From: an uncultured Hyphomicrobiales bacterium
GTDB lineage: Bacteria; Pseudomonadota; Alphaproteobacteria; Rhizobiales; Beijerinckiaceae
Direction: 5' to 3'
DNA length: 46,693 bases
Assembly: GCA_903884435.1 (NCBI GenBank)
Contig: CAISEY010000007.1
Coordinates: 1-46,693, forward strand
A program made the translations under genes and the position numbers. Below are positions 1 through 46,693 of the stretch, piece after piece; the first letter of the stretch is position 1, and each line of letters starts with the position of its first letter. The notes beneath the pieces are model-generated. The model did no database searches. It was not told the DNA's origin and was given only the letters and a program-made list of their open reading frames with translations.

Positions 1-45
1 CGTGGCGATCGCGCCCGATCCGATCAGGAAATTCCGGCGGTCCAT
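1..45 (-). CDS. Start of a Tat-exported protein (partial)
   Basis: Only the first 15 codons are in the window. They read MDRRNFLIGSGAIAT, which has the twin-arginine pattern (R-R-N-F-L followed by a hydrophobic run) of a Tat signal peptide. A good ribosome binding site, GGGGAG, lies a few bases upstream of the ATG on the minus strand. The mature protein is outside the window, so its function cannot be said. Tat substrates are usually cofactor-containing periplasmic enzymes or ABC binding proteins. Confidence 0.6.
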   Translation of the reverse strand, partial: MDRRNFLIGSGAIAT

Positions 46-146
46 GAACGCTCTCCCCGATGACGATTGTTCCGCGCAACGCGCGTTGCGGCCATCATAG
101 CCGCCATCGGGCCGGAAAGCGCCTGGAGGAAGGCAAGCGAGGGCGC

Positions 147-176
147 AAAAAAATGCCCGGCGTTCCGGCCGGGCAT
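147..176 (-). terminator. Rho-independent terminator of sodB
   Basis: On the minus strand, 40 bases after the sodB stop codon, a perfect 9-bp GC-rich stem (ATGCCCGGC / GCCGGGCAT) with a 6-base loop is followed by a run of seven T. This is a classic intrinsic terminator. It insulates sodB from the Tat-signal gene that starts at base 45 on the same strand. Confidence 0.92.
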
Positions 177-215
177 GACTTGATCGCGGGCGGCGAGGCC
201 GCCGGATGGCGAGGC

Positions 216-812
216 TCAGACGGCCGCGTCGTACATTTCCGCCACGTAGTCCCAGTTCACGAGGTTCTCGATGAACGCCTTGAGATAGTCGGGGCGACGG
301 TTGCGATAGTCGATGTAGTAGGAGTGCTCCCACACGTCGCAGCCGAGGATGGGCTTCGCGCCCTGCACGAGCGGGCTCTCGCCGTTGGCGGACTTGGCGA
401 CGATCACCTTGCCGTCCTTGACCGCGAGCCAGCACCAGCCCGAGCCGAACTGCGTGACGCCGGCCTGGATGAACTCGGCCTGCATCTTCTCGACCGAGCC
501 GAGCCCGTCGACGATGGCCTTCTCGAGCTTGCCCGGGATCTTGCCGCCGCCATTCGGCTTCATCCACTTCCAGAAATGCAGGTGGTTGTAGTGCTGTCCG
601 GCGTTGTTGAAGAGGCCGGCGTTCTGGCCGAAGGAGCCCTTGACGATCTCCTCGAGCGACTTGCCTTCCCACGGCGTTCCCTTGATCAGGTTGTTGCCGT
701 TGGTCACGTAGGCGAGGTGATGCTTGTCATGATGATATTCCAGCGTCTCCTTCGACATGTAGGGCTGAAGGGCGTCATGGGCGTAGGGAAGATCGGGGAG
801 AGTGAATGACAT
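216..812 (-). CDS. sodB: Superoxide dismutase [Fe]
   Basis: This 198-residue cytoplasmic enzyme converts superoxide to hydrogen peroxide and oxygen. It is full length for the Fe/Mn-SOD family. The four metal ligands are visible: His27 (EYHHDKHH), His77 (YNHLHFW), Asp159 and His163 (DVWEHSYY). Gln73, in NNAGQHYNH, sits where Fe-type enzymes carry the active-site glutamine, and Mn-type enzymes have glycine there; this supports iron (family knowledge applied to visible residues). No signal peptide is present. The gene is a single transcription unit with its own terminator at 147-176. It is separated from the upstream ubiD-like gene by about 130 bp containing a strong hairpin (870-894). The assignment is firm; only the metal preference is inferred. 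Confidence 0.96.
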   Translation of the reverse strand: MSFTLPDLPYAHDALQPYMSKETLEYHHDKHHLAYVTNGNNLIKGTPWEGKSLEEIVKGSFGQNAGLFNNAGQHYNHLHFWKWMKPNGGGKIPGKLEKAIVDGLGSVEKMQAEFIQAGVTQFGSGWCWLAVKDGKVIVAKSANGESPLVQGAKPILGCDVWEHSYYIDYRNRRPDYLKAFIENLVNWDYVAEMYDAAV

Positions 813-869
813 GGTGAAGGTTCCGGTTTGAGGACGTTTTACGGGACTGTCTTCATCGTCCGGCGTCGC

Positions 870-894
870 GGACCGGCGCGCCGGGCGCCGGTCC
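870..894 (-). terminator. Strong hairpin after the ubiD-like gene, possible terminator
   Basis: A perfect 10-bp inverted repeat (GGACCGGCGC, 5-base loop, GCGCCGGTCC) lies between the stop of the decarboxylase gene and the start of sodB. It has no T-run on the minus strand, so it may act as a Rho-assisted or weak terminator, or as an mRNA 3'-end stabiliser. It lies about 60 bp upstream of the sodB start codon, so it could instead affect sodB transcription. Confidence 0.4.
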
Positions 895-940
895 CCATAT
901 TCCAGATCGAAGTGGCGTTTTCAAGGTCCGGCGGCGCGGC

Positions 941-2551
941 TCAGATGCCGTCGTTCGGGTCGTGATAGAGTTCTCCGACAATGCCGGTGAGCCCCGGCGT
1001 CGCCTTCGTCAGATGGTAGCGGCCATCCCGGTCGCGACCGAGCTTGCCCTGGTTGCGCAACTCGTCGAGAGCGGCGGCGACCTCGCGGCCGTCGCTGCTG
1101 CCGACGGCCTCGACCACGTGCGAATAGTACAGCGGTCCGGCCTCGAGCGCCTGCTCGACGGTCTGGAACCGGGCCGGGCCGCCGAAGGTCTTGGCGGCGC
1201 AGCGCGTGTGGATGATCTGCCCGTTCTTGCCGAGCGGGCGCGTGCAGTCGAAGCCGGCCTTGGCGCCGGTGCGGCGCCCCTCGAGCGAGGGGTCCATCGG
1301 CATGCCCATCATGCCCGTCACCAGCACGAGATCCTTGTCGGCCTGGAAGCGGGTGCCGAGCGCCCATTCCACCTGACGGTCGTCGCGGATGTCGATGTCC
1401 TCGTCGAAGACATAGATAGCCTTGATCTGCCGCTGCGAGGCGAAGATCGCGTGCATGGCGTTGCGCGCCTCGCCGGGCTGGGTCTGGCGCATCGAGACGC
1501 GCAAGGTGCCGCCGCCGCCCGACAGCGAGCGCGAATAGACTGCGAGCGGTTCGCGGATCGTGTTCTTCAGCAGCCGCATGACGGTCGCCTCGAGCCGCAG
1601 GGCGGTCATGCAGGCGGCGTCGGTCTGGTCGAGCACGAAGGCGGTGCCGTGCTGCAGCGTCTGGTGCATCACGTCGGTGCGCATCGTGATCGCGGTGCAG
1701 GTGAAGATCGGGTCCATGTGAATGGCGCCGTAATAGCCCATGTATTCGCCGTAGGGGCCTTCCGGCTCGAAATAGCCGCGTTCGTCGAAATAGCCCTCGA
1801 GGATGATCTCGGCGTCGGCGGGCACGAGGATGTCGTTCGTCAGGCTCTTGACGAAGGGCGCGTTCTCGCCGCGCATCGTCGCGATCATGTTGTGCTCTTC
1901 ACCCCCGGCGCGCGTCGTCGCGCCGAAGAAGTCGAGCGGGTGCGAACCGATGGTGAAGCTGACCGGCAGACGCTCCTTGCGCTTCGCGCAGCCCTCGAAG
2001 ATGCGCTTCAGGTCGGAGGGGGCGGTGATGTTGGTGCCGGTCTGGTAGCGATTGCGCAGCGACAGGCGGCGGCTGCCGACGTTCGAGCGGCCCGTGAGCG
2101 GATCCTTCACGTAGTCGATGCCGGAGCTGATGTAGCAGCTTCCGTCGAATTCGTGCTGGGGATGGAACGGCAGGCGCGTGAGATCGACATCCTTGCCGGT
2201 GATCTTGATGGCGTGGACGGGCGCCTCGTCGGAGGGAACCTCGACGACCTTCTTCGGGTTGGCGAAACGGTTGAGGAACTCCTCGTAGATTTTCTCCGGC
2301 GTCGAATCGAAGGCGGCCTCGAGGCGCTTGCGGCTGCCGGCGGCCTTGGCGATGATCTCGGCGCGCTCCGGCCCCGCCTGTTTGAACAGAACGGCCTTCG
2401 GGGTGTTCTCGATGATCGAGCTCAGCGCGGTGAGGGACGTCGGCTCCTCGCGGACTTCCACTTCGCCAAGGTCGATCAGCTTGTCGACGAAGCGGCGAAG
2501 CCGGAACTTCTCGAAGTCGAATTCGCGGCCCTGCATACCCGTTGCGCTCAT
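941..2551 (-). CDS. UbiD-family prenyl-FMN-dependent decarboxylase
   Basis: This 536-residue protein has the UbiD (3-octaprenyl-4-hydroxybenzoate carboxy-lyase) fold along its length. Visible family hallmarks are an Arg-rich cofactor region (SNVGSRRLSLRNRYQ, about residues 156-170) and the acidic motif EGPYGEYMGYYG with Glu264 and Glu269, equivalent to the catalytic glutamates of UbiD and Fdc1. Members decarboxylate, or reversibly carboxylate, aromatic and alpha,beta-unsaturated acids and need prenylated FMN made by a UbiX/Pad1 enzyme; none is encoded here. True UbiD is about 490 residues. The catabolic neighbours suggest a peripheral acid decarboxylase rather than ubiquinone synthesis. It lies 110 bp downstream of a Bug/TctC gene on the same strand, probably one operon (binding protein, then enzyme). 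Substrate unknown. Confidence 0.85.
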   Translation of the reverse strand: MSATGMQGREFDFEKFRLRRFVDKLIDLGEVEVREEPTSLTALSSIIENTPKAVLFKQAGPERAEIIAKAAGSRKRLEAAFDSTPEKIYEEFLNRFANPKKVVEVPSDEAPVHAIKITGKDVDLTRLPFHPQHEFDGSCYISSGIDYVKDPLTGRSNVGSRRLSLRNRYQTGTNITAPSDLKRIFEGCAKRKERLPVSFTIGSHPLDFFGATTRAGGEEHNMIATMRGENAPFVKSLTNDILVPADAEIILEGYFDERGYFEPEGPYGEYMGYYGAIHMDPIFTCTAITMRTDVMHQTLQHGTAFVLDQTDAACMTALRLEATVMRLLKNTIREPLAVYSRSLSGGGGTLRVSMRQTQPGEARNAMHAIFASQRQIKAIYVFDEDIDIRDDRQVEWALGTRFQADKDLVLVTGMMGMPMDPSLEGRRTGAKAGFDCTRPLGKNGQIIHTRCAAKTFGGPARFQTVEQALEAGPLYYSHVVEAVGSSDGREVAAALDELRNQGKLGRDRDGRYHLTKATPGLTGIVGELYHDPNDGI

Positions 2552-2661
2552 GTTTCCACCGTACCGTCGGTTGTCCCGGCGCCGGTTCTCCGTGCGCCGC
2601 GTGTTGAATGGCCCATCCTACAAGGTCGCCGCGCCCCTTGCAAAGCGCGGACGGACGGCCG

Positions 2662-3627
2662 TTATTCGAAGCGGACGTTGTATTCGCGCGTGAACTTCTT
2701 CCAGCGGTCGATCTCGTCGACGACGAAACGGTCGAGTTCGGCGGGAGTCGAGGCGACGACCTCGAGCCCCGCCTCGGCGAGGCGGGCGGCCGTTTCGGGA
2801 AGGCGCAGGGCCTCGTTGAGCTCGGCGTTGAGCCGGCGCACGACGGGCGCCGGCGTCGCCGCCGGCGCGAAAACGCCGATCCAGTTGTAGATCGCGGCTG
2901 CGTCGAAGCCGAGTTCCGCCATGGTGGGAACGTCCGGCAATTCCGGCATTCGCGTCGCCGACGTGACCGCGATGGGGCGGATGGCGCCGGACTTGATGTG
3001 GGGCATCAGGATCGCGGCGATCAGGGCGGTGAGCTGAACTTCGTTCGACAGCAGCGCCTGGACCGCGGGCGAGCCGCCCCGGTAGGGCGCGTGGGACATG
3101 TCGATCCCGCCGCGCCGGGCGATCTGTTCGCCCACGAGAAAGCTCAGCGAGCCGGTCCCGGGCGAGGAATAGGAGAGCTTGCGGCCAGGATTGGCCTTCG
3201 CCGCGGCGATGAATTCGGTGAGCGTCGCGCCGGCGACGGAGGGATGGACGGCGACGACGAGCGGCTGGCGGGCCAGCAGGGACACGCCCGCGAAATCCTT
3301 CACGGTGTCGTAGGGCAGGGCGGTCTCCGCCGCCGGGTTGATGACGTGGGCCGACAGGGTGACAAGCAGCGTGTGTCCGTCCGGCGCGGAGCGCGCCACC
3401 GCCTGCGTCGCGATTTTCGCCGAGGCCCCGGCGCGCGTCTCCACGATCCACGGCTGGCCAAGACGCTCCTGCATGCGGTTTTGCACGAGGCGCGCCACGA
3501 CGTCGCCGGGATCTCCCGGCGCGGTTCCGACCACCACGCTGACCGGCCGCGTCGGAAAGTCCTGCGCGCGGGCGGCGCAGGCTATCGTGGCTAGGGTGGC
3601 GAAAAGCAGCGCGCCTGCGCGGTTCAT
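2662..3627 (-). CDS. Bug/TctC-family periplasmic solute-binding protein
   Basis: This 321-residue protein starts with a Sec signal peptide (MNRAGALLFATLATIACAARAQ, cleavage after ARAQ). It continues with the family pattern: FPTRPVSVVVGTAPGDPGD, then a ligand-loop segment, ISLLARQPLVVAVHP-type strands and the SAPDGHT motif near residue 80. Bug/TctC proteins bind carboxylates such as citrate, benzoates, phthalates or amino acids in the periplasm and feed TctAB permeases. No tctAB genes are adjacent, so it is an orphan binding protein, as is common for this expanded family. It precedes the UbiD-like decarboxylase on the same strand, suggesting it captures that enzyme's substrate (inference). It is divergent from a second Bug gene starting at 3784. 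Confidence 0.88.
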   Translation of the reverse strand: MNRAGALLFATLATIACAARAQDFPTRPVSVVVGTAPGDPGDVVARLVQNRMQERLGQPWIVETRAGASAKIATQAVARSAPDGHTLLVTLSAHVINPAAETALPYDTVKDFAGVSLLARQPLVVAVHPSVAGATLTEFIAAAKANPGRKLSYSSPGTGSLSFLVGEQIARRGGIDMSHAPYRGGSPAVQALLSNEVQLTALIAAILMPHIKSGAIRPIAVTSATRMPELPDVPTMAELGFDAAAIYNWIGVFAPAATPAPVVRRLNAELNEALRLPETAARLAEAGLEVVASTPAELDRFVVDEIDRWKKFTREYNVRFE

Positions 3628-3783
3628 GGACGATCCTCCCGAATTCGCGACGCGCTTCGCGCGTTCGCCGTCACCATAACGAGCCGCGGCCGCGATGTCG
3701 CCCCTGTTTCTCTTGCGGCGGGCCGCGTCGCCGGTCTAGTTTACACCCGACGCGGGCCACGAGAATCCGCGGGGGGAGACGTC
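3628..3783. promoter_or_regulatory. Divergent intergenic region between two Bug genes
   Basis: These 156 bp separate the start codons of two divergently transcribed Bug/TctC genes and must hold both promoters. A GGGGGAG ribosome binding site lies just before the plus-strand ATG. No confident sigma-70 boxes or operator palindrome could be named by eye, and no regulator gene is adjacent. Confidence 0.4.
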
Positions 3784-4794
3784 ATGACCGACACATCTGC
3801 TTCATCGCGCGCCCGCGGCTTCGTGTTTCGCGCGTTGTCCGCCTTCGTCATGGTTTGCGCGATCCTGTTCCAATTCACGCGGGACGCGGCGGCGCAGGCC
3901 TGGCCCGCGAAGCCCGTGCGCGTCATCGTGCCTTTCGCGGCGGGCGGCTCGGTCGACGTCACCGCGCGCCGCGTGGCCGACTATTTGAGCAGGAAATTCG
4001 GACAGCAATTTTATGTCGAGACGATCGTTGGCGCGAGCGGCGCGACGGGCGCGCGCGCCGTCGCGAAGGCCGACCCGGACGGTTACACGCTGCTGTATGG
4101 AACGACGAGCGTCTTCGCCATCAATCCCGCGGTCAATCCGAACGTCGGCTACGATCCCGTCAGGAATTTCGTGCCCGTGGCGCGCACCTTCGACAGCGCG
4201 ATGATGCTCGTCACGCATCCTTCCGTTCCCGTGAAGAACGTCGCCGAACTCATCGCCTGGGGCAAGGCCAATCCCGGCAAGCTCAACTTCGGTTCCGCGG
4301 GCATCGGCACGCCGATGCACGTCACGGGCGAAATGTTCAAGTTCATGACCGGCGTGCAAATGACCCATGTGCCCTACACGGGGGGGTCGCAGTCGATCGC
4401 GGACATCATGGGCGGCCACATTCAGGTCCTTTTCGAAAATCCGCTGCAACTCGTGCCGCTGGCGCGCGGCGGCGGCCTGAACATGATGGCGGTGACGGGC
4501 GAGACCCGGAACGAGCAGGCGCCGGAAGTCCCGACGCTGAAGGAAACCGGCCTCGACATCGTCGTGACGCTTATTTTCGGCTTCGCCGCGCCCGCCGGAA
4601 CGCCGCAACCCATCGTGACGACGCTGAACAGCGCGATCAACGAAGCCTTGCGCGATCCCGAATTGCTGAAGAGCGTCGCCTCCTTCGGCGCCGAGGCGAA
4701 GCCCGGATCGCCCGAGGATTTCGGCAAGTTCATCGTCGACGAGTTGCGGCGCTGGAGCGAGGTGGCGAAGGCCGCGAAAATACGCGTCGAATAA
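3784..4794 (+). CDS. Bug/TctC-family periplasmic solute-binding protein
   Basis: This 336-residue protein has a long N-terminal export signal (hydrophobic core FVMVCAILF, cleavage near DAAAQA). The mature part begins WPAKPVRVIVPFAAGGSVDV, the typical Bug opening. Further hallmarks are the KADPDGYTLLYGT motif, NVGYDP, MTHVPYTGG and FGFAAPAGTP. It would bind a carboxylate or related solute in the periplasm. The ATG is preceded by GGGGGAG. The next gene, a metallo-beta-lactamase-fold protein, starts 88 bp downstream on the same strand, so they may be co-transcribed. No TctA or TctB permease gene is adjacent; a tctA gene exists 40 kb away at 45175, with nothing to tie it to this protein. Confidence 0.88.
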   Translation: MTDTSASSRARGFVFRALSAFVMVCAILFQFTRDAAAQAWPAKPVRVIVPFAAGGSVDVTARRVADYLSRKFGQQFYVETIVGASGATGARAVAKADPDGYTLLYGTTSVFAINPAVNPNVGYDPVRNFVPVARTFDSAMMLVTHPSVPVKNVAELIAWGKANPGKLNFGSAGIGTPMHVTGEMFKFMTGVQMTHVPYTGGSQSIADIMGGHIQVLFENPLQLVPLARGGGLNMMAVTGETRNEQAPEVPTLKETGLDIVVTLIFGFAAPAGTPQPIVTTLNSAINEALRDPELLKSVASFGAEAKPGSPEDFGKFIVDELRRWSEVAKAAKIRVE

Positions 4795-4882
4795 TCGCGC
4801 GCCGGAGCGACGCCGCGACGCATCCCGCCGCGCGCGGTCAGCCGCTATCGTCCAGCCAGTTCAGCCAGCGACCGGAGACATC

Positions 4883-5665
4883 ATGCGACAGCCCGGACAT
4901 CCGATCGCGACCCTGCCGCGCGAAATCGCGCCAGGGACGTGGTGGTTCAGCACCTGCCTCGACGTGCGCGACGGCGAACGAATGCTGCACAACCATAATT
5001 CCTGCTTTCTCGCGATCGGTTCGAAAAAAAGCGTTCTGATCGACACGGCCATGCCTTTCGGCTGGCCGCGCCTGCGCGAGGAAATCGGGCGCGCGCTCGG
5101 CGGGCGCCCGCTCGACTATGTGTTTCCGACCCATCCGGAATCCCCGCACATGGGGAACATCGAACCGTTGCTCGATCTCTACCCGCGGATGCAAATCGTC
5201 GGCGACCTGCGCAATTATCACCTTTATTTTCCCAAGGCGCTTTCGCGCTTTCGCACCCTGCGCGAGGGCGACGAACTCGATCTCGGCGACCGTCGCCTCG
5301 TGATGGCGCCCGCGATCGTGCACGATCTCCCCAACACGCTCTGGGCCTACGATCCGGATCGGCAAATCCTCTTCGTGGGCGACGCCTATCCCTACACGCA
5401 CGAGCACGAGGGCGATCAGTGCGGCCTCTATTCCACGGAATTGCCGACGCCGATCCGGCCGGAGGACACGAGCACCGTCATCAGCCGCGCGCTCAACTGG
5501 GCGCGGCACGTCGACGCCACGCCGATCATCGACAAATTGCGCGCCTGGCTCGCGGCGCATCCGGTGCGGATCATCGCTCCCGCGCATGGCGGGGTCATCG
5601 TCAATCCCGAGGAAATCACCGACGTTTTCGAACGCGGCCTGCAACGCGCGAGGGGCCTCGCATGA
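4883..5665 (+). CDS. Metallo-beta-lactamase-fold protein with an HxExPH metal motif
   Basis: A 260-residue cytoplasmic protein of the MBL superfamily. The usual HxHxDH motif reads T-H84-P-E86-S-P-H89-M-G-N: the second His is Glu and the Asp is Pro. Glu at the second position recalls the diiron-binding HxExDH of flavodiiron proteins (family knowledge). The remaining ligands appear to be present: His in VHDLPNTLWAY, Asp in LFVGDAYPY, and His in APAHGG. No flavodoxin domain follows, so it resembles stand-alone MBL or ODP-type domains. Its stop codon overlaps the start of the next gene (ATGA), which encodes a related MBL-fold protein. This implies translational coupling and possibly a hetero-oligomer. 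Reaction unknown; hydrolysis or oxygen/redox chemistry are both possible. Confidence 0.8.
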   Translation: MRQPGHPIATLPREIAPGTWWFSTCLDVRDGERMLHNHNSCFLAIGSKKSVLIDTAMPFGWPRLREEIGRALGGRPLDYVFPTHPESPHMGNIEPLLDLYPRMQIVGDLRNYHLYFPKALSRFRTLREGDELDLGDRRLVMAPAIVHDLPNTLWAYDPDRQILFVGDAYPYTHEHEGDQCGLYSTELPTPIRPEDTSTVISRALNWARHVDATPIIDKLRAWLAAHPVRIIAPAHGGVIVNPEEITDVFERGLQRARGLA

Positions 5666-6453
5666 GCCGGATCGAGACCATCGCCGACAACGTCGTCGCC
5701 CTATCCGATCTCGTCGCGATCGACGAACGGATCAGCTGGCACAGGCCGGGGCAGACGGGGTTCGAGCCCTACAACGAATACGTGATTCTCGCGGGCGAGA
5801 AGGCCCTGCTTTACGACACCGGCGTCGCCCTGCACGGCGATTCCCTGCTGCCGTCCCTGCGCGAGGTCGTCGGATCGCGGCAATTGCTGGTCTTCATCTC
5901 GCGCATCGAAATGGATTGCATCGGCAATCTCGGGCGGATTCTCGACGCCTGGCCAGGCACGCAGGTCGTCACCGCCAACGTCGTGCCCGTGACCGGCCTC
6001 GTTCATCCGCGCGATCGCTCGGCGCATCCCCCCGTCGTTCACATGGAAATGGGGAACACGCTCGGGGCCTTCGGCTTTCCGCATTTGCTGATCAACCAGG
6101 CGCCCATCCGGATGCTCGGCACGAGCTGGGTCTGGAACAGTCTCGCGCGCGTGCTGTTCACGACGGACTTTTTCTGCGGCGACATGCTGCGGAACGAAAA
6201 CGAGAGCGTCGTCCGTCGCGCGGCCGACGACATGGAGTCTCCGCGCGGCATCCGGGACACGCTCGCGCGCAAGTTCGACTGGCTCGACATAGCGGTCATG
6301 GACTCGCTCGAACGCGACTGGAACGAGCTGTTCGGGCGGATCGCGCCGGACATCATCGCGCCCATCCACGGGCGCGTTCAAATGGGCCGCGGCCTCGCGG
6401 CGCGCGTCGTCGGCGATTACCGGCGCGCGCTGTTCGACGCCGGAAACATCTGA
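5662..6453 (+). CDS. Second MBL-fold protein, metal motif degenerate (RxExDC)
   Basis: A 263-residue protein. The start is the ATG at 5662 that overlaps the preceding stop (ATGA); a longer upstream reading frame runs inside the previous gene and is rejected. It shares architecture with its neighbour (N-terminal NEYVILAGEKALLYDTG strand, FTTDFF, APIHGR near the end). At the metal site it reads S-R81-I-E83-M-D85-C86-I-G-N, so both histidines of HxHxDH are lost while Glu and Asp remain. Asp in FTTDFF and His in PIHGR are retained. It may be a catalytically altered or structural partner of the first protein, or may carry an unusual metal centre. No signal peptide. Function unknown. Confidence 0.75.
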   Translation: MSRIETIADNVVALSDLVAIDERISWHRPGQTGFEPYNEYVILAGEKALLYDTGVALHGDSLLPSLREVVGSRQLLVFISRIEMDCIGNLGRILDAWPGTQVVTANVVPVTGLVHPRDRSAHPPVVHMEMGNTLGAFGFPHLLINQAPIRMLGTSWVWNSLARVLFTTDFFCGDMLRNENESVVRRAADDMESPRGIRDTLARKFDWLDIAVMDSLERDWNELFGRIAPDIIAPIHGRVQMGRGLAARVVGDYRRALFDAGNI

Positions 6454-6529
6454 CCGGCGCCCGGCCGCTTGCCTTCGCCGCGCGCGACGCTAACATGAAA
6501 GAAACAGCGCATCGCGCGCGGGAGGGAAC

Positions 6530-7585
6530 ATGTCAAGGCTGCCCGGTTTCCGTGACGACGCCATGACGCGCCGCGGCTTCCTCGCGGCCGCGGCGAGTTT
6601 CGCGGCCGGCGCGCCCGCGCTCGCCCAGGCCGCGCGCGTGACGCTGGGCATCACCAATTCCGTGACCGACGTTGGCTTCATGGTCGCGGACAAGCGCGGC
6701 TACTTCCGGGAGGAAGGCCTCGACGTGAAATTCGTCGAGTTCGATTCCGCGGCGCGCATGATCGCGCCCATGGCGTCGGGCGATCTCGACGTGGGCAGCG
6801 GCGCGGCCTCCGCCGGTCTCTACAACGCGGTGGCGCGCGGCATCGACATCAAGACGGTCGCCGGCAAGAACCAGACTCCGTTCGGGCGTTCCAGCCAGAA
6901 GCTGCTGGTGCGCAGGGACCTCATCGACAGCGGGCGCTACAGGACGCTCGCCGACCTCAAGGGCATGAAAATCGCCAATGTCGCGCCGGGCAGTTCGGCG
7001 ACGGCGCTGATGATCAAAATCCTGGAGAAGGCCGGCCTCGCGCCCGCCGACATTCAGGAAGTCTACATGGGATTTTCCCAGCAAATCACCGCGCTCGAGA
7101 ACAGGGCGGTCGATGCGGCCCTGCCGGCGGAGCCGCAGGCCACGGACGCGATCCTGCGCGGCGCGGTCAGCGCGCTGATCGACTACGAGGTCTTTCCCGA
7201 TCACCAGATTTCCGTGGTGCTCTACTCCGGGGTTTTCATCCGCGAGAGGCCCGATGTTGGCAGGCGCTTCATGCGCGCCTTTCTGCGCGGCGTGCGCGAT
7301 CACGAGGACAGCCTCGTCGATGGCAGGTTCGCCGGGGCGAAGGGCGACGAAATCATCAGGATTCTCGTCGAATACGGTCCGATCAAGAATGGCGAGGTCT
7401 ACAAGTCCTTCGTGCTCAGCGCCTGCCCGCCCGATGGCGAGATCAACGTGGCGAGCCTGAAGGAAGATTTCGCGATCTTCCAGCGTCTCGGGTTGCTCGA
7501 GGGCAAGGTGACGGTCGAGCAGACGCTGGACCCCTCGTTCATCGAGGCCGCCCTGAAGGATCTGGGCCGTTACGCGCGCAAATAG
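6530..7585 (+). CDS. NMT1/SsuA-type ABC transporter substrate-binding protein
   Basis: A 351-residue exported protein. An internal Tat-like signal is visible (MTRRGFLAAAASFAAGAPALAQA, residues 12-34). The mature domain has the THI5/NMT1/taurine-binding pattern: VTLGITNSVTDVGFMVADKRGYFREEGLDV, then SGDLDVG, LADLKGMKIANV and a C-terminal helical region. Such proteins deliver sulfonates, nitrilotriacetate-like or aromatic acids (phthalate, terephthalate) or pyrimidine precursors to ABC importers. The first ATG has a clear GGGAGGGA ribosome binding site at the right distance; the internal ATG at 6563 would start directly at the Tat motif. No matching permease or ATPase gene adjoins it. It lies 29 bp before the racemase-like gene, probably in one operon. 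Confidence 0.85.
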   Translation: MSRLPGFRDDAMTRRGFLAAAASFAAGAPALAQAARVTLGITNSVTDVGFMVADKRGYFREEGLDVKFVEFDSAARMIAPMASGDLDVGSGAASAGLYNAVARGIDIKTVAGKNQTPFGRSSQKLLVRRDLIDSGRYRTLADLKGMKIANVAPGSSATALMIKILEKAGLAPADIQEVYMGFSQQITALENRAVDAALPAEPQATDAILRGAVSALIDYEVFPDHQISVVLYSGVFIRERPDVGRRFMRAFLRGVRDHEDSLVDGRFAGAKGDEIIRILVEYGPIKNGEVYKSFVLSACPPDGEINVASLKEDFAIFQRLGLLEGKVTVEQTLDPSFIEAALKDLGRYARK

Positions 7586-7614
7586 ATTTCAGGAACAGGT
7601 TCGGGGAGGAAAGC

Positions 7615-8373
7615 ATGACGACAGACAGCGCTGCGCTGACGCTTCAGAAGGCCCACGTGGGCGTGATCGTTCCCGCCGTGAACCGCGTGTGCGAGCAGCA
7701 ATTTCACGCCTACGCGCCGGCGACGCTTGGCGTGCACACGATGCGCGCCCGCATCGCGGGCAAGTGGAGCCGGCCCATCGAGGACCTCGCCGGCGAAATC
7801 CGCATGGCGACGGAATACCTGGCCGAATGCGGGCCCGATCTGCTCGTCTACAATTGCACGGCGTCCTCGATGAAGGAGGGTCCGGCGGGAGAGCGGCGCA
7901 TCCTCGAGATCATGCGCGAAGTCGCCGACATCGAAGCCGTCTCGACGAGCGCCATGGTCAGCGAGGCTTTCACGGAGCTTGGCGTGAAGTCCGTCGTCGT
8001 GATTTCGCCCTATCCCAACAACAACGACATTCTCTCCTATCTGGAGACGACGGGAATCGACGTCGCGCGCAACGTGGCGCTCGGCCTGCCGGCCGCCGGA
8101 TATGGCGCGGTGACGCCGGAGCGCTGGCGGGACATCGCGCGCGAGAACGACGTGAAGGAGGCCGACGCCATCTTCCTGTCCTGCGCGGCGACCACGCAAA
8201 TCGAGGCCGTGGCGGCGATCGAGGCGGAGCTCGGCAAGCCCGTGGTCAACAGCAATCAGGCGGTTCTGTGGGGGTGCCTGAAACGGCTGCGGCCCAAACT
8301 CGGCCCGCTCGCGCCCATGCCGCATCTGGGCAGCCTGATGAAGAGCCTCGAACGTGACGGGGCGCGGAACTGA
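7615..8373 (+). CDS. Asp/Glu racemase superfamily enzyme (maleate isomerase / arylmalonate decarboxylase-like)
   Basis: A 252-residue cytoplasmic protein of the aspartate/glutamate racemase superfamily. The subgroup with maleate cis-trans isomerase and arylmalonate decarboxylase is indicated by VGVIVPAVNRVCEQQF near the start and PVVNSNQAVLWGCLKR near the end. Two cysteines sit in the two catalytic positions: Cys81 (YNCTASS) and Cys190 (LSCAATTQ). Two-Cys members isomerise or racemise, while true arylmalonate decarboxylases keep only the second Cys, so an isomerase or racemase is favoured (family knowledge applied to visible residues). GGGGAGG precedes the ATG. It sits between two binding-protein genes and likely acts on the imported acid. 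The exact substrate is unknown. Confidence 0.8.
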   Translation: MTTDSAALTLQKAHVGVIVPAVNRVCEQQFHAYAPATLGVHTMRARIAGKWSRPIEDLAGEIRMATEYLAECGPDLLVYNCTASSMKEGPAGERRILEIMREVADIEAVSTSAMVSEAFTELGVKSVVVISPYPNNNDILSYLETTGIDVARNVALGLPAAGYGAVTPERWRDIARENDVKEADAIFLSCAATTQIEAVAAIEAELGKPVVNSNQAVLWGCLKRLRPKLGPLAPMPHLGSLMKSLERDGARN

Positions 8374-8374
8374 C

Positions 8375-9364
8375 ATGACGAAAACGCGCCGGACGATTCT
8401 GAAGCTCCTGGGCGCCGGCGCCGTGGTCGGCCCGGCGCGCGTGGTCGCGCAGCAGGGCTATCCCTCGAGGCCCGTCAAGATCATCGTGCCCTATCCCGCG
8501 GGCGGCCCCTACGACGGCATTCCCCGGATCGTCTCGCAATACCTGAGCGAAAGGCACGGCTGGTCCGTCGTCATCGAAAACCGCGCCGGCGCCAGCGGCC
8601 TCACGGGCGTCATGGCGGCGAAACAATCGGCGCCGGACGGCTACACGCTCGTCGTCACCACGTCGAGCACGCACGGATCGGCGCCCGCGCTGAAGAGTTC
8701 GCTTCCCTACGACCCGTGGAAAGATCTCGCGCCGGTGACGCTGCTGGCGGACGCCTTTCTCGTGGCGCTCGTGCGCAAGGACGTGCCCGTGACGTCCATC
8801 GGCGAACTCGTTTCTCTCATCCGCGCGAAGCCGGGCGAACTCAATTACGCGAGCGGCGGCTACGCCTCGCAACATCACCTCGCTTCCGCGATGATGCTCC
8901 AGCAGTCGGGACTGAAGCAGGACGACGCGAAGCACGTGCCCTTCACAGGTCTCGCCCCGGCGCTTTACGCCCTGATCGGCGGCAACGTCGATTTCATGAT
9001 CACGACGACGGGCGCCGCGGCCCAGTACATCGACCGGGGCGACCTTCGCGCGCTCGCCGTGACGAGCCCCAAACGCTCGCCGCGGTTCCCGGACGTTCCG
9101 ACCATGGCGGAAAGCGGATTTCCCGGTTTTCAGGTTCTCGCCTGGTGCGGGCTGGCGGCGCCAGCGGGCACGCCCGAGCCGATCCTCGCGCTGTGGAACC
9201 GGATGGCGAACGAGGCCCTCTCCGATCCCGGCGTCGCGCGCAAGATCGCCAGCCAGGACTACGAGCCGCGCGGCGGAACCGCCGCCGCCTACACGGACTT
9301 CTTTTCAAGGGACATCGAGCAATATCGCCGCCTCGCCGAGGCGACCGGTTTGAAGGACGATTGA
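8375..9364 (+). CDS. Bug/TctC-family solute-binding protein with Tat-like signal
   Basis: This gene encodes 329 residues from the ATG at 8375. A GTG at 8354 lies inside the previous gene and would only add seven residues before the signal sequence, so the ATG is preferred. The N-terminus MTKTRRTILKLLGAGAVVGPARVVAQQ looks like a Tat or Tat-like signal. The mature part opens YPSRPVKIIVPYPAGGPYDG and carries SAPDGYTLVVTTSS, VPFTGLAPALYAL and GLAAPAGTPEP, all Bug/TctC hallmarks. It starts 1 bp after the racemase-like gene stops and is followed at 32 bp by the amidohydrolase gene, so it is in the same operon. It is the third Bug gene in the window; no TctAB is adjacent. Confidence 0.87.
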   Translation: MTKTRRTILKLLGAGAVVGPARVVAQQGYPSRPVKIIVPYPAGGPYDGIPRIVSQYLSERHGWSVVIENRAGASGLTGVMAAKQSAPDGYTLVVTTSSTHGSAPALKSSLPYDPWKDLAPVTLLADAFLVALVRKDVPVTSIGELVSLIRAKPGELNYASGGYASQHHLASAMMLQQSGLKQDDAKHVPFTGLAPALYALIGGNVDFMITTTGAAAQYIDRGDLRALAVTSPKRSPRFPDVPTMAESGFPGFQVLAWCGLAAPAGTPEPILALWNRMANEALSDPGVARKIASQDYEPRGGTAAAYTDFFSRDIEQYRRLAEATGLKDD

Positions 9365-9396
9365 ACGGCGCGGGGCCCGCGCCAACGGAGGACACG

Positions 9397-10617
9397 ATGG
9401 ACGACAAGAGCCCGACGCGTGATTTCACGCCATTCGGCGACAACAAGCCGCTTTCGACCGAGAGCGACACGCGCGAGACCCTGCGCAACGCCGCGAAATA
9501 TCGCGACGCGAAAAAATACAGCGACTATTTCATCGTCGACCTCGACACTCATCATTACGAGACGAATTCCTGGACGGAAATCGTCGATTTCATCGAGGAT
9601 CCGGTGCTGCGCGCGGAGGCGCAAAGCTTCAAGCGGCATCCCGACAGCCGCCTGGGGCCGGTGCTCTACCACGCCAACGGCGGCATGTTCTCCCAGAGCG
9701 TCAGCGGCCGCATCACCCATTCGAACCTGACGCCGGGCGAAAAGCTGGATGACAAAAGCGTCCACGCCGACATCGTGCCGCTGCGCCGCGCCATGGATTC
9801 CTTCGGCATCGACCGCATGATCCTGTTCCCCAACGCGCTCTTGCAGGTGGGCACGCATCCGCACGTCAAGACGGAGGTCAACCTCGCCTTCGCCTACGCG
9901 AAATTCCTCACCGAGATGGTGCTTCCGGGCGATCCGCGCCTCAAGACGATGGCGCTGTTGCCCTTCAACGATCCGGACGCCTGCGTCCGCATGATTGAAA
10001 TGTACGGCGATCATCCTTCCGTCGTCGGCTTCACCATCACCAGCGCGCGGTTCAATCCGGTGCATGACAATCGCTACATGCGAATTTACCGCATGCTGGA
10101 AGAACGAGGAATTCCCCTCAGCTTCCACGCCGGGTTCAACTGGAGCGATGGCTACATGAGCCAGCTCGACCGGTTCATTTCCATGCACGCGCTCTCTTTC
10201 GTGCTCTGCAACATGGTGCATCTGACGAACTGGGTGCTCAATGGCCTGTGCGAGCGATTCCCCAAATTGCCGGTCGTCTGGATCGAATCGGGGCTCGCCT
10301 ACATTCCCTTCCTGATGCAGCGCCTCGACAACGAATATCTCATGCGCCAGTCCGAGGCGCCGCTGCTCAGGAAGCTCCCGAGCGACTACATGCGCGACAT
10401 GTTCTATTGCTGCCAGCCCATGGAGCGTTCCAACACGAAGCTCTTGCAGGCGACGCTGGAGGCGATGAACGCGGAGACGCAACTTTTGTTCGCCTCCGAC
10501 TGGCCGCACTGGGATTTCGACGCGCCCTCGGTCATCACCGACCTGCCGTTCCTGTCGGAACAGGGCAAACGCAACATCCTCGGCGAAACCGCGCGCCGCA
10601 TCTACCGCAAGCTCTGA
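9397..10617 (+). CDS. Amidohydrolase family protein (ACMSD-like TIM barrel)
   Basis: A 406-residue cytoplasmic enzyme of the amidohydrolase-2 family. The start at 9397 follows a good CGGAGG site; an upstream extension of the frame lies inside the preceding gene. Metal-binding signatures are visible: D48-L-D50-T-H52-x-x-E55 near the N-terminus (the DxDxHxxE form of this subgroup), His in LSFHAGFN (about residue 245), Glu in WIESGLAYIP, and Asp in LLFASDWPHWDFD (about 370). Relatives include 2-amino-3-carboxymuconate-semialdehyde decarboxylase, gamma-resorcylate decarboxylase and various hydrolases. A metal-dependent decarboxylase or ring-cleavage-product hydrolase is therefore plausible. The Rieske gene follows 30 bp downstream, suggesting the two act together. 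Substrate unknown. Confidence 0.83.
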   Translation: MDDKSPTRDFTPFGDNKPLSTESDTRETLRNAAKYRDAKKYSDYFIVDLDTHHYETNSWTEIVDFIEDPVLRAEAQSFKRHPDSRLGPVLYHANGGMFSQSVSGRITHSNLTPGEKLDDKSVHADIVPLRRAMDSFGIDRMILFPNALLQVGTHPHVKTEVNLAFAYAKFLTEMVLPGDPRLKTMALLPFNDPDACVRMIEMYGDHPSVVGFTITSARFNPVHDNRYMRIYRMLEERGIPLSFHAGFNWSDGYMSQLDRFISMHALSFVLCNMVHLTNWVLNGLCERFPKLPVVWIESGLAYIPFLMQRLDNEYLMRQSEAPLLRKLPSDYMRDMFYCCQPMERSNTKLLQATLEAMNAETQLLFASDWPHWDFDAPSVITDLPFLSEQGKRNILGETARRIYRKL

Positions 10618-10647
10618 CCGCGCGCCCGAATCCGGAGAAGACAAGAC

Positions 10648-11013
10648 ATGTCCGAAATATACGTCGAAGACGCCGACAGGATGCGGCATGGCGACCGGCG
10701 CCTGATCACCGACGGCCGCCTCGAAATCGGGGTGTTTCGCGTGGGCGACGCCTTCCACGCCTTTCTGAATTCCTGCCCGCACCAGGGCGGGCCGGTGTGC
10801 CAGGGAAAAGTGATGCCGCGCGTCGAGGAGCATCTCTCGCCGGGAAAGGAAAGCCTTGGCATGGATTTTTCGAAGGACGAGTTTCACCTCGTTTGCCCCT
10901 GGCACGGATACGAGTTCAAGTTCGAGACGGGAGCCCATCCCGGCTCCCCGTCGACGCGAATTCGCCGGTTCCCAACGAAGGTCGAGGGAGGCAAGGTTTA
11001 TGTCGTGGTCTGA
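10648..11013 (+). CDS. Rieske [2Fe-2S] ferredoxin-like protein
   Basis: A 121-residue single-domain Rieske protein. The cluster ligands are Cys43 and His45 (S-C-P-H-Q-G-G) and Cys83 and His86 (V-C-P-W-H-G-Y). The segment between the two motifs is long, about 37 residues, compared with compact Rieske ferredoxins. No membrane anchor or signal is present, so it is cytoplasmic. It could serve as the electron carrier for a ring-hydroxylating oxygenase, but no oxygenase alpha-subunit gene is in the window. It is embedded between the amidohydrolase and a small unknown gene that overlaps its 3' end by 14 bp, implying translational coupling. Confidence 0.88.
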   Translation: MSEIYVEDADRMRHGDRRLITDGRLEIGVFRVGDAFHAFLNSCPHQGGPVCQGKVMPRVEEHLSPGKESLGMDFSKDEFHLVCPWHGYEFKFETGAHPGSPSTRIRRFPTKVEGGKVYVVV

Positions 11014-11314
11014 GGACGACACGCGGGCGCTGCGCGAGCTTTGCGCGCGGCTCGACGCGAAATGCGCGGAGCAGGAGACGGCCGACGTTCCGGACGAACT
11101 CGTCACCGCGCTCCTGACCAGCGCGACCTCGCTGTTCCGCGCGACGACCCACGAAGGCGGGCGCTCCATCCCGGCCTTCGCGGAATCCTCGGCGGTGCCG
11201 GCGACGTCCGTGGTCGTCGCCGTCAGCGCCATGCTGCGCGCGGTCAACATGAATCCGTTCGACCTCTCCATGTGGTTCAACAGGCCGCTTCCGATGGAGC
11301 GGCCGGGCGGCTGA
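11000..11314 (+). CDS. Small protein of unknown function overlapping the Rieske gene
   Basis: A 104-residue protein I do not recognise. It starts at an ATG 14 bp before the Rieske stop codon, a coupling typical of operon partners. It is acidic and Cys-containing at the N-terminus (LCARLDAKCAEQE), then predicted helical with a hydrophobic stretch (VPATSVVVAVSAMLRAVNM, residues 70-88), and ends in a Phe/Pro-rich tail. No cofactor motif is visible. The overlap with the Rieske frame and the operon position suggest a small partner or accessory subunit of the amidohydrolase/Rieske unit (inference). About 170 bp of non-coding DNA follows before the acyl-CoA dehydrogenase gene. Confidence 0.65.
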   Translation: MSWSEDDTRALRELCARLDAKCAEQETADVPDELVTALLTSATSLFRATTHEGGRSIPAFAESSAVPATSVVVAVSAMLRAVNMNPFDLSMWFNRPLPMERPGG

Positions 11315-11482
11315 ACCACGGGCGGGAAAGAGACGGGAGCGCCGGCGCCAGGGCGAATGGTCGCTCGCGCCGCGCGCCGCGCGAGCTTGTCGCGGGCGCG
11401 CGAACGCGCCAGATTGGCGCCGGGGAAGGCGCGTCCTTCCGGACAATCGAAAACAAGCCCCAGGGCTTCACGGGAGACTGAA

Positions 11483-12682
11483 ATGAGTGGTATCGGCGCT
11501 TCGCCCATCGAAGGCATCACGATGGTGCCCTATGGCGAGGACTTTCCGGAAATTCGCGAATCCATCCGCTCCATCTGCAAGAATTATCCGGGAGCCTACT
11601 GGCGCGAACTCGAGGACAAGGGCGAGCATGGCGAGGAGTTCGTTCGCGAAATCACCGAGGCCGGCTATCTCTCCGCGCTGATTCCCGAGGAATATGGCGG
11701 CGCGGGCCTGCCGCTGCGCGCCGGCGGCGTGATCTTCGAGGAAGTCAACGCGTCCGGCTGCACCTCGGGCGACATCCGCGCGCAAATGTACATGATGAAA
11801 ATGCTGGTGCGTCACGGCACCGAGGCGCAGAAGAAGAAATATCTGCCGGACATTTCGGCGGGCAAGCTGTCCTACCAGTCCTTCGGCGTCACCGAGCCGA
11901 CGACCGGGTCGGACACGCTGAAACTCAAGACCCGCGCCGTCCGCGACGGCAACCATTATGTCGTCAACGGCCAGAAGATCTGGACCTCCCGCGCGCGCAA
12001 CTCCGATCTGATGACGCTGCTGGTGCGCACGACGCCCGCCGACAAGGTGGAGAAACGCACCGACGGCCTGTCCGTGTTGCTGGTCGATATTCGCGAGTCC
12101 GTCGGCAAGGGCATGACCATCCGTCCCATCGAGACCATGGTCAACCACCAGACCAACGAGGTCTTCTACGAGGACCTGCGCGTGCCCGTGGAAAACCTGA
12201 TCGGCGTCGAGAACAAGGGATTCCGCGTCATTCTCGATGGAATGAACTCCGAGCGCATTCTCGTCGCGCACGAATCCATCGGCGACTGCCGCTTCTTCAT
12301 CAACAAGGCGGTCAACTACGCGAAGGAACGCGTCGTCTTCGGGCGTCCCATCGGCCAGAACCAGGGCATCCAGTTCCCGCTGGCGCGCTGCTACTCGAAC
12401 TATCGCTCGGCGGAGCTGATCGTGCGCACCGCCGCGGCGCTGTTCGACGAGGGAAAACCCTGCGCCGAGCAGGCCAACATGTCGCGCCTGCTGTCGTCTG
12501 AGGCCGCGTGGGAATCCGGCGAGGCCTGCATGCAGACCCATGGCGGCTTCGCGGTCGCGCGCGAATACGACATCGAGCGCAAGTGGCGCAGCGCGCGCGT
12601 GCAGCGCATCGCGCCGATTTCGACGAACCTCATCCTGGCCTATATTGGCCAGCACGTGCTCGGCTTGCCGAAATCCTACTGA
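11483..12682 (+). CDS. Acyl-CoA dehydrogenase
   Basis: A 399-residue FAD flavoenzyme that oxidises an acyl-CoA to the 2-enoyl-CoA. The start at 11483 follows CGGGAG. Family signatures are present: SFGVTEPTTGSDTL (residues 133-146), YVVNGQKIWTSRA, ERVVFGRPIGQNQGIQFPLA and MQTHGGFAVAREYDIER. The catalytic-base position of medium/short-chain enzymes (the Glu of IYEGT) reads RIAPIST here, with no Glu. Instead Glu257 in LDGMNSERILVAHE aligns with the base of isovaleryl-CoA and long-chain dehydrogenases, which hints at a branched or bulky acyl substrate (inference). Its stop overlaps by 7 bp the 3' end of the convergent HMG-CoA-lyase-like gene. The enoyl-CoA hydratase at 17725 could take its product. 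Confidence 0.92.
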   Translation: MSGIGASPIEGITMVPYGEDFPEIRESIRSICKNYPGAYWRELEDKGEHGEEFVREITEAGYLSALIPEEYGGAGLPLRAGGVIFEEVNASGCTSGDIRAQMYMMKMLVRHGTEAQKKKYLPDISAGKLSYQSFGVTEPTTGSDTLKLKTRAVRDGNHYVVNGQKIWTSRARNSDLMTLLVRTTPADKVEKRTDGLSVLLVDIRESVGKGMTIRPIETMVNHQTNEVFYEDLRVPVENLIGVENKGFRVILDGMNSERILVAHESIGDCRFFINKAVNYAKERVVFGRPIGQNQGIQFPLARCYSNYRSAELIVRTAAALFDEGKPCAEQANMSRLLSSEAAWESGEACMQTHGGFAVAREYDIERKWRSARVQRIAPISTNLILAYIGQHVLGLPKSY

Positions 12683-13653
12683 GGCGCGGCCTCGCGCGCC
12701 TTCGCCCTCGCGCGAAGCCCGTCGAGGCCGCCGCCCTTCATCACCGAGCCCGGCAGCGGATGGCCGACAATGTCCTCCGCCAGCCGCGCGCAATCGACGA
12801 GGGCCTCGAGATCAACGCCGGTCTCGATGCCCATTTCGTGGCACATGAACACGAGATCCTCGGTGCAGACGTTGCCCGCGGCTCCGGCGTGTCCGGCGAA
12901 GGGACAGCCGCCGAGGCCGCCGACGGAGGAATCGAAGCGGCGCACGCCCATTTCGAGGCCCGCGAAGGCGTTCGCGATTCCCATGCCGCGCGTGTCGTGC
13001 AGATGCAGCGCGAACTCGACGTCCGGAAACTTCGCGCGCGCCGCGCCGAGCACGCGCTTGATCGAGAGCGGCGTCGCCCAGGCCATGGTGTCGGCGAGCA
13101 GAATGTAGCGCAGCGAAATTCCTTGTTCGGCGGCGAGGTCGAGATGTTGTCCGACGAGGTCGACGACGCGCGCCGGCGGAATGTCGCCTTCGAAATTGCA
13201 GCCAAAGGCGGCCATGATTCCGCCGCGCTCGACCTCGATTCCGCGATCCTTGTAGAGGGTCACGATCTCGTGTTGCGCCTGAAGCTGGGCTTCCGGCGTG
13301 CGGTTCTGGTTGCGCTTCAGAAACGTTGGCGACGCCGAGAGGATCGTGGTTCCCTTCACGTCGATGACGCCCGTCGCCAGCGCGCGCTCGAAGCCCTGCG
13401 TGTTCAGCCAGAGCGCCGAATAGGTCACGCCGGGCCGTGGCGTGACGCCGCGCGCGACCTCCTCGGCGTCCGCCATGCCGGGCACCGCCTTCGGGCTGAC
13501 GAAGGACACGATCTGCATGTGATCGACGCCTGTTTGCGAAAGGCGATCGATCAGCTCGATCTTGCGCTTCGTCGGAATGAAGTTTTTCTCGAACTGAAAT
13601 CCCTCGCGGGGACCTTCTTCCTGAATCAGGACGCGTTTCGGAGTGTCGCTCAA
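12676..13653 (-). CDS. Hydroxymethylglutaryl-CoA lyase-like protein
   Basis: A 325-residue TIM-barrel lyase when started at the TTG at 13653, which has GGAAGGA seven bases upstream. An upstream ATG at 13734 would add 27 charged residues with no family similarity, so the TTG is preferred. Motifs are E-E-G-P-R-E-G-F-Q (the Asp of the usual GPRDG is Glu), SFVSPKAVPGMADAEEV and the C-terminal GGLGGCPFAGHA-GNV-TED signature with the catalytic Cys. Members cleave 3-hydroxy-3-methylglutaryl-CoA or related 3-hydroxyacyl-CoAs to acetyl-CoA and a keto acid. Together with the acyl-CoA dehydrogenase and hydratase it could form a leucine-like or branched-acid CoA pathway. It is convergent with the dehydrogenase gene and divergent from the ABC transporter operon. 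Confidence 0.86.
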   Translation of the reverse strand: MSDTPKRVLIQEEGPREGFQFEKNFIPTKRKIELIDRLSQTGVDHMQIVSFVSPKAVPGMADAEEVARGVTPRPGVTYSALWLNTQGFERALATGVIDVKGTTILSASPTFLKRNQNRTPEAQLQAQHEIVTLYKDRGIEVERGGIMAAFGCNFEGDIPPARVVDLVGQHLDLAAEQGISLRYILLADTMAWATPLSIKRVLGAARAKFPDVEFALHLHDTRGMGIANAFAGLEMGVRRFDSSVGGLGGCPFAGHAGAAGNVCTEDLVFMCHEMGIETGVDLEALVDCARLAEDIVGHPLPGSVMKGGGLDGLRARAKAREAAPQ

Positions 13654-13723
13654 CGTGCTTTCCTTCCTCGCGCGCTCCGCGCGCTCGTTGTCGCGGCGCG
13701 ATTGTATGGCGTCGGCTCGCGAT

Positions 13724-13733
13724 TGCAATTGCA
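13724..13733. promoter_or_regulatory. TGCAATTGCA palindrome in a divergent promoter region
   Basis: A perfect 10-bp palindrome lies in the 162-bp region between the lyase-like gene and the ABC transporter ATPase gene, in a locally AT-richer stretch. It might be half or all of an operator for control in both directions. This is a visual guess; no regulator gene is nearby. Confidence 0.25.
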
Positions 13734-13815
13734 TTTTCTCGCGACTAGGCTGCCTCCCGTCGCGCGACGCGCGCGGCGTTCATGAATCGAAGACCAGGAG
13801 GATCGTCGTTCGCGA

Positions 13816-14904
13816 ATGGGCATTGAACTCGTCAAGTTGAGAAAGACGTTCAACGGCCACGCGGCGATCGAATGTCTGGACGTGTCGGTCGGAGCGGGCG
13901 AGATGCTCGTGCTGCTGGGACCGTCGGGTTGCGGCAAGACGACGACGATGCGATGCGTCGCCGGCCTCGAAAATCCCGATAGCGGGCGCGTCGAGATCGG
14001 CGGACGAACCGTGTTCGACGACCGGACCGGCGTCAACGTGCCCATCAATCAGCGCAACACCGGAATGGTCTTCCAGTCCTACGCTATCTGGCCGCACATG
14101 ACCGTGGCGGAGAACGTGGCTTTTCCGCTCGTGATGGCGCGCTGTTCGCGCGGCGAAATCGACGCGCGCGTCAAGGAAATTCTGTCCCTTGTCGGCCTCG
14201 ACGGCTTCGCCGACCGTGGCGCGAGCTATATGAGCGGCGGGCAGATGCAGCGCGTCGCCCTGGCGCGCAGCCTCGTGAGCCGTCCCGCCGTTTTGTTGTT
14301 CGACGAACCCCTGAGCAATCTCGACGCGCGGCTGCGCGATCATTTGCGCGTGCAACTGCGCGAAATCCAGACGCGGCTCGCGATCACCAGCGTTTACGTC
14401 ACGCATGACCAGCGCGAGGCGCTCGCCGTCGCCGACCGCATCGCCGTGATGCGGCGCGGCTCCATTTTGCAGATCGACGATCCCGTGTCGATCTACACCA
14501 ATCCGCGCACGCGCACCGTCGCGGACTTTCTCGGCTACAGCAACATATTCCCGGCCTCGGAGGGACGCGTCGCCGGCGCGGGCTTCGAGGTCGCGCTCGC
14601 CGGCGGGCATCGTCTCGTGGCGTCGCGCGCGCCCGCTTCGCCGGCCGGCGCCCTGTTCGCCTGCGTGCGGCCGGAGGATCTGCGCGTGCGGGCCGCGGAG
14701 ACGAGCGCGCGCTGTGCGGTCAACGCCATCGCGGGCGAGGTGCTGCTCGGCAGCTTCATGGGCAATTACATCCAGTATCGCGTTCGCGTCGCCGGCGGCG
14801 CGGTGTGGGACGCTTTCGACCCGGACATCGCCAATCGCGTCGCGATCGGCGAGCGCGTCACGATGGAAGTCCCGCCCGAAAACGTCCTCCTGCTTCCGGA
14901 GTGA
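13816..14904 (+). CDS. ABC transporter ATP-binding protein (FbpC/PotA type)
   Basis: A 362-residue ATPase that powers the importer encoded by the next two genes. The nucleotide-binding domain has Walker A GPSGCGKTT (residues 35-43), Q-loop VFQSYAIWP, ABC signature MSGGQMQRVALARSL (from 139), Walker B VLLFDEPLSN (from 159) and the switch His in YVTHDQ. A C-terminal TOBE-like regulatory domain (from about residue 235) completes the spermidine/iron(III)/2-aminoethylphosphonate transporter-type ATPase. AGGAGG lies 15 bases before the ATG, rather far, but no better start is visible. The permease gene begins 4 bp after the stop. The substrate cannot be read from the ATPase. Confidence 0.93.
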   Translation: MGIELVKLRKTFNGHAAIECLDVSVGAGEMLVLLGPSGCGKTTTMRCVAGLENPDSGRVEIGGRTVFDDRTGVNVPINQRNTGMVFQSYAIWPHMTVAENVAFPLVMARCSRGEIDARVKEILSLVGLDGFADRGASYMSGGQMQRVALARSLVSRPAVLLFDEPLSNLDARLRDHLRVQLREIQTRLAITSVYVTHDQREALAVADRIAVMRRGSILQIDDPVSIYTNPRTRTVADFLGYSNIFPASEGRVAGAGFEVALAGGHRLVASRAPASPAGALFACVRPEDLRVRAAETSARCAVNAIAGEVLLGSFMGNYIQYRVRVAGGAVWDAFDPDIANRVAIGERVTMEVPPENVLLLPE

Positions 14905-14908
14905 CGCC

Positions 14909-16615
14909 ATGACCTCGCATCGCCCGCCGGTCGCGCGCGCCGCCCTTCGTCTCCTGATCCCGGCGACCCTGTTCGCCGTGCTCGGGATTCTCGTCGTCGC
15001 TCCGTTCGGGATGCTCGTCTTCGCGTCCCTCGCGACGAAGCTGCCGTTTTCCGGTGAGGCCGGCGTCGCCTTCACCCTCGCCAATTATCAGGCGCTGTGG
15101 ACTCCCGTGATGGGCGCCGCGCTCGTCAACACGATCATCGTGTCGCTGGGCGGCGCGGCTCTCGCGATGATCTTCGGCTGCGGCATGGCCTGGCTCGTCG
15201 CGCGCACGGACATTCCCTGCAAGCCGCTCGTGCATGTCGCGGGCGTCATGCCGCTGTTCGTGTCGCTGCTCGTGGCCGCTTTGAGCTGGTCGCTGCTCGG
15301 CGCGGGGCGAACGGGCTACATCAACGTGGTGCTCGAGGGCGTCGGCCTGCCGTTCCGCGTCAACATGCAGTCCCTGACCGGCATCGCCATCGTGCACGGT
15401 CTCTATTACGCGCCCTATCCCTTCATCTTTCTGTTCGGCGCGCTGAATCTCGTTCACCCCGACATGGAGGAGGCGGCGGCGGTGCATGGCGGCGACGTGC
15501 GGCGCATTCTCGGCCACGTCACCTTTCCGCTCGTCAAGCCGGCGCTGCTGGGCTCGCTGATCCTCGTCGTCGTGCTGATGGCGGAGGAGTTTCCGGTGCC
15601 GCAAATCCTCGGCGCGCCCGTGGGAATCGAGACCCTGTCGATCCGCGTCTTCAAGCTGATCGGCCGGGTGCCGTCTTTGCCCAACCAGGCGGCGGCGGTG
15701 AGCATCGTGCTGACGGCGATGGTCTGCGTTCTCGTGTTCACGCAACATCGCGTCCTGCGTGGCCGCGACTATCGCACGGTGACGGGCAAGGGCGCGCAAT
15801 CGCGCCCCGTGCATCTGGGCCGCCTGCGCTGGTGCGCCACGGGCTTCGTCGCCCTCTATGCCTTCGTCGCGATCGTCCTGCCGTTGTTCGCGCTCGCGCA
15901 GGGCGCGCTGCGCAGCAATCTCTACGTGCCGAACATGGCCGCGCTGTTCGATCTCTCGCAATTCAGCGCCGGGCGCCTCGTCGAGGCGTTCGAAAGCCGG
16001 ACGGTGCGCGACGGGCTCGCCAACAGCCTGCTGGCGGGTGTGTCCGCCGCGGTTCTTGGCTCGGTGTTCTTTTTCATTCTCGCCTGCGTCGTCCACCGGA
16101 CCTCGCTGCCGGGACGCAAGCACCTCGAATATGTCGTCATGGCGCCGGTCGCGGTTCCCGCCCTCGTGATGGGCATGGGCATTCTGTGGACCTGGCTCGC
16201 GATTCCCCTGCCGGTCTATGGCACGATCTGGATTCTGATCCTCGCGTTTCTCACGCGCTTCATGCCACAGGGCTATCGCGCGGTGTCGTCGAGCGTCGCG
16301 CAGATTCACGACGATCTCGGTCACGCCGCGCTGATCGCCGGGGCGACGCCCGCGCGCATGGCGTGGGAGATCATTCTGCCGCTGGCGCGCGGCGGCGTCG
16401 CCGCGTCGTTCTTCCTGATGGTGGTGCTGGGAATGCGCGAGCTCACGGCGTCGCTGTTTCTCTACAACACCGACACGCGGCTGCTCTCCATAGTGATCTA
16501 CGAAAATTACGAGAACGGCGACTGGGGCTCCGTGGCCTCGATCAGCTTGATCTACACGGCGGCGCTCGTGTTGTTGACCCTCGTTGGCCAGCGCTGGATG
16601 CGCGCGCGTCCCTGA
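14909..16615 (+). CDS. ABC transporter permease, two fused BPD modules
   Basis: A 568-residue inner-membrane protein with about twelve hydrophobic segments, formed by two tandem binding-protein-dependent permease modules as in FbpB-type iron transporters. Each half has an EAA-like coupling loop: MEEAAAVHGGDVRRILGHVTFPLVKP (about residues 185-210) and LGHAALIAGATPARMAWEIILPLARGG (about 470-500). The start at 14909 is chosen because it is 4 bp after the ATPase stop and leads directly into the first membrane segment; the frame extends upstream only inside the ATPase gene. It forms the channel of the importer with the ATPase before it and the binding protein after it. Confidence 0.93.
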   Translation: MTSHRPPVARAALRLLIPATLFAVLGILVVAPFGMLVFASLATKLPFSGEAGVAFTLANYQALWTPVMGAALVNTIIVSLGGAALAMIFGCGMAWLVARTDIPCKPLVHVAGVMPLFVSLLVAALSWSLLGAGRTGYINVVLEGVGLPFRVNMQSLTGIAIVHGLYYAPYPFIFLFGALNLVHPDMEEAAAVHGGDVRRILGHVTFPLVKPALLGSLILVVVLMAEEFPVPQILGAPVGIETLSIRVFKLIGRVPSLPNQAAAVSIVLTAMVCVLVFTQHRVLRGRDYRTVTGKGAQSRPVHLGRLRWCATGFVALYAFVAIVLPLFALAQGALRSNLYVPNMAALFDLSQFSAGRLVEAFESRTVRDGLANSLLAGVSAAVLGSVFFFILACVVHRTSLPGRKHLEYVVMAPVAVPALVMGMGILWTWLAIPLPVYGTIWILILAFLTRFMPQGYRAVSSSVAQIHDDLGHAALIAGATPARMAWEIILPLARGGVAASFFLMVVLGMRELTASLFLYNTDTRLLSIVIYENYENGDWGSVASISLIYTAALVLLTLVGQRWMRARP

Positions 16616-16639
16616 CGTTGGGTGAAAGGAGACCGGAAC

Positions 16640-17707
16640 ATGCGATCTTTTCTGAAACGGGCCGCGGCGGCGGCCTGCGCCGGCCTCGCGATGGCGTGCG
16701 GGGTGGCGCGGGCGCAAGACCGGGCGCTTGTCTTCGACGGCGAGGAAGTGGCGGGCGCCAGCCTGTTCGCCGCGGCCAGGCGCGAGGGCAAGCTTTTGAT
16801 GTACAGCGCCGTCGCCGGCGACGCCCTCAAGGTCATCGTCGACGCGTTCCAGGCCGACACGGGCATTCGGGTCGAGGTCGTGCGCCTTGTGTCGGAACGT
16901 CTGTTCCAGCGGGTGATGGCGGAACATTCGACGGGCCGGCTCGCGGCTGACTACATCGATCTCACGGACTTGCCGCTGGTGAAGGAGCTCGTGACGAAGG
17001 GCGTGCTGAACCGCCCTTACAAGTCGCCATTCTTCAACGAGATTCCGGCGGAAGTGAAGGAGGCGGACGGGCGCTGGTACGCCTTCTACCGGCCGGTGTC
17101 GTCGATCGGCGTGAACTCGGCCATGGTGAAGGAGGCCGACCAGCCGCGGCGCTGGAGCGATCTTCTCGATCCGAAATGGAAGGGCAGGATCGGCCTGCAA
17201 ACCATCGACGTGGGCGGCAGCGCCTTCACGCTCAATCTGTTCTGGCGGGATGTCTACGACAAGGATTTCTGGAGCAAGCTCGCCGCGCAGAAACCGCGGA
17301 TTTATCCCGGCGTCGCGCCGGCCATCACCGACATGGTGCGCGGCGAGGTCAGCGTTGTCGCGCTCGGCTCGCCGCCGCTCGTCGTGCAAATTTCACAGGG
17401 AGCGCCCGTGCGCGTGATCTTCCCGGAAGACGGGCTGCCGAGTTTCCCCGTGTCCGGCGGCATTCCCGTTTCCGTGAAAAATCCCAACGCAGCTCAATTG
17501 CTGGTCAACTGGCTGACCAGCAAGCGCGGCGGAATCGCCATCGGCAATTCCGGAGCCTATCCGGCGAACCGCGGCGCGGTCGCGCCAAGGGCGGGCGGCG
17601 TCGCCTTTCCGCCGGCGGACAAGGTCTGGAACGTCGACGTGGACCAGTGGGAAAAGCGCCGCGTCGGCTACAGCGAGGACTGGCGCACGACTTTCGGCCA
17701 GAATTGA
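16640..17707 (+). CDS. Periplasmic binding protein, family 1 (AfuA/FbpA/PotD-like)
   Basis: A 355-residue exported protein. The ATG at 16640 is preceded by AAAGGAG; a GTG at 16622 would add six residues and is less likely. A Sec signal (MRSFLKRAAAAACAGLAMACGVARAQ) is followed by a family-1 extracellular solute-binding domain: LFAAARREGKLLMYSA, FQADTGIRVEVVR, ADYIDLTDLP, WSDLLDPKWKGRIG and SKRGGIAIGNSGAYP. Relatives bind ferric iron, 2-aminoethylphosphonate, thiamine or polyamines. The paired Tyr residues typical of strict ferric-binding proteins are not obvious, so iron is not assured. It completes the ABC importer at 13816-17707 and is followed 17 bp later by an enoyl-CoA hydratase, suggesting an organic substrate (inference). 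Confidence 0.9.
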   Translation: MRSFLKRAAAAACAGLAMACGVARAQDRALVFDGEEVAGASLFAAARREGKLLMYSAVAGDALKVIVDAFQADTGIRVEVVRLVSERLFQRVMAEHSTGRLAADYIDLTDLPLVKELVTKGVLNRPYKSPFFNEIPAEVKEADGRWYAFYRPVSSIGVNSAMVKEADQPRRWSDLLDPKWKGRIGLQTIDVGGSAFTLNLFWRDVYDKDFWSKLAAQKPRIYPGVAPAITDMVRGEVSVVALGSPPLVVQISQGAPVRVIFPEDGLPSFPVSGGIPVSVKNPNAAQLLVNWLTSKRGGIAIGNSGAYPANRGAVAPRAGGVAFPPADKVWNVDVDQWEKRRVGYSEDWRTTFGQN

Positions 17708-17724
17708 GAGGAAGCAACAAAGTC

Positions 17725-18525
17725 ATGACAACCGCGAGCGAAAAAGAACACGTCCTGTCGATTTCGATCGAGAACCGGATTTGCGTACTGAAACTCGACC
17801 GTCCGCACCGGCGCAACGCTCTCTCGGAACAATTGCAGGGGGAATTGCGCGAGGCGGTGCTCGACGCCGATCGCGACCCCGACGTGTCGCTGATCGCGAT
17901 CACCGGCGCGGGCGACGAGGCCTTTTGCGCCGGCGCGGACCTGAAGGAAATGCGCGAGCGCGACCAGGGCGTCGGCCACGCCTATCGCGGGCCGCTGCAC
18001 CGGCAGGAGCGCACGATCATGGAGGTGCTGCTCGACTCGCGCAAGCCGACGCTCGCCATCGTCAACGGCCCGGCGATGGCCGGCGGCGTCGAACTGGCGC
18101 TGGCCTGCGACCTGCGAATCGCCGTCGACACCGCTGTTTTCGCCGTGCCCGAGGCGCGCCGCGGCATGGGCGCGCATTTCGCCTCCGTGATGCTGCCGCA
18201 ACTCGTCCCGCCGGCCATCGCGATGGAATGGCTTTATACTGGTCGCAACGTGCCGGCGCGCGAGGCTGAACGCTGGGGGCTCGTCAATCGCCTCGTGGCG
18301 AAGGCGGACCTCGCGGCGGAAGCGGCGGCCTTCGCCAGCGAAATCGTGGCTTCGGCGCCGCTGTCGCTGCAGAAAATGAAGCTGACCTACCGCAAGACGC
18401 AGGGCCTGCCGCCCGCCGCGGGGCTGCGTCTCGACGTGGGCCCCGATCCCTACACGTCCGAGGACCGCAAGGAGGGCATTCGCGCCTTCCTCGAGCGCCG
18501 GGCGCCGGTCTGGAAGGGGCGCTGA
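17725..18525 (+). CDS. Enoyl-CoA hydratase/isomerase family protein
   Basis: A 266-residue crotonase-fold enzyme. The start at 17725 follows GAGAGGAAG. The first oxyanion-hole segment is AFCAGADLKEM (about residues 69-79) and the second AMAGGVELALACDLRIA (about 115-131). Both hydratase glutamates seem present, in GGVELA and VPEARRG. It would add water to a 2-enoyl-CoA, the product type made by the acyl-CoA dehydrogenase upstream, to give a 3-hydroxyacyl-CoA that an HMG-CoA-lyase-type enzyme could split. It is the last gene of the ABC transporter operon. Other crotonase reactions (isomerase, hydrolase) cannot be excluded from sequence alone. Confidence 0.92.
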   Translation: MTTASEKEHVLSISIENRICVLKLDRPHRRNALSEQLQGELREAVLDADRDPDVSLIAITGAGDEAFCAGADLKEMRERDQGVGHAYRGPLHRQERTIMEVLLDSRKPTLAIVNGPAMAGGVELALACDLRIAVDTAVFAVPEARRGMGAHFASVMLPQLVPPAIAMEWLYTGRNVPAREAERWGLVNRLVAKADLAAEAAAFASEIVASAPLSLQKMKLTYRKTQGLPPAAGLRLDVGPDPYTSEDRKEGIRAFLERRAPVWKGR

Positions 18526-18552
18526 CGCGCCCGCCGGCCGCGGCGCGTTCCC

Positions 18553-18789
18553 TCACGGAGCGTCGCCATCGGACGGAGGTTCGTTGCAATTGCCGCATCT
18601 CGCGCATTTCACCACGACGTCGAGGACGTCGCGGTTGTGGACGGATTCGAGGAGAACCGTGCCGCACGACCCGCACCGGTAGGAATTCCGGCCGATGCCC
18701 TTGATCGCCGGTCCGATGAAAAAGGGCTCGAGGATCGATTTGGCGCCGTGGACGGGAGGGTCGACGACAACCATCGTTTGATGCGCCAT
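18553..18789 (-). CDS. Small zinc-ribbon protein
   Basis: A 78-residue protein with four cysteines in two knuckles, C-G-S-C (YRCGSCGTVL) and C-A-R-C (VKCARCGNC), spaced about 25 residues apart: a zinc ribbon. The N-terminal half (VDPPVHGAKSILEPFFIG) has no known motif. No strong ribosome binding site is visible before the ATG. It is convergent with the enoyl-CoA hydratase gene. The role is unknown; small zinc ribbons bind nucleic acid or act as protein adaptors. It is the last gene before the integration scar. Confidence 0.7.
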   Translation of the reverse strand: MAHQTMVVVDPPVHGAKSILEPFFIGPAIKGIGRNSYRCGSCGTVLLESVHNRDVLDVVVKCARCGNCNEPPSDGDAP

Positions 18790-19044
18790 GTTGTGAATCC
18801 GGGTCGGGTTGTATCGTCGTGAAAACGCTGGAATGAGATGGACTCTGGGACTGGCGAGGTGAAATAATGATGACTTCCGATTATTGTCGGCGGGACGCCG
18901 CGAAAATTGATCGCTTCAAGGTTACTGTTTTTCTCCCGGGCGGACTTCGGCGAATGGCGGAATGAATCCCCGGGCGCGCGACACTGGCGGCGGCCGGCGT
19001 CGAATCCGCGTTGATCGGACGTCCGATTGAAGCCGTGATGTTCA
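18790..19044. other. Non-coding stretch before the integration scar
   Basis: Together with 19091-19260 this region of low coding potential holds no gene I can support. It is AT-richer than its surroundings, in keeping with acquired or decayed DNA. The only structure seen is the tRNA-derived segment that begins at 19045. Confidence 0.5.
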
Positions 19045-19090
19045 TGGTGCCGCCACCCCGGCCCGAACGGGGGACCTCTAGATCCACAAT
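19045..19090 (-). other. 3' half of a tRNA-His(GTG) gene, probable integration (att) site
   Basis: Reading the minus strand from 19090 gives the 3' half of a tRNA with exact lengths: anticodon loop TTGTGGA (anticodon GTG at 19087-19085), 3' anticodon stem TCTAG, 5-base variable region AGGTC, T-stem CCCCG/CGGGG around loop TTCGGGC, 3' acceptor strand TGGCGGC, then A and encoded CCA ending at 19045. The 5' half is absent: the bases before the loop read TGACA instead of the CTAGA needed to pair. Alphaproteobacterial tRNA-His is known to have A at the discriminator position, which fits. The T-loop has G where nearly all tRNAs have A58, so the copy is drifting. Site-specific integrases commonly leave such a 3' tRNA copy at the far end of an island, and an integrase gene fragment starts at 19261. 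Confidence 0.75.
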
Positions 19091-19260
19091 GTCAATTTCC
19101 GCCTGTTAACGCCGTTTAGGGCTATTCCACAACGTTCCATAAATCCGCTATTTTACTCGAATTTTAGCATTTATCCTCGCATATTCGTTCCGCGCCATTC
19201 CTGCCGTTTGATTTACGGTGGGGACTCGGTGGCTATTCGGTGGCGATGCGGGCGGGCAAT

Positions 19261-19404
19261 ATGGGTGGTCTGAAACTTTCGAAGCGCACGGTTGAAGGGC
19301 TTCAGCCTGGACCATCTCCCTTCATTGCTTGTGACGTGGATTTGAAGGGGTTCGGCTGCCGCGTCACGCCGACGGGCGCGAAGTCGTGGGTTGTCGTGGA
19401 CTAC
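19261..19404 (+). pseudogene. Tyrosine-type integrase, N-terminal fragment
   Basis: The first 48 codons (MGGLKLSKRTVEGLQPG, then FIACDVDLKGFGCRVTPTGAKSWVVVDY) match the arm-binding domain (DUF4102) that opens P4-type phage and island integrases. The frame is then cut by an IS3-family element. Coding similarity resumes after the element at 20606 with YRTGAGQRQPAGR, the expected continuation (DYR-x-GAG). The start could be any of the ATG or GTG codons between 19240 and 19261; no clear ribosome binding site was seen. The catalytic domain is missing from the window, so the integrase is dead. It lies about 170 bp from the tRNA-His fragment, the usual place for an island integrase. Confidence 0.78.
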
Positions 19405-19431
19405 TTCCGGTTTGGTGGACAAATCCCGGCC

Positions 19432-20286
19432 TCACGCCGCGGCGGTTTCGAACGCCTCGGGACTGACGCCGCCGAGATGGCTTTGACTGCGGGTTCGGTT
19501 GTGGAAGACCTCAATGCAATCGAACGCATCGGCTCGGGCGAGGTCTCGGGTGTTGTAGATTCGTTTGCGGATGCGTTCCTTCTTCAGACTGCCGAAGAAT
19601 GATCCCGCAACGGCGTTGTCCCGGCAATTGCCGCGTCTGCTCATGCCCGGCTCGAGGTTTTGGGCCCGGCGGAAACGACGGAAGTCATCGCTGCCATATT
19701 GGCTGCCCTGATCCGAATGCACGATGACAGGCCGGTCGGGTTTCCAGCGCCACACGGCCATCGACAGCGCATCCAATACGAGCTCTCGGGAAAGGCTTGC
19801 CTTCATCGACCAACCGACGAGCTTCCGGGCATGGAGGTCGAGCGCCGCCGCCAGATACAGCCAGCCCTGCCCTGTGCGGGTACAGGTGATATCGGTCACC
19901 CGGACCTTGTTGGGCGTATCGACGGTGAACTCGCGCCGCGGATGGTTCGGCGCGATAATCGAAGGACGCCCCGCGATCGTGCGAGGCGACTTGTAGCCGC
20001 GCACAGCCTTGATCTTGTGTGCCCGCATGACGCGCTCGACACGATGCAGGCCGCGGCGCTCTCCGACTTCCCGCGGATCGCCGAACACGCGTCGGGCGCC
20101 ATGGACGCCATGACTGGCGGCATGGGAGTGACGGATCAGATCCAGCAAACGGGCGTCTTCCCCCGCGCGATTGGAAACGGACTCCCGAAGCCATTCATGG
20201 AAGCCGGCGCGGGCGACGCGCGGCGCGCGGCACATCAGCGTGACGGGATATTCCGCCCGATGTTCAATCATGAAGCGGTGCCTCAC
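19432..20286 (-). pseudogene. IS3-family transposase OrfB, DDE glutamate replaced by glycine
   Basis: An open frame of 284 residues with the rve integrase core: first Asp in VRVTDITCTRTG, second Asp in VIVHSDQGSQY. Counting 35 residues on from the second Asp reaches Gly in DNAVAGSFFGSLKKE, where IS3-family enzymes have the catalytic Glu (AVAESFF). The codon is GGA, one transition from GAA. The protein should therefore be catalytically inactive although the frame is intact. It starts at an ATG overlapping the orfA stop (ATGA); in this family a fusion OrfAB is normally made by frameshifting. Listed as a pseudogene because of the missing catalytic residue. Confidence 0.85.
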
Positions 20287-20567
20287 TCGGGCTCCCCGGC
20301 AAGGTTCCGCGCGGCCTTTTTCAGGAGATCGCGCTCCTCTTCCACCCGCCGCACCTGAGCCCGCAGGCGGAGGATCCCGCGCTTCGCTTCAAGCAGCTCT
20401 TTCGATTGCTGTCCGGATTTGTCCGGAGAAGCAGCCTTGACCCATTTGTACAAGCTGTGCGCAGAGACGCCCGGACGAGCGGCCACATCCGGCACGCCGT
20501 ATCCGCGATCTCTTGCCTGCTTGACGGCTTCTTCCTTAAATTCCGGGGTAAATCTCTGTGTACTCAC
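20283..20567 (-). CDS. IS3-family transposase OrfA
   Basis: A 94-residue protein from the GTG at 20567, which has a strong AGGAGG upstream. The N-terminus STQRFTPEFKEEAVKQARDRGYGVPDVAARPGVSAHSLYKWVK is the helix-turn-helix of IS3 OrfA. It is followed by a leucine-zipper-like helix (ELLEAKRGILRLRAQVRRVEEERDLLKKAA). It binds the element's ends and normally joins OrfB by frameshifting. Its frame extends upstream of the GTG only into the element's end and flank. With OrfB mutated, it could at most act as a repressor of related copies. Confidence 0.88.
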   Translation of the reverse strand: MSTQRFTPEFKEEAVKQARDRGYGVPDVAARPGVSAHSLYKWVKAASPDKSGQQSKELLEAKRGILRLRAQVRRVEEERDLLKKAARNLAGEPE

Positions 20568-20605
20568 AAGCTGCCTCCTATGCGCAAAGGACAGGCGAGG
20601 CTTGT

Positions 20606-20705
20606 CTACCGGACCGGGGCAGGCCAGCGCCAGCCAGCGGGGAGATCGACTATCCCGCCTTCGCTTCAGGCTATCCCCGCAGCAGCGCGAGGAATTCATG
20701 CGGGC
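20606..20705 (+). pseudogene. Integrase gene remnant after the IS
   Basis: Right of the IS the frame YRTGAGQRQPAGRSTI continues the integrase arm-binding domain. It then needs a one-base shift to read SRLRFRLSPQQREEF, similar to the LTP-x-x-AR segment of such proteins. Similarity ends about 10 bp before the pbpC stop codon at 20715, so the rest of the integrase has been deleted and the end of the envelope operon lies directly against it. Confidence 0.6.
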
Positions 20706-20714
20706 GCCATTGAA

Positions 20715-23018
20715 TCACTCGACCTCAATATGAATCGTCTGAGATACGCCAGGCTGCAAGGGAAGCCGCAACTGAAATTGATGCGCGCCCTTTGTGACGG
20801 GCCAATAGACTGGCTTGTCGGGGTCGGAAACCGCAAACGGCGCTCCATCGACATACCAGACGACTTGCGGCGGGCGGGGTTCCACGACGGCCTTCAGTGC
20901 GATGCGCGATGAACCGGGAGGCCGGTCGGGGCTGATCCAGACGCGGCTGTTGTTGTCGGGGGACGTGATCGTCAGGCGCGGCGCTGCGTTGATCTCCGGT
21001 TCTCCGGCAACCCGATAACCCGCCGCGGTCGCCCAGGCGCGGTGCGCGGCAGGCATTTTGATGGCATCGCGCTGATCGCTCGTTTTGTCGCCAGGTTGAA
21101 AGCGCTCCTGCGGCGGTGGAATTTCATTCGGCCGCAACCACTCCGTCAGTGTCTGTCCGCAGTCGCCGTTGCCGCGCTTGCCGCCGAAAACACAAAGTTC
21201 CACCGGCACGCGGCCTTCCGGGGGTGGAAAGCCGGAATCGTCGAGATCGCCGGCACGCGTCCCATGCAATTGCAACAGGATCGCATGGGTCAACCGCGCC
21301 ACCGAGCCGCCGCCGCTGAGCTGCGTCATCGTGCCGGCGTCGCCTCTTCCAAGCCAGACTCCGACGATGTATCTGCGCGACCACGCGATAGTCCAGGCGT
21401 CGCGATAACCTTGCGACGTGCCGGTTTTCAAGGCGACCGCGAACGGGAACTCACTTGGACCGTAGCGCGGGAAACTCGGCAGCCGCGCCATCGGGTCTGC
21501 GAGAAACGAGGTGATGAGCCGAGCGGTATCTACGGAAAGTACACGCACCGGCTCCCGCTGCGTCTGTCCCTGCGCCCAGACGAGGTCCATCATGCGGCCA
21601 TCTTCGGCCAACGCAGAGTACGCGCGGACAAGACGCTCCAGCGTCGTCGGCAGCGATCCGATTGCCATGGACAGGCCGAAACTGTCCGCCGGAACCGTCT
21701 GATCATGAAGCCCGAGCGTGTGCAGGAACCGAAATGCGTTGTCGAGTCCGGAGGCGCGCAAGAGATTTGTCGCGGGTACATTGCGGGAATTGGCCAGCGC
21801 CTGCCGGGGCAACATCGGACCAAGGAAATGGCCGTCTGCGTTATTGATGAGCGACGCGCCTTCGGGCAAGTCGGCCAGGATGTCTGCCGGCGTAATGACG
21901 CCGCGCTCGAGCGCCAGCGCGTAAATGAAAGGCTTGAGCGTGCTGCCGGGCGACCTCTGCGCGCGGCTGAAATCGAGAGCGCCTGCGTGACGATCGTCAT
22001 AAGAATTGGAACCGAGATCGGCGACGACAGCGCCCGAGCCACGATCCAGTACGATGGCGGCGACCTGTTCGGCGCCCGAATCGCGCCAGGCGTTCAGGTA
22101 ACGTTGCGCCAGCTTCGTGACGTTCGACTGCACGTCGAAGTCCAGCGTCGCGAAGATGCGCGGATTAAAAGGCGATGCGGGCCGCAGTTTTCCCTCACGC
22201 ACCAGCGCTTCGTATCGCAACACGATGTGCAGCGCATCCGGCCGGCGCGGAGTCTGCGGCGGCGGAAGAGCGCTCAACTGACGGTGCGCCAGCGCGAGTT
22301 CCGTTGTGTTGATGACTCGCTGGCGCGCCAGTTCTTCGAGCATGCGGTGACCGCGCTGTGTGGCGCGCGCGAGACCCTCCGGCTTCAGGGGATTCATGCG
22401 GGTCGGCGATTGCGGAATGGCTGAGAGGAGCGCGATTTCCGCCCAGCTCAGATCATCGACCGGCTTGTCGAAATAGAATCGCGCCGCATGCGCGATACCG
22501 TGGCTCCCATTGCCGTAAGGCGTGAGGCGTAAATAATGCGCGAGCAATTCCTGGCGACCGTATCGCAGCGTGAGGCCGACCGCGATGACCGCTTCGCGCG
22601 ATTTGGCCATCATGGTGCGATCTGTCGGATGCTGCATGCGAGCAACCTGCATGGCGATCGTGGAAGCGCCGGATCGCCGCCTGCCGCGCAGATTTCCGAA
22701 GGCGGCGCGCGTGATGGCGATTGGATCGACGCCCGCATGGATCCAGAACCGATGATCCTCGAGCGCGAGCGTTGCGCGCGCCACCCGGTCCGGCAATTCG
22801 CGTAGTGGCCAATAGCCATAATCGACGCGACGAACGCCATCAGCCTCCATCGGCGCCTCATCGCCGATTTGCGTCAGAAATACTCCATGCCGGTCATAGA
22901 CGATTGGCGAGGGCGCAGGCGATTTCAGAACGATGTCGTCACGCAGGGAAGCCGCGAAGGATGCGACGCCGACCAGCGTCGCAATGCCCACAAGGGTCGT
23001 GGCGATCCGCCGTTTCAC
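20715..23018 (-). CDS. pbpC: Penicillin-binding protein 1C
   Basis: A 767-residue bifunctional peptidoglycan synthase. The start is the GTG at 23018, 10 bp after the alpha-2-macroglobulin stop; it gives a short basic tail (KRR) and one membrane anchor (residues 8-24). The GT51 glycosyltransferase domain carries LEDHRFWIHAGVDP (Glu87) and RSGASTIAMQVARM. The transpeptidase domain has S359-T-L-K362 (SPGSTLKPFIYA), SRN (411-413) and K531-T-G. A C-terminal BiPBP_C immunoglobulin-like domain follows (about 680-767). PBP1C is typically encoded beside bacterial alpha-2-macroglobulin, as here, and the pair is thought to repair and guard the wall after attack (established association). It is last in a three-gene operon whose end abuts an integrase remnant. 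Confidence 0.95.
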   Translation of the reverse strand: MKRRIATTLVGIATLVGVASFAASLRDDIVLKSPAPSPIVYDRHGVFLTQIGDEAPMEADGVRRVDYGYWPLRELPDRVARATLALEDHRFWIHAGVDPIAITRAAFGNLRGRRRSGASTIAMQVARMQHPTDRTMMAKSREAVIAVGLTLRYGRQELLAHYLRLTPYGNGSHGIAHAARFYFDKPVDDLSWAEIALLSAIPQSPTRMNPLKPEGLARATQRGHRMLEELARQRVINTTELALAHRQLSALPPPQTPRRPDALHIVLRYEALVREGKLRPASPFNPRIFATLDFDVQSNVTKLAQRYLNAWRDSGAEQVAAIVLDRGSGAVVADLGSNSYDDRHAGALDFSRAQRSPGSTLKPFIYALALERGVITPADILADLPEGASLINNADGHFLGPMLPRQALANSRNVPATNLLRASGLDNAFRFLHTLGLHDQTVPADSFGLSMAIGSLPTTLERLVRAYSALAEDGRMMDLVWAQGQTQREPVRVLSVDTARLITSFLADPMARLPSFPRYGPSEFPFAVALKTGTSQGYRDAWTIAWSRRYIVGVWLGRGDAGTMTQLSGGGSVARLTHAILLQLHGTRAGDLDDSGFPPPEGRVPVELCVFGGKRGNGDCGQTLTEWLRPNEIPPPQERFQPGDKTSDQRDAIKMPAAHRAWATAAGYRVAGEPEINAAPRLTITSPDNNSRVWISPDRPPGSSRIALKAVVEPRPPQVVWYVDGAPFAVSDPDKPVYWPVTKGAHQFQLRLPLQPGVSQTIHIEVE

Positions 23019-23028
23019 GAACGCGCAC

Positions 23029-26000
23029 TCACCGTGTGACCACGATGCGCAGCCCGGCGCTCGCCCCGTAAAGACCGGCGCGGTACATGGTTTCGACTTC
23101 GCCTTGCGGCTGCGTGAAACTGCCGGCGACCTGACCGCGTGTCCGGAACGTGAAGCTGTAATTGCCTTTTGGCAACGAGTCATAGGCGTAGAATACGCGA
23201 TCGTCTCCGAAGCTCGTCCATGTCGGTGCGCGCGTGGGTCCGGCGGACGGCGTCGCCTCCGCGGGTGCGGTAGCCAGATTGGGATTGAGCGGCTCGAGTC
23301 CCGCCGCCAGCGGCAACGAAATCGCCACGTGGGTGCGGTCTTCCGGAACAGTGACCTCGGCCGTTTCTTCGATCACGTCGCCAACCGCAATGTGAATGGC
23401 GCCATCGGGGCCCGGCGCGAGCTGCTCCGGAGGCCCGTTGCCGATGCGTGACAGCCGTCGTGTGATCACGAATCCCAGTGCGATCGCGGGCGCGCGAGAA
23501 CCGGACTCCGTGGGCTGATACCGGGTTTCCACCAGCGCGATCACCGGCGCGGCGCCGCCATTGTCGATGCGCAATAGCGTCGGATCGCTTTCCCTGGTGC
23601 GCAGGATTGGAGCATCACCCGTCAAAGCCAATCGCAGTGAATTCGCACCATGCGAGAGAACCAGCGGCAGAGCGGCTGATGGCCGTTTCAGCACGTCCGC
23701 CAGCGCGCGGATCGCGGCGGCATTGGCGTTGGTCGAGCCCCATCCCGAGCCGTCCCCAAGACGCAGCAGGCCGTCGCGCAATACCGTCAGCCGATCATCG
23801 TCCGGCGTCGCTGTGGCAATCGCGCGGGTGATTTCCGCGAGGCTTCGGGTTTCGGACGGCAGGATCAAGTCGTTGCCCCCATCTGCGGCTAGGCCGGCGT
23901 AATAGGGCTTGCCGTCGCGCGCCAGAATTTTGACCCGGCTCCACAGCGTTTCCGTCAGTTCCTTCAGCAGGCGGTGATCCTCGCCCGGCAGATGCGCGAC
24001 AGCGGAGGTTACTTGCGCGACCGAAGCGTTCGGCATGGATTGCGCGCGGCGGCTCAGTTCGGCCAGATAGGCGGAGTCGAGCTTGTCGCCCTCGGCGAGT
24101 GCGGTCAGCGCTTCGACACGCTCGCGCAGCTCTTCGCCGGACAGCAATCGCGCATAGTCCGAACGTAGTGACAGCTTCAGCACGTTGGCGAGACGTTCGA
24201 GCAAGGTCTTGTCGACGGGTTCACCAGCTTTTTCGGCGGCGACGGCGAATCGATAGGCCCATGCGGTCAGCGAAACATTGCCTCGCGCCTTGGGCCAGTA
24301 GGCCACCAGCCCGTCCCCGTCGATGCTTTGCGAGATCGCCCGCAGCGTGTTGCGCACGTCTCCCGCGAGCCGCTGATCCAGACCAGAGGCTGCAAGGATG
24401 GGCAGAAACGGCTTCAGCGCCAGAGTCGCTGACGCGAGCGAGATGCGCTGCTCGGTGCAGGCGTAAGGATAGCGCGCCAGATAGTCGAGGCCCGCGACGA
24501 TTTTCACGATCGCCGGATCTGCCGCCAGCGTCACATTGCGCTGGAACGAACCGGGCCGGAAGCTTTCGGTCACAGCCGCGACGCTCGCATTGCCGCGCTC
24601 CGGAACATCGACAAGTTCATTGTAGCGCACCACCGGGCGGTCGGGACGAACCGGCAGATCAATCTGCACGTTGTCGCTGGCGCGATCGGCGTCGCGTTGC
24701 AACGAGAAGCGCAAACGCACTTGTTCGAGGCCCGGCGCCGGTTCGCGCACCGTGACGGGAAACTCAATGCGGGCCGGACGGTTCTGCTGCCACGCGAGTC
24801 TTTGTTCGCCAGCGCCGCCGAGCGTCAAACCGTCCGCCGCAAGCGTCGCGCGTCCGGCGCCGCCAGCGCCTTCGACCACCCGGCCTATGAGGCTGGCGTC
24901 GAATGTGTCGCCGGGACGAACGAAACGCGGCAAGGCGGGCTGAGCGACAAGTTCCTGGCGCACCAGTAATTCTCCGGTCGCGAATCCGAAACGGTCCGGA
25001 CCGCTGATCGCTTTGGCGCGCAGTTTGAAGACAGTCAATGAATCCGGCAGTTTCACCTTGATCTTCGCGATGCCGTTAGCGCCGACAATCACCTTTGGAA
25101 GATAGATCGGGATCGGGGTGAAATTCTTGCGCACGGAGACGTTGTTGTCGGTGCCCCATTCATCGAGACCCGCGTCGCCGCCGGAATCTTCATTGAGCGG
25201 AATGACGCCGAACGCCATGTTGCGCGTATCGCGCGCCGCCATTTTCGTCGGCCGTTCGACGATGAAAGTCTTGAGCGGATCGAGCGGCCGCTCCTTGGCC
25301 AGGGAAAGAACGGCCTGATCGACCATCCAGAAGGTTGCTTCGCCCGCGGTGGGCTTGCCGAGGTCGTCCGCCAGCCGCAAGGTGACTTCAATTTCCTCGC
25401 CGGGCCGCGCCTTTTGCGGCGATTCAAGCGAGGCGGCGACGATGTTTTTCACCGGCGTCACGCTGACCCATTTGGTCGCCGCGATCGTCACCGGCTTGCC
25501 CTGATCGAACGGAGCACTCGGGTCGGTCGCGGTATTCGGCAGGCGTCCGCGCATGATGAGAAAATGCACCGCGACGCGCGGCATCTCTTCCTTGCGCAAT
25601 GTCACCGCGTAGCGCCCGAAACCATTGGCGATATCGACCCAGTCGTAGCGGAAACGGCCTTCCGGTTCTTCGACGATTGCGAGGGCGCGCGCGTTTTGGA
25701 ATGGACTCTGGATGACCAGAGTCGCGGTTTCTCCGGGCGCATAGGCGTCCTTTTCCGTTGTCACTTCGGCGGTTTGCGCGGGCGCGCGCGCCCAGGTCAC
25801 GGGCGTGTCGCCGGCGACGAACATGTCGAGGCTCACCTGCTGGCGACGACCGATGCGATCCGCCGCCTCGACTTGCACGAGGTAGACGCCGGCCTCGCGC
25901 GTTTCGAAAGACAGATGTTGCGAATCCATCGTGCTGGTCAGCTTGCGTTCGACCAGCGTGTCGTCGATGACCTCCGTCACGTACCTGGCGGCGCCCTGGC

Positions 26001-28833
26001 TAAAATCGCTCGCCTGCAGCACGGAACTCCAGTTGCGCTTGATGAGGCGAACGGTCATCTCGACGCCCGCGAGCGGAGCGCCATTGGCGTCGATCGCCAT
26101 GATCTCCGGTTCGATCGTCCCGGCTTTTGGCAAATAGCGCGGCGCCTTCACGCCAAGCACGAATGCTGGCAATGCGATGACGGACGTTACGTTGCGAACC
26201 TGAATGTCATCATCGCCCGTGACAGTCGCTTCGATCTGATAGCGGCGCGGCTGCCCGGTGGGCTCGATCGTGGTGTCGAAAGTGATGCGCGCCGCGCCCG
26301 CGGCATCCGTCGCGGCGTCGCGTTCCAGCACGGGCGTCGCCTTGAAGGTTCCATCTCCCGAGAAGCGAGCGTCGGTCGAGAAGTACCAGCTTTCCCGGCC
26401 CGGCGGCGTCCACGCGTAAGGAAACTGGCTGGCGCGCCATTTGATAGGCCGGTCGGCTACGAGCCCGCCGGCGAAATAACGCGCCAGCAGATCGACGGAA
26501 AACTCGCCGTCCAGGGCGGCCTGTTGTGGAGCGTTGAGGATCGCTTCGAAAGTGGGGAGACGATAATCTTCCTTCTTGAATTGAGATTCGCCGCAACTGG
26601 CCGTCTGCGTCGCTGACTCGTCGGTTGTATCGGCGTCTTCCGTGTTATCAGCCGAATCGTCGCTCGAGGCAGCCGTTTTCCTGGAGCCGTCGGGTTCATA
26701 GCGAACGGCGTAGTCGCCCGTTGCGGGCGTTTCGGCGTCGAACTTGTGATAGAAATTGCCGGTCGCGTCGATCTTTACCGGAATACGCCATTCCTGCTTG
26801 GCCGGCCCGATGACCACAATCGTCCCGCCCCCCCTCGCGTAGGATAGCGCGCCGCCCAGGTAATTGCGCACATAACCCTTGATATGCACCGGCTCCTCGC
26901 GCCGGTAGATCGGCCGCTCGGTGAATACATGGCAGATTGCGCGCGACGGCTCTGCCCGATCGACGGCTGGATCGGTGGTCCAGGCAAGCCACGGTTCTTC
27001 CGGCTTCGTCCAATTGTCCTTGGCGTATTGCCGTGGCCCATCGCCGGGCTCCAGGATCAAGGCGTCCAGGCCTTTGGTCACGACGATGCGTTTGATTTCG
27101 GCCTCGGCGCGGTCATTCAGCGTCCACGTGAAAGCGCCTTCGCTGTCTGTTGTGCCTGAAACCAGCGTCACGAATTTGTCGTCGCGCAATCCATCGAGAC
27201 GGATTTGCGCCTGCGCCACGGGCTGGGCGCTCGCCAACGACGTGACAGCGAACCGCACGCGTGAGGTTTCCTCGACGGCGCTTAGCGTCAGGTCGGTCAC
27301 CTGGATGCGCATCCATTCGCGCGTGCCGCCATTCAGCGCGCGCATGCCGACGAGATAAGTTCCGGGCTGGTCCGCGCCGGCGATTTTGGCGAGCAGGGGC
27401 TTCAGGTCGAGACCAAACTTGGCGCCTGCCCCGCCGCGTCTGATGGGAAGCCGCGCGAGTTCGGAAATGGCGGGCGAGCCAAGCGCCTTGATGCGTGCCC
27501 GGATGGCGTCGGCGTTCGCGTCACCATCATCGCTCCACGCGGCTGGCTCTTTGCCGGGCAGCGGCGGCGGCGCGGCGTCGTCGGTCTCGACGCCGTCGCC
27601 CGGAAAAGGCCAGAAATCGCGCGACAGCGGATCAACAGCATGGATGCGCAAATCGACCTTGTCATATCCGGCCCCGACCATCGGAACGAGTTGAGGACCA
27701 AACCGTTCGACGACCCCTTCGCGCGCGTCCCAGGTGAGACCTGGCGCTTGCGCCGCGAAGGCGAAGCGCTGCGCGAATGTCGCGCCTTCCATTGGGCGGT
27801 TGCGTTCATCCCGCAGCGCCCCGGGGGAGATGCGCAGTTCGTAGACCGTGTCAGACAGGAATTTGGCCGTCAGCCGCAGACGAGATCCGTCGTTTTCCAC
27901 GACGAGATCGTCGATCGGCGGCGAAATACGCAGTGCGTCTCGAGCGCCAGGCGCGTCGAGCGCCCGAGGCCTCGAGGAGAAGCTGACCAGGATACTGCGC
28001 TTCACGGCGCGTTGCGCCGCATTGTCGTCGCCCGATGATCGATAGGGCGAGCAGCGCATCACATCGCCGGCTGTGTCGCGATCGAGGCCACGTCCGCAGC
28101 TGGCCTCCGTCGCCGTGAAGGGCGCGGCGCTGCTCAGGCGGAGTTCGTAAAGGAGATCATCGAGCCCGGCCTCATCCGAGAGGCGAAGTCGCAGGATTGC
28201 GACGCGACCGTCCGGCAGGGCGTTCTTCAGTTGCACGACATAAGATTGTTTTTCGTCGCGCTTGCCGCGTTCGAGTGCGTGGATTGAAAAATCCTGAGGT
28301 GCGAGAAATTGTCCGCCTGCCCCCGAGACGCCGGGCGACGGCCGCACTTCGATGGTCGTGAGTCGTGACAGCGCGGCCAGGTCGACTGGCCTGTTGAATG
28401 TGAGAACGATGCGATCAAGATCGGTTACCGGACCTGATTGGGCCGACGGACTGGTAGAGTCAGGCGTGGGCAGGAGCGGGATCAGCCGTGTCCTTGCATC
28501 GCCGAACTCGAATTCGACGGCGTTCAGCGGCTTCCACGGATCAGCGGGGCGAAATTGCAGGGCGCGCCCGCCCAGCCATTGCCATGCGCCAGCGGTCGGC
28601 GGAGACATCGTCACAAGTCGTTCGGGATGATCTTCCGGCCCCCCCAGCGCCGGTCCGACGTCATGATCGAAGAATAGCGTCACCGGATCCCATGAACGCA
28701 AAAAGCGGTCGGGTACGATCGTTGCGTCGTCGGCGCGCCGCAACTGGTCGAGCGAGGGAGCCTGCGCCTGCGCGTTCGCCATTCCGGCGAGCGGAAACAA
28801 CGCGAGGGCGGAAAGAAGAGCCAGGCGCTTCAT
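23029..28833 (-). CDS. Bacterial alpha-2-macroglobulin with thioester motif
   Basis: A 1934-residue exported protease trap. The ATG at 28833 is chosen because GAGGAA lies six bases upstream; an ATG two codons earlier touches that site. The signal peptide (MKRLALLSALALFPLAGMANAQA) has no lipobox Cys, so unlike the E. coli protein it should be a soluble periplasmic protein. MG-type beta-sandwich domains fill most of the chain. Visible landmarks are an insert rich in Asp/Thr/Ser (SSDDSADNTEDADTT, about residues 725-740), a bait-region stretch (EDSGGDAGLDEWG, about 1213-1225), and the thioester Cys1459-T-E-Q1462 in the alpha-helical TED domain. Such proteins trap attacking proteases covalently. 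It lies between the LprI-domain giant (10 bp) and pbpC (10 bp). Confidence 0.95.
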   Translation of the reverse strand: MKRLALLSALALFPLAGMANAQAQAPSLDQLRRADDATIVPDRFLRSWDPVTLFFDHDVGPALGGPEDHPERLVTMSPPTAGAWQWLGGRALQFRPADPWKPLNAVEFEFGDARTRLIPLLPTPDSTSPSAQSGPVTDLDRIVLTFNRPVDLAALSRLTTIEVRPSPGVSGAGGQFLAPQDFSIHALERGKRDEKQSYVVQLKNALPDGRVAILRLRLSDEAGLDDLLYELRLSSAAPFTATEASCGRGLDRDTAGDVMRCSPYRSSGDDNAAQRAVKRSILVSFSSRPRALDAPGARDALRISPPIDDLVVENDGSRLRLTAKFLSDTVYELRISPGALRDERNRPMEGATFAQRFAFAAQAPGLTWDAREGVVERFGPQLVPMVGAGYDKVDLRIHAVDPLSRDFWPFPGDGVETDDAAPPPLPGKEPAAWSDDGDANADAIRARIKALGSPAISELARLPIRRGGAGAKFGLDLKPLLAKIAGADQPGTYLVGMRALNGGTREWMRIQVTDLTLSAVEETSRVRFAVTSLASAQPVAQAQIRLDGLRDDKFVTLVSGTTDSEGAFTWTLNDRAEAEIKRIVVTKGLDALILEPGDGPRQYAKDNWTKPEEPWLAWTTDPAVDRAEPSRAICHVFTERPIYRREEPVHIKGYVRNYLGGALSYARGGGTIVVIGPAKQEWRIPVKIDATGNFYHKFDAETPATGDYAVRYEPDGSRKTAASSDDSADNTEDADTTDESATQTASCGESQFKKEDYRLPTFEAILNAPQQAALDGEFSVDLLARYFAGGLVADRPIKWRASQFPYAWTPPGRESWYFSTDARFSGDGTFKATPVLERDAATDAAGAARITFDTTIEPTGQPRRYQIEATVTGDDDIQVRNVTSVIALPAFVLGVKAPRYLPKAGTIEPEIMAIDANGAPLAGVEMTVRLIKRNWSSVLQASDFSQGAARYVTEVIDDTLVERKLTSTMDSQHLSFETREAGVYLVQVEAADRIGRRQQVSLDMFVAGDTPVTWARAPAQTAEVTTEKDAYAPGETATLVIQSPFQNARALAIVEEPEGRFRYDWVDIANGFGRYAVTLRKEEMPRVAVHFLIMRGRLPNTATDPSAPFDQGKPVTIAATKWVSVTPVKNIVAASLESPQKARPGEEIEVTLRLADDLGKPTAGEATFWMVDQAVLSLAKERPLDPLKTFIVERPTKMAARDTRNMAFGVIPLNEDSGGDAGLDEWGTDNNVSVRKNFTPIPIYLPKVIVGANGIAKIKVKLPDSLTVFKLRAKAISGPDRFGFATGELLVRQELVAQPALPRFVRPGDTFDASLIGRVVEGAGGAGRATLAADGLTLGGAGEQRLAWQQNRPARIEFPVTVREPAPGLEQVRLRFSLQRDADRASDNVQIDLPVRPDRPVVRYNELVDVPERGNASVAAVTESFRPGSFQRNVTLAADPAIVKIVAGLDYLARYPYACTEQRISLASATLALKPFLPILAASGLDQRLAGDVRNTLRAISQSIDGDGLVAYWPKARGNVSLTAWAYRFAVAAEKAGEPVDKTLLERLANVLKLSLRSDYARLLSGEELRERVEALTALAEGDKLDSAYLAELSRRAQSMPNASVAQVTSAVAHLPGEDHRLLKELTETLWSRVKILARDGKPYYAGLAADGGNDLILPSETRSLAEITRAIATATPDDDRLTVLRDGLLRLGDGSGWGSTNANAAAIRALADVLKRPSAALPLVLSHGANSLRLALTGDAPILRTRESDPTLLRIDNGGAAPVIALVETRYQPTESGSRAPAIALGFVITRRLSRIGNGPPEQLAPGPDGAIHIAVGDVIEETAEVTVPEDRTHVAISLPLAAGLEPLNPNLATAPAEATPSAGPTRAPTWTSFGDDRVFYAYDSLPKGNYSFTFRTRGQVAGSFTQPQGEVETMYRAGLYGASAGLRIVVTR

Positions 28834-28843
28834 CGTCATTTCC

Positions 28844-31800
28844 TCAGCGGACGCGGGTCGGCGACAGGCCGACGAGTTCGAGATAGCGGCTGGTGACATC
28901 TGGCGGCGGCCCGTTGTCGGGGGGTGTCAGGCCGACGACGGCCGGGCGAACGGTGAGTGTTTCGCCGTCCGCTGGCGCGCGGGCTTCCAGCAAGTAGTGG
29001 CCGGGTTGCAGTGTCTGCAGTTGCGCTACGCCCTCGCCAATCCGCCGCCCACTGGAGTCGAGGAGGCGCGCGCTGGCGCGGTCGGGATCAGAACGAACGC
29101 CAACGCCGATGTTGGCGGCGCGTTTTACCTCGAAGCCGAAAAGCGCCATCGACCCGGGCGCAAGCGCCTGCGGTTCGCCGATGCCTTCGGCGATTTCGGT
29201 GACCGGCGTTGCGGTCAGTTCGAGTTCCCCGGACAATGGCCCGTCCTGCGGTGAATAGAGTCGCAATTCGGCGGCGCCAGCCGCGAGATAGCGATGGAAT
29301 TCTGCCCCAAGCGGGAAGAGTTCCGGCGCGCCCCGCGCCACGCCTTGTTGCAGCGACAGGATCGCTGGCGCATTCGTGCGCGCATGCAGGAGGACAGCCG
29401 TTTTCGCCGCCAGTGCGAAAGCCTGCGCGGCGCCTGAAAGGCTGGCGACTTGCGGTAACGCGATCGGTGTGGCGGAAGCAAGCGCCCACGGCGTCGCGGT
29501 TGCGTTCTCGATCCAGGCCGCCACGAGGCCCGGCGCATGAGCAATGACGAGTTCGCCCGGACCGTTGAGGGCCATTCGCGGGCCGCTCGAGACCCTTCCG
29601 TCATTGCCGATGAACGTCGGCGCGCCGCCCGCCGTGACCAGAGTGTCGCCCGCCTCCGCCCGTGTCGGAAGCGACAGTGAGCCAGCCGCGCCGAAGAAGC
29701 GCTTGACGGCAAGCCCGGCTGCCAGCCGCGGCTGCTCATTCGTGTCGATGACGTCGATCGAAGCCGGGGCCGGCTGCTCGCCTGCATTGATCAGCAGAGC
29801 CTGAGTCCAGTCATCCGCAAGCTGCCGCGTCATGGCTGAGCCGCCGGCCCAAACGGTCACATCGCGATTGCCGCCGGAAAGATGCGCGGCGGTATTGGCG
29901 GCGAGATCGACGCGAACCTGCTTTCCTCCGGGCGGCAATTGCACGGGCTGCGCGGAGTGCGGAGCCAGAACCGACGAATAGTGGCCGGTTGTGCTTGCCG
30001 GCTTGCGCATGGCTACATCGAGGCTGTCGACGCGCAGACGCAGCGCGTCATTCGATCCGGCGTTCCACACCCGCAACGGCGCCTCTCCGGCGACTGCGAA
30101 TGCTCCGCCTTGCGCGACGCCGAAGCCGCGGCCTGCATCGATTCCCGGTTGTCCGAAAGTCGAGAAAGCGCGCCACACGCGCTGCGTTTCATCGGCGACG
30201 GGCGATGCTCGCAACGTCGCGACGTCGCCGGCGGCAAGTTCGAGCGCGATGTCCTTCGCGTCGCCCGCTACAGCATCAAGGTGGACGGATTTCAGCGCGT
30301 CGTTCCGAGCCAGAAGCCACAGGCCTTCGGATTGCGGCGCCAGCGTTCCGCTTTCAGCGGCCACGAGCGGGCGACCCGGACGCGAACCTTGAAAAAGTCC
30401 CGAATAGCGCTCTTTCAGAATCACAATCGATTTCCGCGGCGCTGCCACGAGGGCGGCGCGCAACGGAAGGTCGAGCCCGTCGATCGCAACTGGCTTGAGG
30501 TTGATATCGCCCAGTGCCTGCGCGGCGTCGGCGACAGAGCGCGCTCCGATCGTAATGTCGGCCGCCCCCCCATCGATTGCCCAGACCGAGACCCGCCATG
30601 GGTTCGTGTCGGCATCTGCCGGCGCCGCCACTATGGGGGTACGGCCGCGATCGAAGGCTTCGGCGCGCCACGCGCCGCTTGCGTCGCGTCGTTCGAGCGA
30701 CAACACGAGTTCGTTGAGCGAACGAGCCCCCACGGTCAGCAATGTTGCCGCCGGAATGGCTGGAAGATCGAAGCGATGGACCCGCGGCCCGGTGACCGAC
30801 TTGAACGCGGTTAGATCGAGGGTTTGCGCTGGAGCGGGCCGGGGGAGATCAAGGTGGAGCTCGATGGCTCCCTCGGTTTCGTCGTCGCGGCTGGAGGCTG
30901 TCGCAGGCCGCTTGTCCTCTCCATCGCTGGACGATTGATCGTCGTCATCTGACGAAGCATCAGAATCGCTTTTTTGCGCGGATTTCGATTCTGACAGATC
31001 GATACGGTACGTCCCCGCTGACAGCAGGCGCGAGAGCGCGATGTTCCAGTCATCGGCGCGACCCGTGAGGCGCTCGATAACGCCGCCGTCAGAATCGCGC
31101 AGGATGGCGCTGAGTTCTCTTCTGCCAAAGGTTGTGACGCTCACAACGCGATCCTGAGCGATCGAAATCGGAATCGATGCCGGCAATGCAACAGAGCGCT
31201 TCTGCCCGGGTTGCAATTCAGCGGCGCCAAGACTGATGGTGTAGTCGAGGCGGTCGTTGCGGCCGAGCGCCCGCGCCTCCACCGCGTAATGGCCAGCGGG
31301 CAGCATGTTCGCGAAGCCTCGCTTGTAAACGATCTTGCCGATGGGTTTCGGTTCGCCAGTTACCTCGACAAGGTCGCCGATCACGCCGTCGCTGACGTCG
31401 AGCGTCACATGGGAAGGTCCCTGCAGGTCAAAGGTCCAGCGATCAGGCGTGCGTGGTGCATCCCTGGCGGAGGGCTCGCGCCATTGAAACGCCTGTTCAA
31501 TGCCGAAAGGCAGCTGGTGCGGACCGTGGCCTTCGGGCGATGGCTCCGGATTGGCGCTCCGCAGGCGCGCGACAAGTCGCGCGTCGACGTCCTGCGGCAA
31601 AACGACGAGCCGATATCGGCCTGCCTCGAAACGTCGCTGCAATGTGTCAAGTGGCCCCGGCCGCATGAGCGGCCAGCCTTCGGCATCTTCGAGCCGCGCC
31701 GAAAATGTTCGGTCGAGGCCATGAAGATCAATCCGGTATTCGCCCGGTTTGACGATATCGATCGCAATGGTCGCCCCCGCGCCGCTTGCGAGAGTCGCGC

Positions 31801-34552
31801 GCACTCTGCCATCAGGGACGAGCGCGCCGGCATTGATCAGCGCGGCCGGTTTCGCGACGAGTCCAAGACGACCGGAGGAATCGTAAGCCGCGACGCCGAC
31901 CCGATACGCACCCGCCCGGAGGTATGTCTGCAGCAGTGCATTGTGGCCCGCGCCGTTATCTCCGGCTGTGGCCAGGCGTGGCGAGAAGGAGGTCGAGACG
32001 CTGACGTTCGTTTTGAGACGCCCGAGGGTTTCGAGCCGATAAAGCCCGCCTTCCGGAGCATTCAACAGGAAGCGTCTGCTCTCTGTCTCCTTCAGGTCGA
32101 AGAAGGCCGCGACGCCGGCGGCCAGTGGATCGCCGAAATCTTCTGTCACGACTTTTGGCATCGCGACTGGAGGCTCGTTCTTGACGAACGCGAGGACAAT
32201 TGTCCGCTCACTCTCCGATGGCGGAATGGTCACGGTGGCGCTGATGATATCCTTGTCGACACCTTGCGTCGCGACCGCGACATCCATGGGGTTGCTGGTC
32301 TGGTCGGTCGCCACCAGACGCCCCCCGGTGGGAATGCGGATCGGAATGACGAGACTTCCGTCCAGGGCAGCTGTCCTCGGTGGCAAGACGGCTGGCGAGG
32401 GGCGGGGCGGCAGAGGTTTCGGGGCGACAACTCGCTGGGTCGACGGTGCGGCCTTGGGTGTTTGAGGCCGCGCGGTAGCGCCCTTGGGCTTGGGCGCAGG
32501 TGTGGGCTGGACTGGCGCCGGGGCCACCCGCGGCGGGACGCGCGCTGGCGCTGGAGCGTTGGGGGCGGTGGGCTGGACTATCGCCGCCGCACGCGCGGGC
32601 TGCTGCACCGACAACGGCGTCGATGATAAATCGGCTGGCAGTGCGCGCGCTCTTGGTCCGGTGACGAGGCCTGGCGCGCTGTTCACGTAGGCCTGGTAAT
32701 ATGTGCTCCGATCGATCGTCTGCCGACCAAGGTCTATCACAGTGCGCGCGGGTGGTGCAGGCGAGGGATCGACCGCGAGCCCCGGTTGTCCGAACGTCAG
32801 ATCAATGACTCCTGCCGCGCCTGCTACGGGGTCCAGTCTCAGCACATACCAGCCAGAGTCGACCTCCCAGCGTTGCGGAGACTCGCCGTCGACGCGCGGC
32901 GCGTTGCCACCTGCAAGAGTATCGAGCGTCATCCGAACGCCGGGGCCCCGAGCAACCGCCGCAACAGGACCTGACCCGGTCACTTCGAAGATGAGTGTCG
33001 TTGGTCCACGCAGATTGAATTTGCGCCGCCACGCAGTGCCGGGTCCGACTCGCGGCGCATCGGAAACCATGACCTGTCCGGCGCCATTCTCATACCGCGC
33101 CAGAACGGCGGTCGCCGGAACCTCGTCCGCGCCTTCGCCCGCGACGTCGACGGCGAGCAGATAGGACCCTGCTGCGCCGAGCCGCAGCGAGGATGCGGGG
33201 TTGAGCGCTCGGAGCCGGAATTTCTGGCCTTCGAGTCCGCTCACTTCAACGAAGGCTGGATTCTGGCCATTTGTCGAAAGACTCGCGGAGGCGGTTGGCT
33301 CGCGACTGTTTTTGGTGATCGTCGCGACCGTTGAGCCGCCGCCGGCGCGCCGCGCTGAAAGGCGGGCCGTCGCCTGTTCGGGCAAATCGAGGCGGAGATA
33401 GGACGCCGGCGCGGGGACCTCGAACCGTTGCGATCCCAACGGCCCCAGCACGCCCTCGAACCAGTCTGCCGCCATCAACGTCGGCGGACCGATGCGCACG
33501 TGCAGCGGTTGCGCCGTATCGCCGTCGGCCCACGATTGTGGCGCGCCACCATAGGTCGTGACCAGATAAAGTCCCGGCTCGAGTGCGCCTTCGAGTCGCA
33601 GGCGCGTCAGCGGATGTCCGGCCTTCGGCTCTATCGTGGCGACCGGGGGCGCGAGTTCCGCAAGCTCTACACCATTGCGCCATGCGCGCATGTCCTGAAG
33701 AGAGCGGCCCGCCGCCTCAACGGCGATGGGATGCGAGGCGTCGACAATGACCCAGAAAGAGCGCTGCTGCAGATCGGCAAGTTCGCCGCTCGTCTGGCCG
33801 CCGCGCAAGAGGCTCCCATCGGCGGGCGCTATATCGCGAAAAGGTTCGATGGTCAGTGTCGCTTCGCCTGCCGCATCTTTCGCCCCGAATGTGCGGAGCT
33901 TGTAAACGCCCTTGTCGAGCAGAACATCAAGCCGCCCGTCGCGCGTTCCTGCATCGCCGGCTATGTCGCCCGGCCCTGTGATCATGTCGACGAGTTGAAC
34001 CGCAACGCCGGTCTTGCTCGCGGCGCGGATCGAAAAGCGCCCCGCCGATGTCACCGTGGCGAGCGCTTCGCCATCCGTTGATGCCGGAACCGAGGAAATC
34101 GAGAGACGCGCGGCGGGTGCTGGCGGCGCGGCGGGAAGCTGTTCGGCGTCGGACGGGGAAGACGACAGACTCGCCATGCGCAGCCGATAGACATCGGCGA
34201 GGCAGGCGCCGAACCGAGCCGCATTCGTCTCGGTGGCGGCGCAGGACCGGTCGCGGACGCCGATCCAGGTGCGTTGCGACTCGTGAAGTTGTTGCGTGCG
34301 GGCTGGCCCGGCTCGGGCTGCATCGAGGGATTGGCTGTAGGCATGCGCCAAAGTCAAATCAAGATTGATAAGCTCGGGAGAGGCGCAGATGGCTCTTTCG
34401 GTTGGTGTCTGCGCTTTGGAACAATCGAACGATTGCGCGAGGGCGGCGGACGATACTAAGCTCATGACTCCGGTTAAAAACAGAAGCTGAATGCCTTGGA
34501 TTCGTCGGCAAGAATTCCGGGAACCAGCACGCACAAGTTTCAATCTAGGCAC
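28844..34552 (-). CDS. Giant exported protein with N-terminal LprI/DUF1311 domain
   Basis: A 1902-residue protein, first gene of the alpha-2-macroglobulin/pbpC operon. The GTG at 34552 has AGGAG six bases upstream and leads into a signal peptide (LLFLTGVMSLVSSAALAQS, residues 23-41). Residues 42-130 are an LprI/DUF1311 domain with four Cys (44, 56, 104, 117) and the W-x-G-V-R-D-x-x-C pattern; LprI-type domains are known as lysozyme inhibitors. The rest is not recognised. It looks like repeated beta-sandwich modules (phrases such as FNLRGPTTLIFEVTG and FDLQGPSHVTLDVS recur). A Pro/Ala linker (about 635-735) and an acidic Ser/Asp linker (about 1190-1220) split it into three blocks. A periplasmic shield or scaffold role with its operon partners is inferred; no enzyme motif is visible. 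Confidence 0.88.
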   Translation of the reverse strand: MPRLKLVRAGSRNSCRRIQGIQLLFLTGVMSLVSSAALAQSFDCSKAQTPTERAICASPELINLDLTLAHAYSQSLDAARAGPARTQQLHESQRTWIGVRDRSCAATETNAARFGACLADVYRLRMASLSSSPSDAEQLPAAPPAPAARLSISSVPASTDGEALATVTSAGRFSIRAASKTGVAVQLVDMITGPGDIAGDAGTRDGRLDVLLDKGVYKLRTFGAKDAAGEATLTIEPFRDIAPADGSLLRGGQTSGELADLQQRSFWVIVDASHPIAVEAAGRSLQDMRAWRNGVELAELAPPVATIEPKAGHPLTRLRLEGALEPGLYLVTTYGGAPQSWADGDTAQPLHVRIGPPTLMAADWFEGVLGPLGSQRFEVPAPASYLRLDLPEQATARLSARRAGGGSTVATITKNSREPTASASLSTNGQNPAFVEVSGLEGQKFRLRALNPASSLRLGAAGSYLLAVDVAGEGADEVPATAVLARYENGAGQVMVSDAPRVGPGTAWRRKFNLRGPTTLIFEVTGSGPVAAVARGPGVRMTLDTLAGGNAPRVDGESPQRWEVDSGWYVLRLDPVAGAAGVIDLTFGQPGLAVDPSPAPPARTVIDLGRQTIDRSTYYQAYVNSAPGLVTGPRARALPADLSSTPLSVQQPARAAAIVQPTAPNAPAPARVPPRVAPAPVQPTPAPKPKGATARPQTPKAAPSTQRVVAPKPLPPRPSPAVLPPRTAALDGSLVIPIRIPTGGRLVATDQTSNPMDVAVATQGVDKDIISATVTIPPSESERTIVLAFVKNEPPVAMPKVVTEDFGDPLAAGVAAFFDLKETESRRFLLNAPEGGLYRLETLGRLKTNVSVSTSFSPRLATAGDNGAGHNALLQTYLRAGAYRVGVAAYDSSGRLGLVAKPAALINAGALVPDGRVRATLASGAGATIAIDIVKPGEYRIDLHGLDRTFSARLEDAEGWPLMRPGPLDTLQRRFEAGRYRLVVLPQDVDARLVARLRSANPEPSPEGHGPHQLPFGIEQAFQWREPSARDAPRTPDRWTFDLQGPSHVTLDVSDGVIGDLVEVTGEPKPIGKIVYKRGFANMLPAGHYAVEARALGRNDRLDYTISLGAAELQPGQKRSVALPASIPISIAQDRVVSVTTFGRRELSAILRDSDGGVIERLTGRADDWNIALSRLLSAGTYRIDLSESKSAQKSDSDASSDDDDQSSSDGEDKRPATASSRDDETEGAIELHLDLPRPAPAQTLDLTAFKSVTGPRVHRFDLPAIPAATLLTVGARSLNELVLSLERRDASGAWRAEAFDRGRTPIVAAPADADTNPWRVSVWAIDGGAADITIGARSVADAAQALGDINLKPVAIDGLDLPLRAALVAAPRKSIVILKERYSGLFQGSRPGRPLVAAESGTLAPQSEGLWLLARNDALKSVHLDAVAGDAKDIALELAAGDVATLRASPVADETQRVWRAFSTFGQPGIDAGRGFGVAQGGAFAVAGEAPLRVWNAGSNDALRLRVDSLDVAMRKPASTTGHYSSVLAPHSAQPVQLPPGGKQVRVDLAANTAAHLSGGNRDVTVWAGGSAMTRQLADDWTQALLINAGEQPAPASIDVIDTNEQPRLAAGLAVKRFFGAAGSLSLPTRAEAGDTLVTAGGAPTFIGNDGRVSSGPRMALNGPGELVIAHAPGLVAAWIENATATPWALASATPIALPQVASLSGAAQAFALAAKTAVLLHARTNAPAILSLQQGVARGAPELFPLGAEFHRYLAAGAAELRLYSPQDGPLSGELELTATPVTEIAEGIGEPQALAPGSMALFGFEVKRAANIGVGVRSDPDRASARLLDSSGRRIGEGVAQLQTLQPGHYLLEARAPADGETLTVRPAVVGLTPPDNGPPPDVTSRYLELVGLSPTRVR

Positions 34553-35240
34553 AGCCGACTCCTGAGGAAACGTTCGCCTGAAAGCCCCTTTGGCAACAAC
34601 TGCATAATTGCACGCTCTGCCTTATTATTGAAGTAGCAAACGATCACATGGCTCGACGTGTATGACACGATTATAATGGCGCAGCGCGCGGCAACGTACA
34701 TCTGGCCCAAACGCGCGTGAATCGGCTCCGGAGCAGGACCCCTCTCGATTCAATGAAGTCGAGGAGTTGTGACGCTGATCGGCGTCGGAACCCTACGCCG
34801 ATTTACAGCCCGCGTCATCCGGGCGCTGCTGGCCAAGGGCGCCTCCTGCCGGAAGCCGGAAGCGGCTCCTGCGGCGGAGCGACCGACCACGAGTTCTCGG
34901 AGCGAACAACCGAGAAAGGAGCACGGGTGCGACTGGAGAGATGAACCACGACGGGCGCGAACCCGATATCGGACACGCCGACTGACGCAATGGGTGCTTG
35001 AATCCGCAAGACTGACAAGGCGACCGCATATCGCGGAACTCATCATGGCCAGCGGTCACGTGTCCACATGAACAGGCCGGACATATGACGGCGCCGCCTC
35101 GAATGGATCAGACCTCCAAAAGCACCTTGCCTGTCGGGCCGTTCCACATATGCGTCAGTGCCAAAGTTCAACGCCGCTTCGCACACCGTGTCTTGATGCT
35201 CATCAGTTGCACTTTGAAGCCGTTTCTCTAAATTCGATTT
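34553..35240. other. Intergenic region upstream of the envelope operon
   Basis: This 688-bp gap must carry the promoter of the minus-strand operon. The first 120 bp next to the GTG are AT-richer (for example GCCTTATTATTGAAGTAGC near 34620), a reasonable promoter zone, though no boxes can be assigned. The middle holds an 83-bp repeat (34726-34808) that recurs inverted at 36531-36613. No convincing gene was found in 34810-35240. Confidence 0.5.
34726..34808 (+). repeat. 83-bp repeat, copy A (inverted relative to copy B)
   Basis: Aligns without gaps to the minus strand of 36613-36531 with 65 of 83 positions identical by hand count. Both copies begin CTCCGGAG and end TTTACAG. The best conserved part is GAGTTGTGACG, which looks like a ribosome binding site and GTG start; the following codons read MTLIGVGTLRRFT here and MTPIGFGTPRRFT in copy B. 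It is probably the start of a decayed gene of a mobile family I do not recognise. The two copies bracket the EEP-family gene. Confidence 0.7.
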
Positions 35241-36209
35241 ATGATCAGGAACTGGCGGCTCGCGACGTTCAATCTTGAATCCCTCGACGAACGCGCGCGT
35301 GCGCCGGAAGAGTTCGCCGCGCGCTGCGCGTCCCTTCGTCCACTTCTCCTTGAACTCGATGCGGACATTCTCTGCCTGCAGGAAGTGAATGCGCAAGGAA
35401 AGAAGCATTACGGCCCGCGCAAATTCGCGGCGCTCACCCACCTCATGGCGGGCACGCCCTATTCAGATTTTCACATCGCCTACAGCGTCAATCCGAAAAC
35501 AGGCAGTCCGGCCGACGTACATAATCTCGTGACGCTCTCGCGCTGGCCGCTGCGCCAGCGGCAGGTGTTTCACGACTTTCTGCCGCCCTGGATGATGCCG
35601 GCTATCGCTGTCGGCGCGAGCGCGCGCGGAAACGAAGTCCGCTTCGACAGACCGGTTCTGATCGCCGAGATCGATACGCCACACGGACGGCTCGTGTCGC
35701 TAAACCTGCATCTGCGCGCGCCGCGCGCCGTTCCGTTTCAGACTATCGGCCGCGGCGGACGCTGGAGCAGCAATGCTGAATGGGCCGAGGGCTTTCATCT
35801 TGCGGCGCTGAAACGGCAGGGCCAGGCGCTCGAGGCGCGGCTGGTGGTCGAGCGCGTGTTCGACGGGGAGTCTCGGGCGCGCATCGCCGTCTGCGGCGAT
35901 CTCAACGCCGACAGTTTCGAAACTCCGTCGCGGATCCTGCGTGGCGTTCCGGACGAAGGCGCGGATGGAAGCCTCCGCGAGCGCGAACTAACCCTGCTCG
36001 ACCAGCGCCTCCCGGCGGAGCAGCGCTACAGCGTCATCCACGATAGGCGGCGCGTGATGCTCGATCACCTCATGGTTTCGCGGGCGCTGGCGGAGCGATG
36101 CACCGGCGTCAAGAGCTTCAACGCTGGGCTCGCCGACGAAGCGCACGTCGAGGGACAGGTCGCGGGTTCTCTGCATGCGCCTCTCGTGGCCGAATTCGCG
36201 GAGGAGTAG
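35241..36209 (+). CDS. Endonuclease/exonuclease/phosphatase (EEP) family protein
   Basis: A 322-residue protein without a signal peptide. The metal and catalytic motifs of the DNase I/EEP fold occur in order: NLE (residue 11), ADILCLQEVNAQ with the metal-binding Glu (about 48), SLNLHLRAPR with the catalytic His (about 156), CGDLNADSFE (about 218), LDHLMVSR and the final LHAPLVAEF with the catalytic His-like position. It could be an exonuclease-III-like nuclease, an inositol-phosphatase or a sphingomyelinase-like phosphodiesterase; the sequence does not decide. No obvious ribosome binding site precedes the ATG. It is the only gene between the two inverted 83-bp repeats, so it may have come in as passenger DNA. 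Confidence 0.85.
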   Translation: MIRNWRLATFNLESLDERARAPEEFAARCASLRPLLLELDADILCLQEVNAQGKKHYGPRKFAALTHLMAGTPYSDFHIAYSVNPKTGSPADVHNLVTLSRWPLRQRQVFHDFLPPWMMPAIAVGASARGNEVRFDRPVLIAEIDTPHGRLVSLNLHLRAPRAVPFQTIGRGGRWSSNAEWAEGFHLAALKRQGQALEARLVVERVFDGESRARIAVCGDLNADSFETPSRILRGVPDEGADGSLRERELTLLDQRLPAEQRYSVIHDRRRVMLDHLMVSRALAERCTGVKSFNAGLADEAHVEGQVAGSLHAPLVAEFAEE

Positions 36210-36647
36210 ACGCCAACCACGAAATTATACTTCGCGTGCGGTTGTCATTGTTCTCGGGCGACCCGCCTCACAATCTGGCGACGCTCGGATGGCCTCCTTC
36301 GTGGCTGCGCTGTCCCATAGCGGAAGACCTGAGGTACGTTGAAAAAAATGGAGTCCAGAGTTTCCATAAAACGTTGAAATGGAGGACTTCGATGGGACGG
36401 ATACCGAAAGCAGGCGCCTTGGGAACCGCGGCGGATATTTCAGGGTTTTGAAGCAGCTTTCCAGGAATCGCTCCGGCGCGCTCCAGGCGTTGCGTCAGCC
36501 GCTTGTTGTCGCGCGGCAGGCGCGCGTGCTCTGTAAACCTGCGTGGGGTCCCGAAGCCGATCGGCGTCACAACTCCCTGATTTTCTTATATCGAGACGGG
36601 CGCCACTCCGGAGTTGATACACAGCTAAACCCCTGCAACCTGATCGA
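36210..36647. other. Intergenic region with decayed sequence
   Basis: Contains copy B of the 83-bp repeat at its right side. A 100-residue open frame starts at its conserved GTG (36570 down to 36268, minus strand) but matches nothing I know and has no conserved motif beyond MTPIGFGTPRRFT. I regard it as remnant DNA. Confidence 0.45.
36531..36613 (-). repeat. 83-bp repeat, copy B
   Basis: Minus-strand partner of the repeat at 34726-34808, 18 mismatches, no gaps. Here the conserved GGGAGTTGTGACG opens a 100-codon frame, whereas in copy A the matching frame runs on into unrelated sequence after about 15 codons. Confidence 0.7.
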
Positions 36648-37745
36648 TCAATCGTTCGCGTTCAAGAAGGCGATGACCTTCGGCCACTCGTCCCGAAGCA
36701 CGCGAGCGCCCATGAACAAATCCAGGTGTCCACAATCGGGAACAATTCGCGCGTGTGACTTCCCGCGCGGCGTACCCACAAAGTCGATGGCGGCGAGCGA
36801 CTGCGCCGCGGGCGCGAAATCGTCGCGGTCGCCGGCGAGCACGAATAGCGGAATCGTCACGCGTCGCAATTCCGCCGGAGAGCCGAAAACGGGGAAATCC
36901 CCGCCGGCGATCCGATTTTCGCGAAAGATCCAATCGAAGACCTCGAGAAAGTATCTCCCCGGCAGCACGAGATTACGGCGGTTCCAGCGCAGGAATCTCG
37001 CGACAGCGTCGTCACTGGCGGTCTCCTCCGCGCCGGCGATCTGCAAGGCCGCCCGCGCTTCTCGGGTCGTGGCGCAAAGATCCAGAAGCCCGGAAAAGAC
37101 CATGTCCGTGAGCACAACTCCATTTCCCGCGTTGATCATGTTCTCGATCCAGGCGCGCGGCGTCGATCTGGCCGCCGCAACCAGCGTCGAGTGGGCTGCG
37201 TCCGTGTCTATCGGCGCGCCCGCCAGCGTCAGCCGCCTGATTTTTCCCGGACAGGTCGCCGCGTAGAGCAACGCCATCCACCCGCCCTGGCAAATGCCGA
37301 CGAGGTCAACCACTCCACCGACAGCGTCCACCGCCGCGTTCAGGTCCGAAATGTAAGAGTCGATGGACAGCCCGGAGAGGGCCGGCGTTCCCGACTTCCA
37401 GTCCGTCACGAAAACGCCCCGCCGGTCGTGTTTCAGAAACGCGGCGACGAGGCTATGCCCTTCCGCGATGTTGATGATACCGGCGTCGTGAATGGCGAAT
37501 GGCGCTTCAATCAGGACGGGAACGCCGGCGCGAGGCCCGATCGAGAAATCCCGCAAACGCATTGTGCTGAATTCACGAACGACGTTGTTCGGCGTCACCC
37601 ATTCGATTGACTGACGCGAGGCTTCGCTTCCGCCCGAAAAATCACGCAAGATTTGCTCGGTTCCATCGACGAGCGATCGCGCGGTTGCGATGGCCGCCGC
37701 CATTGGCAACAACCATACCGGAGTGGCCGGGGTTCGCGTTTTCAT
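36648..37745 (-). CDS. PhaC/PhaZ-like alpha/beta hydrolase with Cys nucleophile box
   Basis: A 365-residue alpha/beta-hydrolase-fold protein related to polyhydroxyalkanoate synthases and intracellular depolymerases. The nucleophile elbow reads G150-I-C152-Q-G-G, the G-x-C-x-G box typical of PHA synthases rather than the Ser of ordinary lipases. The Asp (FVLAGDRDDFAP, about residue 312) and His (PDCGHLDLF, about 342) complete a Cys-Asp-His triad. It is shorter than class I synthases (about 580 residues) and near class III PhaC length (about 355), but no PhaE or phasin gene is adjacent. Synthase, depolymerase or an acyl-transferase are all possible. Its ATG follows directly on the TGA of the htrA remnant, so it was probably translationally coupled to that gene. 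Confidence 0.8.
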   Translation of the reverse strand: MKTRTPATPVWLLPMAAAIATARSLVDGTEQILRDFSGGSEASRQSIEWVTPNNVVREFSTMRLRDFSIGPRAGVPVLIEAPFAIHDAGIINIAEGHSLVAAFLKHDRRGVFVTDWKSGTPALSGLSIDSYISDLNAAVDAVGGVVDLVGICQGGWMALLYAATCPGKIRRLTLAGAPIDTDAAHSTLVAAARSTPRAWIENMINAGNGVVLTDMVFSGLLDLCATTREARAALQIAGAEETASDDAVARFLRWNRRNLVLPGRYFLEVFDWIFRENRIAGGDFPVFGSPAELRRVTIPLFVLAGDRDDFAPAAQSLAAIDFVGTPRGKSHARIVPDCGHLDLFMGARVLRDEWPKVIAFLNAND

Positions 37746-38358
37746 TCACATCGCACCTGGTTGTCGCCTCGCGAGCGCAATCGCGGCTGAAGCTGTGTCC
37801 TGCGGAGCAGCGGGTTCAATTCCGACGTCGGTTACATCGACCGTGACGGAACGTTCGGTCTTGTCGGCTTGCCTGACGGTCAAGAAAGCTTGCCCCCAAC
37901 GCCAGCCAGTTCAAGCTTGTCGGTCAAATCGGGGGCGCGTCTGACCGCCTGACCATTGGACTTCGTGATGACGTCCCCGAGAACCGGGCTTCGAACACAT
38001 CTCCGTACGCCAGCCGGACAGCGATCGAATCGACTCCTTCGACATCATGATTATTGGTGACCATGTCTCCCTCGGCCTCCCAAAGAAATCCGGAACCAGT
38101 CTGGAGTCCGGCTTCGGAGGCTCCCGCCGACAGAAGATCGTGTGTTTCCTTTAGTCCCGCGATCTGCACCATGGATGGGGAAACGCGATCAAACAGCTCG
38201 ATACGGGACATTTCGATGTCGGCGAGGCTTCCCCGCGCGACGACGGGTTGAGAATTGGCGGGAACGACCTTCGGACGGTCAACGTGGGAGGCCGTCGCCC
38301 AGGCTGCCGCGAGAACGACAAAAACCGCCAGCGCGCTCCGGGCAACCGTATCCTTCAT
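37746..38358 (-). pseudogene. HtrA/DegP-like protease, catalytic core deleted
   Basis: The first about 125 codons encode a signal/anchor and the start of an HtrA protease domain (FDRVSPSMVQI, GSGFLWEAEGDMVTNNHDVEG, with the triad His). After FEARFSG the sequence jumps, out of frame, to the end of a PDZ domain: PVLGDVITKSNGQAVRRAPDLTDKLELAG. A second shift then leads into LTVRQADKTERSVTVDV and a stop at 37746. The part with the catalytic Asp and Ser and the start of the PDZ is gone. In the present reading the frame stops at about 37924. A periplasmic quality-control protease has thus been lost here. Its stop touches the start of the hydrolase gene. Confidence 0.85.
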
Positions 38359-38511
38359 CCCATCGCCCCGACTTGAGGACCTTCAAATGGATCCCGGACG
38401 GAGCCGCGACAAACGGCACGGCCCCGCTGCGGGAAATGAGCCGGAACCTTGTCGCCACATCGAAACATCGCGTCGGATCGCGACACGTCGACGCCTGGTT
38501 CCACGCGCCAA

Positions 38512-38964
38512 TCAATAGCAATAACGCCGCCACACCCAGCGCCACCGCGCGCGCCAATGGCGATGAGACAAGACGCGACCGCGAATATGTCGTCTATGCC
38601 ACACGCATTCATATCGCGGATAATCGTAATCGAAGGGATAGAAAAACACGGGCGGGAACCAGACGCCCGGATTCCTCCACCTCGATCGCGCGTAGCCACG
38701 CCGGATGGTCAGCGGACGGGCGCCCCCAATTCCCTCTCTCATGGGCGAAAACGAGTGCGCGAAGACGCCGGCGCCCACGCCTGGCCGCGCCATGAACCCG
38801 CCCGAACCGGGACCCTGACCCGAGTGACCAAATCCCCCGGCTCTCCCGCCTCCTCCACCTCCCCGTCCCGCGTGCTGCGCGACAGCCGGCAAAGACCAGA
38901 CAAATGCGAGCAATATAATAGCCAGCAAGCCCGTCGCAATTCTCGTCCCGGAACGGTTTTGCAT
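38512..38964 (-). CDS. Gly-rich secreted protein with Arg/Trp/Tyr-rich tail
   Basis: A 150-residue protein I do not recognise. It has a signal peptide (ATGLLAIILLAFVWSLPAVAQ, residues 10-30), a glycine-rich segment (AGRGGGGGGRAGGFGHSG, about 32-50) and a C-terminal part unusually rich in Arg, Trp, Tyr and His (WFPPVFFYPFDYDYPRY; HWRARWRWVWRRY). The composition suggests a surface or matrix-associated structural protein. It ends 153 bp before the htrA remnant on the same strand. Confidence 0.6.
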   Translation of the reverse strand: MQNRSGTRIATGLLAIILLAFVWSLPAVAQHAGRGGGGGGRAGGFGHSGQGPGSGGFMARPGVGAGVFAHSFSPMREGIGGARPLTIRRGYARSRWRNPGVWFPPVFFYPFDYDYPRYECVWHRRHIRGRVLSHRHWRARWRWVWRRYCY

Positions 38965-40015
38965 GCCATGACTCCCGCTGTTGAGTTTCGCTATTTAGTC
39001 GCATGCGCGATGTTGGATCCCTCTCGCGTCGTGGGAGCATCTCGCGACAAGACGGTCCCTGGCGCCTCGTGAACCACCAATTGCGTCGGACCCGGACGCA
39101 TGCGCCGCCTCCCGGCGCGCAAAAAATCCAGCTCGCGGGCCCATCGCAGGATCAGCTCGCATGGATGCCCGACAAACCACGGGGAAGAGATTCGCATCGC
39201 CCCCGCCTCGTGCAATCGCGTCACCCCAGGCGCTTGTCGTTCGCACAGCGTTGCCCGCCGCCGCGATCTTCAGCGGAACTCGCGGCTCTCGTGCGACAGT
39301 AAAGGCGGAACACTCAGGAAACTCCACCTTCGCTGGCGAGAACCCGTTGCTCACAGCGATACTCCGCGACAACAAACGTAGAAGCTCACCCAAATCGTTA
39401 TGATGAATAGAATCCCGGGGCGCGTCGTTGATTCAGGTCACGACCCAATCGCTCGCGACCGCGACTGGCTATTCTCCACTGGGGCATCGATCGATTTCCA
39501 CGGCGGCGATCGCGCCATCCGCGGCACGTTGGCGTCCCGAAAGAATCCGATCGCCGAACGCCCTGCCTGTTCAGAATTCCGCGCACGCACAAAGCGAGGC
39601 TGCGAGAAAGGCGCGAGTATAGTGCCGCGGCGGTGGACTTCGCCACACCGCCGCGGTGAATTCGACGGCGGCGGAATGACAGACTGGAGCCGCCTCGCGT
39701 CTTCAACGATTTCGCTCGTAGCGTAAACTCCGTTCGGCGCGCGAGGACCGGGAGGCGGAAAGACCACAACCAAACCCCGCCCGCGCGCCTGTCTCGACGC
39801 GCCCTCGTGTCTTCATCGGCAAACATTGTTTGATTGTGTGGATCAACATCAAGAACGTGCGTCGCCGCCTTCGCGATGAGTCAACCCCCACGACCCAAGC
39901 GAAGCGCGGCCGAGGCCGTGGATGCGGGGTTTCGCGGCGCGTGATCTTGATCAACGCGGAAACGCGCTGGACATGCTTGGTGAATATGAGATGGCGCAAG
40001 CGACGCAGTGTTCTC
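38965..40015. other. About 1 kb with no supported gene
   Basis: Several open frames exist on both strands, but none shows family motifs, a good ribosome binding site or consistent composition, and they contradict each other. The promoter of the oxidoreductase operon must lie at the right end of this stretch; no boxes could be named. Confidence 0.45.
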
Positions 40016-40645
40016 ATGTCCACGCGATCCGGTGAAGTCGCCGCCTCGCCTGAATGCTCGCGCCGTTCAATTTTGCCGGGCTCGACCCTTTCCACATTGG
40101 GTATCGTCATGATCGATCGCGCCGCCGCGGCGAACCGGGAAGCGCCGCCATCGGAAAAGACGGACTCCGCGATCGCGGGTCCAGGGGCGGCCCCGGTTTC
40201 TCTTTCGGTGAACGGTGAAGTTCATGCGTTGCGGGTGGAGCCTCGCATGACGCTCGCCGAAGTTTTGCGGGGCCCCCTTCACCTCACCGGAACAAAAATC
40301 GCCTGCAATCGGGGCGCGTGTTCCGCCTGTACGGTCTGGCTCGATGGAGCGCCAGTGCCTTCATGCATGATCCTCGCGCTCGATGTCGGCGAGCGGAAGG
40401 TCACGACCATCGAGGGTCTCGCGAACGGCGATGTGTTGCACAAGGTGCAGCAGGCCTTCATCGATCACGACGCCATCCAGTGTGGCTTTTGCACGCCGGG
40501 CATGGTGATGAGTTGCGCGGCCTTGCTGGAGCGCAACGCGAATCCCTGTGAAGACGACGTTCGCGAGGCGATCAGCGGTCATATCTGTCGATGCGGAACC
40601 TATCCGCATGTCATCGCGGCGGTTCTCGCGGCGGCCACGAAATAG
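40016..40645 (+). CDS. Aldehyde oxidoreductase [2Fe-2S] subunit (PaoA/YagT-like), Tat-exported
   Basis: A 209-residue iron-sulfur subunit of the xanthine oxidase family. The start at 40016 is chosen so that the N-terminus includes a twin-arginine motif (CSRRSILPGSTLSTLGIVMI), as in E. coli PaoA; starting at the ATG at 40109 would remove it. Two [2Fe-2S] sites follow: plant-type CNRGACSACTVW (about residues 99-110) and the C-terminal CGFCTPGMVMSC with CRCGTYP. It passes electrons from the molybdenum centre to FAD. The complex would be periplasmic if the Tat signal is used. Its stop codon overlaps the AGGAGG site of the next gene. Confidence 0.88.
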   Translation: MSTRSGEVAASPECSRRSILPGSTLSTLGIVMIDRAAAANREAPPSEKTDSAIAGPGAAPVSLSVNGEVHALRVEPRMTLAEVLRGPLHLTGTKIACNRGACSACTVWLDGAPVPSCMILALDVGERKVTTIEGLANGDVLHKVQQAFIDHDAIQCGFCTPGMVMSCAALLERNANPCEDDVREAISGHICRCGTYPHVIAAVLAAATK

Positions 40646-40657
40646 GAGGTCTGGATC

Positions 40658-43000
40658 TTGGTCGATGAAGCCGCCATGCGAACGGAGCTGTTCCCATTTG
40701 GAATTGTGGGAGCGAATCCCGGATTCATCAAGCGCGAGGTTCCCCTTGATGAACCGCCGCCACTCGCGCCGAACGCCGGACTGGAGCAGATCGGCAAACC
40801 CGTGCCGCGCCAAAACGGTCGCGCCAAGGTGACGGGGGCGACGAAATACACCGTTGACCTGGCTCCGGCGGGGATGCTCGTCGGCATGATCCTGCGATCG
40901 CCCCTGCCTCACGCACGCGTCGCGTCGATCGATGTTTCGGCCGCGGCGCGTCATCCGGGCGTTCGCGCGATTGTCCTGGTCGCGAAGCCTGACGATCCGG
41001 ACGCCGCTGTCGTGCGTTATACAGGCGCTCCGGTCGCGGCGGTCGCGGCCATCTCGATGTCGGCCGCCGCGGAGGCGCTGGCGCTCATGAGTGTCGAGTA
41101 CGAACGGCGCCCGTTTGTGGTCGACATGAACGAGGCGCGCGCGGCTGGCGCGCCGATCGTGCATGACGAGGCCTCGGCGCCCGCCGGTCACCCATCCGGT
41201 TTCCCCGCTCTGGCCGGACTGCCGGTGGTCGGCAATGTGCGAGGCCCCGCCACAACGCGGCGCGGCGATCAGTCCAGCGGCTTCGTCGAGGCGGATGTAG
41301 TGGTCGAGGGGGAATATCGCACCTCCGTTCAGACCCACTGCTGCATGGAGCCGCACGCGATTGTCGCCGACTGGCGGCCCGATGGGCTCACGGTTCACAT
41401 GTCAACGCAATTCACCGCCGGCGTTCGCGAGGAACTGGCGGAGGAATTCGATCTTCCGCTGAACCGCGTTCGAGTGGTCGTCGATGGAATGGGCGGCGGC
41501 TTCGGGTCCAAGTCTTCATTGGGCAATTATGGTCGCGTGGCGGTTCGATTGTCGCGCGAGGCCCGTTCGCCCGTTCGCATCATCCTGGATCGCAAGGAAG
41601 AGCAGACCGACGCGGGAAATCGCCCGTCGGTCTGGCAGCGCTTGCGCGTTGGGGCCAGACGCGACGGATCCCTGACCGCCATGGCTCTGTCCAGTTACGG
41701 CACCGCCGGGATCGCGGTTGGCGCGGGGGTCGGCAATTTCGCCCGGTCGATCTACGAATGCCCCAACTTTGAAGCGAACCACGACGATGTCTTCATTAAC
41801 GCGGGCCCCGGTTGCGCCATGCGCGGTCCGGGCAACACGCCCGGCGCTTTCGCGCTGGAACAAACGATCGACGAACTCTCGGAACGTCTTTCCATCGATC
41901 CGCTGGCGCTGCGGGAACGGATCGATTCAAGTCCCGTTCGTCGCGAGGAACGCCGGCTTGGAGCCGCGCGAATCGGCTGGGATCGCCGTCGTCCGCCAGG
42001 CGCCGATCCCGGCCCCGTGAAGCGCGGCATGGGCATGGCGCAGTCCATGTGGGGCGCCAATGTGCAGACAAACGCCTCCTGCGAGGTGCGCGTCATGCGC
42101 GACGGCGGCGTGGAAGTCCTCTCCAGCGTGCAGGATATTGGAACCGGCATCGGCACCGTCCTCGCGCAGGTCGTCGCCGAGGTCATGGGTCTGCGTCCCG
42201 AGGAGATCGATGTCCGGATCGGAGACACCGAGTTTCCCGCGGGTCCCCCGTCCTATGGCAGCCGCACCACCGCGTCGATCACGCCACCGGCGCGCGTGGC
42301 CGCGTGGCGGGTCATGCAAACGATCTTAGCGGAAGCGGCTTTGGCGCTGAACGCCGGAGTCGGGCAATTGACGGCGCGCGGTGGACGAATCGTTGTCTCC
42401 GGCGACGAGCGCCGGAGCATCGGGTTTCGTGACGTCGCCGCCCGGTTGCGGACCGACCGGATCACCGCCACGGCGTCGCGCGCCGACGATTATGGCGGCT
42501 TTCGTCGATTGATGCACGACGCGGCGCTGGCGCAACAGGACCTGGGCGGCGTCCAGTTCGCCGATGTCGCGGTTGACACCGACACCGGCGTTATTCGCGT
42601 TGAGCGCGTTGTAGCCGTTCAGGATTGCGGACGCCCGATGAACCCGCTCCTTATTGAAAGCCAGGTTCAGGGTGGCGTTTTGATGGGGCTGTCGTACGCT
42701 TTGTTCGAAGAGCGCGTCATGGACAGTGCGACCGGGCGGATCGTGAACCCCGACCTTGAGCAATACAAACTGGTCGGCTCCCGCGAAACGCCCGCGATCG
42801 ATGTCATGCTGCTGGAGAACTATCAGGGCCGAAGCGCCACCGATGCCTATGGCATTGCTGAACCCGCCAATATCGCGACAGCGCCCGCCATCGCGAACGC
42901 CGTTTACAACGCGATTGGCGTTCGCCTGCGCTCGCTGCCGATGACGCCGGCGGCTGTTCTGGCCGCGCTCGGCAAGATTCCGGCGGAGATGACGCCATGA
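40658..43000 (+). CDS. Aldehyde oxidoreductase molybdenum-cofactor subunit (PaoC-like)
   Basis: A 780-residue catalytic subunit of the xanthine oxidase family. The TTG at 40658 is the likely start: AGGAGG lies 8 bases upstream, whereas the first ATG (40676) is 26 bases away. Recognisable segments are GKPVPRQNGRAKVTGATKYTVD (start of the first domain), LRSPLPHARV, GMGGGFGSKSS (cofactor-binding glycine loop), AMRGPGNTPGAFALEQ, and AYGIAEPANIATAPAIANAVYNA. The last contains the Glu in the position of the catalytic base. Relatives oxidise aldehydes to acids. The FAD-subunit gene overlaps its stop (ATGA). A cytosine-cofactor insertion chaperone (PaoD-like) is not in the window. Confidence 0.92.
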   Translation: MVDEAAMRTELFPFGIVGANPGFIKREVPLDEPPPLAPNAGLEQIGKPVPRQNGRAKVTGATKYTVDLAPAGMLVGMILRSPLPHARVASIDVSAAARHPGVRAIVLVAKPDDPDAAVVRYTGAPVAAVAAISMSAAAEALALMSVEYERRPFVVDMNEARAAGAPIVHDEASAPAGHPSGFPALAGLPVVGNVRGPATTRRGDQSSGFVEADVVVEGEYRTSVQTHCCMEPHAIVADWRPDGLTVHMSTQFTAGVREELAEEFDLPLNRVRVVVDGMGGGFGSKSSLGNYGRVAVRLSREARSPVRIILDRKEEQTDAGNRPSVWQRLRVGARRDGSLTAMALSSYGTAGIAVGAGVGNFARSIYECPNFEANHDDVFINAGPGCAMRGPGNTPGAFALEQTIDELSERLSIDPLALRERIDSSPVRREERRLGAARIGWDRRRPPGADPGPVKRGMGMAQSMWGANVQTNASCEVRVMRDGGVEVLSSVQDIGTGIGTVLAQVVAEVMGLRPEEIDVRIGDTEFPAGPPSYGSRTTASITPPARVAAWRVMQTILAEAALALNAGVGQLTARGGRIVVSGDERRSIGFRDVAARLRTDRITATASRADDYGGFRRLMHDAALAQQDLGGVQFADVAVDTDTGVIRVERVVAVQDCGRPMNPLLIESQVQGGVLMGLSYALFEERVMDSATGRIVNPDLEQYKLVGSRETPAIDVMLLENYQGRSATDAYGIAEPANIATAPAIANAVYNAIGVRLRSLPMTPAAVLAALGKIPAEMTP

Positions 43001-44025
43001 ATCCCTTCGCTCTGGTGAACGCGCGGACAATCGCCGAGGCGACCCGGACATCGGCGACCGTGGCCGGTCTGATGGCCGGATCGGGCGGTTCACCCGCCAG
43101 CGATGTTTCGATCGTGAAGGCGGGCGGCATCGATCTCCTCGATTTGATGAAGGAGACCTTGCTTTCGCCTGACAGAATCTTGAATCTTCGCGAAATTCCG
43201 GGCCTAGACCAGATTGCCGTGAAGGTGGATGGCCTTCGGATAGGGGCCATGGCGACGCTCGCCGCGCTGGCGGGCCACCCGTTTGTGCGCGATCATTTCA
43301 AGATCCTCGCGCATGCCGCGGCCGCGTCCGCCAGCCCGCAAATCCGCAACGTCGCGACCGCCGGAGGCAATCTGCTGCAACGTCCCCGCTGCTGGTATTT
43401 TCGCGCGAAAGAATTTCATTGCCTGAAGAAGGGTGGCGACCACTGCTTCGCGGATAACGGCGAAAACCGATATCACGCAGTATTCGACAACGACCTTTGC
43501 GCGATCGTCCACCCCTCGACAATAGCCACGGTCTTGATGGCCCTCGGCGCGAGCGTGGAACTTGTCGATGCGCGCGGAATGACGCGCAAAGTCGGCCTGG
43601 CGGAGTTCTTCGTGTCGCCATCGGTCGATTTGACACGCGAGAACAACATCGGAAACGGAGAGATTCTCACCGCGGTGGAAGTCCCTTCGATTCGGGCGGA
43701 GTCGCGATGCGCGTGGCTGAAACAGGGCGAACGGGATTCAGCGGACTGGCCGCTCGCGGATGTGGCGGTGGTGCTTGATTTCGACGCCGAAGACAAATGC
43801 GCGCGCGCCACGATTGTGCTCGGCGCCGCCGCGCCCGCGCCGCGTCGCGCGAGGTCGGCCGAGGCGCTTCTCGTTGGCCGCAAGATAGACGGCGCCGTCG
43901 CAATGGAGGCGGGCCGGGCGGCGCTGGATGGAGCCACGCCACTCGCGAGGAATTCCTTCAAGCTTCCTCTCGTCGAGACCCTTGTGCGACGAGCGATTTC
44001 GCAAGCGGCGGCGACGCCGGGTTGA
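42997..44025 (+). CDS. Aldehyde oxidoreductase FAD subunit with [4Fe-4S] site (PaoB-like)
   Basis: A 342-residue FAD-binding subunit. The FAD loop is visible at SPQIRNVATAGGNLLQRPRC. Four cysteines, Cys132, Cys142, Cys150 and Cys168, sit in the insertion that in E. coli PaoB binds an extra [4Fe-4S] cluster, which most family members lack. This places the enzyme in the PaoABC group. It overlaps the molybdenum subunit gene by 4 bp. Gene order here is iron-sulfur, molybdenum, FAD, whereas E. coli has the FAD gene in the middle. Downstream are nitroreductase remnants. Confidence 0.9.
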   Translation: MNPFALVNARTIAEATRTSATVAGLMAGSGGSPASDVSIVKAGGIDLLDLMKETLLSPDRILNLREIPGLDQIAVKVDGLRIGAMATLAALAGHPFVRDHFKILAHAAAASASPQIRNVATAGGNLLQRPRCWYFRAKEFHCLKKGGDHCFADNGENRYHAVFDNDLCAIVHPSTIATVLMALGASVELVDARGMTRKVGLAEFFVSPSVDLTRENNIGNGEILTAVEVPSIRAESRCAWLKQGERDSADWPLADVAVVLDFDAEDKCARATIVLGAAAPAPRRARSAEALLVGRKIDGAVAMEAGRAALDGATPLARNSFKLPLVETLVRRAISQAAATPG

Positions 44026-44052
44026 GCTTCACAGCCAGAGCCCGCGGCGAAA

Positions 44053-44121
44053 TTAATTGGCCAACAACAATCGATCTATTTCGCGCAATCGGTTGGATAT
44101 CCGAAAAGCCAGGCGGAGTGA
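44053..44121 (+). pseudogene. Nitroreductase C-terminal remnant
   Basis: The last 22 codons of a nitroreductase-like gene: LIGQQQSIYFAQSVGYPKSQAE and a TGA at 44119-44121. The phrase FAQSVGYP is repeated at the end of the next pseudogene (about 44595), so two tandem paralogues once lay here and this one has lost everything but its tail. Confidence 0.65.
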
Positions 44122-44130
44122 GGCAAAGAC

Positions 44131-44630
44131 ATGCTGCAATCCAATCCAGACACCGCGGCATTGCAAGTCATTCAGCTTCCGAAGCCCACCGAAGGGCCGG
44201 CGGCTCGTCGCAAGAAATCGGTATATTCGTCGCTCTCGAGGACGGCGCCTATCTTTTTGACGCGGTCAATCACGTCCTGGCGCGAAAGGCGGCGGGCGAC
44301 CTGCGCTCGTTCGCGATGACCCCGGGCCAGCATGGCGTTTCCGCTCAGGCGCCAGTCCAGCTTGTTTACGTCGTCGATCTTCACAGGCTGACCCACACCG
44401 CCGGTTTTGAGGAACCTGGGTTGCACGATCCCGAGGTCCAGAAATCATATTATTTCACCGATACCGGGCTGATCGCCGGGAATGTTCATCTGTTCGCGGC
44501 GTCGCAAGGGCTCGCGGCCTGGTTCCACAATTGCGACAGGGCGCGTCTGGCCGCCCCATTGGGATTGGGCCCCGACCAGCGCGCGCTGTTCGCGCAATCG
44601 GTCGGCTATCCTTCGGAAGGAGCGGGTTAG
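44131..44630 (+). pseudogene. SagB/ThcOx-type nitroreductase, internally deleted
   Basis: It starts at ATG 44131 with the usual opening of this family (MLQSNPDTAALQVIQLPKP). At about 44205 it changes frame and jumps to QEIGIFVALEDGAYLFDA, which in intact relatives lies some 70 residues further on. The remainder is well preserved: APVQLVYVVDL, YYFTDTGLIAGNVHLFAASQGLAAWFHNCDRARLA and ALFAQSVGYP. The missing segment would carry the phosphate-binding Arg/Ser region for FMN, so no active enzyme can be made. Confidence 0.8.
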
Positions 44631-44758
44631 GCCGGATTCAACTTGATTCCGCGCGTGCTTCCGCTTGTTCGCACGGTCGCCAGGAAAAATTCTCCGCCGC
44701 GGTTGCGCCCTCGGGCGCGCGGAATAACCGAATGGAAGATTGAACCCGCGACGCGCGG

Positions 44759-44983
44759 CTACTTTCGCACGACTTGCCTGTTTTGATCAGCGCCTGCTGT
44801 GCCGGTCAGCCTTCGGCGGCAGGCCGGACGCAGGGCCGGAAAGGCACTGGAAGAAATGCGGAACTTCGTCATCTTGGCGACCGTCCGGGGATCGAGCCCA
44901 AATCGCCGGGCAACCGCCCGCTCGCTAATACCTTCGATTCGAACCGCTCGTCGAACCTTCAAATAAAGATCCAGGCTCTTCAT
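44759..44983 (-). pseudogene. IS21-family IstA transposase stub
   Basis: Reading the minus strand from ATG 44983, the first 38 codons match the helix-turn-helix start of IS21 IstA proteins: KVRRAVRIEGISERAVARRFGLDPRTVAKM. After 44870 similarity stops, and the open frame continues with unrelated sequence to 44759. The rest of istA and all of istB are gone, so only the first edge of an IS21 element remains. Bases 44984-45174 hold its upstream flank and no gene I can support. Confidence 0.75.
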
Positions 44984-45174
44984 CCCGCCCGCGCCGTTTA
45001 AGGCAAAGGGCTTAATACTGCCGGAGTTTTACTCCAGCGCAACCGGAACACCCGGCTGCTTCGGTGTGGGACTATTGCTCCGGCGTTCTCACTTCGACCG
45101 TGAAGCGAATAGGAGCGGGCGCCTGGTCCACGCCGCGGCGCCTGGAACAAACTTGTCGAGCTTGAACTAATATT

Positions 45175-46693
45175 TCAGGCGGACCCGTCAGTGGGCGCAT
45201 CAAAACGGCGAACGGCGCGTTCGCCATCATCGGGTGAAGCAAGGACCGTCAGCTTCGCTGGTGAGCGACCGCCGCGCAACATGAACACCATCACCACCAG
45301 CGATACCGCGAGCACGATGGCGCTGATCGGTTTCTCGACGAATATCGCGAGATTGCCGCGTGACACGATCAACGAACGACGCAAGTGCTCTTCCATCAAC
45401 GGTCCGAGGACGAGGCCGACCAGCAACGGGGCGGGCTGGAAATCAAGGCGACGCATGACGTAGCCGACGCATCCAAATCCGAGCAAAAGCATTACGTCGA
45501 TCTCGGACGAATGGATACTGTAGACGCCCATGCAGATCATCACGAGGACGGCGGGATAAAGCATGTGGAACGGTATCGTCAGCAGCCGCACCCAGACGCG
45601 GATGAGCGGTATATGCCAGATCACAAGCAGGACGTTTCCGATGATGAAGCTGGCGACGAGACCCCAAAAGACGTCGGCGTGTTGCGCGATGAGCGATGGG
45701 CCCGGAGAAATGCCCTTCATGATGAGCGCGGCGAGCATCACGGCCATGATGGGGTCGGTCGGAATTCCGAGCGTCAATGTCGGCACGAACGAGGTCTGGC
45801 ATGCCGCGTTGGCGGCCGCCTCCGGCGCGACGACGCCTTCTATCGCGCCCTTTCCGAAACGGCTGGGATCGCGCGCGATCTGTTTTTCGACCGTGTAGCC
45901 CATGATCGACGCAAGCACGGCGCCGCCACCGGGAAGAATGCCGAAGCAGGAGCCAACGCCAACCCCACGCAAGATCGCGGGCCATGATCGCCGCCAGTCA
46001 TCCCGGGTTGGCAGCAGGGAACGCCAGGTAATGGACTTGCTGTCGAGCAGAACCGGCTTTGGCTTGCCCGCGCTTGCCATGAGTTCGGCGACGCCGAACA
46101 AGCCCATCGCGATGATGCCCACGTTGACGCCGTCGCTGAGGTGCGTGAAGCCGTATGTGAAGCGGGGCTGCCCGGAATTGACGTCGATGCCCACGATGCC
46201 GAGAATCATGCCGAGCACGACCATGATGAACGATCGCGCCGGAGAGCCCTTCGCCAAAGCCGCGGCGCCCGTCATGCCCAGAATGATCAGGGAGAAATAT
46301 TCCGGCGATCCGAATTGCAACGCGAACTCCGCGACTGGCGGCGCGAACAGCGCCAGGATCACCACTCCAGCGAGGCTACCGCACAGCGACGCGATCGTGG
46401 TCATGAACAGCGCGACGCCAGCGCGGCCCTGTTGCGCCATCGGGTATCCGTCCAGACATTCCACCGCCGACACGGTATGCGGAATGTTCAGCAGAATGGC
46501 GCCGGTCACCGCCCCGTAAACCGCGCCATAGTAAAGGCCGGCGAGCATGATGAGTCCGGCGGTCGCCGGGACGTAATATGTTACCGGCAACAGGATCGAA
46601 ACCGCGGCGACCGCTCCTACTCCGGGAATGACGCCCATGAAGTTGCCGACGGTGACGCCGAGGAAACAATAGAACAGGTTTTGAACCGTCAAC
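45175..46693 (-). CDS. tctA: Tripartite tricarboxylate transporter permease TctA (5' end outside window)
   Basis: About 505 residues of the large TctA permease, with ten or more membrane segments. Landmarks are NLFYCFLGVTVGNFMGVIPGVGAVAA (the conserved opening), YYGAVYGAVTGAILLN, ILPGGGAVLASIMGY, LTLGIPTDPIMAVMLAALIMKGI and a C-terminal tail with MEEHLRRSL. Intact TctA proteins have about 15 more residues before the visible NLFYCFLG part, so the true start lies beyond the window. With a periplasmic Bug/TctC protein and the small TctB subunit it imports carboxylates using an ion gradient. Those partner genes are normally upstream, that is to the right of the window. It might also serve the orphan Bug proteins encoded at 2.7-9.4 kb (speculative). 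Confidence 0.93.
   Translation of the reverse strand, partial: LTVQNLFYCFLGVTVGNFMGVIPGVGAVAAVSILLPVTYYVPATAGLIMLAGLYYGAVYGAVTGAILLNIPHTVSAVECLDGYPMAQQGRAGVALFMTTIASLCGSLAGVVILALFAPPVAEFALQFGSPEYFSLIILGMTGAAALAKGSPARSFIMVVLGMILGIVGIDVNSGQPRFTYGFTHLSDGVNVGIIAMGLFGVAELMASAGKPKPVLLDSKSITWRSLLPTRDDWRRSWPAILRGVGVGSCFGILPGGGAVLASIMGYTVEKQIARDPSRFGKGAIEGVVAPEAAANAACQTSFVPTLTLGIPTDPIMAVMLAALIMKGISPGPSLIAQHADVFWGLVASFIIGNVLLVIWHIPLIRVWVRLLTIPFHMLYPAVLVMICMGVYSIHSSEIDVMLLLGFGCVGYVMRRLDFQPAPLLVGLVLGPLMEEHLRRSLIVSRGNLAIFVEKPISAIVLAVSLVVMVFMLRGGRSPAKLTVLASPDDGERAVRRFDAPTDGSA

Follow-up and report, generated by a model that had tools for sequence, protein, structure and literature searches.

Our analysis of a 46,693-nucleotide contig from an uncultured Hyphomicrobiales bacterium (GenBank assembly GCA_903884435.1, contig CAISEY010000007.1; the whole stretch is called the window below) revealed three genes arranged head to tail on the minus strand between positions 20715 and 34552: a giant exported protein, an alpha-2-macroglobulin (A2M) and a PBP1C (Table 1). 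The original prediction had described an exported protein of 1902 residues that opens with an LprI domain and is followed at close spacing by A2M and PBP1C, and all of these elements are borne out, with gaps of at most 10 bp. The giant begins with a GTG codon; the gap to A2M is 10 bp if the latter starts at the ATG at 28833 and 4 bp if it starts at the ATG at 28839, and a further 10 bp separate A2M from the GTG of PBP1C at 23018. Upstream of the giant, no frame of 100 aa is open on its strand for 490 bases; the first one beyond (35043–35441) lies across a gene of the plus strand whose product has an Exo_endo_phos domain. The transposase pair at the other end is a boundary of the operon and not a member of it; no inverted repeats of at least 14 bp were found at this pair. 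In base composition the operon and the window are alike (G+C of 0.646 and 0.643).

Table 1. Coordinates of the operon, its neighbour and the parts of its proteins within the window
Feature	Position	Strand	Basis or remark
Giant exported protein, 1902 aa, operon gene 1	28844..34552	-	open frame, translation, full-length relatives, purifying selection
Probable signal peptide of giant (residues 1-40, ...ALAQ/SFDC)	34433..34552	-	hydrophobic stretch; cleavage site by eye
LprI (PF07007) domain, giant residues 44-127	34172..34423	-	four cysteines; optional in family
Core N-terminal half, ~residues 150-655, cysteine-free	32588..34105	-	alignments, hhalign self-comparison, cysteine positions; limits by eye
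Proline-rich linker, ~residues 656-727, poorly conserved	32372..32587	-	lowest conservation along giant
Core C-terminal half, residues 728-1902	28847..32371	-	some inter-related stretches, weakly PPC/PKD-like, acidic insert
A2M of giant-linked clade	23029..28839	-	start ATG 28839 or 28833; Pfam, tree, spacing
CTEQ thioester motif of A2M	24448..24459	-
Dedicated PBP1C subtype	20715..23018	-	GTG start, catalytic motifs intact, C-terminal BiPBP_C domain
Transposase pair	19432..20699	-	HTH_Tnp_1 + rve domains; directly 3' of PBP1C

Is an open frame of this length a genuine gene? A chance frame is ruled out by the relatives of the giant, which are 42–47% identical to it over their full length and 67% identical in the nearest case (a Beijerinckiaceae MAG, cut by a contig end), together with low dN/dS. 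Among nine Rhizobium copies (36 pairs for each gene), purifying selection acts on every gene of the operon: the median dN/dS is 0.15 for the giant, 0.10 for A2M and 0.12 for PBP1C, at median dS values of 0.85–1.0 that are nearing saturation.

The relatives are few and scattered. A tblastn search of plasmids returned nine records, seven of them from Rhizobium, each with a match that spans 80% or more of the giant (43.7–45.0% identity), and the other two matching the LprI end only; six of the seven Rhizobium records name a plant or nodule source, and no near-identical DNA was found among the plasmids. A single-sequence scan of genome contigs gave no relative of the giant, and an alignment scan gave 23 loci, of which 20 are giants or parts of giants and three (L037–L039) match only part of the LprI region. 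By their titles, the carriers belong to Rhizobium, Methylocystaceae, Methylobacteriaceae (Enterovirga), Rhodoblastus, Hyphomicrobiales and the Beijerinckiaceae MAG; most intact loci come from one genus, and several carriers are MAGs. In the class outside the order we found two full-length giants (L156 and L157, with best pieces 33–36% identical) and a fragmented one (L158). Among 20 genomes related to that of the window, of which 12 belong to its genus, none matched the giant core and four of the 20 matched the LprI end only; the core occurs in one of 150 genomes of the order, the window's own, and in 4 of 385 alphaproteobacterial genomes. Since at most two to four first-look candidates were scored per genome in the surveys for the core and the A2M type, absence from them does not amount to proof. 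An alignment that includes LprI matched 75 of the 150 order genomes; the matches listed outside the window's genome lie at the LprI end, and it was not used for distribution.

How closely is the giant tied to its neighbours? In all 26 loci whose contig continues, the giant is followed by an A2M of the window's type, and PBP1C comes next in 24 of the 25 testable loci, L028 ending before PBP1C. These 26 giants, many of them from one genus, are those of the window, the seven Rhizobium plasmids, 16 genome-contig loci, L156 and L157. They include a broken locus (L013, linked, with its genes in pieces) and one near-identical to L015 (L016), both of which are left out of the alignments, tree and motif counts; L024, L032, L033, L036 and L158, where the contig breaks off within or close to the giant, or where giant and A2M are on different contigs, stand outside the linkage counts. 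The one exception for PBP1C is Methylosinus sp. Sm6 (L029), which carries a PBP1C of the same type, 57% identical to the window's, on another contig. The counts strongly support the coupling of the three genes that the original prediction put forward, the giant being passed on with A2M and PBP1C in one operon in nearly every case.

Co-occurrence and co-divergence are consistent with this linkage. The giant core and the window's A2M type (E of 1e-60 or better, a threshold of our choosing that leaves weaker relatives unlisted) are found in the same 4 of 385 genomes of the class; without the window's genome the two sets coincide in the same 3 of 384, for which the probability by chance is about 1e-7 by arithmetic that ignores kinship between genomes. 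One of the carriers (G226) has the core and the A2M on separate short contigs. Across 11 genomes of the Rhizobium clade, protein distances between giants run parallel to those between the linked A2Ms (r = 0.96) and between the PBP1Cs (0.95), and less so to those between chromosomal A2Ms, compared over a C-terminal part (0.56). Controlling for the chromosomal A2M leaves a partial correlation of 0.95 between giant and linked A2M, where distances within an operon are expected to correlate by linkage even when the proteins make no physical contact. The link between giant, A2M and PBP1C is strong and specific.

The A2M of the window has bMG10, BRD, A2M and MG2 domains above the Pfam cut-offs and bMG3 just below. 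A2M without a giant is the rule in the order: 118 of 150 genomes encode a bMG10-domain A2M, and in 20 genomes chosen by us from these 118, including that of the window with its second A2M, PBP1C adjoins an A2M and no giant is seen in the stretch around it (two of the stretches, L101 and L103, reach only 1 to 3 kb upstream). By sequence, the giant-linked proteins form a separate clade and are not the order's usual A2M. The window's A2M is 22–25% identical to 20 sampled standard A2Ms, and a tree of 56 C-terminal parts of at least 495 residues divides 24 giant-linked proteins from 32 others with a split support of 100/100 and a branch of 4.8 changes per column (2.61 and 2.17 on either side of the drawn root); L156 and L157 are long branches in this tree, and their joining it there may be false. 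All 11 Rhizobium-clade carriers have two bMG10 proteins, and in the tree one of the two falls among the standard A2Ms; four other genomes (G171, G174, G175 and G179) show a single one, on the giant's contig.

The giant-linked clade differs from the standard A2Ms at the thioester. The motif CxEQ is retained in all 32 standard proteins, whereas its cysteine is replaced in 16 of the 24 giant-linked ones (15 by serine, one by proline), all within one Rhizobium clade, and kept in the other eight (the window, L026, L028, L029, L030, L034, L156 and L157). The description of the window's protein as a thioester A2M thus stands for the window, with its CTEQ, and fails for the Rhizobium branch, in which 16 of 16 proteins have lost the cysteine to serine or proline; Rhizobium sp. 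CIAT894 is one strain whose operon lacks the thioester. Loss of the cysteine under purifying selection argues that covalent trapping is dispensable in that branch.

PBP1C shows a similar division. The window's protein has Transgly, Transpeptidase and BiPBP_C domains above cut-off and one transmembrane-like stretch, and its best NCBIfam model is PBP_1c, at 440 bits under a cut-off of 494. The same type was found in all eight carrier genomes examined, unlinked in Methylosinus; the seven other carriers have copies 48–63% identical to the window's, the next best proteins reaching 38% at most. On these identities we regard it as a dedicated type, split like the A2M. The glycosyltransferase and transpeptidase motifs are intact in 23 of 23 copies, with L028 outside the count.

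What kind of protein is the giant? Its only transmembrane-like stretch is a hydrophobic, signal-like one at residues 21–39, and no membrane anchor was found in it or in the window's A2M. The latter has neither a transmembrane-like stretch nor a lipobox pattern in a simple search, which separates poorly, since 16 of 20 standard A2Ms have no such pattern either; counted irrespective of their place relative to start codons, simple lipobox patterns occur in four of the 24 giant-linked proteins and in four of the 20 standard ones. Apart from one cysteine near the start and four in LprI, the giant is free of cysteines, and a Pfam scan of the window's protein gave nothing above cut-off over the roughly 1750 residues outside LprI. 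When overlapping segments were compared with the whole giant by hhalign, related stretches emerged (e.g., 159–234 with 516–586, 807–895 with 1110–1194, and 874–980 with 208–329) at E values of 8e-6 to 3e-5 from one template without a reversed control, so parts of the protein appear to be related modules; many segments, among them those of 531–780 and all but the last of 1171–1820, had no related stretch elsewhere in the giant. Among 18 relatives there are weak Pfam matches to PKD (11), Y_Y_Y (5) and PPC (PF04151; 3), the best with an E value of 2e-4, while the window's own giant has no PPC match; a profile of ten PPC domains aligns weakly to it at four places (hhalign E 0.007–0.022, against 0.22 for the reversed giant). 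These weak matches and alignments make sandwich-like modules in the core likely. A search for solved structures related to the core returned one match, a T-cell receptor chain (E 0.1), which we judged to be chance. We also considered the giant as a diverged A2M paralogue: giant-linked A2Ms aligned to the core with a best E of 0.048 (0.26 for the reversed core) and standard A2Ms with 0.06, the two A2M groups matching each other at 1e-61, and paralogy is unsupported.

Bacterial A2Ms have been divided into type I, which has a thioester and is encoded with PBP1C, and type II, which has no thioester and is encoded with Mag partners (PMC4498604, PMC5764988). For type I, the proposed division of labour has A2M trapping proteases and PBP1C repairing the wall (PMC4498604). 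The pairing of A2M with PBP1C is, as had been noted for this locus, a known association. For type II, PMC5764988 describes Pseudomonas aeruginosa MagD, which without a thioester traps protease, binds MagA, MagB and MagF, and depends on MagB for its stability. The operon described here shares features of both: its A2M clade is encoded beside PBP1C and together with a giant protein, and one of its branches lacks the thioester although the gene has not decayed.

We propose, at about even confidence, that the operon encodes an accessory, co-inherited periplasmic machine of three proteins in which the giant acts as a non-covalent, Mag-like partner of A2M, with a PBP1C of its own. In this model, the membrane-anchored PBP1C would supply peptidoglycan synthesis, and A2M, which forms a clade apart, would trap proteases as a soluble protein. 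The giant, likewise soluble and built of several modules, would bind A2M and possibly PBP1C too, serving as a scaffold or as a second trap. Captured proteases would then be retained with no need for covalent attachment through the thioester, much as MagD, which has none, is accompanied by MagA, MagB and MagF. The LprI tip would be an accessory module whose target may be one of the cell's own lytic enzymes. That these proteins bind one another, trap jointly and repair the wall is what we infer; the simplest account of a thioester lost while everything else is kept would be that the giant, by holding the complex of A2M and protease, renders covalent capture unnecessary. We speak of a putative partner on genetic grounds, since no significant resemblance links the giant to A2M and LprI is its only curated Pfam family. 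Eight of the 24 loci, that of the window among them, keep the thioester; there, covalent trapping may well continue to operate, with the giant doing something else. More tentatively, and somewhat short of an even chance, we may be dealing with a third bacterial macroglobulin machine, in which the giant provides the grip, A2M can drop its thioester, PBP1C is dedicated, and the whole moves as a cassette between Alphaproteobacteria.

The LprI domain invites another reading, that of the original prediction, in which the giant inhibits lysozyme and the three proteins together ward off muramidases as well as proteases and repair the wall. The domain is recognised by its sequence profile: PF07007 scores 31 bits over a curated cut-off of 22, Pfam found it in 19 of 21 rows of the giant alignment, and its four cysteines (C44, C56, C104 and C117) are invariant in 14 of 14 aligned rows, so that the giant's N-terminal domain is LprI-like. 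It makes up 84 of the 1902 residues, however, leaving some 1750 conserved residues unexplained, and it is dispensable within the family. It is missing from L029 and L036, the two rows without it by their N-termini, and from L156 (it is present in L157 and L158); no LprI match was found in other open frames of these three loci, and the giants of L029 and L156 are still followed by A2M, the contig of L036 ending inside the giant. A Pfam scan of the giant at E up to 1 listed no MliC domain, and in PMC7933661 it is the MliC domain that suffices for lysozyme resistance by Mycobacterium tuberculosis LprI, while the Salmonella LprI protein ScwA plays no part in lysozyme resistance. No relative of the window's LprI domain was found among solved structures; the best matches of the LprI alignment were two designed proteins, the helical 4D2 at E 0.0005 and a zinc finger at E 0.004, and were judged to reflect chance or composition. 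We therefore set lysozyme inhibition aside as very improbable, and the predicted resistance to muramidases through LprI found no support; the optional nature of the tip makes the giant more likely a partner of A2M than a lysozyme inhibitor. Compared with the LprI/DUF1311 proteins LprI of M. tuberculosis and ScwA, the giant has the profile and the four conserved cysteines in common, and differs in the small and dispensable share of the domain, the lack of a detected MliC and the cysteine-free core attached to it. The label 'lysozyme inhibitor LprI family', under which giants are annotated when they are not called hypothetical, is probably misleading.

Two further readings leave lysozyme out. 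In one, the operon would serve the wall metabolism of the cell itself: the giant would use LprI to adjust a lytic transglycosylase to the pace of synthesis by PBP1C, and A2M would have a structural or regulatory role and no longer be a trap. PMC7933661 offers a precedent, as ScwA controls the levels of the lytic enzyme MltD; moreover, the PBP1C motifs stay intact throughout while most giant-linked A2Ms have lost the thioester, and the segment equivalent to the bait region is no more variable than its flanks in eight giant-linked A2Ms. Three giants dispense with LprI, however, and a distribution as patchy as one in 150 order genomes is more in keeping with an accessory role than with a central part in wall metabolism, so we consider this reading unlikely. 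Alternatively, the giant might be an independent secreted or surface protein (an adhesin, or a protein directed against predators or plant proteases) that shares only its transcription with A2M and PBP1C. PKD, Y_Y_Y and PPC domains are of kinds frequent in surface proteins, and the weak matches to them in relatives, like the plant and nodule sources of the plasmids, agree with such a role. So does a likeness, drawn from description and not from sequence, to archaeal A2M homologues, whose genes adjoin large putative surface proteins, some with Ig domains, according to PMC8416519; those are archaea, with variable neighbourhoods and no PBP1C. Across several families, however, the giant specifically accompanies a single A2M clade and a single PBP1C type, and no membrane anchor was found in it; both points speak against mere co-transcription, which we hold to be quite improbable.

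The three-protein machine that we favour shares some features with its closest known bacterial counterparts and differs in others. The E. coli yfhM–pbpC pair (ECAM) resembles the window in having a thioester A2M in an operon with PBP1C, and in the proposed pairing of defence and repair; here an extra giant gene comes first, A2M and PBP1C are of a separate subtype, no lipobox pattern was found in the window's A2M by the simple search, and the Rhizobium branch has lost the thioester. ECAM is a lipoprotein, and the idea of a functional tie between A2M and PBP1C reportedly originates with Budd et al. (2004). Anchoring of ECAM to the inner membrane is stated in PMC4498604. The mag operon magABCDEF is like the Rhizobium branch, where an A2M without thioester is encoded with an exported partner candidate, and differs from the operon described here in that one giant replaces several small proteins, PBP1C lies in the operon, three genes stand in place of six, and the window's A2M keeps its CTEQ. 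As had been supposed for the giant component, no description of it or of the three-gene operon was found in the open-licence PMC literature, and the accessible portion of an A2M review of 2026 (PMC12939704) holds nothing on either.

A protein annotated as an LprI-family inhibitor or as hypothetical thereby gains a genetic context. The clade that straddles types I and II also provides a natural experiment on the roles of the thioester and of PBP1C, in plant-associated bacteria that can be manipulated.

Judging from PF07703 and the alignment, the bait-equivalent segment of the window's alpha-2-macroglobulin lies at about residues 1150–1260 (minus strand, numbered from the MKRL start). Among giant-linked alpha-2-macroglobulins from eight lineages, this segment is no more variable than the sequence flanking it, with the commonest residue common to 0.77–0.86 of rows per 30-residue block; for eight standard alpha-2-macroglobulins, the corresponding range in the same neighborhood is 0.47–0.73. 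Such low variability in the giant-linked proteins is surprising if the segment has to attract many proteases.

In Methylosinus, the dedicated PBP1C is encoded apart from the giant and its alpha-2-macroglobulin, so that the operon occurs there in a naturally split form. On the Rhizobium sp. C104 plasmid (locus L013, 14974–28922), each gene is open in pieces only, with tblastn recovering two for the giant, three for the alpha-2-macroglobulin and two for PBP1C; either sequencing error or decay could account for the split frames.

Within the window, a transposase pair begins 15 bp beyond the PBP1C stop codon, and no inverted repeats of at least 14 bp were found around it. The neighboring genes are catabolic or transport genes and have no apparent connection with the envelope operon. 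Elsewhere in the same genome, a second LprI-domain gene has an open frame of 166 aa. Directly 5' of the fragmented giant in L158, from a genome outside the order, lie two membrane proteins that, judged by eye, resemble a proton-channel/motor pair.

Locations of genes near or related to the operon
Feature	Location	Strand	Support
TctC receptors, molybdopterin dehydrogenase subunits, TctA	window 2662–4794, 40658–44025, 45175–46692		
Transposase pair, HTH_Tnp_1 and integrase (rve) domains	window 19432–20699	-	domain matches
Second LprI-domain gene (L001)	G000 (window's genome) contig C272 26951–27211		51 bits
Dedicated PBP1C, Methylosinus (L179, L184)	G174 contig C66 20569–22839		
Two membrane proteins	L158 5563–7699	-
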